Shown here piece by piece: positions 1 through 64,000 of a stretch of DNA of 64,000 bases. The DNA comes from Polytrichum commune (Eukaryota; Streptophyta; Polytrichopsida; Polytrichales; Polytrichaceae). The notes under the pieces were generated by a model. The model saw nothing but the letters and a program-made list of their open reading frames with translations, was not told the origin of the DNA and did not search any database. The translations under genes were made by a program, and so were the position numbers. The DNA lies in contig OX485803.1 of NCBI GenBank assembly GCA_950295325.1, forward strand, positions 74,787,554-74,851,553. The letters are read 5' to 3'. Position 1 is the first letter of the stretch; the number at the start of each line of letters is the position of its first letter.

Positions 1-1960
1 ATTTTATCATTTAAACCCACATCTTCTTTAGAAAATCATCAACAAAAGTAACAAAATATTTTGTCCCTCCCATGGACGTGTTTCTCATAGGGCCACAAAC
101 ACCCGAATGCACAATCTCCAATGATTTTGTCGCTAATCACTCCTCATCGTTGCCCAACTTTACCGCATATTGCTCACCCACAGTGCATGCTTCGCAAACC
201 AGTGTAAAGATGGGATGAGAGGTTTTACTTAGATTCATGCCCCTCATCATGCTTTGGAATGCAAAAATGTTCCTCACATCCATTGTCCAAGTCAGCGGTG
301 CCAAAGCTCCGTCAGACCGCCTCCCGCACATGAACACACAAAGTTGACCACATCCGCTCCGCATACCTCCGTGAAGGTCATTTGATATAAATTTCCTTCG
401 CGTTGAGTTATTGTAACCATGTCACTGTACGAACCTCCCACAATGCATTGGTTTACATGAAATTGCACATTCAACACGTTCGACAAATGTTTGCTTACCG
501 AGAGCAAGTTGGTTTGCAACTTAGGTACGTGAAACACATTCATTATATCAATTCTATATAGTTTGCATCTCGTTTCAACTCTGACAACAATAGATCCCAT
601 ATTGATAACTTTGGTCATGCTATCATCACCCAAATGCACATTGTATGAAAAATTACCTCGTAGGTGTCGAATGCCGCCCTATGCAAAGTCATGTGCTTGG
701 TGGCTCCCAAATCCATCATCCATTTGTAAATGCTCCTCAAATGCGTTTGTGTTGCGTTGCAAATTCAAATTCGCCCTCATTTTTCATATTTTCAGCATTC
801 TCCCTCTCATTGTTGTTTGTTTTATAGCAAAATTACACAACGTAGTCCGGTTTGCCGCAATAAAAACATGTTCTTACGCCTTGCCGCGAAAGTAGATTAT
901 CTGCTTTGGTTTGACGCGACACCATCGTTGCGTCTTCGCCTTAGGGCTCCTTTCCCTTGCGCTTTGATATCTTATACATCAAACACGCCGTCATGTAGTT
1001 TATCGTCAACTCCTTCATCGTATTTTCTAAAGCGGTGATCAAGTATTCGTACAAGGTTGGCAACCTCTCAAATAAAGTCATGACGATATTTTTGTTCCGC
1101 GTCGGTACCTCCAAACACGCAATTTAATCCACAAGCGCTTTGGCCTTGTTGATGTGGTCCAACAAGTTGTCGCATTTTTTCATTTTGCATGTGAAGAATT
1201 TGTAGCGAATAAGGAGGATACATAACAAACTTCTTGTCTTGTGAATGTTGCAAAGGGTCTTCCACGCCTCTACCGATTTCTTTGCACATCTTTATGTGCA
1301 CAAGTCACGGGGGGATCACTCCATTGTCAAGTTGAACACCACGTGCGACCAAAAAAAATCTTCTTTTGGTAAGTTGCACCACCAAAATGGGTCAAAATTT
1401 TATCAATTGTTTTTCATGAGTAGATATACACAATACCTATGACATAGTTAAAAGTGGTAACTAAATTTGATGATTTGTTTTTTTCATAAAACATACCATT
1501 TCTAACTAGAATGACACAGAATTGAACTAAAACAATTACTTAAAAAATAAAGATGACTAAAAATTTCAAAAAAATATGCAAAAGATACTATCAATGGTTA
1601 TGTATTTGTAGAAAAAATATCATAAATTTTAAAATTATATATGGCATGTAATATAGGGGTAGCAAACTTTGTCCGCATGTGGTGTCAACTTGACAATGAA
1701 GTGACCTCCCCGTGGCACAAGTTGGTTGTTCATCAAGTTGATGCCAATGATGGATATGGCATTTTTTACATGTCTTTGGTACTTTTTCAACACTTTGGAA
1801 TCCGCATTGTAAGGTGGAGCCTTCTCCGATGCATCTACAATGCCCCAAAGGTCCATAGATGCCAAAACCATCTTCATTTTGAACACCTCAAGGCTAAATT
1901 TCTCTCCATGAAATTTATCTATGTTTCTAACCTCTTGATCTAAGATATGCCATTGTAGTT
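1..1960 (-). pseudogene. Decayed Ty1/copia retrotransposon gag-pol
   Basis: Reading the minus strand from high to low coordinates gives a copia polyprotein in broken frames. A gag start with FKMKMVLASMDLWGIVDASE lies near 1890-1780. More gag (VHIKMCKEIG, then a leucine-rich part) covers about 1296-1070. A zinc-knuckle remnant CFYCGKPDYV is near 870, with the second half lost. A protease-site remnant MDLGATKHM is near 715 (DSG changed to DLG). The pre-integrase segment FHVPKLQTNLLSVSKHL is near 540-480. Integrase starts near 115 with HSGVCGPM, where family members have HSDVCGPM, so the first catalytic Asp is lost; TFVDDF follows. Stops and frameshifts separate the pieces, so it cannot make a polyprotein. 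The rest of pol lies beyond the left window edge. No LTR or primer-binding site was recognised. The family call is firm; exact limits are not. Confidence 0.9.
1306..1714. mobile_element. MITE with 8-bp TSD inserted in copia gag (hAT-like size)
   Basis: The 409-bp segment begins CACGGGG and ends CCCCGTG, with terminal inverted repeats of about 40 bp. The matching arms include CATTGTCAAGTTG. It is flanked by the direct repeat GCACAAGT at 1298-1305 and 1715-1722. Removing the insert and one repeat restores the copia gag reading ...NNQLVHIKMCKE... in one frame, which proves insertion into the gag. An 8-bp duplication is typical of hAT elements. There is no coding capacity, so it is non-autonomous. 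Confidence 0.85.
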
Positions 1961-1991
1961 AGTTTTTTGCTATCACTTAAAACAACAACAA

Positions 1992-2017
1992 CACTATATT
2001 CGGTATTTGGAGACTTT
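1992..2017 (+). repeat. Left terminal inverted repeat of the 18.2-kb element
   Basis: Starts CACTATATTCG, ends GGAGACTTT, and pairs with 20172-20197 at 23/26 positions. A second GAGAC follows about 15 bp inward, as in the related termini near 23.2 and 23.4 kb. Confidence 0.7.
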
Positions 2018-2391
2018 TTGTTGATTATGAGACTATATAAGGATGCACATTTCAAAAATGGACCAGTAATGACGACTAAAAATCCCATATGTATAATGGT
2101 ATGCTACTATTATTATACATAAAGGCATGGAAGTGAACAAAAATGTGAGGCATACATGAAAATAGTTGCGTATGAAATGACAACTCGTTATGAATGGAAG
2201 GGAAGATGCGAAGAATGAATGGAAGTTGAATGAATTAATTGGGATAGAAATACAATTATAATGGAAATACCATCAATGTCTTGAGTAACTTGGAATAGCA
2301 TAGAAAGTAAGCACTTAAATATGTTCTACACCTAAGCCCATTTAGGGAGTCCGTCCCACTAGTACGCTTCTAGTCACACTAGTCCGACCCA
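2018..2391. other. No gene seen; AT-rich, 3' flank of the left gene
   Basis: No coding signal. Several ACTAGT hexamers (2355-2385) make a small imperfect inverted repeat just downstream of the left gene's stop. I see no certain polyadenylation signal. Confidence 0.4.
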
Positions 2392-3377
2392 CTATTTTTT
2401 TTTTGCGGCTAAGTCCTTTTTTTTGGCGGCCTCCATGGCTCTAAAAATCTCAGGCCCACGACTGAATCCTTGTGTGTTGCCTGGATAGGAATATGTGTCG
2501 TTCTTGCATGTTTCAGGACGCGCTCCCGAATTGTACGAGGTGGTATTATAAGTAGAATACGAGGGCGTTTGCGAAAGGGAACGTCTTGCGCTTCTCCGGA
2601 GGGCCAGACAACGATCGGACTCGGAAGATGCGGCCTTGAGGGCGTGCCTATCCAAGGAGGACGTGGAGGAGGGCCGGGCACCAAGCGAGCGGGTAGCCAC
2701 CTGCGAAACAACGTCATAGGAAGATAAGAATAGGAATGGAGTGGGGAAAATAATGAGGGCGGTTTGGGATGGGCGCTCGTAAAGAGAACGGCACGCAAAC
2801 GGAAGACAAGGAAAGCAAAAGCGGGAAAGGGGTTTAGGGTTGAGGAGGGCACCTTGGATTTGGGGACGTCCATGCGGGGAACGGTGGGAACGAGGGGGGC
2901 GTCGACGGGAGCATCCGGAGCCGATGGAACTATTGCAATGTTGGATGGCGGGGGGGAGTCGAGGCGTGGAGGGCCCACGATCGCGGAGGACGTTGCGGGG
3001 GGAGGAACGGAGTCGGCGGGGGAGGTGTGGCAACGGGGGCCTTCCATGCGGAGACGGCGGCTCGGCCCGCGACGAGCGACAGCGTCGTCCCTCGAGGGCG
3101 AGAGGTGTCCCAAACGAACGAGCGTCCGTTTCTCCTTGGAGAGGGGGGAGGGCGACGGGGCGTACGCGCGGGGGACAAGTGCTGGGGGCGGGCTGTTGAC
3201 GACGCCGTCGTCGATGCCGACGTCGCGGGAGTAATCCACGGCCGAGGCCGCGTCGACCGCCGAGAAGTGGTAGAGGGATGGCATTTGGAAGTCCGTGACG
3301 TAGCGGGAAGGGGATGCGGGGAGCGAGAGGGGACGGGAAGAGCCGTCGACCACAGGGGCGTCGCATATGGGGGCAGA
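2392..3377 (-). CDS. Exons 5 and 6: low-complexity, basic C-terminal tail
   Basis: Exon 5 (3377-2853) begins SAPICDAPVVDG after a pyrimidine-rich tract ending CCCATAG, and is Pro/Ser/Asp-rich. Exon 6 (2700-2392) begins VATRSLGARP after GTTTCGCAG, is Ser/Arg-rich, and ends EAAKKKDLAAKKK then a stop. The intron between (2701-2852) has donor AAG|GTGCCC. Frames of the two exons differ by one but join in phase after splicing. No domain is recognisable. Because the region is very GC-rich, all frames are open, so this tail is the least certain part of the model. Confidence 0.45.
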
Positions 3378-6300
3378 CTATGGGCAAGAACAAGAACAAG
3401 AACAATCACAACAACAAAAGACATCCAAAAACGGGGCAAGCATTAGATATGTGAACCACATGATAACAAGCAAAGACATGGAGGCATTTCAAATCAATTT
3501 ATTGAGTTTGGCGAGCCTCATGATGCTCTTGAATACATTATCGCGGGGGCTTAGTGCCGCATTGCCGAAGGGGTTGGACCTAACAAAAAATGGGATGCTA
3601 CCGGCGTGGAGCACGAGCCTTCTAAGGTAGGGGGCTAGCCTATCGACCAAAAATGTGTCTTGCCTATCGCCGGTCCAAGTGTCCGGGAAGATGACGTTGC
3701 CCGGGGGGTTCAACACGCTCTTGGTGGGACTGTCGTCGATGAGGAGGGTGTTCTCAGGAGTCGGCCACCACCCGTGGGGCGTCCCCTGCAGACGGGGGAC
3801 GCCTTGCCAGAGTCTTGAGCGGAGGACCTTGAGGAACTGTTGTCCTCCGCCTCGACCGCCAAACTTGGGCACCGGTTGGCCCTTCTCGTCGAGCAGCTCG
3901 TCGCATTCCTCTTGGCCGACGACGAGGCAAGGGCGCGGGAGATCACGGAACAAGAAGTCGACGATGGGCTCCGTGTTCTCCATGACCATGGAGCTCCACA
4001 CAACGACGTGGGCGAACTCAACCACCTCGCGAAGGAAGTCGCGCAGGCCGGGACGGGCGCGGACAGCCTTGCGGTTTATGAGGGTCTCGAGCTCGCCGTC
4101 ATAGTCCCTTTCGTCGGGGTGACGGAAGGGACGCGTGGGAACCCTGGGGATGTGTTGGGTGTGACACAAGACCCCGTTGAGGTCAAAAACTATGAAAGGC
4201 TTGTTCCGGGTTCGAGGTCCACTGGTCGAGGGGTTGCGACCTATCTCCGGGGGGTCCTGTGATGAACAACGCGACTAGTTTAATTCTATGATCCAATAAT
4301 AAAAAATTTGCGTTCAAAATAAAGACGATGCATTATGGGAAAAGAGGAGGAAGTAAGGAGGGTGCAAGGAAAATGTGCACAAGGGCACAATTGCGAACGA
4401 CCGTTCGTGAATGAAGGCTGCGGGGCGGTGCGCATCATTTACGAACGCTCGTTCGTGAGCGCGGATGCATACATATACGAACGCTCGTTCGCGAAGGAGG
4501 TCGAGATGGGGTCGCACAGTTTTACGAACGAGCGTTCGTGAGTGAGGTGTGCATGCAAAGAATGCAAGGACGCACAAGAGTACAGACAACACAAGACGCG
4601 AGAATATGCAATAAGTTGAGGGGATGCGAGCAGAGATCGTCTGCTCATATATTAATTCGGTGAATATGTACAATTGTCTCGCGTGATAATCTATCACAAT
4701 TTCCTAAGGAAAAAATTCAGTGTCCTACAAAATTGATCGGCCCAAGGGATCACGTAGAAAAAGGCTCGCGCGGGCAACGTGATGTCGATGGAGTTGAAGC
4801 GCCAAGAACACAACGCGGGGATTAGTGATGTTACGAACGCGCGTTCGTAAAACATTTGGCATTCTCAGAGATGAGTTACCTCTTTGGTTAACGAACGCAC
4901 GTTCGTAATATCCATTGGGGCAGCAGCCTCTGGATCCATGACCTCCGCCGGACGCTCCGCCTGAGACGACTGGGTCTGTTGGATGAGCTCCACGTCGTCG
5001 TCCCCGCCCAGGTCGAGTCTCTCCATGCGGACATCCTCCATGTGCGCGGATGGATGTCGTTCCTGTTCAGGGCTCTCCACGACCATCCCACGCGGACCTG
5101 CCGAGTCATTGGGGCTCCCCTGCGTTTCCTCCACAATGACCATGTCAGTGTGTTGCGCAGTGTCATCGCCCCTCCTATCTACAACCCTTGGGACGACGGT
5201 GAAAGAGGTCGTGTCCGTGTCTGTGGGCAGTCCTACCCTTGAAGGGGGAGGGGTGAGGACTGCCGGACCTGAAGATTCACGAACGCGCGTTCGTAAATCT
5301 TCATCCTCCCTTAGCGCCGCCGTGATTGCATCGTGGGAGGTTGAGGCGGTCGCCGTCACCTCCGGGGGCAATGGACTTCCCGCCGGCGTTGGGTGTGGAG
5401 CTGTTTGGTGGGAAGGCCCTCCTTGGTACATGACTGGAGGTGGGGGCTGTGAGGGGTATCCTCTAGGGGGGAAGGGGTAAGGTTGTTGGACCGGCGCAAA
5501 GAAGCTCTGCATGTTTCTGAGCATCTCGAAGATGGCGTCAGTTTTGGCCGCTGATTCCCTCAGCTGCTCTTGCAGCCTGGCCAGATGCTTGGCGCTCTCC
5601 TCCTGGGCTGCAGCCATCTCCTCCTTCATCTTCGCCTCCAGCTTGGCATTGAGCTCAGAGACGGTAAGCGCCTCCTCCTTCACCCGCTTGTTCTTGTCGT
5701 AGTCCACCCCAAGCTCGGCCATGATGTCCATGTCCCCCTCGTCCTCGTCGGAGACCTCGATGATTGCTCCCGGAGGCAACTCCACGTAGGGAGTCTTCTT
5801 CATCCTCCTCCTCGTGTTGCGGAAGAGGTCCAAAGATGGACGCGAGCGTTGGTCGAGGATGTCCAGGGTTTCCATCTTCGGAACCACGGCGGGCCTTGGA
5901 GACTGTGACGTCGAGCATCCGCCTGGCGTTCCGAAAGGCTCCGCAAGAGACGTTCGCGCGGGGAGGAGGTCCAGGGTTGTCCCCGCGGACGACCCTGTAT
6001 AACCACCCGGAGTCCCTTGAGGGTCGGGAAGATCTGTCGTTGGCGGCAAGATCCGAAGCGGGGGTACGTCGAAGGACTGCAGAATGGCGTCCACGTTGGC
6101 GGAGGGGGCGGGCTCGTCGTCCTCTGAATCGTGGAGTGGTATGCCCTCGTCGGCGGGCATACTGAAGTCCATCCTTGGGACAGAGATGTCCTTGAGGTCC
6201 ATCGTCGACGCCTTCGCACGGTGGATCTTGAAGTCTTCTTCGTCGATAGCGTCAACGAAGGTGTTGACTACGAGACCCATCATCTGTGAGAAGAGGGCAA

Positions 6301-9241
6301 TAAGGTCAGAAAATACGAACGCACGTTCGTAAACATCAAAGCGTGGCGTGCAACGAGTTTCAAGCATTACATTACGAAGGGGGTTATGTTTACGAACGAG
6401 CGTTCGTAAACATCAATGCGTCACGTGCAGCGACTTTGAAACAATGCGTTGAGAAGTTGGTTAATTTTACGAACGAGCGTTCGTAAATGGAGTCTGGACA
6501 ACTTACCATGGCCGCATACATGAATTTGGAGCCTCCACATACGTTGTATACCGTCTCTCCACTTATAACCAGACTCTGCAATATAGAGACGTAGAACTCC
6601 ATCCTGAGTTCCATGGCGGGGAAGATGGTGTAGAGGGTCTCTTGCAGCAGATCCTTGGGAGGGGGATGCGGGATGCTGTAGATTTTCTTGAACGTGTTGT
6701 TCGCCTTGATAGGCGGTCGCCCATCCCTAAGCTCATTGTACGTCAAGAAAATCAGGCTGACCGCTCCCACTTGCTTGTTGCCCCTGGCCTCGTTGATGGC
6801 CACGATCCCCTCCGTCTTCGCTGGCACGTACGTGCTGTGGAAGATGCTGTACTCGAATTTGATCTTCTGCTCGTACAGCTCTGTGACGACCGACAGCTTC
6901 TCCTGTTCGACTATCCACAGCCAAACGTGTGGCTCCCTCATGGCCGGCGATTTGAACTCCATGAACTTGGCCATGAAGGGGTTGTAGAAGGGAATGTCCT
7001 TCCCCCCCTGCCTTGACGCACCCGGGATCCCCCTGAAATCGATCAGGGCAAAAGGGCAACCCCGTCGATCCTCCCTCACCTCGGCCCTGCTTATGGTGCC
7101 GTCCCACTTCGAAAATGTGACCCTCTCCACGCCGGAGGTCATCACGCAAAACCTTGCCACCCCTTCGAATGTGGCGTTCCTCTTCCTCTCCAAAAATTGT
7201 ATGTACAACATTACCTCGTGGGGATCCGTGTCGGTTTTCTTAGTCCTTTTGTTCCCCTTCAACTTCAAAACCGAGGCGTGCTCCTTGACCAGATTGCGCA
7301 TGGAGGCTCCGTTGATGTTGTAGTCGACCTTTAACAATTGCCATTGCGGCCAGTTGATGTCGCCGTCGACTTCAAAGATTTTGTACTCTGGTGCGAGTAC
7401 GCTCAATTCTCTCATGGCAGCAGTCTTCAGCTTCCGGTGGTCACACCACTCCTTGATAGAGTACGTGCCGGGCTTGTGCTTTGGCCTCTTCAAAAAGATC
7501 TTGGGATAGGGAAGGTTTCTTCCCACGGTGTTCCCAAGAACATAAATCGCACACCTCTTCAGCTCTGACTCCGTCAATCCCTGGAGGTGTCTAAAGAACT
7601 CCCTCAGTAGTGGGGGCGCCTCACCGGTTTTTTCCGTGCTGTACTTCTCCTCGGTGTCGGGATTGACCAAATCGCCCGAGCTGTGTGCATCAAAAAACTG
7701 TGTCCACAAGTCCCAGGTGTCCCTGTTGCAGCAGATCAGTCTGAGCTCACCCTTCAGCTCAAGCACTGATTTGGTGGTGGTGGACTTCATATCGATGGAA
7801 GAGAACTTGTCTACCATCGCGTCGCAAAATGCCTGCACAAAACAAGATGTCAGTGTTGCACATAATACGAACGCACGTTCGTAAATTGAGTATGTAATTG
7901 AAGTTTTCATGAATCTAACACTTTACGAACGTTCGTTCGTAAACTCACCTTCCATTGGGGAGACTGGTTCTTGGCGTTCTCCCTTTCCTTTGGTGGGCAT
8001 CCGTGTGCCACCCAGACGTCTCTGGCAGCCACTATGTTAGCCGCCCACGAAGCCTCGAACGCCTTGATTTTGTTCCCCGAGTTCAGGAAGGTTGAAATCT
8101 TGCGCAGCTTGTCCCAATCGTCCGACCAGACCAAGAACGCCTTCCAGTACCGCAGGTCAGCCTTCAACTCGTGCTGGAAGTTGTCGTCCTTGAAGATCTG
8201 TTGCGACGCCTCCAAGCTGTGCTGACCATCTATAATCCAGAATTCTCCATTCTGGATTCGCGGCCAATCCACCTCTGTCGGTCGGAATGTCAGCCCCTTG
8301 GGCATGACGCAGACTGTCTGTCTATCCCACTTGACGTTATTCATGAGGTTGTTTATCTGCCACTTCACCCCACCGTTCTCGCGAGACCTTACCACCCACT
8401 TGTTGGGTGACTTTTCGCACTTGAAGCAGTCCACGTTGAACGTGAAGTGGCGCCCCATGGGCCAGCAATCCTTCGAGTAATTATTGAAATCTCGTAGGAT
8501 CTTCGTTGCCTTCACCGCATCTGGATTCTCACCCTTCTTTAAAGGGGTTGGCATCACGGGAGGAGAGCTCACCTCAGCGCCCTCTGTTACCCCAGACCTC
8601 TCCATTTCGTCCCGGGACCTCTTCGATGGCGTGGAATGACAGCTGGGACCCTCCGTCACCCTGCTCGCGGAAGGCACCGGCTTGGATGCACTTCTCGATC
8701 CTCCTGCCCCGATTGCGGATGGTTTCCGTGGGCTCTTCTTCTTCTTGTTGGCTTCCGCGACCGCGCTATTGTACTTGGAGATATTCAAGGAGAGCGCGAC
8801 CAACTTCCTTGCTGTCCAGTACGAGCTCAGGGCGTACTTCGTGAAGAGGTCCTTGAGGAAGTGTTTGGCATCAGCCACTACGTTATTTTCCGCGTATGTG
8901 TAGGAGAAACTATGTCTCCTGTACTCTAACAATAGGTTAATGTGATCCTTCTTGTTTTTCATGTCTAGAATCACATAATCTCCTTGTGCCTCAATTGATT
9001 CTACTTCCCAAGTCTTCATCTGCACCCATTGCTCTGGCTGGTCCGGCGTCATTTCCAGCTCGTATGTGAAGCGAAGACAGAAAAGACCGTCTGATGTCTT
9101 CTCTGGCAGTGCCGTCCATTCCCCTATGAAGTCCTCCTTGGGGACATAATTATCGTTTCCATTGGGGTCGGACACTGACTCTGGTAGTTGATCTATCTGC
9201 ACTGCGAACATCTCAATGGCGCTTCTGCTCGGTCTGGCCAT
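2392..9241 (-). CDS. Putative six-exon gene: ParB-like + MTase-like + coiled coil + FCP1-like phosphatase + basic tail
   Basis: My gene model is join(9241-7949, 7832-6507, 6283-4880, 4256-3537, 3377-2853, 2700-2392). All five introns have GT..AG ends (GTGAGT, GTAAGT, GTAACT, GTATTC, GTGCCC donors) and all are phase 0, giving about 1,858 residues. Modules: ParB-like (motif 338-342), N4/N6 methyltransferase-like (about 690-890), acidic and coiled-coil linker, FCP1/NIF phosphatase (about 1360-1570), low-complexity tail ending in repeated lysines. The start ATG abuts the leader-intron acceptor CTCTGCAG. The first three introns, the leader and two coding spots carry palindromes. Exons are GC-rich against AT-rich surroundings. 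The uninterrupted phase is the main argument for one gene. The alternative is two or three genes, with the FCP1 part separate because intron 3 is long (623 nt). Function is inferred only from domains. Confidence 0.6.
3537..4256 (-). CDS. Exon 4: FCP1/NIF-type (HAD) phosphatase domain
   Basis: Encodes residues 1342-1581, starting DPPEIGR after the acceptor TTCATCACAG. The HAD signature FIVFDLNGVLCHT is at about 1363-1375. In FCP1 the motif is DxDxT/V; here the second Asp is Asn (DLNGV), a variant I associate with plant FCP1-like proteins. Motif II is VVWSS and the later acidic motif is LLIDDSPTK (DD at 1515-1516), followed by NPPGNVIFPDTW. FCP1-family enzymes dephosphorylate the RNA polymerase II C-terminal repeat or related targets. 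Without splicing at AAT|GTATTC the frame ends ...AKLNKLI at 3489, so this could instead be the C-terminus of a separate gene. No palindromes occur in this exon. Confidence 0.75.
4394..4906. repeat. Palindrome cluster in intron 3 and end of exon 3 (6 copies)
   Basis: Copies of ACGAACG-NN-CGTTCGT start at 4394 (14-bp core, CGAACGACCGTTCG), 4441, 4477 (last T changed to C), 4524, 4833 and 4891. The middle two bases differ (AC, CT, CT, AG, CG, CA). The first five are in intron 3; 4891 is in coding sequence, 11 bp from the donor. Confidence 0.97.
4880..6283 (-). CDS. Exon 3: end of MTase-like fold, acidic and coiled-coil linker
   Basis: Encodes residues 874-1341. It opens MMGLVVNTFVDAIDEED, completing the strand after motif I. 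Then come an acidic patch (SDEDEGDMDIM), a predicted coiled coil of about 60 residues (SELNAKLEAKMKEEMAAAQE onwards), a proline-rich stretch (PPRGYPSQPPPP) and a long Ser/Pro/Asp-rich region. Two palindromes are translated in frame here, at 5279-5294 (LRTRVRES) and 4891-4906 (ITNVRS). The exon ends TKE before a GTAACT donor; if unspliced, the frame would stop at 4865. The lower part is probably disordered. Confidence 0.6.
5279..5294. repeat. Palindrome inside exon 3
   Basis: A perfect ACGAACG-CG-CGTTCGT copy read in frame on the minus strand. It and the 4891 copy are the only two in coding sequence. Confidence 0.95.
6315..6484. repeat. Palindromes in intron 2 (3 copies)
   Basis: Full 16-bp copies start at 6315, 6392 and 6469, spaced exactly 77 bp. 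The 6392 and 6469 copies share sequence context on one side, so part of this intron looks duplicated. The 6469 copy begins 16 bp after the GTAAGT donor on the minus strand. Confidence 0.97.
6507..7832 (-). CDS. Exon 2: degenerate DNA N4/N6-methyltransferase-like domain
   Basis: Encodes residues 432-873. The order of elements matches a beta-class DNA methyltransferase. A strand-loop, FALIDFRG at about 693-700, sits where a DPPY-type motif would be. A helix-strand-helix block (FMEFKSPAMREPHVWLWIV, then FEYSIFHSTY) follows. The last is SGETVYNVCGGSKFMYAAM at 855-873, resembling the GDxVLDxFxGSGT-AA motif I. It continues across the intron as MMGLVVNTFVDAID. The catalytic DPPY is not present, so it may bind DNA or SAM without methylating. 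This assignment comes from motif order alone; a profile search would settle it. Confidence 0.5.
7867..7940. repeat. Palindromes at both ends of intron 1 (2 copies)
   Basis: The intron is 7833-7948 (116 nt). One copy (7925-7940) directly follows the GTGAGT donor; the other (7867-7882) lies about 30 nt before the CAG acceptor. Together they occupy more than a quarter of the intron. Confidence 0.97.
7949..9241 (-). CDS. Exon 1: ParB-like nuclease-fold domain
   Basis: Encodes residues 1-431 of the model, starting MARPSRSAIEMFAVQ. Residues 338-342 read DGQHS inside EFWIIDGQHSLEASQQI, the hallmark loop of the ParB/sulfiredoxin fold (usually DGxHR or DGQHR). The segment after it, WKAFLVWSDDWDKLRKISTFLNSGNK, fits the helix following that motif in ParB-type proteins. 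A basic Ser/Pro-rich stretch with KKKKSPRK lies about residues 200-260. In bacteria and phages ParB-like domains are often fused to DNA methylases, which matches the next exon. The canonical Arg of DGxHR is Ser here. The exon ends QWK before a GTGAGT donor that runs directly into a palindrome. Confidence 0.7.
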
Positions 9242-9274
9242 CTGCAGAGCACATAAACATTTAGTATTGTGTTT

Positions 9275-9836
9275 ACGAACGAGCGTTCGTAATTGACAAA
9301 GCAAATCATATACACTAATCATTGAACTCTGGCTATGGATACCCGTGAGAAGTTGTAATGATGTCTTCGCTGATTTCATTTACGAACGATCGTTCATAAA
9401 GAATGTGGTTGCTAAGGTGTATTTGACACAAGTTTACGAACGTGCGTTCGTGTTGTTTCTAAACAAGTCCACGAGTTGTCCAGGGTTATCTAATTTCCAC
9501 GAGGGTTGTTCGAATTTCCATGAGCATCTTCTAAATAGGTGAATTAATACTTTAGTTCTTATTTACGAACGTGCGTTCGTAAATAATGCTACTTGGAAAT
9601 GCAGACAATTACCATGAAGGGTTTGGTATATTGTTATAGTTTGTGATTACGAACGTTCGTTCGTATTTTTGTATGTGTAATTGGATTTGAGGATTTTCTG
9701 ATGTACAGGGTATAGACGAATATACGAACGTGCGTTCGTAAAAATGGAGGGTGAGGTGCGTATTTACGAACGCACGTTCGTATATGTTTGTGGGGTAAGG
9801 CATGTATTCACGCCACATTTACGAACGAACGTTCAT
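9275..9836. repeat. Palindrome array in the 5' leader of the left gene (8 copies)
   Basis: Copies start at 9275, 9382, 9436, 9565, 9649, 9724, 9766 and 9821. Most extend to TTTACG..CGTAAA. The 9382 and 9821 copies have one base changed in the right arm (CGTTCAT). Spacing is irregular, 42-129 bp. The ATG at 9241 follows the acceptor CTCTGCAG, so this array is in a leader intron or the promoter. The upstream 5' exon was not located; CTTCATG|GTAATT near 9614 is a possible donor. Confidence 0.95.
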
Positions 9837-10250
9837 AAATGTGGTCATCTGGGATTAGGAAATGGTATATTTATTTATGTACATATATATCCGTACATAT
9901 ACGTATAAATGTTGGTATGAATGTTGCAATCTGGCATTGTTCATGATCCTGCAACTCGTGATCAGATTGATGAAACACAAGTGAAAAATGGAATCAGAAC
10001 AAAATTGCGAGTCAGTGATTGATAGTTCAGAATGAAGAGGAAAGTGTTATTTCATACAAAACATGACATACCTCATAATGCAGAAAACAAATCACAAGGA
10101 ATTCATCAAACAACAATTTCAGATTGTGAAGGAGTGATTTGTAAAGGAAACCTGTACTCACATTGAATTGTTGCACACAAATCCTCCTGCCTTCACTTTG
10201 TCACACTCTCAAGCCTTCACAACTTATATGCAAATCCTACACAAACCCTG
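9837..10250. other. No gene; AT-rich spacer
   Basis: Upstream side of the left gene. No palindromes occur beyond 9836. I see no coding sequence; promoter elements cannot be assigned with confidence. Confidence 0.4.
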
Positions 10251-10415
10251 ATGTACACAACTCACAAGCTTCACAAAACTCAAGCTTTCTGAAGCTCTGA
10301 AGCTCTCAACCTCTCAACCTTTCTGAAACTCTCAACCTCTCAACCTCAAACTCAAGCTCTCAAGCTTTCTAAAACTCTCTACCTCTCAAGCTTTCTAAAA
10401 TTCTCTACCTCTCAA
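10251..10415 (+). repeat. Tandem repeat array, left part
   Basis: Diverged CT/CA-rich units based on CTCAAGCTTTCTAAAACTCT. The array is split by the CACTA element and resumes at 11398. Confidence 0.85.
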
Positions 10416-10563
10416 CACTAGTAGAAAATTCTGCGTCCGGATCAACAGAAAGGCGTTGGTCGCGGTTGTTACATAGGACGCGTTGACCTGGACATGATGT
10501 AACACAATTTTGTTGATTTTTTCTGTTGATATGGTCACAAAAAGATTTTTAAAAAAAAAACTT

Positions 10564-10599
<36 letters not shown>

Positions 10600-10602
<3 letters not shown>

Positions 10603-10818
10603 TACATTAAAAATTAAAAAATGAATAAATGGAAGATCTGCAATTCCTAACACCTCCCAAGTAACCCTCAACCTATACCTCACCTACAAAGTATAGACTA
10701 CCTACCACTCACCTAGGTGGCAAAGCCCAAGCCGAAGGTGTCGGCCACGGGAATCGAACCTTGCACCTAGTGACATCCACACATGTGCCTTAACCACTAG
10801 GTCATCACATCACACATG
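10600..10818 (-). mobile_element. tRNA-derived SINE inside the CACTA element
   Basis: The minus strand shows a Pol III A box, TAGTGGTTAAGGC, and a B box, GGTTCGATTCC, about 45 bp apart near the start. A tRNA-unrelated body and an A/T-rich tail running into an (AT)n tract follow. The tRNA fold is not complete, so this is a SINE and not a tRNA gene. Confidence 0.75.
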
Positions 10819-10874
10819 ATATAAATGGTGTGTTTTAAACCTTTCTAGAATAAGGCCACTATTTTCTCTTTACT

Positions 10875-11060
10875 ACCTACTTGATGTATATATTTACTGT
10901 AAATATATACAGTATATATATAGTATATAATTACAGTATATATATAGTATAATTACAGTATATATACAGTATATAATTACAGTAAATATATACTGTATAT
11001 ATTTATTGTAAATGTATACATATACATATTAATTCATATACATATATATATAATATTAAC
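10875..11060. repeat. TATATA/ACAGTATATA-rich tract
   Basis: Multiple TACAGTATATA and TACTGTATATA units in both orientations give strong hairpin potential. It lies within the CACTA element. Confidence 0.7.
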
Positions 11061-11397
11061 AATCAACTAATATAATATTTATAATATTTACACACCTTTG
11101 AATTCGTAAATATTTCCATATCCATACACTTACAAGTCCATAAATTGCAAAAAATTAAAAAGATTTTACAATATTCCAATAGATCCTAGAATATTCCAAA
11201 AAGATTCCAAAAATTTCACATTTACTAAAATTTTGTTGATTTGGTCATTGTACTATTCTAATCAACAAAAATGTAGGCAATAAACAGTTGATTTTTACAA
11301 AAATTCAAAAATCAGTGAAATCGGTCATTGCAATGCCCGGATCGACAAAGATCTGTTGATTTTTTGTTGATTTGGTCATGATTTTCTAGTAGTGCAA

Positions 11398-11550
11398 TCT
11401 TTCTAAAATTCAAGCTCTCAAGCTTTCTAAAACTCTAAACCTCTCAAGCTTTCTATAACTCTCAACCTCTCAAGCTTTCTATAACTCTCAACCTCTCAAG
11501 CTTTCTATAACTCTCAACCTCTCAACCTTTCCTACTCTCAAGCTTTCCTA
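11398..11550 (+). repeat. Tandem repeat array, right part (about 26-bp unit)
   Basis: Units such as CTCAAGCTTTCTATAACT then CTCAACCT recur about five times. This continues the array left of the CACTA insertion. Confidence 0.88.
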
Positions 11551-12060
11551 TTCTCAAGGTTCTGACAACACAACAAAATAACATTCACAATGAGGCTCTA
11601 AAATTGGCAAGGGCTTCGCTGCACCTAAGAGCTCCTCTCCTCCTCTGCTCCAAATGACAAATGAGGAGGAGAGAGAGGGGCGCGGGGAGGTAGCCGGCGC
11701 CGCTAGGGTTTCCAAGCGGCGGTGTCGGGTAGAGAGGGTTCCGCCTTGGGAAAGCGTTGGGCTTCTGGCTGCAACTAGATTTTATCGGACCCGTCGAATC
11801 TTTTGATCTTCAATCGAATCTTCCGGTCTTTTAGTCTTCAATTTCTTCAATTTCTTCTAATCTTCAACCTCTTTCCCGTCGACCTATCCTGTTGCGGCTC
11901 TATATGGATAAAGGGTAAGGGTAGTGTGATAAGAAACCACGGGCTTCGGACGGGTAAAACGGGACGTCAGAACACGAGCTGACGTCCGAAAGATTGGCTC
12001 CTAAACTTTCAAACCCACGGTGACCAGCAATCGCACCTCACCAGTGGGAACGACAGAAAA
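11551..12060. other. No gene; short GC-rich block at 11640-11780
   Basis: The GC-rich block contains GGCGCCGCTAGGGTTT, which resembles a plant 5' leader with a telo-box. No supported reading frame follows. It could be a promoter relic between the two divergent genes. Confidence 0.35.
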
Positions 12061-12064
12061 CAAC

Positions 12065-12178
12065 CTTGTGGGTGATTAATCCCACTTCGTTGTCACAAAC
12101 AACCTTGTGGGTGATTAATCCCACTTCGTTGTCACAAACAACCTTGTGGGTCATTAATCCCACTTCGTTGTCACACAG
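12065..12178 (+). repeat. 39-bp tandem repeat, three copies
   Basis: Three near-identical units beginning CAACCTTGTGGGTGATTAAT differ at one or two positions. The unit is a multiple of three, so an ORF runs through it, but I see no sign of real coding. Confidence 0.95.
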
Positions 12179-12639
12179 GAAACAAATTACGATGCAGAAA
12201 TGAAATGCAACTAGCCTCCAAAACCGGCTTGGAATCACACACACAAGAAAAAGACAACGTGCCACAAGCAACCACGCATTCGAGTCTTGAAGCCTTCAAT
12301 TCTTTAATCTGTCCGTCTTCTATGGTCGGTCGAAGTCTCAGCTCTTCTTTTAAGAACCAACAGACTTCCCTCCACTCAAACAAGCACAAATCTTGATTGC
12401 TAACTTCCAAAACAACAAGTGAGATCACTCATGAATCACAAATCCCTCGTATTTTATTTCATATTCTTCTCAAAAACAACTCACACCGTGAGCTTCGAAT
12501 CCACTTCTCTCTCTCTTCACAACTTCTCTCCCTCAATAATCACATAACATCTTTCCTTCACCACCTCTCCCTATCCATGCGAGAGACAAAGTTCTCTCTT
12601 ATCCTCATCACATGGCTTCTAATCACCCATTGGTCCAAA

Positions 12640-12835
12640 GTAACTCAAGATAACTAAAAGACAAAAATAAACTATGAGTAAATAAAAAGGTAATCTATTT
12701 CTATCATTTGGTAAAGGTAACTAAAAGTAACTATGAGTAAACATAAAGGTAAGCAACTTCTATCCACTTCTATCCTTAGGTAATGATAACTAAAATAAAC
12801 TATGAGTAAATAAAAAAAGTAATCTACTTCTATTC
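12640..12835 (+). repeat. Diverged repeats of a TAACTATGAGTAAA unit
   Basis: Three copies of AACTATGAGTAAA followed by AAAGGTAA-type sequence lie about 55-65 bp apart. AT-rich and non-coding. Confidence 0.7.
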
Positions 12836-12954
12836 TTTATTATTTTTCTCCAAGACCAAGACTCACAATGCAATATTAAATACGTACACATCTATATAGT
12901 GTACGTATTTACATCACGACAGCGGCCACGTGGCTAGTGGCCACTAGCGAGGGC

Positions 12955-13190
12955 TGGGATGGGGGAGGGGGATGGGGATGTGGGATGGGGATGTGGGATG
13001 GGGAGGGGGGAGGGGGAGGGGGGAGGGGGATGGGGGAGGGGGATGGGGATGTGGGATGGGGATGGGGAATGGGAATGGGGAGGGAATGGGGAGGGGATGA
13101 GGATGGGAGGGGATGGGGAGGGGATGGGAAGGGGAGGGGATGGGGATGAGGGGATACCATGGGGACATGGAGGGATGAGGGTTCAGGAAA
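12955..13190 (+). repeat. G-rich GGGGATGGGA minisatellite, G-quadruplex prone
   Basis: About 230 bp of GGGATGGGGA/GGGGAGGGG units with nearly all purines plus T on the plus strand. Open frames here (Gly/Met or Pro/His-rich) are composition artefacts. Confidence 0.92.
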
Positions 13191-13539
13191 AATGAAATAG
13201 GAGATGGGAGGAGCTTAGTTTAGGGACATAAATTTGACTTTCCGTATCCCCTTAGTACCTCGACATATGGATTCCTTGTAAACATATTTTAGAAAAGTAT
13301 GTTCAGATAATTTGTATTTAACAATTCATGTCATTTAGTAGGTTTTCGATGAAGAATCCACCCCCAAGATGCAAATGTCGTTTTCATGAACGAGACATCT
13401 TTAAAGTTCTTCAATGGTTCCTCAAATAAATATTACATATATAAATGACTCAATTTAAATTGTGGAGAGGGGCTATCTGATTCTCCACAAGAGGTGGATG
13501 AAAATTCAATTTTCAATACGATGTCATTAATTTCATGAG

Positions 13540-13910
13540 GTGTTAGCTTGAACCACCCTTAATATGATATTTAGTGTTAGATACTCTAAATACAAACGCA
13601 TAGTACACTAAATATCACTAACCCTATGAAGGTAACTACTATTCATTGCGAACTCAAACACTTAATGTCAACTATAATGGTAATATGTGGATGTCGCATG
13701 CACAAATTTTGTGTAAGGAAATTAATATGAAAAAAACAATTAACAATGATAAAAGCATAAAGGACATGGTAGTAGGAAATGTGGTGGCCCATTTAATATG
13801 TCCAACACTAATTATCAAAGAATTGAAATTTAGTGTTGACCATGATAGCGTAACAACACTATATTATACAATCAAACACTAAATATCATATTTAGTGTAG
13901 TGTATTTTAG
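13540..13910. repeat. Repeated ACTAAATATC motifs in both orientations
   Basis: Near 13565, 13603 and 13880, copies of ACTAAATATC or its inverse GATATTTAGT occur. The last pair forms the palindrome ACTAAATATCATATTTAGT. No gene. Confidence 0.55.
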
Positions 13911-14089
13911 CCATGTGGTCGCATGTTTTGCTAGTAGTATCAATTGATAGTATGAGCTTCCCATAAATTAAGTTAGTGCGATATGGATTATTTAGGAGTC
14001 GATATTGTTTGTGTATATAATGCATTGAAGTAACGATCTAAACCTTAAGCCCGCAAACCACATAGACAACTCTTTCACAAACTCTATAC

Positions 14090-14128
14090 CCAAACCCCAA
14101 ACCCCAAACCCTAAACCCTAAACCCTAC
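14090..14128 (+). repeat. Interstitial telomere-like tract (CCCTAAA)n
   Basis: Two CCCCAAA units followed by three CCCTAAA units; CCCTAAA is the standard plant telomeric heptamer. It is too short to be a telomere; likely a repair scar or telo-box cluster. Confidence 0.85.
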
Positions 14129-15440
14129 ATCTTTTTATCTTACCAACCTTTCTTATATATGGCCATGTTGTGGTCTATGCGCATCATGTCAAAATGGTCT
14201 ACCAATGTTGGTTCGATTGGAAATTGCTTTATTTGGGTCATAGCAACTATAATAATCTAGACTCATGCCAATAATTGTCATTTTGATATAAAACATTGGT
14301 TTAGGGGGTGAAGAGTGAATTTTGAAATGCTAGCCCTTTCACCTTAATAGTTTTGAGTGCAATTTGATCACACAATACACACTTAGTCTTATTATAACAT
14401 GAATGGTATAAGACTTCAACTTAAATCAACAGTTAAGCTATGGTCATGCACATACTTCTTGTTGCAAATAATACAAATATATAATTGTAAGAGCATACTA
14501 TTGTATGCACCATTCCAAATTCGTTATCCATTTCCACACCATGGTGGACCTAAAGTGAATTTCCAATAGGACGTCAAGTCATTTAATTAGGTGTTAACTT
14601 GAACTAACGATCGAATACTAGTGCATTAAACTTTAATTTTCACCAATGATGAATTGCAACAATGATTCATATTAATATGGGCCGATGTTTGGTGAGCCTC
14701 CAGTTCCAAATGTCCTCAATCTACCTAGCACAAGCCATTATGGATTAAGCGACTTTTTATTGGTATTCATGCACTTGGTGACCATATTACAAGCATTTTT
14801 TTTATGTGAATCATATGATACCTACAATTTTAGGGGATTCCACAATATGTTCTTAGCCACTCTTACCTCATTGTGTGTGTGAATATATATATCACTTAGA
14901 CCTTCATCAATTCACTTGGACTTCACACCTTAGTCGCAAATCATTTAATACTCAATGTTAACCCATCAACATATATATATATAATATAATAACCCATATA
15001 TAAAATAGTAAAATAGTAAAATATACGTATATATACATATAAATATAGACATATAGACATATTTTCGTGCGACCTTGGTAACAACTAAGGTGTGCGACGG
15101 ATTTATAGATTTACAATATGTTGCGTACACGCAAGACATGTTCCATATATAATGCTATTTATATATTGCGCATGGATGGAATGGCATATTGTTAGGTCAA
15201 AGTAGGCGGCGGGAATCCGCTTTTTAAATAGCATCAAAGGGATTTTGAACCATCGGGGGGAAGGTACTTAAAGCTCTTCCCCCCCACAGAAGAGCTCTTT
15301 TCTGCGGCACATCCAAGTGTGCGCTCCACAGACCTGACTGGAACGCGCTTAAACCATTTTCTTGTGCGCCAACCCTACACCACCCAGGTCCACTACAGAC
15401 TGCACATACCCGTATATACCGCCGCAAATACCGGACGTTT
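14129..15440. other. No gene; AT-rich, upstream of the right gene
   Basis: Tracts of ATATAT lie near 14970-15060. A hairpin-prone AAGCTCTTCC...GAAGAGCTC stretch is at 15270-15300. No conserved frame. Confidence 0.4.
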
Positions 15441-16514
15441 ACGAACGCACGTTCGTAAACGTGAGTTGGTAGCACATGTACAATAGGTACATCGATATGA
15501 TGTGAGTTGTTTACGAACGTGCGTTCGTAAGTTGATCACAACCGTACTCGACATTGAGTTCCTTATAGACAGAACTAGGCACGAAAATTGTGTCGATGAT
15601 ATACGAACGTACGTTCGTATATCTACCTTCAAGACCCAGACGCGCATGAGTTCCTGTGTAACCGTTTTCTCCAACGGAACATCTGGTGATGGGATATTTA
15701 CGAACGTGCGTTCGTAAATATCACCTGGGATTATTTTTCAAGAATCCAAAAAACATTCTTTAATTTATACACTTCAGTGCATTGGCCACGTTAACAATAT
15801 GCAAGTTAAATACGAACGAGCGTTCGTATTTCTCACTACCGTTTGTGTCCGCGGAGAATTATGTTAGTTGAATTTTACGAACGCACGTTCGTAAATACCA
15901 CCTGTCCACCGTCCACGCATCCACCAACAGGCCTGTTGACGCAAGCATGTGTAGAGGACTACACCGTGTTTATGATAGATACGAACGCTCGTTCGTATCT
16001 ATGCAATCATGATTTAGTGATAGATGTCGACTGTCATTTTCCACTGGTTATTGGATAACATGTTTCCCTGTAACGTGGCTATAGATATCTCTATTCGGAC
16101 GTGTCCAATCATTTTTTCCAAACACTGTCGCGGCTGTGACATACAGATGATCGGTCGTTTGCATCCGCCCCTAAGTTTCGGCTGGAACTTACGAACGATC
16201 GTTCGTAAACACTCGCCCATCAAATATGATGCTTACTGCATGTGGATAAAGTGGCAAGTATATTTTAGGTGCTCTTATAATATGTCCCATTTAGATTTGA
16301 TTGTATATTGGGTTGATATTTTCGTCCGCGCGTTCGTGAATATATGTGCTTGTGTTGTCCCTTGGTGGTGGACAACCCTTCCAATGTTTTATTGGCGACT
16401 CGACCCAAAGCCCTTCACGGGTAATATATATCGGAATGGGGTTCCGTTGTGCAGGGACGTCTGAGTCCCGTGTAGGATTTGCATGTCATCGAGCTGTTGT
16501 CGAACGCACGTTCG
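15441..16514. repeat. Palindrome array in the leader of the right gene (8 full copies plus 1 core and 1 degenerate)
   Basis: Full ACGAACG-NN-CGTTCGT copies start at 15441, 15513, 15603, 15700, 15812, 15877, 15981 and 16191. A 14-bp core copy is at 16501, and a degenerate one near 16321 keeps only CGCGTTCGT. Centres vary (CA, TG, TA, TG, AG, CA, CT, AT, CA). All lie upstream of the acceptor at 16654, on the start-codon side of the right gene, mirroring the left gene. Confidence 0.96.
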
Positions 16515-16659
16515 TCTTCATATGTGAGGTCCCGCAACGGTGTGGCGAGAGTTGTTTGTGATTTTTGAGCCATATATGTAGGCATATCTCGTATCCACTT
16601 TTGTATGCATTGTGGTGGTTGTTGTGTTGGTCATTTTATTGGTGGTTTGTTTAGGTTGG

Positions 16660-19600
16660 ATGGCGATGCACGTTGGATATAGTTCATTGGAGTTGTCCAC
16701 AAAAGCTTCCTCTTCCGATGATGACTGTAAACTATCTTCGCCATCGGCGGGTAGTCATGGCATGGCAAATGCCATGGGTGGGTTTGTGGATGCATCCTCC
16801 CACGAATCATTTGAAGCGCACGAACAATCTATACGTTCCGGGGATGACAATGATGACATTCCGTTATATGCCGGTTTCGGTAGGGAGCAATGGGTGGGCC
16901 TTGATGTTGTTCTTTTCAACGATGTTGGTGTCCCCGTGGCAGATGGCATATGTAGAAACTCTGATCCCCGTGATTGTGTTGATGCCAACCCCCTTGGTCC
17001 CGATGATGTGGGTGTGTGCATCTTGAATTCTTTGCTTCCGCTTGACGTCCCGGTGACATGGAGATTTTCCTTGCGTCGATGGCCTCTTTGTCGGGTTCTC
17101 CATGACGGAGTAAGCTTGTTGGACCATGAGCGCCGCCATAATCAAACGCAATTAGCTTTGTTGACCAAAATACGTCCTCGCAAAGGCCTACGCAGATATG
17201 ATTCTAACCGTGTGCCTCGTGGAGATAAGGAACGTCGACGGGATCGCATATTGGGAGACGAAACTATCCGTCTTGTGTCCGCCAAAGACTGTTGCGAGAG
17301 GAAATGTTGCCAATTTTTCCCGCGGGAGAAAATTAAGTCCCTACGTCAAGAGATGTGGCTTGCGGATTTCCGTATGAGATCGGCAAAGAAACTCGAGGTC
17401 CACAGAAATGTCTACATTGACACCCATGGGCGTAAGGTGGTCACACTTGAGAATGTGGAAGTGTGTTGTACTGCGTGGTATACCATCCACGCCGTGTCAA
17501 AGTCTGACTTTTATAGGTTTCAAAAATATTCATTGTTCGGTCGCCGCTCTCGATTTCATGGCAATTCGGGCACAAAGAAACCTAGGGAGGCTACACTCCA
17601 AGCCTCCGCGACACTCTCCACCATCATAGTCCCATTGGCCGATGCAATGCCCCACAAGACGAGGACATTGTCGTCAGGGGAGAAAGTTGTATAAATGGTA
17701 TTGCCCACGGGTACAAAATGGAAGAACATATTAACGGACATCAATGAAGTGGGTCGCATAGCGGGATGTGGGCCCATTTCTTTGTCCAAGTTGAGTGTGA
17801 TTAAAAACCAACAGTTTGCCGAATACATTTTGAAGAGACCTGGGGACAAGTTCGCTAGGTGTACGACGTGTGAAAAATACAAAGGTCTTCGAGACGCCCA
17901 CCCCATAGGCACCGAATCCCACACTAGACACCAAGCAAAATATATTGAACATGTCAACAACCAAGAGGCTCACCGTCAAGATTACTACAAGAACCGTGCT
18001 CTATCCATAATGAGGCCTACAGAGGTTCTAACAATCATCCATGATAAAATGGACCACGCCAAGACCGCATGCCCTTGTTATGCACGCAAAATTAAGGCCA
18101 CGGATGGTCTCTTCAAGTTGCCCGTATCTGTCACAGGTTTGTATTGAATCACAAATATGTATTCAAATTCTCTCAAATTTTACTGGGTGTGTTTGCCAAA
18201 TGTCCAATTTCATACCTCCGTTTGGAGTTGTCGTTGTTATTGTTGTTGTTCAAGCATCGTTTGTTTTTTTTCGCAGGGATGATTGCCCACGGCCATGGAG
18301 ACGTAAAGTATGCCCATTATGGGTTGGATTTTTACCCTGGCGATGCTAACCACACAGTGGGTTCATTTGCAAAACTCTTGCGCGATCTGGAGAAGCCGCC
18401 GTTACATTCATCACGTGCACTTTTTGATGGTTGTGGAACGACACCCCTTTACGAAGCAGTGCTTGCGGGGAAGGAGGTTTGTATGTCGTCATTGCCAGAA
18501 CCACCGGGAGAACCTATTTGTGCAAAACCATTGCCTCCAACTCTTCACGTTCAACTTGATAATTGCGCGAAAGACAACAAATGTCGATACGTATTTTGTT
18601 TTTGGTCATTGCTTGTGGCAAAAGGAATCTTCAAAGAGGTGTTTGTGTCGTTTTTGATGGTGGGACATACACACGACGACATTGATGCATCATTCGGACG
18701 GTGGAACATGAAGTTGCATGAAGAAGATTTTCCAACCATACCTCTTCTTATGAAATCGTATATGAATTTGGACCATATGCCAGTAATTCCGCACATGATT
18801 GAGGAAGTACCAGATTTCAAGGCCTTCATCAAGTCATACATGTTGAAGGGAGGGGACCGTTTGGTGGGGCATACCAAAGCACAACAATTCCGATTCTATA
18901 TAAGGGATGATGGTCTCCCAGCCATGCAATTCAAGCTTTTGTGCACATCTCCTAATTGGGGACCGGATGATGGTATACTCGTATGGCGTCAAGACAATGA
19001 TGGGAAATGTTTGCTCCCGGATGGGGATCCAAAGCCTTGCAAACCCGACCCCATGAGGAATGGGCCGGAAATCATCAAAGGCATATCCGGATTCATTGAA
19101 TATTGGAAAGAGTTGTGTGAGGAGGACATCACTAGACGTGTTAGAGATACTCATGAACCTTTGATTGCGTATTGGGATCGCATTCGCTCGGCCCTAATGA
19201 CACTTGGTGGTGACACCCGTACAACTTTAACACAAGGATTTTGGCCATAAAGTCGTTTGACGGTTGTCGAGTCCGACACCATGGTTTTTAGCAATGGAGA
19301 CGTTCGTGAAGAGTTCGCAATGGACGAGCATTACGTTGGCCCTGCCCGCAATCGACCGGCACCGTCGTTTCGTGTAGGTGTTGATTGCCATGAAGGTTAT
19401 TTGGTCCTTGTACGAGCAGGGGATGAGGAACATCCCAAGCCAATTTGGTTGGTGAAAGCATTGTCTTCACCCAATTTTGTTCGAACTAGCCCCAACTTTC
19501 GTCAGATTGAGGTGGAATATTGTCGTCCAAGTACTAAAGACCAGAACGTGCTACGCACTTATTTAGATTGGGACACCAAAAAGAATTTTAAGTGGACAGT

Positions 19601-19796
19601 GGACTCAGCGTACACACCGGTTTGGATAAACACGGATACTATACTTTGTGCTTGGAAGCCGCGCAAAGGTTCCAAAACAGAAACAATGACCATCCCCCAA
19701 AAACATATAGATTTTGCCAAAGACAACTTGGCACGTATTGCAGCTGCGGAAAATGACGCCGATAATGGATATGAAGCGGAAGACGGAGATGTGTAA
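16660..19796 (+). pseudogene. DUF7869-type transposase-like gene with two in-frame TAA stops
   Basis: My model is exons 16660-18136 and 18277-19796 (intron of 140 nt; GT..TTTTTTTTCGCAG), 999 codons counting stops. The ATG at 16660 lies 5 nt after the acceptor TTTGTTTAG. A Cys cluster, KDCCERKCCQFF, is near residue 217. The conserved block has LHVQLDNCAKDNKCRY and then FLMVGHTHDDIDASFGR, the pattern of DUF7869-type proteins. Its Asp/His-Asp residues suggest an RNase H-like, DDE-type nuclease. Single TAA codons at 17692-17694 and 19248-19250 interrupt an otherwise open frame on both sides; one C-to-T change from CAA would explain each. The C-terminal 180 residues after the second stop still look protein-like. 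I infer a transposase for the surrounding element, now disabled. Confidence 0.7.
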
Positions 19797-20171
19797 ACAT
19801 AACATAGGTGGGAGTTCATGGCGAAAAACATGGACGCTTAGTAGACTTGGTTTTTAATAGACTTCATGGACTTGTCACACTCCATTGTGGTATACGTTTG
19901 GGATGTGCCATCCAAATTCATAAGAGCCTTACTTATGGGATGCGCACCCCAAACTCTATAATGACATAAACCATTTGTTTTTTTAGATTCGATTGTTATT
20001 TTCCACATGGAGCTCACGTTTGCATTTTAATTGACATTCTCTATTTTTAGAAATAAGAATATTCTTTACGTGCAACTTTTTAAATCGTTATGTTCTTGAT
20101 GTTCCCAATATTCCGTATGCCCACAATATTGGCATCCCAAACTATGGGCAGATTTTATTTTGAGACTTTCG
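19797..20171. other. No gene; 3' flank of the right gene
   Basis: AT-rich with no recognised feature until the 18-bp palindrome GAGACTTTCGAAAGTCTC at 20162-20179, which overlaps the right terminal repeat. Confidence 0.4.
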
Positions 20172-20197
20172 AAAGTCTCCGATTAACGAATATAGTG
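20172..20197 (-). repeat. Right terminal inverted repeat of the 18.2-kb element
   Basis: On the minus strand starts CACTATATTCG and ends GGAGACTTT, paired with 1992-2017. The inner part forms a perfect 18-bp hairpin with the adjacent sequence. Confidence 0.7.
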
Positions 20198-23189
20198 TTC
20201 AACCCAAAGAACTAGGTTTCAAGGAAGATTGAGCTAGTGTCTATCAGGATTAATGTCATATTGGACTAAGACTCTAATAACAGTCTAGGTCTTTTACTCC
20301 TCTATTTCCTCTTCCTCACGTTTAATTTCTACTCTTACGGTTTATTGGTGTTTTGAGTCGTGCGTGGGTCTGCCCTATCTAACGATTCCTATTACTCTAG
20401 TTTCACACTTTCTAATTTCGTCGTGAAGCTCAAAAGCTTTGGCAATAGTCTTTTTGTATCTTGGCAATAGTCTTCCAATGGATTTTCATCTTATTGGTGT
20501 TAGTATCTTTTGGCTTTCATAAAACAACAATGCGATGCCATCAATCCTAATTCAAATAATTTCATTCAACACAATGGTTCAATTAGTTATTTTACTTGCA
20601 TTACTATTCCTTTAGGAACTTATCCCATTCATGAACCATCACACATAACATCCCAGTCCGCAATCTCTGCACAATTCAAGATAAAACAAATGTACATGGC
20701 TATATTTTGTATTAGCTTAAAGCTTTAATTAGCCAAATGTTAATAACGTCAAATACGATAATTAATATCAACCACTCATTTCTAAGTCGATCATCTCAAT
20801 GTCATGTGGCAATTTCACATACTAAGTAATGATGAATGTTACACTTCTCAACCCATATTTCTCTCACATCCAAGATTAGCACATCTCGGCTCTCATCATT
20901 AGACTACACTTCGTTTCACTATGCCCATGCTCCTTCTCACAGGTTGCTAACTTCCTGGAATGGCTATAGTCTTTCTCTAATTTCGCAGTATCAAGATTGC
21001 GCCATAGCTTTGTGGCATCCTCTCACATCACTTCACTCTTGGCCATCGGTTTGCTCTCTTACTAGCTCTCGGCAACCTAAGTTAGATTAACTTTCAATAT
21101 AACATTCATGTGTATTCTTTTTGTATCTAAACTCTATCTCGTTGTATTTTAGCTGTTTCGGCATCACTCTATTCCTCTCCTCAATGGCTCATTAACCCTT
21201 TCATCTCTCTCTCTCTGACCCTCCTGTTTCAATTACTCCTTCATTGTTGTGTCGTTTCTTATTCCGAGATGCCTTCACTCGTACATGCTCTATCATGTTG
21301 TTTGCTTCTCAGACAATCAATTTCTTGGATTCTCACTCACACTGTGGCTCTAATCTCCTACTTGAACATGTTCACTTCAAACCTTCCCTTCACAACATGG
21401 TGTTACTCTCATGCACTTACACTCTGAGTAAAATGACTCAATTACTCTGTGGTTATAGCTTGATTACAATGTCTAATCTCCACTCTATCACAAAGTTGAA
21501 GTAATGTCTTTCAATCTTTGGCACTTGGCTGATCCTACACATTATTCGTTGATTGCGACTATTCTAGCCTATTGCCCGGAAAACTCTTTGATTATGGCAT
21601 ATTTTCTCTCTACGGCAATAGTCTCTTATCCTTCCTTCTCTCAGACGGTTACAACTCCTTCCTAAGGCCATTCAGTTGTTAAAACCGCTACTGAAGTACT
21701 TTCATTTGACTATAGCCCAATTTTTCCATCCATTCTTCAAAAAACTCGATTCAAAAAGTCTTGGTTCAGACTATAGCCCAAAAATCTACTCTACAACCAT
21801 CTTCCGCAAAGTATGCATTTGTATGCTCAAAGCTTTCAAATAAGATCTTCTTCACCTCAAGGAAAACTTAGGACATTCAAATCACTTAAACAATATATTT
21901 TTCACCTGAAATGTACCTTATACGATCAAATACATCAAAACATATCCTCTACACCTCAAGAAAAAATCTTGAGACACTCAAATCACTCAAGCAAGAAATT
22001 CTTCACCTCAAATGTGCCTTACACTCTCATATTTGTTTTCCAACACTCAAATAACACAAAACACCCAAATATACTTCTCTTGAGCTTGAACAACTAGCCT
22101 ATCTTTCAAGTCAAAATTCAACATTCAAATGACCAAGTCATATCAGTCTAAAATCCAAATGAACCCTCTTGCCCTCAAACATTGTAGTTCCACTCCACTC
22201 CATTCAAGTATGGTCCATTTCCACTCAAAAACGCTCTCGTGGTGTCCAATGGGCTTTTACACTCTCAAATCACTCAAGGTAGATCTAATTCACAATAAAT
22301 AAATGATCTTAAATATGCCTTAGAACCATCAAATCAGTCAAGTCAAATCTACTTCACCTCAAATGACTTCATTTCCTCTCCAAAATGCCTAAAGATACTA
22401 TAACTACTCAAATCATATCTCTTACACCTCAAATAAATCTACTTGCTTTCAAATGTGCCATTTGAACCCTCTAATCAATTTAGATGTTTTTGATCTCAAA
22501 TCACATTCAATGCATTTACTTAAGCCTTTCCACACTCAAGGCACTTCAACAACATTTCTTTCAACTCCAAATATTTTGAATGCTTTCAAATAAGCCTTTA
22601 AACATTCAACCCTTACAAATAAGCCTTTAAACATACAAAACATTCAAGTTATATGTTTTTGAACTCTTAACACTTCCAAACCTCTTAAGTAAGCCCTTAA
22701 ATACTCAAACCGCTCAAGTCAAATGTTTTTGAACTCGAAACACCTCCAAACCTCTCAAAGTAAGCCCTTAAACACTCAAAACGCTCAAATCATATGCTTT
22801 TGAACTTTAAAGACCTCCAAACCTCTCAAGTACACCCCTCAACACTCAAGTCATATGTTTTTGAAGTTTGAGACCTCCACACTCAAAACACTCAGGTAAG
22901 ATACTTTAGAAGTCTAAACACCTTCAAACCTCTCAAATAAGCCTCTCAACCCTCAAGGCTCAGAAGTCAACATTCTTTGCATCAAACAAACATTCAAGCA
23001 AAAGGAACCACAAAACAAATATTTACAACAATCAAATGTGCCCTTGGATACCTCCAATGCTCCAAGCTCCAAAAATCCTCAAGATCCACTCTGCAACCTT
23101 AAAACAATCAAATCTCTGGCATTTCACTTGCATACATGGGCCCATAACCTATTGGAGCTCAATAAGACTACAGATGAGATTGCGCAAAT
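20198..23189 (+). other. No gene; A/C/T-rich, G-poor low-complexity tract
   Basis: From about 21800 to 23060 the plus strand is strikingly G-poor, with endless variants of CACTCAAATCACTCAA and CTTCAAACCTCTCAA. Short open frames here are composition artefacts. This looks like a decayed, expanded simple repeat. Confidence 0.6.
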
Positions 23190-23442
23190 CACTATATTCG
23201 TTAATTTGAGACTTTCTCTTGTCTCAAATTAATATATGGACCACAACAACATGGTCTACTGTTTGGGTCGTCCTACCTAAACCATCTTGATATGAGTTCT
23301 TAATTGGGTTCTTGATATGAACACCTGCTTCAAAGTATTTGCATCTTACAACGTTCTCCAATATCTGTGTGATTTTATCCATGTTCTTATATTTGTAACT
23401 GTCTCAAAATGCCGAAAAAATCTCAAATTAACAAATATAGTG
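23190..23442. mobile_element. 253-bp non-autonomous relative of the 18.2-kb element
   Basis: Left end CACTATATTCGTTAATTTGA; the right end, read inverted, is CACTATATTTGTTAATTTGA, followed in both by GAGAC or GAGAT and a second GAGAC/GTCTC. Both match the 1992 and 20197 termini. No coding capacity. Flanks (AAT and ATA) show no clear duplication. Confidence 0.6.
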
Positions 23443-23549
23443 ATACAAGCAAGAATACATACATATAGGCATATGAACAATGTTTGGAGTGAGATGGTCT
23501 CCTCCACCTCTTGCTTTGTCCTTTACTGCTCATTTCAATTTGGTTCATA

Positions 23550-24241
23550 CAACCAACACATAAAGGGCCTAGTGAGGAATTTGAGGGGTCCAAGGTGATG
23601 ACCAACACCTTAGCATATATGTAAGCTCACAAAAAACAAATTTGAGGCCCATGAGATGCAAGGAAAATCAAATAAAAAAATAAAAAAATAAAAATTATTG
23701 TCTCAACACCGAGACGACAATTCACACAATTCTACTAAGTTTTATTTTAGTTTTTGCTATTTTTTGTAATTTCTTTGCTTCTCAAGGGGGCCTTACATTT
23801 TTGTGGGCTCTGAAATGTGTTGAGGAGTTGGACATGGTCCCAAACCCTTCACTTATCAATCAAATATACATTATGGTTTGAATGGGGACTCATGCCAACC
23901 CTAACCAACTCCTTTACTTGGCTATTACATGGTGCCCAAGTTGGCCAACATACACACATAAGGGGCATAATGATGGGCTTGAGAGGTATGGGTGATGACC
24001 AGCCCCTCAGCATATATGTGGGCTCACAAAAATCAAGTTTGAAGCCCTTTGAGAAGCAAAGGAAATCTAAAAAAAGATCAATTATTGAATAGAAAGGTGA
24101 GAATTGTTGTCTTGGCACTAAGACAAATATTCTCACATTTTTTTCTCATTTTTAATATATGTAATTGTGTTGTCTTTGCTTCGCAAGGGGGCTCATATTT
24201 TTGTGGGCTCTCAAATGTGATGAGGGATTGGACATAACCCA
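23550..24241 (+). repeat. Diverged tandem duplication (about 295-bp unit, two copies)
   Basis: 23550-23842 and 23945-24241 share ordered blocks: ACACATAA-GGG, GGTGATGACCA, AGCATATATGT, GCTCACAAAAA, CAAGGGGGC and TTTTTGTGGGCTCT. Non-coding. Confidence 0.7.
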
Positions 24242-27200
24242 TATGATAGTCCATGACTTATGTGAACCCCCATAGTGGTCCACCACTCCGAGGGGTCACT
24301 TTTAATTAGGATTTTAGCATGAAAAATTGTAATTGATAGGGAATTGGAGAAAACTAGTTCATTTAGCATTTTATCCCCCCCCCCCCCAACCAAATTTTTT
24401 TTAAATAAAAATAAAAAATCACCGAGGATTTTGGGCCTTCACCCATGAAGGGGAAAATTTTAAAGTTAAAGTAGGGTTAAGTAAAAAAAAAGTTACTAGT
24501 GGTGGAAACTAGCTAAGTTAGAAAAATTGCTAACTAGGAAAGCAACTAGTTGACCGGGAACAAATGCTAGCTAGTTAAAACAAAAACTAGCCAAGAGGTT
24601 AAATTAGTATAGGCTAGCTAAGAAAGGATTAGTTTATTAGTTAGTGTGGGCCACACAAGATAAATGAAGGTATTCAACGTAAGAGGGCAAAATCGGCATA
24701 AAGGCTTTTTAAAATTAAAAAATTAAGAAAAAAAACAAGGGGGTCATTTACCCCCTTGCCTTATTGCCAAATAGGTGGCAAAATATTGGAAAAATTTGAA
24801 TGATTCCCATTACAGCCATCTTGGCGAGAGATTATAACTTCAACCATGAAAATCCCCGAGCCCAAATGTTGGAGGGAGGGGCCTCGAAAAAATGAAACCA
24901 GTGGTAGAGGAGTCCAATCCTTTTGTGAGAGGGTTTAAAGACCCCCTCCCCTCACATTACAAACTCTCGTCCCCCGGACATTTGGGCGAAGTCCTACTTC
25001 CGAATAGTTCGGTAAGAAAAATAAAAATTTGTCCCTTTCATTTTCCTTGTAATAAAGCTTGAGGAAGTATTTTTCTTACCTTCCCTTAGTTCATATGTTT
25101 GTTTGTTAACATACAAAATTTCTCTATGTTTTTCTTTAGTGGTAGGTTAGAGTTCATGTATTAAGAGTTGAGGAATTGTAGATATTGGCGGCTGATGACA
25201 TAAACACTTAGTTTACCACCTTGAATCAAAAACTTATTTATTTTTCTTGTAGAGTTTTTTAGAGCTATTCATAGCCATTTTCCGATTGTGATTTGATTGA
25301 GGAAGCAAGAATTATGAATTTCCAAAGTTGGAGTACAAAGTATGGCGTTTATTCGGGCAACGGTTGCTGAATCAGACCTTCTGGCGTAAAGAAAACTTCA
25401 ATATTTAATTATTATTTTCCATGTAGCGCTCTTATATGAATTTATAAGATCATTTAAAGCGTGTCATTTGATTAAATAATGAATTATATATGAATTTCCA
25501 AATATTGGATACATAGTTAGATACTTCTACTTGATTGCTTGTGTTATAATGAGACTGTTGGATCCATCTCGATTTATCTTCATGAGCTCACATTTTTCTT
25601 AATAAAGTTATTTGTTAGTTTTCCAAATGTGTAATACAAGCCCCAATGTAAGTAATAATGAATTAATTACAAATTCTTAAAATTGGAGATTAGATAGGTG
25701 AAGATGGAAGGAATGGACATTGTACTTCCAAGCCTCATAACTTTTATAATTCTTATCCGATTGGAGTAGATTTTAAGTCTCTGAAAAACTAATGGTATAT
25801 ACTATTAGATTAATTATGATGTATCCAAAATTATAGTGTATAGAAAATGATGTTTTGACCATTGGAAAAACTAAAGTTTTATAACCAAATTAGTTACAAA
25901 GAAAAAGATAAGGTCAACTCTCGGGAAGCGGAGCAACAACTGGGAGTGTACGTTAAAGGGTCAAGGGAAGCGCTCGGAACATATTTTGAGGATTGGAAGT
26001 AATACGAGGTAGCGGCTCGGCCTACATCAAGCCAAACCAAACAAGAAGCACTAAAATAAGCCCATTAATTCTAGCCTTCAATTTAAACTTGGAGGGAGCA
26101 CAACCAATGTGTGTATTCCTAAACTCACCCATCTATCTCATAAGGTCAAGTAGTTCAATCACTTAACCGCCAAGGGGGTAACCTAACTTTGTTATTATCG
26201 GAACCTCTTCATATGTTTCATGGTAGTAGCTTTGATTATTAGAAAAGTTTCGTGTGTGATGAAATTGGATTAATCACAAGCATGGCCACTCTGCATGTTG
26301 TTGGTGGAAATGTGAGATTAATGACCCACGAATTCATTATTGTGTTGTAGCCCCCATGGATTGGGAGTTATAGTCCCAATCCTTAAAGATTGTATAACAA
26401 CTCCAATTCAATAATAGGCCTTCGGCCTTTATTTATTTATTAATTAGAGTGAAATAAACATTATTTTTCAGAGGGTAGTGGGACTATATATTTACCTAGT
26501 TGAAGATCAATCATGGACTAGGTACCCCACGTGTAGTCTCTGAGGAACGCCTTTGATTTTTTTCCACATTTTAGAAAGATGCGAAAATGTTTTGAAGCCC
26601 GTAATTATCTGAATGGACAAGCAAAGACCAACCAACAAACCAAAACTCCACCAATAACTTATATTGTTTACAGGTCGTTCGTCATCCTGGTCCTATTAAG
26701 TTGCATTTTGTGGTCCATCCAGTGTAACACACTTAACGAGAAAATCCATCAAACATATGGTGAACCCTTGTTGGCATGAAAACATGATCCGGAAACTTAA
26801 TTCGGTAGGGTGACACCATCCTTCATACCGTTGAAGTCTGAAGGGTTTGAATTGTCACTCAATATTGAAGGGACTTGCACGAGGTCCTAGAAGATTCTGA
26901 GCTAAGGGATGCATCAACCAGATAAGGGATGATGCCTAATGAATGAATGTAGTAAGATAGGATATGTGAATGAAATCAACTAAGTAAGAAAGAAATTGTA
27001 TAAAATTTGGGACTTAAGCCAAATTCCCCCCTTATAAAATCTAAACACAACTAAATAAAGAAGTAGGAATGCATTGAGCGGTCGATCAAATTATTGCTCT
27101 TCCGTCCCCGAACTAGAGGTAGTATCAATCACACATGGTTGGTGTGTACCAGAGCCATCTCAATTCATAAATTAGGATTGTTTTGGTTCCAATGTTGTTG

Positions 27201-30085
27201 TGTCTGCACTTAAACTAGGTCGTAGGTCTCGGTTCGAACTAAACATGAAAATGATTAGTGGGTTTTAAAGCCACAATATTAAAAACTAAGGCCCAAATTC
27301 TGAACGTATTACAACGCAAATTCAATCCCCCTCGGAAATCTAAGCACTCACCTTATACACCTACCATCTCGATTCAGCTTGGGCATTTGCAAATACAGGC
27401 CATCCTCATTGAAGGATTTGTGTGGCATTTTTAGTCTCCCTCGGACAGGGGTGGCCCAAAAGCACCACAGCTTATGGGCTTAAACACATGTGTAAATATT
27501 AGGTGTGTTGTCCAAAACATTCTAAGTTTCGTATTAACACCACTTTCCATGTGAACTTCAAGGATGGATACAAAGAGGAGGGTCCACATAATGCACCTCA
27601 CCATGATGGGTCCATGGCATGTACACTTCGAGTCATTCAATACATGATTATTGGCTTTGTTGCCTCGCACAAATTTCGAAACAAAGTCCTCAATGAAACA
27701 ATAAATGAGACCCTAAATTATATCTATAATGATTTTTTATATTCGCATACCATAATTTTTGTACAAATTACTTGCGTTCTTGGATATCTCCTCTTCCCCT
27801 TCAATTTGAGATGAATTGTGTGTAGTGTCACACTATCATTAACAAAAACTATTGGTTGGTTGGCATCGTTGCTACCGTTATTTGGCTCCGATTCTAATAT
27901 TACAGTCATCCGTCTGTCCTTTTTGGATCTCTCCAACTACTTATGTTTTGAGAACTTTAAAGTACTTCGCCATTTCCTTCTCATGGGAGGTTTTGTAATT
28001 TATGTCTCGCGCATTAGCAATTGTCAATATGGGCTCAATATTTGTTCTCTTTGCATTTGGTTTGAAGGGCGGGCATTGGGTTGAGAATACTAAAAAAAGG
28101 TAAATGACACTACCAACCTTGAGTTCATAGTGTGTGTGTTGGCTTTGGTATAGGGTTCCACATAAATAACATAAAGTTAGGTCAAGTTGTTTGATCCTAT
28201 GTGGGTGCAGCCAATGATTGTAGGTTAGATAATTCCATTTATTTAAATATTATAAGGGCATTGATTGTTATGCTAATATTGGGGTTGTATCTTCCATAAA
28301 TCCATACTACATTGAGATCATTTTTTCTTTTTCTTCTCCATATACACTATGGCTTCCATCATAGCTACATGATCTTTGGTGCCTTTCACAATGCCCTTGA
28401 CTTTCGATGGATCTATCTAGATCTCGTAAGATTTCTTGGGCTTGGGATTCAATTTTCAAATTAGCACCATGTATGTCGAGCATGAATTGTTCGATAAAAG
28501 TGGGTTAGTGTCAAAAATCGTCTTGATGCAAAAAACGAACAGTGTTGGTGGTTCGACATGGTTGTTGAGCCCAAGTTTGTTTAAAGTCATTGGTCTTTCA
28601 AAATCTCAAATACAAGCATCCACAATCAATTTGACAACGAATGAGGTACATCTACAGTTCATATTCCCAGTCTAGCAGTGATGAGGTTGGAACCAAGTAA
28701 CAATACCGTTATTGTGCTATCAGATTCCAATGATGATGTATGCCTTGCAGTAGGTTACTCATACCACCTCCCTTATCCATTTAAGAGTGCTCATTCAATG
28801 CCCTCAAGACTTGCTATCAATATGAGTCCCCCTCTATATGAACCCCAATATATGAAATGGGGTGTGTATGAATCACCCTCCCAATCACCTTCCCTCAGCA
28901 CACATGGTAGTACGGATTAGGCTCAAGGAATAATGGATTTGCTTATATTTATGCACCTAGCAACCCCACACATAGGAGACACCCATGGCATATTCTTGTG
29001 GACTCTTATGACCCAAAAAATTGTGAGTGGAATTTTGGAGGAGACATGAATAAAACATGTCATGATTAAGAAAACAAGAAAACGGTAGAACCGTGAGGCT
29101 CTGCCCTTTGTTATGAAAGACTACAATTGTAGCTGATTACTTTGCTCATGCCAATCCATGGCTATTCACTATACCAAACCTTACTTGGATTTTGTGCACC
29201 TTCTTCTCAAATACGGGTCAAGGATTGAAGCTACTCATTTATCACACGAAATTTAAAAATAATAATAACCAAGAACTGCCTAACTATAGTTAACAAGATT
29301 TCTTTCAATGCATTTTAGGGAGCACTTATATATAAACTATAGTTAACACCCACATTAAATAAAGTGGACCAAAAATAACAAGAACAAGTAACGTTCAAGT
29401 GTGAACACAAAGTGGTTAGGAAATTTACTCTTGAAATGAAGAAGTTGATGCATAGTCTCTGTCCTACAGACAGAGCCAACAAACCACTTAAGAGCCATCT
29501 ACCTTAATAATGGGACAAAAAGCCCTCGAGATGGCCTCAACATCAATGGTGGTCCCGAAATCTCCTCCCTCGATGGGAATGCAACCCCTAGAAACTAGAA
29601 AAGGTGTTACTTAAGGACTACCAAACATTCGTCCTTGTTCTCGTGATCGTCCCGAACGAGGTTGTTCGGTCGTCAACTTTGATATTTCTTGGAGTTTGTG
29701 AGCCTACTAGCTTGCATGGCAACCCAAACTGGACACCGCTTGCTTGCAAAAAGGGGGTCACTTTTTGCTACATGGCTACAATGAAATCCCGGATTTTAGG
29801 ACATCCCGAATAATACTCATCGCCGTGTTCGATGCACCTCCACAATGTTGCCACCTAATACTACTACTACTATCACTTAGGATCACGCGCGTTGAGTTGG
29901 GTGGGAATGCTCTTGTCTCATTCTTTAATGCCATGGCTCACATTGTCCGTGATGTAAGCCCCTAGCCGCATACGTCCAAATCAATGCAAAGTACTCAATC
30001 TCTCAATTCCCCATAGCTAAGCTACCGTCCTATGATGCTCCAAGTCTTCACAAATTCAATCCAATCCTTACTAAGGTACATGTGC
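24242..30085. other. No supported gene; AT-rich
   Basis: Includes a C14 run (24377-24390), a CTAGC/TAGCTA-rich stretch (24490-24620) and a hairpin GGCCTTCGGCC with AATAAACA nearby (26417-26460) that could be an old LTR or transcript end. ORFs at 27503-28084 and 28436-28920 have no recognisable family and I do not call them genes. Confidence 0.5.
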
Positions 30086-30330
30086 TTAGTTTGGTTACTT
30101 ATCTTAATCGAACACCTATATTTTAGTGGCATGTGGTTTGGTGTGGCTCTAAGAAAAGATTCTAGAAGGACAAGCGTTTAACAGAGTTTGGATTGCATGC
30201 TTAATACATGATAATCATTCTAGATTCAATAATCAACATAATTGTGTGTGTGGGGGGGGGGGTGCTAAATGACCATTTCAAGAGCACGAGAATCTCACTT
30301 CCATAACATTCTTCAACTACATGGTTGTGT
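30086..30330 (+). repeat. Dispersed repeat family R1, copy 1 (left part)
   Basis: Shares the sequence order TTACTTATCTTAATCG, ACACCTAT, GTGTGGCTC, then TGACCAT and GAGCA with copies at 33.6, 38.5, 57.3, 57.8 and 59.8 kb. Has a G13 run at 30251-30262. Its right part reappears about 31.15-31.27 kb, separated by inserted sequence. Confidence 0.65.
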
Positions 30331-30574
30331 TCCATTCTATATCGATTCTTTGACATGGGCCTCCACTATCTTACCTCCATGGGGAAAAAACTTAGATAAT
30401 AGGAAGAAACTGATGCCGATATGAGTTGTATGAACATTGTGAATAAGCGTCGCTCTTGTTGGTGAATAGTGCTATGATGAATAGTACTTCAATGAATAAT
30501 GCATGGATGAAGAGTTCTTCCTGTGAATAATGCCGAGATGAACAATGATTATTGTGAGTAGGCCAGGAGTATAA

Positions 30575-30957
30575 GGATGAGTTTCCGTGTAGGCCGCTCA
30601 CACAATAGATGCTAGTAAAATGGTGGGTTGGAGCCGTTCACATGTAGTTAAGAACAAGCTACCATCCAACCATGTTCTGGCAATTTGTTAGAATGTGGAG
30701 GGCCGTGGACATGGGTCGCTAGGCTTCCATGTGCCCATTAAAGAATCTTCAACCTACAAGTTATGGTCATTGAAGGATTAAAGACCTAGTTTTAAAAGGA
30801 GAAGGAGGTTAGTCGGTGGGACCTAGATGTGAGAAGATGGAAGTAGCTAGTTGGCACATGCGAACGCTACCCCACCAAATTCCTTCTACATATGGGCAAG
30901 TTTGTCCTTGTTCACTCTAGAATTTGGTGGGTGAGCGGCCTACATGGAAACTCACCC
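30575..30957. mobile_element. PIF/Harbinger-like MITE, TAA duplication
   Basis: The 383-bp segment has inverted ends GGATGAGTTTCCGTGTAGG and GGGTGAGTTTCCATGTAGG, continuing to CCGCTCAC. TAA duplications are at 30572-30574 and 30958-30960. It lies inside the region separating the two halves of R1 copy 1. Confidence 0.85.
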
Positions 30958-31119
30958 TAACTCCACCCAAATTTTCAAATGTCAACATGAATGTATGAAT
31001 AATAAAGAAATTGAATAGTAAAGGAATACTACTACTTTGTTATGAGGTCCCACATAACAAAATTGACATATTCCAAGGTGAGTAGAACTGACCCACATGA
31101 CTAAATAATATTATGTTGA

Positions 31120-31272
31120 TAATGATAAAAATATCCATATGAACTCCAATAATTATGAGGAAAGCAACTAAAACCTCCATTCGAGTTCGCTGATCATTTT
31201 ATTCTAATTGCGTGATTCATATCCTAGGAGAAAAGGGCTAGTCTGAAAAGCAACCATCTAAAACCCATCGCC
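31120..31272 (+). repeat. R1 copy 1 (right part)
   Basis: Contains ATATCCATATGAACTCC, ATTATGAGGAAAG and CATATCCTAGGAGAA, matching the second half of the other R1 copies. Confidence 0.6.
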
Positions 31273-31679
31273 CTTAAGTTCAAAAGAAATCATAAAAAGC
31301 GAGAAGAAAGAAAAAGAAAAAGACATATGCCGTGTTCTCTTGTTCATTGGGCCGGTTCCTTGATTCCTGTGACGACTGGGAAAAAAAACACAACAAACAA
31401 AACAAAACCGAAAGCAACAAGACAAAAAAAAAGAAGGAAACAACTCCGCATATGTATTGTTACATACAAATGTATCTCACATCCATCCAAGTCTACATAA
31501 ACACATCTAGAGCTCATCTATGTACATGAAGAGGCCAATAGAAGAAACAAGCTCCCTTTATGTGAGGGTTGATACATCCCCGCTAGACTCAGTAATTTGG
31601 GATCTTTGATGTTGTTTTCATTTTCTATTAGTCTTTAGGATAAACATTTCCAGGTTAGAAATCAATGTATACCTTGTGT

Positions 31680-31845
31680 AATTTTTATAATTTTTTTTGG
31701 AACACAGGACACGCTTGACCACCTGACTAGTTTTCCGTCAAATAGAGAGACAATTTCACGGCCGGGATTCGAACCGCTAGCCACTCCGTTCGGTTTGGGT
31801 ACCTCTCCACTATCATCCGGCAGTTTAGGGTCATCTCGAACACAC
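31680..31845 (-). mobile_element. tRNA-derived SINE with 11-bp target duplication
   Basis: On the minus strand: A box TAGTGGAGAGG, B box GGTTCGAATCC, short body, and a terminal A8 tract. The direct repeat ATACCTTGTGT flanks it at 31669-31679 and 31846-31856, proving retroposition. A second family member ends the window at 64 kb. Confidence 0.88.
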
Positions 31846-32664
31846 ATACCTTGTGTTATCACTTTCCCAATGGATAAGTTAGCGTAGACACCACGAATCC
31901 CTAGCCAAGATGATGTCCCCTAGAAGTTTATGGCCCGATTCATGTCCATTGGGTCCCACTCAACCAATCCAAGGTATTTGAAATCGATCTCGATGTCCAA
32001 TAAAAAAAAAACAAGAATTTGTACCCCCCCCCCCTTGATTCATGTGAGGCTATTAGTTGGGCTACGAACGAATAGAGCTCCATGGGCTACTACAAAGCAA
32101 CCGGCCCCAATTGAATGAGCGAGAGGTACACTAGTATGCAATAATTATGCGTGCTTTAATGTGGCCGTTCCCACATGAGCCGAGGCTACGGCACGATTTG
32201 GGTGTTGTTGAAAGGGTCATTGCACGGCTCCCATCACCGTTGTACTCGCATGGCCCCTACTCCTCCTCCTCCTCCTCCTACTCATCCACGGAATGGGCCA
32301 CGACGTGGCTCCTTCGCCCTTCCCTTCTTTGTTTATTAGGCTTCGGGAATGGAGGGACGAGGCCGGTCGGAGGGTACTAGGGTAGAAGAGTCTAGACCCA
32401 TGGACTTTGATGCCAAAGCCTCTCAATGGGTACCGCTCCACCATTATGTAAGGTAGATACATGGAAAAACGGCGAAAAATGAGGTGATTCGGCCACAAAG
32501 AGGGGCTTGGAATTTGTGCAATGTTGTTTCATAGATTGGGGTAGAGGAAGTGATGAGGAGTGGAAGTTGTTTCATTGTTTTATGCCATGTGAATACTTAG
32601 TTGCATTTTTTTGCAAAGAAGTAAGTAAGTCGAACTCCCTACTTGTGTAGTGGAGTCTTCGTAG

Positions 32665-32860
32665 CCATGATTGGGGAGAACCGGGAGTTAGTTACAAATG
32701 AACCGGTTGAATTTGAGAAATAATCGGTTGAAGTTCAAGATTGTATGAGAATACCCAATCATTTTAAAGGTGATTTATAGAATGTACCCCATTTTAATAA
32801 AGGAAAACCATAGGATGCCAACATGCAACCGGTTGGACTTGCAAACACTAGGATCTCAAC
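32665..32860 (-). repeat. Dispersed repeat R2, copy 1
   Basis: The reverse complement matches 39757-39935 through CAACCGGTTNNNTCTCAAA, CAACCGGTTCAT and CTAACTCCCGGTTCT-type blocks. Non-coding. Confidence 0.65.
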
Positions 32861-33589
32861 CGATTATGCCCAAAAATCTCCCCGATCATTGCTCCCTAGT
32901 TTGAGCATCAAACTATTCTACTTTGCATATGAATGCACACAAAACGATTAACTCAATGCACCGGTATTGGTCATTCACCGTTTTTGTGTTCTTCTACCTT
33001 AATCGGCTCCTACTAGGTGCACCACCTACTCCTCTCCTTTTCCTTTTTTTTTTTTTTCCTTTCGAGCTTCCACCTTTCCTCCCCAACCTAGCCCCCCCAA
33101 GGTAGAGAACCAATATTCGGTTACTTCTCTTATCATGACACCTATGGTAGACAAGACCCATTTCCGATTACCTCCCCCCCCCCCTCTCCATCATCTTAAT
33201 ACATAGAGTCCCCTGAAGTCGTGAAGCTCCACAAATGTAGCCATCATTTTCTATCGTGATGGAAAATGTTGTGCAGTTTTACACATGTCGTCATTGCATT
33301 CAGCATGATAGAAAAAGTAAGTTATGAGGGCACAAATTTGGGTTCCTTGAAAATGGCACTAATTGCACTCAAGTTTCCGCCTCCTAGTTATTAGAAGTAG
33401 GTCAATCTATGCTCCGAATATGGGTTGGTAGAGAATCTTTCCTTTGAAAGTTTATGGTGATTTCAAAACTTGGAAATAAATTGTGAATCTTTTTTTTGAA
33501 CGTTGTGATATCAATTTCCATACCTATGGAAAATCACTCTAGTATCACATTTGTACTACACTTGTGCGAAATTCCATACTAGTAACATA

Positions 33590-33950
33590 AATGGGTATGT
33601 CCACCTTATATTTGAGTGGTATATGGTTAGGTGTGTTTCCAAGAACGGATACTGAAAAGATGTGTGTTTAAAAAAAAATGACCACTTGCTCTAAATATGA
33701 TAACTGTTTTAGTGCAATCTGTCAACATTATTGGGGAGACTTATATGACCATTTAATGAGCATGAGAATTTTCAACTTGATAATGAATAGGATATTTATG
33801 TGAGCTCCAAAAATTATGAGGAAAGTGGTTATAGCCTTGATTTTGGAGTTGCCAACCATCTTGTACTAATCGTGTGTTTCATATCTTAGGAGAAGTGGGC
33901 TAGTCAATAAAAATAAAAATAGCCATTTAAGACCCATCTACCTTAGACCC
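33590..33950 (+). repeat. R1 copy 2
   Basis: Contains the full R1 order: GGATACTGAAAAGATGTG, GACCATTTAATGAGCA, GATAATGAATAGGATATTTA, AATTATGAGGAAAGTGG, CATATCTTAGGAGAAGTGG, CATTTAAGACCC. Confidence 0.75.
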
Positions 33951-36475
33951 AAAGTCTAGGAGCGTATGGATATTGTCCACTCTAGGAGACAATCCATACA
34001 AGACATGTTTAACTTTTAGCAAATCCAACCAAGGCCAAAGCAAGTGGCTTGCTCTTCTAACACATATTCAGGGGTGATATTAAACATATGCCTCCTATAG
34101 GTTGGTTTTTGATTCATCTCAATGTAGGTACAATTGACTAATTTGAGGTCTTTGTCCCTAGTCTAGGGGTTAATTTGGCTAGAAATAAAACCCTAGGTTC
34201 TACAATAATTATCAAATGTTCTCACTTCTCTCTCCCCCGGTTCATCCTCCCCTTCAATAGGTGTTGTGAAGATTCACCCAAAGAACCTCAAAGTTCCAAG
34301 GCTACGATGCCTTGCTCTTCGAACTTTGGACAAGTGGTTGAGTGTCCCTTGTATGTTGTTGATAAATTCTATTATTGCTTTGGAGTCTTTGATGTAGTTC
34401 CAGAGTCCACAATCATCTAAATTTAAAATGAGGATGTTTTATGTTACATAATAACTCAAACACCCTATTGTGATGACCCTTACCCAACAACAACCCCCAA
34501 TGGATTCTTGTTTACAAAAGAAATTGGCCGAAACAAGAAGTCTAGGGTCGGTTTTGGACATATGTTCTGCATGGTTCTCAAAAACTACACACTCCAGGTG
34601 TGTCTTGTGTGTAGCTCAAATACATGTCTTTGTGCATGTCAAGGGCCGGATGGGGTGCTTTGGTATTAACACTTTTGGGGCCCGATTTGGGCCTCTCATA
34701 CATTTAGTAATTTGGAATTGTACAATACATGAACATACGTTGTGATGTGTTTTTATTGGTAGACAGTGATAGTTTGTTGTCTTAAAGGTATTATTTGTTG
34801 ACACTCATACAATATAGCCTGGAGAAAATTTGATGAAGGTTACATAGCATCCAAAATAATGAGAGAATTTTTATTCATAAAATTGAAAATGCTAGAAAGT
34901 TGTTAGAAGCATCAGGGGTAAATAATTGGTCACTTGAATTATAAGATGCAAAGTGTTTAAAATATGATAACTTATAAGGCATGTAAGGTAGCTCAACTCA
35001 ACACCGACACCGACCCTACGACCACCCAAATGAAAGACAAGCTTCATTTTAGAATGCAAATCTAGGACATCCAAGGAACTCTCATTAATAAGAGTTCTAA
35101 TAAACAAGATTTCCTTGGAGATCCTACTTTGTGTTCTCAAATAAGAATATCCATGTGAGATGGAAATATATAGGTAGGCGGCTAAAGTGGGAAGGTAACC
35201 GGTCATTGTAGGTTATTATCACACAAATATTTGACACATGAATACATGTGATACTATGTGCTCAATCACCAAGCTTATATTACCACAATCATCCTATCCA
35301 TCCTACGTTCAAACTCAAGTTGAACTTTTGTGGGATTCAATCATTAAATGGTAGATTTTAGCATCAATGGCTAGTGGTGTTGGCCCCACCAGATGACTAT
35401 GAGCTACTAAAGAATGTTATGTCAATCTTGTTAAGAAAACTAAATAAAGTTTTCCATACCAATAATAAAATAGCATGCTCAATGTTTAGTATGTTGGTAT
35501 TAGGTGTACTCACCACAAGGTAAGTATACCCAAAACCAACATATGACCCAAAATGAACACTTGAATATATTGGGCAATAAGTATATGTTGCTTATAAGGA
35601 TGTACACTATCTAAACATCCAAACAATATAGGCGCTGGTTTTGGACACTTACAGATGAAACTTTACACCCTTGCCACTTTTGCATATGGTATCCAAACGA
35701 TGCGTTCTAGCATGCATTGGAATGCTCTTGATCTCACAAAACAGGCAAAAAGGGAAACACACACACACACACACACACAAAACTCCCATACCAATAATAG
35801 AAATTATGCTCAACGCTTATTATTGCATGCCTTTTGAGGTGTACAGACCATAGGTGACATGTGTAGTAGTTTCCATTACTATGATTGACTGTGTTTTCAC
35901 ATGAGATAAGTAATATCTAGGTTCTAGTTGAAACTTTAACAAATAAAAAATAGATAGATAGGCCTCAATTGAGGGCAAGCATGAATGGAGAGTAACTTCG
36001 TCCCACGGGCTAAGTTAATTGGGTTGAGCACATGGCCCAATTTTCTGCCTCACAGTTGTTCTAGTCGTTGGGGAGGCAAGGCCGCTGGACGAGCAGATGT
36101 AGAACACAGTAAAAAAGTGGCTACAGCCAAGGCAAGCCACCGCGTAGGCTACAAGATGCAATAAAAAGTGCAGAGTGCTTTTTAGCCCTGAGTAAAAAGC
36201 ACTGCCTGAGTTTTACCCGAAGATAAATAACACTTTCTTTTATGAAAGAAATGGCCGCCCAGGCTGTGGAAGCCCAGGCCATGTGCCCAGCCCTACTGCC
36301 ACCTTTTGGTGGTGGACTCTATGGAGCAAGAACACTAGGCCTGCCAAGCACAGGGCTAGGGTTAGCTACCGAGCCTGTCTCGTGGTGCACCGCATGCCAA
36401 GGCAGGAAGCGAGGAAACAGATACACAACTGAAGTTCAGCCTCAACACACGGAACTTTTAGCTTCAAACCTCACA
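33951..36475. other. No supported gene
   Basis: AT-rich with a (CA) microsatellite at 35757-35780. ORFs at 34175-34745 have no recognisable family. Confidence 0.45.
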
Positions 36476-36480
36476 ATAGC

Positions 36481-37055
36481 TTGAGAGAGAGAGAGAGAGA
36501 TTGTGGCTTGTTGGCTTAAAAGTGTGTACTTTGGGGATTACGGTGACCGTGGTAGCCAAGCCAAGCCATGCCATGCCATGCCCATAAGTTATCCGGTGGT
36601 GTTAGTTCTATATTAGGCACCTTCTAGGCTCTTCTTCTTCGCCTAAACTCGGTGGTCAGACTCATCAGACTCACATGTGACACATGTTCGGTTGCATCTA
36701 TTTTGGGCTTCAGGCCGCATGGGTCGGAGGAGAGGAGAGGAGAGGAGAGGAGAGGAACGGAACGGAACGGAAAGGAAAGGAAAGGAAAGGAAAGGAAAGG
36801 AAAAGAGGTGCCAACTTGTTTGGGTTGTTGAGTGCATGTCTTTCAATTCTTCTGGCTTTTAAGTTTCAACTTAACTTGCAGCAGTGGCCCGGATCATATG
36901 GTTTGACCTGACCCTAGTGAAGACGGTGCTCACTCTTGTGGCTTGGCTTGGCTTGGCTTGACGTTGATGTTGTTGAGTTGTGGGAATTTGAGTGTTTCTT
37001 GTGCTGTGTTTAATCAGGAGAGAGAGAGAGAGAGGAAGAGAGAGAGGGAGAGGAC
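36481..37055 (+). repeat. Cluster of purine microsatellites
   Basis: (GA)n at 36484-36500 and 37017-37050, plus a pentanucleotide series GGAGA to GGAAC to GGAAA at about 36725-36800 that steps from one unit to the next. GA-rich tracts are common in plant 5' leaders, but no coding exon follows that I can support. Confidence 0.85.
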
Positions 37056-38529
37056 AACCTAGTGCGGAGTGTGTCGTTACTTTGATTACTGGGCTTTGTT
37101 GTGCAAGGAAGGTGAAGTGGTGAGAGCAACAGATAACAATCAAGTTGGTTAACGTAGTTTGGGTCAATCTTGACGATGGTCGTATATGTCTTGATAACTA
37201 AGGTTTTTTCTTTCTGTGTGCATTAATGTCGTGGTGCTTTTTTTGGTACTAGTCCCAGACAAAAGGCTTGAGGCAGTCTGGCCTTGCTTCATTGTTGCCT
37301 TCTTTCTCTCCTTGGATGTTTGCTCCACTTACTTAGTTACATGGTTGAGTTGAGTAATTTGGTTGACGTGAAGCCGTACTGCCTCAAAACTTTTGTCTGA
37401 GATTTTTTGCGATTTCTGAGGATTTTGAGCATTGGGTGACAACTTCACCTCGATTCTGGTTGCTGCAGAGGTCTTTACCGATTTACACAACTCTTTTCTA
37501 ATTACCGGTGACTTCAAAGGTGTGTGAGAGAGTGAGCATCGGTACCACTGTTGTTCAGGGTTTTCGTTCCGTGGACGTGATTTATTCTGTTACTGCAGTG
37601 CAGGTCAGAAGGAATGTTTTTTTTTCCAGCTGTCCTTTCCTGACTTTGCATATTAAAATGGTCAGAAAATGATTATTTTGTAATGATGTCTGTGCTTGAA
37701 TTTGTTATGAAGCAACATCATGATCATTTTGCTTGCATAGTAGTCTCATATGTAGGCGTGTTAGTATGTCCTGTTTCGAATTTCGTATTAGTTAGAATGG
37801 AACAATGCAGGAGGGACGGATACATAATGCGCCGGACATTCCTCAAGTGTTACTTAGTTGTGATGCTTATTTGGTCTTGTCAATGTTTAGGGGCGAAGGC
37901 TCTCTTTCTTGCAAGAAGATGTGGGGTTGGCGTCTGTGACTCTCATCCATGGAATAATTCTCCCAAAAATAAATGCAGGAATTGAATTGCAACATGAATT
38001 GTAAATTATCATAAAATAGGTTAATCTTAGCATGGATGAGAGCACAGTTTGTGGCCCCCACACTCTTGTTTTGCTGTGTTGGCCTCCACCCCTAAATGTT
38101 GGCAAGACCTAATGGGTACACAACATTGTCATTACTGAAGGCGGCCATGCTTTTCCACCACCACTGAAACTGAAATGTGTCTTCACAGATATCTTTCTGT
38201 TGCATTGAGGTAGGTACCTGTAAACTTTTTCTACACATTTTAAGGGGGGTTTGTTTCTGAAATCCTAGTTATTTTGTTACAGTTAAGTGAGCTTGTTTCA
38301 AGAAGACATGATTCTGCATGTTGAAATGTGGTGAGGTGTCTGATATTATTTTGTGGAGTTTCGATTTTGTGAAGGTTTTGTTAAAACGGTTGCAGGAGTT
38401 CAACTCTGGAGCCTCCCACTCCAGGAAAAGCTCAACACATCAATATAATGGTCAAAAAATCACAAGAGGAACTGGAGACACTGCATGGGTATTTCTGGAC
38501 TGCTTTATAAATTTGACACAGGGTAGACA

Positions 38530-38805
38530 TGCCTAGTGCAGTTACTTATCTTAATCGCACACCTATGTGGTTTTGTGTGGCTCCAAGAATGGATACTAAA
38601 TAAGGGCTATATGACCATCTATGGAGCGCAGTAATCTTCACTTTGATAATCAATAAGATATTGGTTTGAAAATTATCAGGAAAGTGGCTACCGCCTCGTT
38701 TTGGATATGCTAACCTTGTACCAACGTGTTTCATGTCCTAGGAGAAGTGGACTAGTTGGAAAAAGTAACCATTCAAGACCCTTCTACCTTAAAGCTTTAC
38801 TCCAA
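38530..38805 (+). repeat. R1 copy 3
   Basis: Begins AGTTACTTATCTTAATCG and contains GGATACTAAATAAGGG, ATGACCATCTATGGAGC and CATGTCCTAGGAGAAGTGG. Confidence 0.75.
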
Positions 38806-39756
38806 GTAAGGCAGGGCTCACTCGTTTGCAATCATGCAACATGTTAGAATAGTTGAACACGAAAATCAATCATAAATTGAGTCACGCGCAACAGAGCTTT
38901 ATAATAGAGCATTTGGGAAGATCATTGCCCAAGTTTTGAACAATGTGCCTGTCGTTCTAGTGGGCATTTATTGATTTGATTGAGATGTCTTGCTATTTGG
39001 ATCATATTTTTACACACATTGCCAAATAAAGCCAGGATTTTGTTGAGGGATTTATAGAAAGCTTCAAGTCACTTTGGCATATAGTTCTGTTTTGAATACG
39101 AATGTAGGAAAGCTCCTTGTATTTATGTACATATCAAACGGCTGTTTGTGTTGGTAAGCCTTACACAACAGCACTTCATCAATGTGATATGGATTTAAGT
39201 TGTTTACAAGTTCACTAAGGCTCTTGTGTCCGTTTTGCATGCCTAGAGGAAGGTAAAATATGAATCTCAAGTGAATGCAACAAGATGTTATGTCTGCATA
39301 ATGGATTGATTCTTGATTGGGTGGTATTATTTGTGTCCAAGTCTACAAAGAGGAATAAAAAAAAGGATTGGTAATGGGCGACATAATCAGGAAAACCTCA
39401 GCAATTGATTCATTGGTCATTCCAAATTAATTATCTACTGACTAAGAACCGCTTTATTCTCTTCTCTTTCAATATGTTTTTCAGGAGTATAGATTAGGTA
39501 CTAGATAATTTGACCTAGAACTATTGATGACCTATAAATTTTTAACCTTTTCTTATGGTTCCTATGTCAAATTATCGAGTTTAATGTGGTTTGACCTAGT
39601 AGAAACCGTAAAGGAAAGAGAAAAAAAACACAACTTAGCTCATATAGTTATGACTACGTGTCACTTTCACTTCCCAAAATTACAGAATCTGGAACTGGAA
39701 ACAGTGCCTGGGAAGTTTTTGGGCAGACAGTCAAGATCCATGTCATTCTAAATCTA

Positions 39757-39935
39757 GCCGGTTACATGTTGACATCTTCCGGTTTTGCTTTATTCACTTG
39801 GGATATATTCCATAGATTCCTCTAAAATGATCGGTAATTCTCTTGAAGTCTCCAACTTCAACCGGTTATGTCTCAAACTCAACTGGTTCATCTGTAACTA
39901 GCTACCAGTTCTTCCCAGACACAGACTGGAAACCT
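39757..39935 (+). repeat. R2 copy 2
   Basis: Inverted relative to 32665-32860; shares CAACCGGTTATGTCTCAAA and GGTTCATCTGTAACTAGC-type blocks. Confidence 0.65.
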
Positions 39936-40432
39936 CCTAATTTCTTACAGAAATGCATCCACTAGCACGGACAGTCTCAAGGACAAAAGTTATGGGACTC
40001 AGATGCCTATCAAACAAGTGTTACTAAACTATGGAAAAAGGGTTTGAGCTATTGGCAAGTGTCACAAGCAGAACTCACCCGTGTCTAAGTCATGTTGAAC
40101 ATGGGTTGCACTGCATTGGTCAAATTGTGCACATTCCAAGCTTTTGGGACTCGAGCAAACTGAACATAACTGTGATGTCATTAATTTGTTGCAAAGCTGA
40201 ATGCATAGGAAAACTTTGAAATCATGAAGATGGCCAAAATCTTCACAATTGTGAATGAAGTGTTGGCCGAAGCCACTAATCTTTTAAAAACTAAGCTGGT
40301 TTATACAGTATCAATCACCACCCTTGCAAAGTGCACTGTAGTGTAAACTAAGACATGTGCAAATACTGCAGAAAGTATACCTTAAAAATGGACACAATCT
40401 AGGACTAATTAGATCTTGTGTTTTGAATCTAA

Positions 40433-41323
40433 TGCCCCCTCCCCACTTGACATTAGCTAAGGGCCGGTTTACACTATGGTGGAGAAGTCCACCGGTCATG
40501 AAAAAAAGGGCGTTTCTCAATTGTGATTGGTCGAAAATGCAACTCTTGACCGGTGGGTGTTTACACTAGGTGAAGAAAACAATGGTGGTGAACTTTTCAC
40601 ATGGATGATAAAATGACATGGCCGCCTACATGGCGGCACTTTTTGGAGTTGGGCTTCTCCGGCCTCAAGAGGCCGGACAAGAAACTCCTCCTCCGGAGAA
40701 GCCCAACTCAATACAAATATTTTATTGCCTTTAATTCTTGTCCGGCACATCCACCATTTGCCTCATATAACCATGTCTTGGCCAAGCATTCTTGACCGAC
40801 CGGAGGCCTTCTCCACCGTAGTGTAAACCGGCCCTAAGCCTAAAAGTGGGTTCTTAAAAATGAGCGTTCACATCATCGACATTATCTAGTGCCAAGCCTA
40901 GTTGGCAAATGATGTGGCATGGCTTAAAAGTGGAGGTTTTAAGCTAAAACTACCGACCCTCCCATGGGTACCTAGACATGAGGCAAGAATGTAGGACCTC
41001 TAAAAGTGTTGCCTCCCGCTCTTGTGATTGGTTGCTTTTAGTCTTATTAGCTATGAGGGCACGAGGAGCTCCATTAACAAAAACCGATGGTAAGTATTAA
41101 GGCATTTGGGGATGGGACAAAAACTATCCAACATTCATTGGTTGGTAGATAAAACAATGAACATGTGTGAAAGCTACTTAACTAAAACCTACTTGGAAAT
41201 CTCCGGAGCAAGTTCTTGTAGGTGCATTGGGATAGCCGGATGTGTCCGCTATAACCGAGGGAGCTTTACCTGGGTTTTAGGGAAGTCTTTGGTTATTTGC
41301 TAATGTCAAGTGGGGAGGGGGCA
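40433..41323. mobile_element. TAA-flanked MITE (family A, copy 1), interrupted by a second MITE
   Basis: Inverted ends TGCCCCCTCCCCACTTGACA (27 bp, perfect to ATTAGC). TAA duplications are at 40430-40432 and 41324-41326, a PIF/Harbinger-type target. Copy 2 at 58671 is collinear. Without the nested element it is about 514 bp. No coding capacity. Confidence 0.88.
40461..40834. mobile_element. Tourist-like MITE (family B, copy 1) nested in family A
   Basis: Ends GGGCCGGTTTACACTATGG and, inverted, GGGCCGGTTTACACTACGG; TAA at 40458-40460 and 40835-40837. The family A copy at 58671 is the empty site: there TTAGCTAAGCCTAAAAG runs without a break. Confidence 0.93.
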
Positions 41324-41469
41324 TAAGAGTATTATAGATCGTGTCTGGTTTAGAGTTGACTCATTTGTGTATCAATAATCCGTGGGAGTGGAAGTCTCCC
41401 ATACATGATGCCCCTCCTATTTTGGGTTTTTCCCACATTATGGGTGTACTTAGGATGAGTATTGCTTAC

Positions 41470-41960
41470 GGGGGACGTTAAATACCCCCCACGAACTTTT
41501 CGGGGTGTCAGATCCGGGCTGGGGCAGCCGCTCGTCCAGAAAATCTGAATTTTCTGGACCCGACCGAAAACTGCTGCCCGCTTGCCCGATTTCGAAAAAA
41601 CCATTGCCCTTGCATTCTTGAAGGCCACTTACTCACAAATCCCATATTGAGTGTACTTCACCTTCAAGAGCGAAAATCCAATATATACGTTCACTTCCAT
41701 TGAGTAAATAAGCAATTGATTGGGGTTTCATTATCAAAGTGAAACCGTCAATAAAACATGTAATTAACTTGGAAGTCAAAAATATTACAAAACCCTCACT
41801 AGCACTGAGGTTATAATTTTTTGACTCACAATTTGAAATTGTCTTTGTGATTCTAAAATGACACTTAAATTTAGTGTGCTGATTTAGTATGTGTATTTTA
41901 TAATATTTTAGGTAATGCCGTCTACGTTCACAAGTATTCATACGCATTCAAATGAATCAA
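41470..41960 (+). repeat. Left TIR of the MULE
   Basis: Pairs with 45103-45598. A frame through it (41633-41947, minus) and its twin at 45234-45431 (plus) exist only because the arms are copies. Confidence 0.92.
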
Positions 41961-42372
41961 CTGTGATTAAATATAATTAAGTCTAATTAATCTTCATTAA
42001 TCTTCATTAATCCCAAATAAATCAGAAACTATGCTTACCAAATTAAGTAAACCTAATTGATTATAAAATTTACTTACTGTAATTAATTCATTATTGGATA
42101 AAACATACTTCATTCACCCTTGAAATAGTACTCATGAGTAAAGTTGCAAAATTTGTGCTTCATGCAAGTGTTTCTTACACTGTAATGAATGATTTTGTTG
42201 ATTTTTTCCAACAAATATGTGCATATACGTATGTTATAGGTCATCATACATAAAATTTAATTTAATATGTTGTTACGAAACTATACATATGTCACTTTCA
42301 ACCACTTGCAAATTCTGACAGATTTGCGTAGGTGTTGAAAAATGACATATATATATATATATTCTAAAACAC

Positions 42373-42436
42373 ATGTTCGAGGAGGAGGCTTATAGTCCTT
42401 TCCGGAAATGCCGCCCTCTGAGACGGCCACGTCACT
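42373..42436 (+). repeat. About 60-bp repeat shared with 62326-62387 (inverted)
   Basis: Shared blocks: CGAGGAGGAGGCTTATAG, CCCTCTG, GACGGCCACGTCAC. It contains a CACGTCA core that plant bZIP factors bind, but no role is shown. Confidence 0.75.
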
Positions 42437-43020
42437 TGTTAGGTTTAGGCTTAGACTGAAGAGCTCCAAACCCTAGCTCTGGCAATGGCGATCATTTCTT
42501 CACTTTTCTGTCACTCACTTGATTCCTATACTAGTGTACTATAAGAACAACATTTCAATACTCATAGAAAAATCACACTTATATTTAATAATGATCACCA
42601 AATTGATATTGACCGGAGCACTTTCTTGGTCCACTTTACCATGCTTGCATCCTCCTCCCAATCATGTTCACTATTGAAGGTGGCGTAGTTTATATTTTTA
42701 CATGTGTTTTTGGATCCTCACCTAGAATCAAATATAGGGGTCCGATTAAGAAAAGTAACCGAATAGCATCCGCACTTATCCGAAACACAATTACGATCTT
42801 GCCGACGAGGACATTCAACCACAGTTACTACAATGATCCGACGAGAACAAGAGCATCATTCGAGTTGCCATGATCCGGGACAAGGATCCCCTAAAAATTG
42901 GAACTCTGGCCACTATTCCATTCATTCAACACTGAAGCTGGTCCTTCAACAATATTGCACAAAGTGCAAATTTAATCCGAGGTTCCAGAAGGTTGGAGGG
43001 GGGTTCGAGAACCAGCAGCT

Positions 43021-43599
43021 ATGGCGATGAAGAAGATCAGATCCTGCTTTGTGAGGATTCTCGCCACATTATTTGTTGTTTTTGTTGCTCAAGATTGTGA
43101 AGCAAGACCAGCGCGCAATGTGCAGTCGACTCTGAAACCGAGGGTGATCAAGTACTACGTTCACGACGACTTACTGCAGAAGGCGAACAACACAGCTTTC
43201 ATCATTGCTGGCCCTGGAGGCAATGTGAGTGCGTTGGAGCAATTCTCTCTGGTCGCGATTAACGATCTTATCACCGAAGAGCCGAGTGTGGGCTCACGGA
43301 AGCTCGGAAACGCGCAGGGAGTGTACTTGATCTCCGAGTTCTTTCCGAGCAGACCGCACATTCATCAGCAGTTCACAGCCGTGTTTAAGGACAAATACAA
43401 CGGGACGATTGCGTACCAAGGTGACGACGACTTGATGCTTCCTGTGAGAGAGATCGCGGTTGTCGGAGGCACGGGAGAGTTTCGGAACGCCTTTGGTTAT
43501 TGTTTCATTACTACGGTCAAGCAGACCGATGCCTGGTCTTATAGTCTTGCTTTTGAAACTCATCTTTGGACACACGATCTGGGACGAGACGATCGATAA
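43021..43599 (+). CDS. Dirigent protein
   Basis: Single-exon gene of 192 residues. Residues 1-28 (MAMKKIRSC... VAQDCEA) form a signal peptide, so the product is secreted to the apoplast. The dirigent fold follows, with KYYVHDDL at about 44-51, GNAQGVYLISEFF at about 96-108, FTAVFKDKYNGT and the most conserved end REIAVVGGTGEFRNAFGY. Possible N-glycosylation sites include NNT, NVS and YNGT. Dirigent proteins have no known oxidising activity of their own; they steer coupling of phenoxy radicals or related cyclisations, as in lignan synthesis. Length is normal for the family. The gene lies inside a Mutator-like element, about 1.06 kb from the left arm's inner edge and 1.5 kb from the right one. 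There is no frameshift or missing motif. Confidence 0.93.
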   Translation: MAMKKIRSCFVRILATLFVVFVAQDCEARPARNVQSTLKPRVIKYYVHDDLLQKANNTAFIIAGPGGNVSALEQFSLVAINDLITEEPSVGSRKLGNAQGVYLISEFFPSRPHIHQQFTAVFKDKYNGTIAYQGDDDLMLPVREIAVVGGTGEFRNAFGYCFITTVKQTDAWSYSLAFETHLWTHDLGRDDR

Positions 43600-45102
43600 A
43601 GAGTCTGTTGATGACTTAACTCTCTCTATTTAGTAATAAATACCGTTTCGAAGCTCTCTGAAGTACAATTCTCATGTCCTCCGCGTGTCATCCTCTTTTT
43701 TTAACTCCTAATAAAATTCTTGAAACGATCTTGCATCACAGCAGAGTCGAATATGAAAGGAGGATTAGATATGATGACACATGAAGTCAACTAGCTTTGA
43801 TATTGCAATAATTTAGTTCTAGGTCAGGATTCTTTGGCCAATGGAATACAATTGGCACGTCTTCGGTGTTTCATCCACTTTTTAGTCCTATTCTAGCAAC
43901 GAGCTTGCATCACAGCATGGAGTCAGCTGTGAAAGGCGGATTAGGGATGAGGACACATTTCGTCATACAGATTTGATATTGACAATGATTCAGCATTGAT
44001 TAAGTTGAAGATTAGGATTCTCTACCTAAGAAAGCTAATATGCAGCTATGGCATGTAATTTCAGTATGGGAGAAGATGGAAGGAATGTCGAAGTCAGCAT
44101 CCCTTTGACAACCTTTAATTGGTATATAGGGCATGAGCGGTGCCTTTTTATGTATCTTCTTTCTTGGCTTCATCTTCATCATGATCGTCATGGATTAAGT
44201 TGCGGAGTCCGATTCTTTAGCCAATGTAGCTATCCAGCGATGGCATGCCTGAAAATGGTCCTTGGCGTGCTTGATTATTTAGCAAACGTAGTTGGTCATG
44301 TGTTACGTCGCCGACAGCCTGTGGAGGAAGCATACAGGACAGCCTGTACTAGGTTTGAGTTAACATTCTGCAAACCTGATTAATTTTATTGTCTTCAAAA
44401 ATGTTACTTCCATTGAACTGTCCAGGATATCGGTGATGCCCGAAGTCAAAATCCCTATGACAAAACTTAGGATCATATATGATTTGAGGATCAGCTTGTT
44501 GAATGAACTCTTATGATGTCTTGGCTTCATCGTCACTTCCATTCTCACTCTCACCGTCACTCTCAGGACTTTTGAATGCCACCAGATGCCGATACATGTG
44601 GGTCTAGGACATCTCCCTGCGTGGAACGTTCGCTAGGACATGTTCGATTCGCATTGATGCACTCTGAAACCACATTCACCAGCATCATGCATTGAAATTC
44701 AGCTACGAGACGTGGAGCATTTACTTGGACTCGATAAATTGGTGTAGAATCTGCGTCTTGTCACCAATTGATTCAGAAGCAGTCTACAGGACTTAGAATC
44801 ATGACAGTTACATTCGAATCATGTGCTTAATAATTTGATTGTATGCAATGCTTGAGTTCAAGCATCGTAATGGGAGTGTTATAAGTTTGTAGATCGGGTG
44901 GTACAAAATTGGAGGTACAAAATCATCTATAACAGAGTACTTAGCTCTTACCGTCAAAGCATTCTAGAGTGATTCTTGCGACAAATGCAGTCACTCATGG
45001 CTGCCACTTAATTTACATTAGTGGGCCACAATTTGAAAGTTCTAATAATTAATTCCATTGAATTAGTTCTAATAATTAAGTCCAATGAATTAATTCTAAT
45101 AA
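43600..45102. other. MULE interior downstream of the dirigent gene; no further gene
   Basis: AATAAA-type signals occur at 43636 and 43710. A loosely duplicated block (GTCGAATATGAAAGGAGGATTAG near 43745, a similar one near 43925) suggests an internal duplication. The 44048-44383 frame is not recognisable. Confidence 0.5.
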
Positions 45103-45598
45103 TTGATTCATTTGAATGCGTATGAATACTTGTGAACGTAGACGGCATTACCTGAAATATTATTAAATACACTTACTAAATCAACACACTAAATTTAAGT
45201 GTCATTTTAGAATGACAAAGACAATTTCAAATTGTGAGTCACAAAAATTATAACCTCAGTGCTAGTGAGGGTTTTGTAATATTTTTGACTTCCAAGTTAA
45301 TTACATGTTTTATTGACGGTTTCACTTTGATAATGAAACCCCAGTCAATTGCTTATTTACTCAATGGAAGTGAACATATATATTGGATTTTCGCCCTTGA
45401 AGGTGAAGTGCACTCAATATGGGATTTGTGAGTAAGTGGCCTTCAAGAATGCAAGGGCATTGGTTTTTTCGAAATTGGGCGGGCGGGTAGCAGTTTTCAG
45501 TCGGGTCCAGAAAATTCAGATTTTCTGGATGGGCGGCTGCCCTAGCCCGGATTTGACACCCCGAAAAGTTTGTGGGGGAGGGGTATTTAACGTCCCCC
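45103..45598 (-). repeat. Right TIR of the MULE
   Basis: Inverted copy of 41470-41960, with point differences and small indels. Confidence 0.92.
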
Positions 45599-45607
45599 AT
45601 TGTTTAT

Positions 45608-48600
45608 TGCCTTACACTTATCAACATTAGTTGGCTACTAATTGGGAATCGAAAGTGAGATTGTGTTCTAATTATGTGTGGGCCAATCCGGTGGATGTTG
45701 GCTTATCTTCCCAAATTTATAGTATTGGCGTACCCATTAGCCAGTCCTTGTGATTTGATGCGTATGCCAAGCCAATTCAATAGAGGGGATCCACCTATGT
45801 CAACCTCTCCTCTACAAATAAAATTGTCCAATTAAATGAATTTTATAGATTGCAAAGCCAAAAAGCCAATGGGACCAAAAATACATCAAGATGGCGTCAA
45901 ATTGGCTAATTCACTTGAGTGGCAAAGTGCAGTAGCCTCCATGAGATAGAGGCTAATATCAACTTGATGGTCCAAATGTAAAGAAAGACTTGAGACTACC
46001 TAATACTACATTCTCAAATAATGATTGAAACTTATCTCTAATGGAGTTATATAGGAGACACTCCCACACAAAGTGTCCCTCATTTTCAACTACACAATAA
46101 TAATAAAAAGTGGCATAATATTATTTCTAGAGATAGGAAAAGTCGACCATTGTCCAATTTCAATGGCAAATCTATGATTCGAGGTGTTGTAAGCAACATT
46201 GATCTTGTGTTGGGTTGATGTCAAAGGTTGCTTCAAGTAAAATTCACATTCGTATTTAAGAAAACCTTGAGGTGAAGGTAATCTGGTTTCTTCTCTAAGA
46301 GATGGAATGAGTTCCACTCTTCAACAACAAATGCCTCCTTGAGATCATCAAATATGATTTTTGATGGTGATGGGTTATCATGGGTCCATTGACATAAATC
46401 CCATAATGCCTTCCACATGGTGTCAAATCCTTGTTCGACAAGGTGTTGAGAAAATGAGGTTGCTTGATTGACTAACCAAGAGGAAGGTAGGTGGGCAAGT
46501 TGTTGTTGGAAACCTATAATTAACCATGAGCATACAATTACATGGGAAGTTCTCAAAATTCAACCAACAAAATATGGTAGGTTATCAAAGAACACACTTT
46601 AACATAAGACATCATATGTATCTTCATGTAGTCATCAAGGACATTTTCCAAATCAACCCTCCAATAATTTATTGAGTTGGGGCCCAACCAGTTGGAGCCT
46701 AAGTTGGTCGGTTGCAAATGGGGCTCCCCAAACTAACCTGGTTGATTTTCTCCATTGAAAGATTTATCTCGATTGAAATCCGGAACTTTCAATTTACAAA
46801 CAATTGAAAATATGTTTTAGTAGTTTTCTAGCCAATTTTCATTTGCATAGTGTTAGTATTCAATCCCATAGAAACTCTTAAAAGAAAAAAAATTCCTTAG
46901 CAAGAGGTGAACTTGGCTAAAATGCACCCCCTCCCCCCCCCCCCCCAAACCGGTTGGGGACTAAGGATGCCCAACCCCTCAAATATGCAATGATTTCAAG
47001 CATCCTAGGACTTTGAGGATCAACAACTTCAACTTCCAAAATTATACTAAATCACAAGATGCTGATGACTACATTCCATGCATTACCTAACAACTAGCAA
47101 CAACATCAATCTAATCCATCAATCAATATTGAACATATATTATATTACAAAATAATGACAACACACTTTGTTGATCCTCATAGACACCTACAAAATTCTA
47201 AGTTATCATTGCCCATATGTGTTTGAAATTCTTATCAAACCCAATATGTTATTGTTTGTAATTTAAATGATAAAATCATTTTTAATTGTAGTGGTGCTTA
47301 TCAAAGGGAGGATCTTCCTCCCATTCAAATTCCACTTAACACCATATTGAATACATAAGAAATCCAAATCAACCACACCCCAATTAATAAAATGCGCTTG
47401 ACGCAAAGGCATGTTGGTCGGACTCGATACATGGAAAGAGGTCATAATGTGATTGTTAATAAACCTACTATCTAATACTTCGCACCACCACCAAAGCAAA
47501 TTACTTTTGGAATGCCAAAACATCTACGTATCATTTACACGTTATTGCGTTTGTCAGCCATAATCTTGCTAGATACTCTTATGTATCCACCTTGTAGATC
47601 AAGTTCTAGAAGTTTGTGGTATTTAGTGACCTCATTGAATGTGTTACAGTTAAAATATATAGTCTCTTCAATAGTGAGCATATGGATTTGAACAATGTTT
47701 GTCTTTACCACTTAGCTTATTAATGTCACATCTACAAATGTATGATAAAATATAAAAAATAACATCAACAATACATGCAAAATATCAGCCAAGAAGTAAA
47801 GAATATATATCTACTTGAAAGTGCCGAATTTTATATATATTAGTAGCCCAACTTCATCTGTCATAGTATCTAGATCATCACAAAAAATAAGTGATAACAC
47901 TCTCCAAAGGATCACACAAAATTATGACAACTTGCAACCGTAACAAACAACTCACATTTTGGTATTTTTTCAAATACCTTTGGGAATCAATAGGCTTTTA
48001 ATCAAAATGCTCAAAGCATTTTTCTGCTTGCATGGTGTTTTTTAAGGAGCCACGACCAAATTCAAAAGTGCACCTATCTATGTAGACATATTTTTATTGC
48101 CATAGATTTTAATTTTAATTTTAATTTTTTTGCATTTAACACTACCAAGTTTGGTTATTAAGCCACACAATACATTTAGGTAAGTGATAGTTATTTTTTT
48201 TGTTGCAACACTATTCTCTTTACTTGTCATTGTTAATGCTCTATTAGAACCAAATCCTATACACCTGTCAAAGTCTAGTTTTCATTTTCTCAAACTCCTT
48301 GTTAGTGCTTCAAAATTTATGCATCTATTAATGTGCAACAAATATAGAAAGACACATAAAGAAATACTCTCCTCAACAAAGGAAACATACAACTAGATGA
48401 CTTGTCAGTGAAATATCCGTAGATTAATCAATCATAGTTCTAGAAAACTTGGAAACTTGGACCCTATCTAATAACTAGTGAAATTAAAGGAAATCTCACA
48501 ATAATTTATTTGATCATGATAGAGTTTCTCCGTCATGTTAATTTAATATTCACAAAAAATGAACACAAACCCGGAAACTTAGAGAGGAGGGAATAAGCTC

Positions 48601-49969
48601 CTTCAATATGTAGTATACAACCTAAAATAAAGAGTGCATGGCTTCATCGCACGTACAATTTACTTGAGTGGTCCACATTTTCATAATGTGCTCTCCCCAC
48701 CATATGACCCAACTTAAACAACCATACTCTTGGAAGGCTAATATTTTGATATTAATGTTGCTAGTAGTAGTAAAGACAATACTCCCATCTTTTTTCTACA
48801 AGTTTTACAAAGAAAACTCTACCTATGTTAAGATTGTCTTCAATCCAATTGCATTATATGTACAAAACGTTTTTCCATCGATGTTGTGCAATTTCAAAGC
48901 CTCCCCCCAGCTATCGCTGAACTTAGAAACCTCATCCCAACTATGGCCCTCGAAGCCTCACCCCAGCCAAGAAACCTCAAATGTTGAAAATCCAGCATAA
49001 CCAACCAAATAGTCGGCAAGATAAGAAGAGCTAACAAGCTACAATAGGAGTTATTGAGAGATGAAGCGATTCGAGAAGATCTGCCCACTGAAACAAACCC
49101 TAGCTGCAACCTAGGTTATATAGATAATCATCATATAACAAGAGCTTAGAGAAGAAGTTCAGAAGGCCGAAATGAGGACATGGGGGATAGACCCCTCTGG
49201 AAAAACTGCCCACCCTAATTGCCAAATGATACCTAGCCGATACCCTTGGGGTTGGCCTGTATTCGAAAGATTTTTAAATGACCCGACTGAAATCCATTTT
49301 ATACCCACATGGAGGGGGGGGGGGGGGGGGGTGGTTGAAAATAAATGGGATCCGAGTTCCCAACATGTGACTCCGAGATTTTTGTTGCTGCCAAAGATCA
49401 TGATTTTGATCTTAGATAAATTTACATCAAGACTAAAAGGAAGTTCAAACTCATGCAAACTTATAAAGCTTGTTCATGAGTCTTTGTAAGCTTGCTTCTA
49501 ATTTAGAGAGATAATGGTATCCTTCTGATCAGAAAGAAGATGTGTTTAGATGCAGTAAAATCAAATAAATTCTTGATTTGAATTATGTCATCAGTTCTGT
49601 AAGTTACACCAAGAATAACTTATGAAACTCATTATTCACTAAGACAACACTAAGAAAAGACCAACATGAATTTGTGTAAAAGCCTGCCAATTGAGAAAAA
49701 TAATGCTCACCAGAAAAAACAACAGATAGAGTGTGCCACAGCTGACTTTGAGAATATGACGATGTTGTGCTTGTCACAGCACCAAAAATACAACTACCCA
49801 GAGCAAACTTGCGTTCTGAGTGCTACAAGAATGTGGCATTGCATAAAGTAGACAAATACTTTGTATATGGTAGGAGACCTCTGTACCATTATGTTTTGTT
49901 TTGCTGAAAAGAATGATATATAGACATGACTATGTTGGGGCGAGTTTCAAGAAGGCTAACAGCTAGTGG
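45608..49969. other. No supported gene
   Basis: AT-rich with C- and G-homopolymers (C14 at 46932-46945, G18-19 near 49314-49332). No conserved frame on either strand. Confidence 0.5.
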
Positions 49970-52900
49970 TTAGCATGTGCCATCCATGTAAGCAATTAGA
50001 AGGTCCCGAACAGATCCCCTATCTGGCATTGTGGCTGCTGCCCCATAGATGGGAGCCATTCCATCTCCAAACTTGTCTGGGTTATTCCTTACCTGCTCAC
50101 AATCCACGTGAATTAGGCTTAGCTCGTTGTCTAGTAAGATGAAAATCCATATATATCTGTTATTGAAAGATCCAAGAGAAAATAAGTGGGCACAATTTTG
50201 TGTTGGCAGCAGAATCCAATCCATTCCCATCTTCAACACTACTGGAAAACATACTTTCAGTGAAGATAAAATATGAATAGAGTCTGAGCAAGTGAAAGGA
50301 AGTGCAAAACTTTGAACAAAGATGAAGTGTTATGATCACTGACATATTTAACAGAGTCACTTAGATCACTGAGAAAATCGTCCACAACATTTAGATGCTG
50401 CAAAGTGATGCAGATGTGTACGCTGCATGTAAACACCATCCAACACAAGTCACAATTACTTTTATGACATCATCAGGTAAGACTGCTTGTACCAAGAGAC
50501 TACTGCCATGTCAGTCACTGACCAAATTGAGTTTAACAAACATGCACTCACTGCATCAAAGAGTTGTTTGTATCAATAACACCAAATCTCTATATAGGTC
50601 AAGTCACCGTACTAAAGAATGACTATGTTTGTTGAAGATCTAGCTTGTTCTAACTTTTACAAAAAAGGAACAAACATTCAGCTGGGTATAAAGTAGATCA
50701 AGAGGATTTTTATCTAATATCTCCATATTGAAATTTGATAAGAGATATACCTTTCTGGTTTGTGCAAGGCATTTAAACTCCAGCCTTTCTCAGCCATTGC
50801 TGAATTGACTTTGTAAATGTTTACCTCCTTTGAGGCAAATGCAATGACTGTCATGTCGGGCTTACCCAGCACATATAGCCCCTCAATATCACCCACACTG
50901 CAACATTTGAGGAGCTTGTTAGAATTTCAAAGTGAAGCAGTAGATTTGTGAAGTGGATAACCTTTTCACAAATAAGGCTTAATATGTTGTTCAACTTACC
51001 CTAACTCGATCTTTCTTGCGGTGTCCATCAATTTTCGTGTTATATCTAGATAACCTGTTGACCACAAAAAGGAAGTACATCAATGAAGGGACCAAGTTAA
51101 CACAATCACTTGCAGAGAGCCAGTTTTAAAGAGCAGCAGTCAAGGTTCATCTAAAGCTATCCAACAAGTTTGGGATGCAATCCTTGGTGACAAGAATTAC
51201 GATTCCCCAGATTTCAACATCAGGGAAGAATTTAGTGAACTACTAATACAAATAACATATGGTTTTATTAGTTTCTAGGCACCCAACCCATCTTACAGTT
51301 GGTTGTCTGGGTAATGGTTAATTATATTAACTGAGAAGTTTATTATCTATATAATAACCCAAAAAGTTGCAGCCATTCACCATTTTCACCAAGACACATC
51401 ATTGATGCCCAAGCTCCTGCAATCAGAGCACCTGCCCGACTTCCAGCCATAGAAGGAGAAATATACAGTCCTCCTGACCACTCCGAAACTGTTCCATACA
51501 GAGACCACATGTTTCATTGAAAATCCCTGTTCGACCTTGCAAGCACAAATTAAAATGCAACAGATATCCAGTGACATTTTAAGGTCCACAGAGCAGAGTC
51601 TCCACAACTGTTACAACAGCTACATTAACAACACCAAAAAACATAAGCAAAAAAACAATGAGATAATTGTTTGAATCAGAACTAAGGCAAGACCCTTTGG
51701 TCATCTGGGAGACCTTGAATCAATAAGCAAAGGGGGTCACTCACCGGCAACAAATTGATACTGTGTGCGCCCAAACACATGTGCAAAATCCCAAGTTGCA
51801 ACCACCCGTTAGATTTTCAGTCACCTCTCATATACTCCAGGATCATTGAAGAATCTAGGAAACTACTTACAGATCATACAAGGACCACCTTGACTCCACC
51901 ATTGATGTTTTTGATGGATGAACTAGAAACCAGTTCATAAATTAACTGAATGCTGGTCACTTTTGCACCAACGCATCAAAGTGAGGGTAATCATTATCCA
52001 AAGGGGCATATTTCTGATATGGAGATTTCCTATATTGTAAGTCAGAAACATATTCAACTTGATGATGTATAAAAAACATATATACATGTAAATAGGTCTA
52101 TGCAGCATGAAACAATCACACACTCTGCCAATGAAAGAGAGGAATAAAAGAAAAAGAAAAAGGTGAAGGGAAAATCAACTATTTACCTTTCGAATTTCAT
52201 GATTGCGATACAGCACAGTACTTGTGCCTTTTGGACCTAAGCCGTATTTATGCACATCTATTGAAATGGAAGTCACTCCTGGTACCCGAAAATCAAAGGG
52301 AGGAATAGGATATCTGCACCACCAAGATCCAATATAAAAATATATGTATAAGCCAAGATAGAACTTTCTATTTTTTATTAGTAGTATTGTGGTTGCAATG
52401 AGGTACAAAAATAACACTCCGAACATTGCAAGCGGAAAACCCAAAGAAACTGTAAGATGAAACTGCAACTCTTTCCATAAAACATGCAGCATGCAAATTG
52501 ATATCAGAAACTTGCAATTCACAAGAAAGCGAGAAGATAAACATCACTGTCATACCCAAGCTTTTTTGCAAATGGAAGGACAAAACCTCCAAGGCACAGG
52601 TCAACATGAAGGCAGACTTTATATTGCAAAGCCAATGCTGAGATTTCCTGCAACCACAAAATTATAATTGAGTCATGAGGTTCTAAATGTCACCTCTGTA
52701 TATGACTAAATGTATCCACGTCGTACATTTCTATGAAGCAAAGACATCTTTAGCCAATCCTGTGAATTATAGGTGCTGCCAAAATTGCTCTAGTCATCTA
52801 CTGGCAATGTCTAATAAATTTATGAAAAATAGCAAGTGAGATATTAGCATTTCAAAAAGTAGAGTCCAACAAAGTTAATGTCCATAAATCGGTCGCTTTT

Positions 52901-55900
52901 TGTTTAATAATGTAGTTCTCTCCAAAGTAGGTCAAAAGCATATTCATACAGGTGTGTTCCAAAATCATCTGATTTTCAGTTCATACTGTCCTCCAGGATC
53001 AAACAAATCAAATCTGGGAAAGTAGTTTCTAAAGACCCACTTCTCAACAACAATCATTCGTTTGTTTTGCCTATTTTCAGATTAAACTTGATGATGTAAG
53101 GTATGATATTGATCCTATATGTGATTCAAAACTGATAGGAAAGAGCTCAAAAGTGGCACTCAAGAATGAATAACAGTGCTAGGGATTTTGAAGTCATTCA
53201 GGACAGTTCAAAGCCACAAAAAATTCAAACATCAAAGCAGTGACAGATACAAATTATGGGAATAAATTGGCAAAATCTAGAACTTCAGTTCTTATTGAAG
53301 GTCTGAAACTCATTACCTCAATAGGATCAATAACCCCATGAGGAAATCCTGGACAGGAACCCACCAACTGCAACCACGCCAAGAAAGGAATCAATTGAAG
53401 CGATTCGAGTAATTCCATGAAGCCCAAAACCACTTGAACCTTATTACAAGATTCAAGCCTTTCCAACAGATTACAAGTTTGCCTTGCAGAAGATTTCCGG
53501 AAAACATTAAACATGCTAACCTCTACCTTGGTCAAATGCCGTTGTACTTGGAGCATGGCCACTGGGGCAAGATCCCATAAGCTTTAGTAAGAAGAAGCTC
53601 AGGACATGTTTTGTGGTCAACAGCACACTTACATGCCAGGCATCAGTAGACAAACATATGGAAGCATATATGATCACCAACAAATGGGAAGAGTGTCACC
53701 ATGATGGTATTTTTGTTTATCAGACGCTTCATTGCCTTCACATCAGCCCGGAAGTTAGCAGCTACTGGAGCACGTCGTAATTTTATTTGAAAATACTGTG
53801 CTGCCTTGTCATATGCAGAGTGTGCACTCTGAGGTATAACCCTGCCAACCAGAAGAAGGATGCCATATGGTTCACATGTTAGTCTCTCTGATCCTCAATA
53901 TGTCTGATTTTGTTGAATATTCAACTGAAGTGAATTAAAAGAATCTAAACAAGAAACAAAGGTCAGAAGCTTACATTTCTGGAGCAGTTATTCCTCGGGT
54001 GGCCCTCATAAAATCACGAGTTGATTTGACAGCCATCAGAATACTTTCTGTCCCACCAGAGGTCATGTTCCCACAAACCTGCCCTCCCGAGGCTTGAAGT
54101 TTACTGCCAAGCATTGCTGCTGTCATAGCAACCACCTCAGCCTCAAAGCGCGGTATGCTTGGAAAAACATCCGGATGCAGAGGGTTGGTGTGTGCAAACC
54201 TGGAGCACACAGATTACAGTATATTAAAACGAAAAAGAGAACTCATTGGCGTCATTAAGCTCTGATAACATAACATACACTTCCATTAACTTACAACAAT
54301 ATTCAAACACTTCATAATTCTAATTGCACAACTTTAGGCATAGCTTATTCTGGTTCAACACAAAATCTCAATCAGAGGTAAAGCCATACATGCAATAAGC
54401 TTCATTCACAAGGCGAAAATGGCCCTCTGTTTCTGCTCCTCCGATGTAACTGCAAAACGTAGACAACTGCAATTACTTACTGCCATGGTCACTAGAATCT
54501 CTGCTCACCAACCAGGTTCACAAATCACAAAGTAGTGAGCACCAAATTGATACTGTAGATGGCAGATTCTAGTGTGTTCATTTTGTAATTGCCAATAAGG
54601 CTCCCTTCACTGTCCAGATTCACAAATACATAGAAAAGGGCTCACTTGCATATACACACCACATCAATGACGCATCACCCAGAATATCTGTGCAGAAAAT
54701 ACCTACACTGCTCCAGAACAACGGCCTTGCCAATCTCTGTCTTGGTCTTTGAGTTCCTGCATGCGTCCAATAACAGCAGGTCCCATCCCATGCTTCGGCA
54801 ACTCTGTTGCCCAGCTTTCTTTCTCTTTTGTCCCAGATTGAAGCTTCTTCAACACCTGTAATACTTGATGTTAGGATCACAATTCCATCACATGATCTGG
54901 ATTGTCCAAATTCGGATCCCTTATGAAGCACCTCCGCAGGTAGGTAGGAACCACTAAAACATGATGGAAACACATGCTGAAGCAACTAATGAGGAACATA
55001 ATCAAACATATATTTTTTATGATGATCAGGAAATATTCAATGAAATTGGCACGTAACGCTTCTGGTCCATTGAATCAAGTTGTCAGTCCCTAAGTTCAGA
55101 AGTATAGAGCGAGGTCTCTTTTATCTTTGATGTTAAGGTACAAGTGAGTTGGTGTCACAGCCTAGTGCATCACCTTGTCTTGCTCTTTTTGTATGATTGC
55201 AGCACCACCAGGGATTATCCTGCAATTAAATCCAGGCATGCAGCTTTCTGTGAATATCTTGCAAGTTAGAAGCTATTATAGTTATCCTCTACCTCAACAT
55301 GACTATTGGTGGGGAGTTGGTTATTTTGCATACAACACTCTCCATTTTCGGTGAGTTTTCGTTGCATGCTTGGAGGTACTGTGGAGATTAGAAGAAAGAA
55401 CATTCTATATCAGGTCATTGAGGGTCAAACTCATTTTGCCATGCCAAGAGGTGCTAAGATGAGTTTAGCCCTCCATGAACCAAAATAGGTTGCTGTTCGT
55501 TCAGATTCAAACACTACCTCCGAGGATGCACCAAAAGCGGAAAGAAATTATTGATTTTGTATCCAAAACAACCAATGAAAATCATAGGGGACCAACACCC
55601 AACGAAAAGTCCCATTGAGTTAACCCCAAGACAAGGCTTGATCCAGTGTGAAGTTGGGTAACCGAGTGGTTTCACATTATATGCTAGTGACAGTTCTTTA
55701 CTAGGAACATCCTCCTATGAAACCTTCTCAATCTTGTATAATTATTTATAATACGTTCCCAACAGAAAGTGGTGTACGATAGTGTTGTATGACAAATAGA
55801 TCACTTGCATAAAGCCGGACAGTTTCAATTAGTAAATAAGTCTCCTATGAACCATTAAACCCTGTAAATTGGAAACTGATTAACCGACCCAAAAAAAAAA

Positions 55901-56576
55901 AAGTGTGATGAAGAGCAGGATCAGAACCAAACAAAGCTCTTACTTGATGAGTCGTATACCCAGACCACAAATCCATGCAACCAATCCTGAAAAAAATCCA
56001 CCCCAAAAATTCAGTCCGCCAGGTCACCCTCGAAGAAGGATAGAACCTTTCTATCTCATGTGAACCTGCGATATATCTCGATGGACATAAAAGGACACTA
56101 AAATTATGATCTTGCAGCAATTCTGTTGATCTTTTCATTTCTTAGGCGAGTAAATTGGCAGGGTTGAGGGCACAGCTGAGATGATGGATAGTATGTTTAC
56201 CTTTCAAAGGATGCTCAATTATGGTTAGCTTAAGCAACTACAGAAATATCAGAAACTTCAACAGCCTCCAGCACACATCCTCTTCAATTACTCGAAAAAT
56301 GCCCCCAGACTTTTGGTTTGCTCGAAAGAGTCAATTCTTACAATGAGTCCATCAGACCAACCTCGAAGCACGCTAACGGATGCATAAAGCAAACATAATT
56401 TTACCTTTCTCCATCACCGCCGAGAATGTGGAGGTCAACACAGCAGTGGTGTGGGTGAGCACCAGCCATGTGGAAATAGATGCAACAACTATCATCAGTG
56501 GCTCGAATTGCAAAAGCGCGGAATTCACATTCTGCCGAATTCCCTGCAAGCTGAAATCGTCCATAATGCCTTGCAT
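49970..56576 (-). CDS. DPL1: Sphingosine-1-phosphate lyase (dihydrosphingosine-phosphate lyase)
   Basis: PLP enzyme of the ER membrane that cleaves long-chain base phosphates to a fatty aldehyde and phosphoethanolamine, the exit step of sphingolipid breakdown. I assembled 16 coding exons, 544 residues: 56576-56405, 55986-55944, 55219-55174, 54855-54707, 54449-54390, 54199-53975, 53841-53700, 53367-53317, 52647-52556, 52313-52187, 51760-51745, 51488-51381, 51054-51000, 50897-50751, 50422-50344, 50092-49970. All joins keep frame. There is an N-terminal membrane segment ([20 protein letters not shown]). Conserved blocks are [62 protein letters not shown] and the PLP-lysine site [13 protein letters not shown], then [17 protein letters not shown]. 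Length equals the Arabidopsis protein. An upstream ATG frame at 56830 is described separately. Confidence 0.95.
51745..51760 (-). other. DPL1: 16-nt microexon of the lyase gene
   Basis: TATCAATTTGTTGCCG between CACACAG and GTGAGT. It encodes YQFVA plus one base and restores the conserved RNHEIRK-YQFVAV-SEWSGG junction. Without it the lyase loses frame and the segment next to the PLP lysine. Confidence 0.9.
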
Positions 56577-56704
56577 GCTTCGAAACCGGTGCCGTCCACC
56601 AATTCAGACGAGGAGAAGCGCCTCAATCTCAGAAATTTCTCAATTGAATGCATCCACATTGACATCAGCGCACGCCCATCAAAATTCGAGCTCCAAAACT
56701 GGCA

Positions 56705-56830
56705 TCATAGACACAAATTCGGTCGCGGTGAATTTAGGGTTTCGGGAAGTGTGAAAAGGAAGCAGCGAAGCGAAGTTTCCGACCAGCCTTCGTACCTCTC
56801 TGACAAGCCTGCAATGATCGCCGCCTCCAT
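56705..56830 (-). other. Upstream ORF or alternative first exon of the lyase gene
   Basis: An ATG frame of 41 codons (MEAAIIAGLSERYEGWSE...) ends at a stop 129 nt before the lyase ATG. A GTACGA donor after GAGAG could instead splice it. Either a uORF or a 5' exon; undecided. Confidence 0.45.
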
Positions 56831-57329
56831 AATCAGGTAGAGGAGCCTATTACCGACCCTTAATTTATGATTTAACTACACTCTAAACTCCGTAATATCA
56901 CGCTTATGGCAACCAAAGTGCACGTGACATTAGGGGTTCTCTAGTGTTAACATGGATGCGTGATGAAAGTGAATTATTGTTGCATGTGACAATATGAAAT
57001 AACTCAAAGTCAACATTGCAATAATGACAATAATTACAATGGTGACAACGTGATGCATGCGAGCATGTGGTTTGAATCCTTGGCTGGTTTATTTTAATGT
57101 CAAAACTTGTGGTACCCGGGGTAGAAACTTGACAATAAGGAGAGAGATTGAAACTAAGAACATCTATCTCCTAAAGTTTCAGGATATAAGAGAAGCAGTG
57201 ACATTAAGGGATATTACAAAGTTTAGAGTGAATTAAGGTCTTCCAATGGCGTGCAATAAAACATGGACACAGACCCCTAGTTGGTTAGTGAACCTTGTAC
57301 CATTGTACAAATGTTGAGTTTCAAAGCAT

Positions 57330-57710
57330 AACTTCATTCAAGGTGAGCGGATCTTAAATGGGTACTTTTCTCTCTCCACCCACTTCTCATGGGATTTGAA
57401 ACATGCAATTGATGTGAGATGATCAACAAATCCAAATCATGCATGTAGCCATTTTTTTTGCATAATTTTTGGAGCTCATATGAATAGTCTTTTCATTGTC
57501 AAAGTGAAGATTCTCTAAGTTATTGAATGATCATAAAGAACCCCCCCCCAACTAATGTTGACTATTAGGTGTAGAATAGGTAAATTTGAACTTTAAGCAC
57601 GTAGTTCAATCTCCTTTTAACACATGCCTTTTTAGTGTCCGTTCTTAGATACACATCCAATCATTTATTTCTCAAATACAGGTGTTTGTGTTAGATCATA
57701 CACCAAAACT
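57330..57710 (-). repeat. R1 copy 4
   Basis: Reverse complement of the R1 order: CCACTTCTCATGGGATTTGAAACATG, AGTCTTTTCATTGTCAAAG, a C9 run, AGTGTCCGTTCTTAGATACACA. Confidence 0.75.
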
Positions 57711-57769
57711 AGGCACATGTATCTTATTGAACCTTGTAATATAAGGTCTAAATATTAAGGAATTTCAAT

Positions 57770-57804
57770 GTGCAGTTAAATCATGAACATATTATGGGAG
57801 GGGG

Positions 57805-57849
<45 letters not shown>

Positions 57850-58175
57850 GTGTGTCATTTGGACATTTTTCTTTTTGCACCACTTCTTGTAGGATATGAA
57901 ACATGCAATTAGTCCAAGATAATTAACATGTCCAAATTGTGCATGTTGCCATTTGCCTCATAAAAGAAAAAAGTCTCATATAAAGCTCATATTTATTATC
58001 AAAATGAAGGTTAAGATGATCATCAAATAGTCATATAGATCCACCCAAGTATGTTGATCATTGAGCCTAGAATGATTAGCATATTTTCAGCACATAGTCC
58101 AATTTCTTTTAAGCACATATCTTTTGGGTGTCCATTTTTAGATCCACACCTAACCATATATCACCAAATCTTGGT
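57770..58175 (-). repeat. R1 copy 5 with (GA)n
   Basis: Tandem neighbour of copy 4 in the same orientation, with a (GA) tract at 57809-57848 and CACTTCTTGTAGGATATGAAACATG, GGTGTCCATTTTTAGATCCACA. Confidence 0.75.
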
Positions 58176-58670
58176 CTTCAATTAAGTCCATTGTTGATAA
58201 AGCCACATCTACCTTATTGTATACGAGCATACCTCTCATTCATCCATCATAAGAACTTGACCCCCTATAGATTTGTGGCCAATTCATCTCAAATGACTTG
58301 GACTAGACTAATCCATAAGTATTAAAACTAATTTTAGTGTCAATCAACAATAAATAATAACTTCATGTCTTTTATTCTAGATGAATGAGAGGTACATTTG
58401 CATGCAATAATTTTGTCTCTTCACAAAGCACAATTTTTTAACAAACCTTGAAATTAGACATTGACCTCAAGTTTTAGTAAATTGAATTGCATCACACAAC
58501 ATCTTTTGTGTTCAAACTAATGTGTAGGTATTGTTAAGTCAAGTGGAGATTATCATGTTATGTGTCATGTGACGTCATGGCCATTGTTGGTGTCCATCAC
58601 TTTGTTCCACTTCTCATGTGGCACCTTCATTTAAAGTAGGCAACCCTTATTCAGTTATTGTTCTTATGCC

Positions 58671-59156
58671 CCCTCCCCACTTGACATTAGCTAAGCCTAA
58701 AAGTGGGTTCTTAAAAATGAGTGTTCACACCATCGACATTATCTAGTGCCGAGCCTAGTTGGCAAATGATGCGGCATGGCTTAAAAGTGGAGGTTTTAAG
58801 CTAAAACTACTGACCCTCCCATCGGTACCTAGACATGAGGCAAGAATGTAGGACCTCTAAAAGTGTTGCCTCCCGCTCTTGTGATTGGTTCTTTTAGTCT
58901 TAGCTACGAGGGCACAAGGAGCTCCATTAACAAAAACCGATGGTAAGTAGTAAGGCATTTGGGGATGGGACAAAAACTACCCAACATTCATTGCTTGGTA
59001 GATAAAACCATGAACATGTGTGAAAGCTACTTAACTAAAACCTACTTGGAAATCTCTGGAGCAAGTTCTTGTAGGTGCATTGGGATGGCCGGACGTGTCC
59101 GCTATAACCAAGGGAGTTTTACCCGTGTTTTAGAGAAGTCTTTGGTTATTTGCTAA
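58671..59156 (+). mobile_element. Family A MITE, copy 2 (empty site for family B)
   Basis: Starts TGCCCCCTCCCCACTTGACA and follows copy 1 almost base for base to TTTGCTAA at 59156. There the right terminal repeat is interrupted by other inserts; a diverged trace, TAATTGGGAGGGAGGGGG, is near 59836. Confidence 0.85.
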
Positions 59157-59476
59157 GAGCATCACCACCCATCCTACAAAATGCAAGGTGGATCATCCTC
59201 ACAATAAGTTCAAGTCACTCGGTTTGCAAGCCGAGTGACCCACCCATGACTTGTATATAAGGTGATAAAACAAGGAAGAAACAAAAGCAAGATGAATCTC
59301 ATTGGCACCTTGGAAATCGGAGAGGAATATGGAGTTTGTCCTTTGTTGTTTAGGGGCCTACTTTTTTTGTTTTGGGGGCAGAGCTCCGACTTGCAAAATG
59401 ACCCCAATTTGCAAGCCAACCTCAACTTCCAAGCCGGCCCTACCAACAAATCATCCATTTTGCAGGATGGGTGCCC
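59157..59476. mobile_element. TAA-flanked MITE (family C)
   Basis: Starts GAGCATCACCACCCATCC; the inverted right end is GGGCACCCATCCTGCAAAATG. TAA duplications are at 59154-59156 and 59477-59479. Sits in the right end of family A copy 2. Confidence 0.75.
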
Positions 59477-59479
59477 TAA

Positions 59480-59822
59480 CATTACCCAACCCAATACTCT
59501 TAACTCTGGCGCGGAGTTCGATGCGGCTCCGGGGAGGTTCGGATGCCAGCTCCGGTGGGTCCATTTTTCTGGCCCTCCCCGTTTTGGCCCCTTGATGACT
59601 TTTTTTAGTTTTTTTTTTGCTAAATTTGGGTTCTACGGCCCCAAATTACTCTAGGAGGCCCCTTATGAGATCAAGTAAGACCCCACCCAATCAAAAAAAT
59701 AGGGGGCAATTTTTGCCCCAACCCACCCGAACCCACCGGAGCTGGCATCCGAACCTCCCCGGAGCCGCATCGGAGCCGCATCGAACTCCGCGCCGGAGTT
59801 AAGAGTATTGGGTTGGGTAATG
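59480..59822. mobile_element. Foldback element with long arms
   Basis: Arms 59480-59553 and about 59727-59822 are inverted copies starting CATTACCCAACCC and including CGCGGAGTTCGATGCGGCTC and GGTTCGGATGCCAGCTCCGG. The right arm has one extra CGGAGCCGCAT unit. Flanks are TAA on the left and TTA on the right, so no certain duplication. Confidence 0.8.
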
Positions 59823-59842
59823 TTATCCCAACATAATTGGGA

Positions 59843-60055
59843 GGGAGGGGGTATAGGACCATTGAATGAGCACGAGAATCTTCACTTTGATCATGAATAA
59901 GATATTTATGAGCTCCATTCATTATGAGGAAAGTGGCCACGACCTCGAGTTGGATTTGCTAACCGTCTTGTAACAATCACATGTTTCATATCTCATAGGA
60001 GATGTGGGCTACTCAATAAAAGCAACCATTTAAGACCCTCCACCTTACGTATGGA
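59843..60055 (+). repeat. R1 copy 6 (partial)
   Basis: GACCATTGAATGAGCACGAG, ATGAATAAGATATTTATGAGC, ATTATGAGGAAAGTGG, CATATCTCATAGGAGATGTGG, CATTTAAGACCC. Confidence 0.75.
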
Positions 60056-60146
60056 TCATGGCGAGTGATGCAATTGTCTATTTAGTGATGTGGGATCATC
60101 ATGTGAACCAAAGCAATTTTGAGGTTCACTCTAATTATTGTCCTAA

Positions 60147-60531
60147 GGGCTCATTTAGACTACGGTAAAGAAGTTGCACCGGTTCATAATTTCAGGGAAA
60201 TGGAATAATACGGTTGGGTATAAAATGGGTTCTTTACAAGTTGGGGTTTACACTACGTCCAAGAATTCTTAGGTGAAGAACTTCAAGCATGAATGAGAAA
60301 ATGACATGGTTGCCAACAAGGCAACACTTTTTGCTAGGGGAGTTCTCCAAGGTCAAGTTTCTTCAGCAACCTCAAACCCTTGGACAAGAAACTTGCCTCT
60401 AGAGAACACCAACTTGAGGCATTTTTATTTTAATCTTGTTTGCCATACCAATTGTTGTCTCCAATAACCTTGTCTTGGGTTGAAATTCTTGACCGATTGG
60501 TGCATTTCTTCACTGTAGTCTAAATTGGACC
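60147..60531. mobile_element. Family B MITE, copy 2 (diverged)
   Basis: Collinear with 40461-40834: GGGCTCATTTAGACTACGG, AAAATGACATGGTTGCC-AACAAGGCAACACTTTTTG, then an inverted end GGTCCAATTTAGACTACAG. TAA precedes it at 60144-60146; the right duplication is lost. Confidence 0.75.
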
Positions 60532-63500
60532 ATTTCAATCTTTCACACAAAATTAAAAATCAAATCATATATGTCCAAAAATAAATGTAGAGAGGTTTGA
60601 ACTTCTTATAATATTTAGTCCAAACTAAGAACTCTCTGATTCCTCACGTTGCATCATAACTCAAATATTGCCCTCCAATCCATATTCTCCAACTCTTTCC
60701 CGCATAATGATACTCGCACCAAAGCATCTAAAGTGTCCAACTTCAATGAACCTCACAAGTGGCTCTTGATAGAATTTTGTTTTGAAAAACTCCGTTCACA
60801 AATTGCAATACTTGAGGGAATGACAAGTTTTTATTTTGCCAAAATTTCATGAGAAGTGACCAACATGTATACAACTTGTTGATGCCCCACAAAATTGCCA
60901 TGCCTCATACAATGATTTATTTTCACATTCATGCCTCAAAGTTCCTATAAACTCAAGCATCTTAGCTCTACTTGCATCGCTTTCAACAACCATCAATTCA
61001 AATTTTATGATCAATCTCTCCAACCTTTGCTCTAATAGTTATATGAACTTCTTGTTTATCCCTATACAATAAGTTTTGGGGTATCTTCTTCTCTACCCAC
61101 TACTAGTGTACAACATTAGAGTATAGATATAGTTTAATCTAGCATGAGAGCATGTACATCAAAAATTCGACACAAACTCAAATTGGGTTTAATTAGGTGT
61201 CACTATGAAATGTGCAGAAGTTGACTTGTATTTCCTTAGTCACTATGAAATTGAAGTGGCTTATATACTATGGGATACAACATTGTTTGCCCTTAGCTAT
61301 GGGATAGGTTGATAGGTAATGCTTGAGAACACCTTTCTTTTGATGGGTTGGTCTTTTTTTTCCCTTTCCATGTGACGGGCATTTTCTCATTTTTGCTTTT
61401 CTTTTGACGGACTAGATTAAATTATGAGTTTATATGCCTTTCTTTTTGCTTATGATGGGTGCAAAAAGGAACCTTGAAACCGGCCCTTAGAAGGAGAGAA
61501 TCACGGGTAGATCACTTAGTGTATTTTTAAAACGACGTGCGGCATAATATAGAGAGGATTAAAATCATTTGAAATAAAAATTATAAAGGAATTCCAAATA
61601 ATGAAGGGGCCATTAAATGTAGACAATCCCATTATAAGTAAGTTAGATGGACATAAAACGTGGGCCATTATTTTTTTGTAAAATTAATATAGGGGCTGAA
61701 GATAAGGATCCTAGAAGGATCCTATGTGTTTTCATCATAATCGTGTTTGCAATGGTATTACTTTGCTATGGTCTCCTATGTGTTTTCTTCATAACTAAGT
61801 TTGCAATGATATTACTGTTTGCACCCTTCTTTGTTTCCATGCTTTCCCTCAACACTTGTGCGTTAGGAAGTAGATTAGCTTTTATTACTTAAAAGGAATA
61901 TAGAGTACAAAAAATTACAGTGACTTGGACAATATAAGTAATGGAAGGGTGCAAACAAATGGGCCATTTTTGAAATTTAAGTAATTATAGGGAGGCTTTA
62001 ATTCAACCCTTGAAGGTAAATAGCCCCAAAACAAAAAACCCCCAGCCGCACATGGTGCACAAAAATGCCTTAGAGTGATCTACCCGTGGAGAGAATCCCT
62101 ACCCAATCTCTAGAATAGCACCTAATCTATATGAATCCTATGCAAATATTCAAACATTCTTTGGAATAGGTAGATGACTCAGTTACGAGATTTGCCGTGA
62201 TGTAATCAATTGGTCTAATTGGACATTAACACTACCTTACATAATCTTATGTAGTCACAACAAATAGATGGACAACATATATAAACATTGTCTCCATGTC
62301 TTCATGAAAGCAAGCGTAAAGATTAAGGTGACGTGGCCGTCCCAGAGGGCGTCATTTCGGGAAGAGGCTATAAGCCTCCTCCTCGAAAATGAAGAGCCAC
62401 TTTTGAGCCCTTGTGCTATTGTCACCTTTTGATGGAATGCGACTAACAACATTTTCTAGAACATTCTTCCTTAAATATCATGTGGATCACATGTGGATTG
62501 AATGAGCAACCAATTGACATGGATTATGAATCCTGACCATTTTCCAACTCTAGTCTGAGTATTTAATCAATGAAAACCACATTGATCTAGTAGTTTAAAA
62601 AATTCATTGGATGATCTACCATTACATAACATTATTTTGGAGAATAACCGAAAATATTTTGTTAAATTTTGTCAGTCCCACTGAACATTGTTATGGATAT
62701 GAATAATGTTATGTACAACATATGTTTCGGTTTCTTTTAATTGAATACTAAATATAAGATACAAAGGTAATGGGCTTACTCATATTCTCACATCAAGGTC
62801 TTGCAAGACACGCAATATTTTTGATGCAAGAATAATCCAAGGTTCAAGCTCGAACACCAAGGCCCCCACTAGGTCCAAACATGGTTGGTAGAATGGACCC
62901 CCTATTCCCGTAACTTCCTCTATGATTGCCTAGACAAAAGTAGGTAAAACTTTGCATGTCACACGTGATATTTCAAACTCCCATCTACCTACTTTGCAAG
63001 AGACCCAATTCATATTTGTAGGATGATAAATTCAACCCCAAATGAGAAATATGCCTTGCGAAAAGAAGATGTCAATCAATGGATGAGAAATTTTCAATCA
63101 TACACAATGTAGATTTTCCCAAAATGAACCACACCAAAATTGGAGTACAATGTGGAAAGCACTACACTAAAAAGGATATTTATTGTTTGATTATATTTAA
63201 TGTTGACACCACCTTACCCTGTTCAACAATAATTTTCAATTCCTTGACAAGTAGTGTTAGACATATATGTGTTGCTACCTTCCCTATTGCCACCTCCCTT
63301 CTTGTGAAGCATGGATTTTCATATCCTTGCAAACACTAAATTCAAACATTTAACTTCCACATATTACCATAGTTCATATTTAGTGTTAGAAATGGCACCA
63401 AAACAACGACAGGTTGATTTTGCTTTTATCCCTATTAGCAAGGAGGAGATGAATATAGAAAGAGAGTTTGCCGCTTTGAGTGATCAGGGCGCCGAGCCAT

Positions 63501-63850
63501 TAACGCATTAGCATGCGGCCTCTTATGGCGCATTGACATGATTGGAGCTTAAAGGAGTCCAAAATTTCCATTAATTAGTTTTTATCTTACTATAATTTTT
63601 CACTTATTCGTTTGATTGGGTTCATAATTTCTGATTTTTCTCGGTTTTTTATTTGAGAATTATTTTTGCACGAACCAACTGTGGTGCTACCATAGTCTCT
63701 TTATTGTGGGCCACAATAATCTTCTAGAGCTCATGTCAATTCTCACAGTGAGAATTAATGTTGGCCAAGTTAATTTTGAACCCACGCTAATTTTCCGGCA
63801 GAAAACTAGCATGGACACATTACTTGTTTTTCTAGAAAATTGATTTGGGT
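60532..63850. other. No supported gene
   Basis: AT-rich. A tandemly repeated CCTATGTGTTTTC block lies near 61720-61800. The 63311-63511 frame is not recognisable. Confidence 0.5.
62326..62387 (-). repeat. Second copy of the 60-bp repeat in the MULE
   Basis: Inverted match to 42373-42436. Confidence 0.75.
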
Positions 63851-63859
63851 GTTTTTATT

Positions 63860-64000
63860 TTTGAGACAGAAGCCCAATAGGCCAGTGCCAAAGCATAGGA
63901 GGCAATTGACCACCTGGCAAGTTTTTCCATCAAAGTAGAGAGGAGATTTCACAGTCGGGATTCGAACCGCCAACCTCTTCCTAGAGATTTGGGTATCTCT
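63860..64000 (-). mobile_element. SINE, second copy of the 31.7-kb family (cut by window end)
   Basis: The minus strand carries the B box GGTTCGAATCCC and the shared body (TTTGATGGAAAAACTTGCCA, GGTGGTCAATTG). The A-box half is only partly inside the window. Confidence 0.82.

Follow-up and report, generated by a model that had tools for sequence, protein, structure and literature searches.

Structure of the element and its ends

The sequence analysed here (the window) is a 64,000-nt stretch of contig OX485803.1 from the 408-Mb genome of the moss Polytrichum commune. The assembly has seven large contigs, and the telomere repeat CCCTAAA was seen at two of the three chromosome starts fetched, the third start being N. 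Positions 1990 to 20199 of the window hold a copy of a large DNA transposon with two divergent genes between its ends, just as an earlier note on this DNA had described: a DUF7869 gene on the + strand, and a second, accessory gene with ParB-like, MTase-like and FCP1-like parts on the - strand (Table 1).

Table 1. Features of the window element (positions in the window; a dot marks features without strand)
Position	Strand	Feature	Basis
1986-1989	.	Left target-site duplication copy, CAAC, 4 bp	Adjoins left end
1990-2017	+	Left terminal inverted repeat, starts AACACTATATTCG	End alignment
3114-3129	.	Outermost left palindrome, 1 mismatch	Motif scan
3492-4274	-	FCP1/SCP-like (NIF) exon of accessory gene; motif DLNGVL, with Asn for the second Asp of DxDx(T/V)	Pfam, alignment
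4393-4906	.	Six palindromes between middle and FCP1-like exons	Motif scan
4985-6286	-	Accessory gene middle exon, weakly conserved; one palindrome inside at 5279	Reading frames, A/A2 comparison
6315-6484	.	Three palindromes between MTase-like and middle exons (presumed intron)	Motif scan
6501-7838	-	MTase-like exon; YNVCGGSKFMYAAM is similar to beta-class DNA methyltransferase motif I; DxRxxPG instead of the expected DPPY	Motifs
7867-7940	.	Two palindromes between ParB-like and MTase-like exons (presumed intron)	Motif scan
7940-9247	-	ParB-like exon, IDGQHSLEA motif; 5' part of accessory gene	Motifs
9275-9836	.	Eight palindromes upstream of ParB-like exon	Motif scan
9837-15440	.	AT-rich intergenic centre, 5.6 kb, without palindromes	Composition, motif scan
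15441-16515	.	Nine palindromes upstream of DUF7869 gene	Motif scan
16612-18147	+	DUF7869 gene, 5' coding part; frame of this copy broken by a stop near 17692	Open reading frames, comparison with A2
18144-19796	+	DUF7869 gene, 3' coding part with the DUF7869 domain; carries LDNCAKDNK and GHTHDDID; frame of this copy broken by a stop near 19248	Pfam, reading frames
20172-20199	-	Right terminal inverted repeat	End alignment
20200-20203	.	Right target-site duplication copy, CAAC	Adjoins right end

In regard to the termini, the inverted ends reported in the earlier note were found, although not at their stated length of 26 bp: the terminal inverted repeats measure 28 nt each, with 89% complementarity, and the element is therefore 2 bp longer on each side. 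Once the termini are read as AA-CACTATATTCG...CGAATATAGTG-TT, CAAC stands on both sides, so that the supposed lack of a target-site duplication (TSD) no longer holds. The element is a member of a transposon family, and an exact 4-bp TSD accompanies 17 of 22 pairs of A/B-type ends, compared to 4 of 462 mismatched partners (families A to H are described below). Among the first 100 end sites listed, neighbouring end motifs up to 30 kb apart formed 21 inward-facing pairs and 8 pairs in other orientations. TSDs were also found in families D (TTGT), E (TTCC) and G (GTAT) and, by reading, in C (TACA), while a search for the ends of family F returned a tandem repeat only, and no ends were located for H either. 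Seven miniature copies were fetched, with end motifs 231-242 bp apart and exact TSDs in five of them.

The DNA transposon family to which the element belongs is probably of the Sola1 group; Sola elements generate a 4-bp TSD, the length found at the A/B-type ends. CACTA/EnSpm elements terminate in CACTA, and membership in that superfamily was considered because of these letters; it was rejected on TSD length and terminus, as the element extends beyond CACTA by two more bases (AA or AT in most cases) and a 3-bp TSD at offset 0, the length given for CACTA/EnSpm (PMC12730594, section 3.1), was found in 0 of 22 end pairs. Sola1 elements are recorded in another moss, Physcomitrella, in a table entry (PMC9033089) that states neither an accessory gene nor a motif.

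The DUF7869 gene

The Pfam scan of the window detected DUF7869 (PF25273) on the + strand with an E value of 3.3e-40, and the protein is taken here as the putative transposase. Its open frame spans 384 aa in the window copy, where it is broken at the two positions given in Table 1; the A2 copy reads through both, and frames of 540-583 aa are present in many of the 111 copies listed. DUF7869 is a domain of unknown function in Pfam, and no mention of it was found in the literature searched. Viral contigs searched for it gave 76 pattern matches, with 0 confirmed, and at a further DUF7869 locus (L033), with a stop in the domain, no palindrome motif was found.

Palindrome arrays of the window element

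The window contains 30 matches to ACGAACGNNCGTTCGT with at most one mismatch, all within 3114-16515, and 100 shuffled versions of the full window gave 0.00 matches on average, which bears out the about 30 palindromes that had been placed between the ends. Conserved exon blocks make up 42% of the element, yet 29 of the 30 palindromes lie outside them (P 1.9e-6). Between the A and A2 copies, 269 of 294 aligned bases are identical within palindrome cores, compared to 1711 of 2864 in other aligned non-coding DNA; with the palindromes masked, 14 of 27 palindromes still coincide, against 2.35 expected.

One possible function of such arrays is suggested by En/Spm, where TNPA sites serve in the transposition complex, and the palindromes and second protein of the moss element could be of this type. 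Both accompany the DUF7869 gene, and a 9.5-kb copy with element ends on either side retains 33 palindromes among the matches listed. In family C the outer palindromes come to within about 0.6 and 0.2 kb of the ends, which makes the case against a role at the ends weaker for that family. However, the first and last palindromes of the window element lie 1.1 and 3.7 kb from its ends, and 7/7 miniature copies, including the five with exact TSDs, have neither an A or B palindrome nor a D half-site, two of them holding one B half-site. Palindromes thus appear unneeded for mobility in cis, and we consider a transposition complex quite improbable.

The palindromes upstream of both genes, being symmetric and operator-like, could alternatively belong to an autorepressor, i.e., a second protein that binds the arrays and limits its own expression and that of the transposase. 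This is unlikely, as arrays are also situated between exons, elements of A and B have 24-31 exact sites each, which exceeds what a repressor would need, and the families are highly multiplied.

Families with private palindromes

The family A palindrome occurs at 5602 sites in the genome, in contrast to 4 for the reversed control, and is retained in other copies, so the palindromes belong to the element, as the earlier note had assumed. Seven other lineages (B to H) carry a second gene of the same kind, each with its own palindrome of two equal arms and a two-base centre; the interrupted palindromes of the families are 18-28 bp long. Genome-wide counts were 10011 for B, 953 for C, 1394 for D and 203 for E, with 0, 0, 1 and 0 for the respective reversed controls. 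A matrix of motifs against 13 stretches was nearly diagonal, with one A-type palindrome in each of the D stretches, and one E copy lacks any full palindrome but holds 38 one-sided sites. The two-base centre varies in A but is not free everywhere, being AT in 15/15 sites of G and 14/16 of F. Within each of the pairs A/D and F/G, a single base distinguishes the inner nine to ten bases of the arms. CpG observed/expected is 0.95 in A and 0.52-0.78 in the B, C, D and E stretches.

To test the pattern, families F, G and H were chosen by ParB-like homology of the second gene alone, and a private palindrome was present in 3/3. In F and G the expected divergent DUF7869 gene is there and is preceded by palindromes on its upstream side; coverage of H stopped short. 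In family A, a divergent DUF7869 gene lies within 15 kb of the second gene in 59 of the 87 copies listed (chance 0.2), counted among the scored gene places only. Within 25 kb, and among 150 DUF7869 places listed, pairing was 39/47 in C (random 0.23; best 47 of 92 matches) and low in B, with 17/76 (random 0.34; 76 of 83 matches, seven short 3' pieces omitted). The outcomes that had been named as speaking against the proposed element, such as no other locus joining the two genes, were not seen where they could be examined: other loci in the same genome do join them.

It could also be argued that the palindromes arose as by-products of DNA structure or mutation, through hairpins or tandem duplication, with no protein reading them. 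Many do sit in tandem repeats, as in family B, where spacings are 36, 38 and 40 bp. Nevertheless, the fixed arms around a varying 2-bp centre in A, the A/A2 conservation, the avoidance of exons and the private sequence of each family make such an origin extremely improbable.

Domains of the accessory protein

The FCP1-like part is recognized by Pfam as NIF (PF03031, FCP1/SCP phosphatase-like), on the - strand, with E values of 2.1e-13 in the window and 7.5e-16 in family B; in family E, no FCP1-like frame of at least 150 aa was seen. FCP1/SCP phosphatases have the catalytic motif DxDx(T/V), which is altered to D(L/V)NG(V/I) in A, A2, B, C, D, F and G. The labels ParB-like and MTase-like are at motif level. 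A (D/N)GQH ParB-like motif is present in all families from A to H, and a PHROG match to ParB was obtained in family D only (E 0.024), while the ParB-like exon had no Pfam match and neither label gained significant support from Pfam, PDB or phage matches, including tblastn against phages with the B MTase-like exon and the D ParB-like exon, which gave none. One PDB profile match of the MTase-like exon (E 8.9e-6), to a connected cytochrome c555 trimer over 31 query residues, was taken as chance; other PDB profile searches of the accessory exons gave nothing useful, and single-sequence structure models of the ParB-like and MTase-like exons had a mean pLDDT of 34. The second gene has evolved under purifying selection between A and A2 (dN/dS 0.08 in the ParB-like exon), with dS saturated between families, and it has diverged more than DUF7869 between these two copies, both of which have the same motif.

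Beta-class DNA methyltransferases carry the catalytic motif IV (D/N/S)PP(Y/F/W). In the MTase-like exon, DxRxxP replaces it at what is presumably the equivalent place, invariant in 5 aligned rows and present also in F, G and H. A YhdJ-family profile, built from 73 of 80 loci and YhdJ (L057-L061 omitted as near-copies, two dropped for length or a stop), aligned a motif I-like segment at the expected place, with a P of 0.05-0.09 that is not significant; controls (the reversed alignment and the other two exons) scored below the MTase-like exon. These data bear on the idea of the second protein as an enzyme that actively methylates its own element, whose ParB-like part finds the palindrome and whose MTase-like part deposits 6mA or 4mC, marking permissive chromatin. 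Binding and epigenetic modification of their own transposon have been suggested for ParB-MTase proteins of Ectocarpus and of green and red algae (PMC12477816), and the position of the motif I-like segment agrees with this. However, the replaced motif IV and the non-significant profile match render self-methylation rather unlikely in the moss.

A proposed self-specific binding factor

We estimate the probability at roughly 0.55 that the locus is a copy of a large TIR transposon family whose second protein is a self-specific, palindrome-binding factor with an anti-silencing or activating effect, like VANC. The second protein would bind the palindrome of its own family as a symmetric dimer and coat the non-coding DNA of the element, and this coating would keep or make its own copies transcribable. 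Because both enzyme-like domains carry altered catalytic motifs, the protein may act mainly as a binding scaffold, and not through DNA methylation or removal of phosphate from Pol II. High copy number and intact frames fit an escape from silencing, and also fit simple youth. The wider proposal is evenly poised in our estimation: one protein family would be aimed at eight interrupted palindromes in one genome, with matching introns and promoters in each family, as a second self-address system independent of VANC on a ParB-like/degenerate-MTase/FCP1-like scaffold.

If true, eight natural protein-motif pairs would be found in one genome, making the recognition code and arms race directly testable, with the one-base differences of A/D and F/G helping to expose that code, and they would add several new factors that open chromatin in a sequence-specific manner.

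Comparison with known systems

To our knowledge, VANC is the main case in which it is understood in detail how a transposon lifts its own silencing while the rest of the genome stays silent. VANDALs are MULEs with MULE transposase and VANC (DUF1985) domains, neither of which was found in our Pfam scans (DUF7869 and NIF only). In ParB-parS partition, a ParB protein is combined with palindromic sites, as the ParB-like domain and palindromes are in the moss element, which however shows no sign of partition and no identified site-reading HTH.

VANC motifs occur in introns and upstream regions, often as tandem repeats, and diverge together with the protein between VANDAL families (PMC5735166, PMC10398659). 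The comparison with VANDALs made in the earlier note is therefore apt, as each moss family likewise has short motifs of its own that cluster in introns and upstream regions. The difference is that the Arabidopsis VANC21 motif has 9 bases, YAGTATTAY, and is served by other proteins (PMC5735166), while the moss has 18-28-bp interrupted palindromes. Fungal DNA transposons of several superfamilies also carry an epigenetic accessory gene, TET/JBP, which is another enzyme, and the available text of that report mentions no self-motif array (PMC12730594).

The closest gene arrangement is described for Sola1-1_Ec32 of Ectocarpus, a giant DNA transposon of 21.5 kb in which a gene combining ParB-like and N4/N6 DNA-methyltransferase parts is encoded on the other strand from the transposase (PMC12477816). 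An opposite-strand arrangement of a ParB-like and MTase-like gene is present in the moss element too, with domain identities at motif level. The gene set is thus not wholly new, which weakens the earlier statement that no described element has this set of parts. Compared by description only, the two differ in that the presumed motif IV is altered in the moss and that the available account of Sola1-1_Ec32 mentions neither a motif array nor an FCP1-like domain. Within the literature searched, no counterpart of the private palindrome arrays was found, so that these are new to that extent, and through them the published algal ParB-methyltransferase accessory proteins gain a candidate target, namely self-palindromes.

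Ends, target duplication and gene pairing

The window element (1990-20199), a DNA transposon copy of what we call family A, is bounded by the inverted repeat that an earlier note had proposed, at a length of 28 nt rather than 26 bp. The end motif, CACTATATTCG, has 1282 + 1323 exact matches in the 408-Mb genome, compared with 47 + 71 for the reversed pattern, and among the first 100 end sites listed, neighbours less than 30 kb apart formed 21 inward-facing pairs versus 8 in other orientations. Seven of these 21 pairs delimit miniature copies, in which 231-242 bp separate the end motifs. For each inward pair and for the window copy (n = 22), the flanks were compared over the four bases next to the terminal dinucleotide, which was counted as element sequence. 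A 4-bp target-site duplication (TSD) was exact in 17 of the 22 end pairs, agreed at 3 of 4 bases in two and failed in three, while exchanging left and right flanks between copies gave 4 matches in 462. The window element itself is flanked by CAAC at both ends, and so the supposed lack of a target duplication, the weak point of the earlier reading, is gone.

The exon of the DUF7869 gene, taken as the transposase, was found by genome search at at least 111 loci (identity 87-100%; long open frames at many of them), and the ParB-like exon of the family A accessory gene at at least 87. Among the loci listed, a divergent DUF7869 gene lies less than 15 kb from 59 of the 87 ParB-like loci (median gap 6.9 kb), against a mean of 0.2 and a maximum of 2 under random placement, and a non-divergent one from just a single locus, which bears out the proposal that the two genes travel together. 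As both gene sets are minimum counts, this fraction is probably a lower bound. Within 25 kb, and among the DUF7869 matches listed, pairing was found at 39/47 loci of family C and 17/76 of family B.

Features of the window and of related loci (C1, a large contig of the same genome; L0xx, loci fetched from that genome)
Feature	Position	Details
Terminal inverted repeats, window element	1990-2017, 20172-20199	28 nt each
Paired arms in AT-rich element centre	Window 10884-11021	Two 69-nt arms, 78% complementary, spacer-free
Region beyond the element	Window 20300-64000	No open frame of 200 aa in these 44 kb
Miniature copy	Window 23190-23442	CACTATATTCG ends, one with a mismatch; TSD positions 3/4 alike (by reading); no palindrome
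End-bounded 9.5-kb copy	C1:639072-648548	33 A palindromes among matches listed, some at ~160-bp period
B palindrome clusters	C1:438281-478026, C1:2154257-2159629	No CACTATATTCG end nearby among matches listed; possibly further families with the B motif
Half-palindrome sites, family E copy	L031 5421-9578	38 one-sided sites beside DUF7869 gene, mostly ~59-bp tandem units
Uneven dS	Window 3492-19796 vs L025/L026	0.15 to 1.0

Palindrome arrays

The family A palindrome has fixed ten-base arms around two variable centre bases, and occurs 30 times in the window at up to one mismatch (0 in 100 shuffles) and 5602 times exactly in the genome (4 for the control). The 100 sites listed fall into six clusters, each holding 3 to 33 of them, and none stands alone (counted by reading). 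In the window the palindromes lie upstream of both genes and between the exons of the accessory gene, 29 of 30 being outside the conserved exon blocks, which make up 42% of the element (P 1.9e-6; one site overlaps a block edge by a base). None is less than 1.1 kb from the left end or 3.7 kb from the right, in contrast to family C, where the outer palindromes are ~0.6 and ~0.2 kb from the element ends.

Each lineage examined in detail carries a palindrome of its own. Family B (C1:7843500-7861200) carries the same genes with GTTTGGGTCG-NN-CGACCCAAAC, and the A palindrome is absent from that stretch. Family C (about 25 kb on C2, another large contig) has CCCACGGGTG-NN-CACCCGTGGG; family D, one base per arm away from A, TTTACGGACG-NN-CGTCCGTAAA; and family E, the most distant, about AGGGTGAGGCA-NN-TGCCTCACCCT. 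Family E carries DUF7869 and a DGQH protein; an FCP1-like frame was looked for there and none was seen. Genome-wide, the B, C, D and E palindromes number 10011, 953, 1394 and 203 (controls 0, 0, 1 and 0). Across 13 stretches and five motif types, full sites occurred in their own family only, except for one A site in each of the two D stretches; none of the five types has a full site in the E copy L031, in the window's other 44 kb or in L033, whose DUF7869 domain contains a stop and where a motif search likewise found none.

As a test of this rule, three loci were taken from ~25%-identity matches to the ParB-like exon of family C. They yielded TTCCACTCG-AT-CGAGTGGAA in F (16 sites, up to 5 mismatches), CCACTTTCACTCG-AT-CGAGTGAAAGTGG in G (15 sites, the inner 22 bases mismatch-free in all) and GAGGTTCCTCTCG-NN-CGAGAGGAACCTC in H (17 sites). 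In both F and G, palindromes also lie upstream of a divergent DUF7869 gene (the H sequence covered too short a reach), and the palindrome centre is not free in these two, since it reads AT in 14/16 and 15/15 sites, respectively. The ends of family G are AACACTATATTAAAC, with the TSD GTAT.

Constraint and divergence

Family A and its relative A2 have the motif in common despite a ParB-like exon dS of 1.0 (dN 0.08). In their alignment, 269/294 bases of the palindrome cores are identical, versus 1711/2864 other aligned non-coding bases. Because an aligner may anchor on repeats, the palindromes were masked before realignment, and 14 of 27 still coincided (2.35 expected), namely 8/10 between exons and 6/17 upstream of genes. 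In both close pairs whose motifs differ, the accessory gene thus changes faster than DUF7869, with ParB-like and DUF7869 identities of 46% and 85.5% for A-D, and 63% and 84% for F-G. This is no proof of retargeting, as the accessory gene is also the more diverged between A and A2, which share the motif (87% vs 95%). The uneven dS along A-A2 (FCP1-like 0.15, DUF7869 exon 0.22, ParB-like 1.0) hints that gene modules may have been exchanged between families.

The second protein and its possible action

The ParB-like exon carries a (D/N)GQH motif, its top library match being PHROG ParB (E 0.024, in family D only), while the FCP1/SCP-like exon gave a significant match. In the MTase-like exon, a GGS segment falls on motif I of the YhdJ-family profile, non-significantly (P 0.05-0.09; controls 0.48-0.56), and DxRxxP occupies the expected DPPY place, also in F, G and H. 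In the FCP1-like part, D(L/V)NG stands at the expected DLD place in A, A2, B, C, D, F and G. From these residues we read the second protein, presumably made by all three exons together, as a putative binding scaffold with altered enzyme domains.

The symmetry of the sites around a two-base centre suggests that this protein would act on them as a dimer. The palindromes probably take part in controlling expression or chromatin of the element itself rather than in cutting, because they lie upstream of the two genes as well as between exons, are absent both from miniature copies and from the end regions of the window element, and are private to each family. CpG observed/expected reaches 0.95 for the window element, 0.47 for the remaining 44 kb of the window and 0.52-0.78 for the stretches of families B, C, D and E (flanks included); the value in A fits low methylation, and also youth.

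Comparison with known systems

A literature search, with subscription papers mostly outside its reach, found no mention of DUF7869 and no description of elements like these bearing self-palindrome arrays. According to the parts of the sources consulted, the Sola1 transposon of Ectocarpus has a ParB-like and DNA-methyltransferase gene opposite the transposase (PMC12477816), and Sola1 is recorded in Physcomitrella (PMC9033089). As far as the search reached, self-palindrome arrays are therefore a new feature on an already known kind of element. The nearest worked example is VANC, the anti-silencing protein of the VANDAL transposons of Arabidopsis, whose motifs are described, in the portions seen of two papers, as tandem repeats in introns and upstream regions that differ from family to family (PMC5735166, PMC10398659). 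The mechanism probably works like that of VANC, in an element that lies outside the VANDAL group.

Follow-up and report, generated by a model that had tools for sequence, protein, structure and literature searches.

Sequence-specific anti-silencing by a transposon has been established for the VANDAL elements of Arabidopsis (PMC5735166, PMC10398659). In the available portions of these reports, VANC21 binds short motifs in the non-coding DNA of its own element (introns, intergenic regions and termini) and causes loss of methylation (PMC5735166). VANC21 and VANC6 are both encoded by the element and specific to the family, and the density of their motifs is high only in the element; the motifs expand by tandem repeats and differ among related families (PMC5735166, PMC10398659). 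They are short, and these same portions describe no dyad with a free centre. A second parallel comes from the CACTA elements Spm/En and Tgmt. In these, TNPA reads motifs that recur and determine transposition in cis, gene-less derivatives exist, and the motif differences between CACTA families are presumably accompanied by differences in the binding proteins (PMC2613891).

The window, that is, the whole stretch of 64,000 nucleotides analysed here, comes from the moss Polytrichum commune. It contains a DNA transposon in which the palindrome ACGAACG-NN-CGTTCGT (palindrome A) is reiterated. The inverted ends of this element, AACACTATATTCG, are located at 1990 and 20199, and are flanked by a 4-bp duplication, CAAC, at 1986-1989 and 20200-20203; the left copy of the duplication lies within an AAC run. 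Read from right to left, the genes are the DUF7869 gene, the left gene and the NIF/FCP1-like phosphatase. The left gene has three exons with an open reading frame of 1345 codons; the NIF/FCP1-like ORF occupies the same position in other element copies. The palindromes belong to this mobile element rather than to a host gene cluster; its features are as follows.

1990..20199: whole DNA transposon, 18.2 kb, bounded by inverted ends and a 4-bp duplication
1990..2017, + strand: terminal inverted repeat, NIF end
3114..3129: outlying site with one mismatch, ACGAACGAGCGTCCGT (one A-type and one C-type arm), in an unassigned ORF
3492..4262, - strand: NIF/FCP1-like phosphatase ORF (PF03031, E=2.6e-16)
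4393..4539: four sites upstream of the NIF ORF
4833..4848: one site just beyond the left-gene stop
4868..6283, - strand: left gene exon 3 (gene model of this analysis)
4891..4906: coding site in exon 3, near the C-terminus; retained in copies R2228, R2450 and R2360
5279..5294: coding site in exon 3, encoding LRTRVRES; retained in R2228, R2260, R2450 and R2360
6284..6506, - strand: left gene intron 2, with three sites (6315, 6392, 6469)
6507..7832, - strand: left gene exon 2 (gene model of this analysis)
7833..7948, - strand: left gene intron 1, with two sites (7867, 7925)
7949..9241, - strand: left gene exon 1; contains the motif DGQHS, judged ParB-like by eye
9275..9836: eight sites in the left-gene leader
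15441..16515: nine sites upstream of the DUF7869 gene
16660..18136, + strand: DUF7869 gene, first exon from the first ATG; in-frame TAA at 17692-17694
18276..19796, + strand: DUF7869 gene, second exon (PF25273, E=9.1e-40); in-frame TAA at 19248-19250
20172..20199, - strand: terminal inverted repeat, DUF7869 end

As in the VANDAL elements, a short motif recurs in the non-coding DNA of the element family to which it belongs, its arrays grow by tandem repetition, and related families have different motifs. Unlike in VANDAL, the motif forms a long dyad in which the 2-bp centre is free and the arms contain CpGs; the element carries DUF7869, NIF and ParB-like genes and makes a 4-bp duplication; and one genome contains three families side by side, whose motifs diverge by degrees. 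A MULE-type (VANA) transposase was not found, Pfam giving only DUF7869 in the presumed transposase gene and in five relatives, and judged by name none of the Pfam matches obtained for the element proteins was a VANC. The likeness to CACTA elements consists in terminal repeats that contain CACTA, in a derivative without the main genes, and in motifs that differ between families. In contrast to CACTA elements, the ends start with AACACTA and are flanked by CAAC/CAAC and CATA/CATA in the two complete copies; parsing a 3-bp duplication in the window fails (CAA vs TTC), Pfam found no tnp2/Transposase_21 in the pieces scanned, and the sites are located in introns and leaders and not in subterminal positions.

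The initial annotation had counted about 30 copies of the palindrome between 4394 and 16514. The count was confirmed: the window holds 24 exact copies (0.00 in shuffles), and a search allowing up to two mismatches returned 30 sites, each with no mismatch or only one (0.06 in shuffles). The span fits most of these sites and is slightly wider in total, 3114-16515, owing to the single-mismatch site at 3114. The 2-bp centre is indeed free, with 10 of the 16 dinucleotides among the 30 window sites and 14 of 16 among the 130 exact A sites in six stretches that include the window. The motif is longer than first described: across 260 half-sites the extended form of the half-site is (a)TTTACGAACG; each of the three T 5' of the core (A 3' of the core) is present in 85-93% of them.

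Most of the sites, 22 of 30, are located in the left-gene introns or in one of two leaders, that of the left gene and that of the DUF7869 gene. The left-gene introns together contain five, and sites are found upstream of all three element genes, the nearest lying 144 bp before the first ATG of the DUF7869 gene in that leader; the DUF7869 intron contains none. The statement that all but two sit in introns or upstream of starts is nearly correct, since besides the two in exon 3, the site at 4833 lies past the left-gene stop and the one at 3114 lies in an ORF. Each site carries four CpGs, as noted earlier, and the AT-rich surroundings hold for the non-coding parts only: GC content is 37-45% in leaders and introns and 55% in the left-gene exons. 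We looked for CpG decay among the 36 single-mismatch A sites of the six stretches; 15 of these are transitions at CpG and 16 are A-to-G changes, which gives no marked excess of deamination. The window contained no tRNAs and no Rfam families at gathering score.

To compare the arms with their surroundings, we aligned both left-gene introns from four copies (the window, R2228, R2260 and R2450, the latter three from the same genome and with the same gene order), which gives six pairs for each intron. The R2450 sequence read here starts within the DUF7869 gene, R2260 is interrupted by insertions, and pieces of R2228 have 66-92% DNA identity to the other copies. Two sites per intron were compared; the third intron 2 site of the window is without a counterpart elsewhere. 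At the shared sites, 28 of 28 arm letters are equal in all six pairs, in intron 1 as well as in intron 2, and for the centres the agreement is 2-4 of 4. Outside the sites, 11 of the 12 comparisons give an agreement of 53-72%; intron 2 of R2260 versus R2450 stands apart, at 92%. The leader sites are less constrained than the intron sites (arms 0.74-1.00, outside 0.45-0.98), the closest pair, R2260/R2450, being uninformative there.

The palindrome is also visible in metagenome relatives of the left gene, some of which may derive from this species or a close one. Nine of 12 spell it in an intron or leader read as protein (translations scored: YERxFV, TNxRS, RTxVR); the other three are P0010, a near miss by eye, P0005, with none, and P0015, with a different motif. 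Among relatives of the NIF ORF, 2 of 44 spelled the palindrome, and among those of the first DUF7869 exon, 0 of 95 did, a weak control because most of these ORFs cover little upstream DNA.

In the 407.8-Mb genome, 5602 exact A sites were found, compared to 4 for the reversed control pattern. The first 100 sites listed of these fall into five stretches, all with element sequence, that contain 33, 17, 27, 3 and 20 sites. Assuming some 25 sites in each copy, the genome-wide number would amount to a few hundred element copies. A search with left-gene exon 1 gave 1093 first-look candidates; the 97 copies that were scored all have identities of 85-100%, and many of them tie in score, a pattern suggestive of recent spread. 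Neither a general satellite nor a general factor site was seen, the outcomes that would have spoken against the initial annotation: the A sites examined are those of a single transposon family, and two families related to it in this genome use other palindromes. In viral contigs the exact motif occurs in 98 stretches and never more than once per stretch, so clustering is no general property of the motif. One place does not fit a simple rule: at C1 ~2262-2263.5 kb, where a DUF7869 relative (46-66%) adjoins an element end, no palindrome is repeated over the surrounding 5.8 kb; this relative may be a fragment.

One copy, R634, lacks the main genes. It is 9.5 kb long and has both ends as in the window element and the duplication CATA/CATA; the left-gene match is absent, and the DUF7869 and NIF genes are present as fragments only. 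Nevertheless, R634 contains 33 exact A sites in two groups, with a spacing of mostly 33-34 or 65-93 bp. The retention of these sites in a copy without the main genes argues that they are useful in cis beyond expressing the genes.

The intron of P0015 spells VWVARPK, corresponding to a second palindrome, B, GTTTGGGTCG-NN-CGACCCAAAC (TTGGGTCG-NN-CGACCCAA), the only such case among 154 proteins. Palindrome B was present in 9 of 9 loci read. One of these is an element adjoining R2450 (C1:2474 kb), for which a blind palindrome count returned TTTGGGTCG-NN-CGACCCAAA. Its left gene is 23-43% identical to that of the window in the matched pieces and 66-71% identical to P0015. For its NIF gene the identity is 43%, and a single end was found, which reads AACACTATATTCGTTAAATTGAG. 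The other eight were fetched from 49 loci scored with P0015 and were picked for differing reading-frame lengths. All eight contain motif B, with 5-19 exact copies each and 91 in total, in arrays with a spacing of 32-46 bp. None of the 91 is located inside the coding matches, which span 55% of the bases. Neither these eight loci nor the element at C1:2474 kb contain an A or C site.

A third palindrome, C, TTTACGGACG-NN-CGTCCGTAAA, was present in 6 of 6 loci read, fetched from 53 scored with P0005. Its longer form is (a)GTTTACGGACG-NN-CGTCCGTAAAC(t), with the outer G in 54 of 82 half-sites. The core, ACGGACG-NN-CGTCCGT, has 41 exact sites over the six loci, none wholly in exons. No B site was found in these loci; three of the six contain one A site each, about 105 bp upstream of the match start, so the separation of the families is imperfect. 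Genome-wide, motif C occurs at 1394 exact places, compared to 1 for the control. Among the first six clusters listed, three include a scored C-family gene and one lies about 6 kb from such a gene, and the two at 25.98 and 31.28 Mb of C1 include none of the scored C-family genes.

Altogether the stretches read contain 275 sites: 130 A sites within stretches of family A, 101 B sites, 41 C sites and 3 foreign A sites. The placement in families B and C is the leader, the intron, and after exon 2. Over 10 letters, the arms differ at 1 position between A and C, at 4 between C and B, and at 5 between A and B; identity to the window protein is 49% for P0005 (family C) and 35% for P0015 (family B). The arm distance therefore tracks the protein identity, as expected for co-divergence of an element protein with its palindrome, albeit over three points only.

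A putative dyad site for a protein is strongly supported by arms that are constrained and a centre that is free in otherwise diverged introns, and by sister families that keep the geometry with other letters. The initial annotation had read the same signature and had set it against simple copying; the first part is supported, and copying contributes as well, seen in the arrays of R634, in a 77-bp tandem repeat at 6314-6487, and in the family B arrays. The explanation that we favour, and hold to be reasonably probable on the sequence evidence, is that a dimeric protein encoded by each family coats its own element via private palindromes, serving anti-silencing as well as mobilisation. Each dimer would contact two 10-11-bp arms across the unread 2-bp centre, and the approximately 25 sites over introns, leaders and spacers would let the protein coat its own element. 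The coat could keep the element promoters free of silencing in trans, as VANC does, and may also serve mobilisation, including that of gene-less derivatives. With its own protein and its own palindrome in each family, the tag would work as family self-recognition. That an element protein binds the palindromes, which protein this is, and that binding has an anti-silencing effect are points we infer; the most likely consequence of binding would be escape from silencing or help in transposition. The left protein is the first candidate for the binder, because the intron sites are in its gene; the DUF7869 or NIF protein may diverge with the families as well and could also be the binder.

The sites could alternatively be determinants of transposition comparable to the subterminal repeats bound by TNPA, with a bound protein that unites the ends and with silencing only secondary. 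The retention of both ends and 33 sites in R634 fits this possibility, as do the reiterated CACTA motifs. We consider it unlikely, since the sites nearest to the ends are 1.1 kb and 3.7 kb away and so are not subterminal, most sites are located in introns and leaders, two fall within left-gene coding sequence (exon 3), and the pieces scanned with Pfam lack a tnp2-type transposase. The sites might instead be autoregulatory operators, through which a regulator encoded by the element represses or activates its own genes, without a role in escape from silencing or in movement. Their position upstream of three genes and in the left-gene introns, with none in the DUF7869 intron, would agree with operators; however, operators usually need fewer sites than the approximately 25 per element observed here, and the 33 in R634 and the sites in coding regions add to the excess, so that we regard this role as improbable.

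Two further readings appear very improbable to us. If the palindrome acted as a folded strand, a hairpin of RNA or DNA, and not as a duplex, pairing should continue into the outer arms, and it does so over at least 5 bases in 7 of the 30 window sites (1.1 in shuffles; none of 20,000 reach this) and in 16 of 104 distinct sites (5.6 expected; none of 5000 shuffles reach this). This is a minority of the sites, however, and the signal comes mainly from 15441-16191, whereas the 13 sites at 3114-7925 match the shuffles (5320 of 20,000 reach the summed run). The 2-bp centre is too short to form a stable loop unless the inner pair opens, and a shared history of tandem duplication or gene conversion could produce an equal excess of pairing. 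The palindrome might also be the site of a general host factor, borrowed by the element, and host-factor sites are indeed used by transposons. Here, corresponding element positions carry a different arm in each of three families of one genome, and all 100 listed A sites are in stretches with element sequence, so this origin, too, has next to no weight with us.

The coating protein that we favour could be a captured ParB-type clamp, which would load at dozens of family-specific, parS-like palindromes in introns and leaders and slide to coat the element, acting as a mobile, self-addressed opener of chromatin; we rate this specific form as rather doubtful. In ParB-parS systems a CTP-dependent clamp spreads from the nucleation site, which is palindromic. 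The available portions of the ParB and KorB reports give a nucleation site of 16 bp (PMC7053999, PMC8494293, PMC11790492), which resembles the site described here; in contrast to those systems, the host here is a eukaryote and a ParA was not seen. If the clamp reading were true, the specificity of the clamp would have diverged into at least three forms within a single genome. The DGQHS motif of the left protein presumably resembles the ParB/Srx box, a match made by eye. Searches with the left protein had no significant match to a named family, the best being PHROG 21482, of unknown function (E=0.0019). Among its relatives no ParB match was significant: one of six matched DUF6551 (E=0.03), and one of six a PHROG ParB-like partition protein with the best value, E=0.096. 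Resting on the motif and on matches below threshold, the ParB label is only a lead.

Structure searches were similarly sparse. The fold model of the left-protein relative P0005 has a mean pLDDT of 51 and had no PDB fold match at E<=0.001, the model of the DUF7869 relative P0108 is likewise poor (pLDDT 55), and sequence searches against PDB chains had best E-values of 0.41 and 1.4. With the patterns used, the viral contigs contained no relative of left exon 1 or of the DUF7869 protein P0105. The literature searched names DUF7869 nowhere and contains nothing that joins ParB-like proteins, transposons, DUFs and moss; judged by title and abstract start, it gives nothing relevant on giant moss DNA transposons with terminal inverted repeats and palindromes.

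If the favoured explanation is true, three protein-palindrome families in one genome, in an element built differently from VANDAL, would suggest that self-addressing arose more than once. Arms that are 1, 4 and 5 letters apart, together with many near-identical copies, are material for reading a joint change of specificity, and a testable role is suggested for DUF7869 and for the left protein with the DGQHS motif, both of which are without known function. Family-specific palindromes could also guide epigenome tools. The closest named relatives of the proteins are from Physcomitrium patens, with 36-47% identity.

Because the DUF7869 gene of the family A transposon (window 16660-19796, plus strand, two exons) contains two in-frame TAA codons, at 17692-17694 and 19248-19250, the presumed transposase of the window copy is, to judge from its reading frame, probably broken. 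On contig C1 of the same Polytrichum commune genome, at approximately 2262-2263.5 kb, an element end adjoins a DUF7869 relative of another family (46-66%); no repeated palindrome was found within 5.8 kb of this relative. The window also harbors a 253-bp miniature element (23190-23442), whose terminal repeat, CACTATATTCGTTAATTTGAGAC, is closely similar to that of the family A transposon, and which contains no tag sites, the palindromes around a free 2-bp centre that each of the related families A, B, and C carries in its own form.

Three family C loci (L129, L131, and L132) each possess a single A-type site, ACGAACG-NN-CGTTCGT, a short way upstream of the start (oriented position ~1122-1166), and the outlying one-mismatch site at window 3114 is half A-type and half C-type (ACGGACG-NN-CGTCCGT). 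Together, these sites hint at cross-talk or switching between the families. Letters outside the consensus pair within one site more often than in shuffles, both at window 15441-16206 and elsewhere.

Repeats of other kinds lie on C1. Between 2252.7 and 2257.8 kb, there are approximately 35 copies of GGCCTCGG-AT-CCGAGGCC, in which the centre is always AT and most copies are spaced 96-128 bp apart; this array is perhaps a satellite, or the tag of a fourth family. A family B element contains, at ~2483.0-2483.6 kb, a 98-bp tandem repeat close to its terminal repeat, and within this tandem repeat lies TATGGTTTGGATTGCCCTACCTAAACCATA, which is itself palindrome-like.

Inspected by eye, the minus strand of window 1-1980 looks like a relic of a Copia-type retrotransposon, and this stretch includes an inverted pair (1306-1335/1685-1714). 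An indication that the host is a land plant comes from the ORF at 42976-43599, which resembles, also by eye, a dirigent protein.
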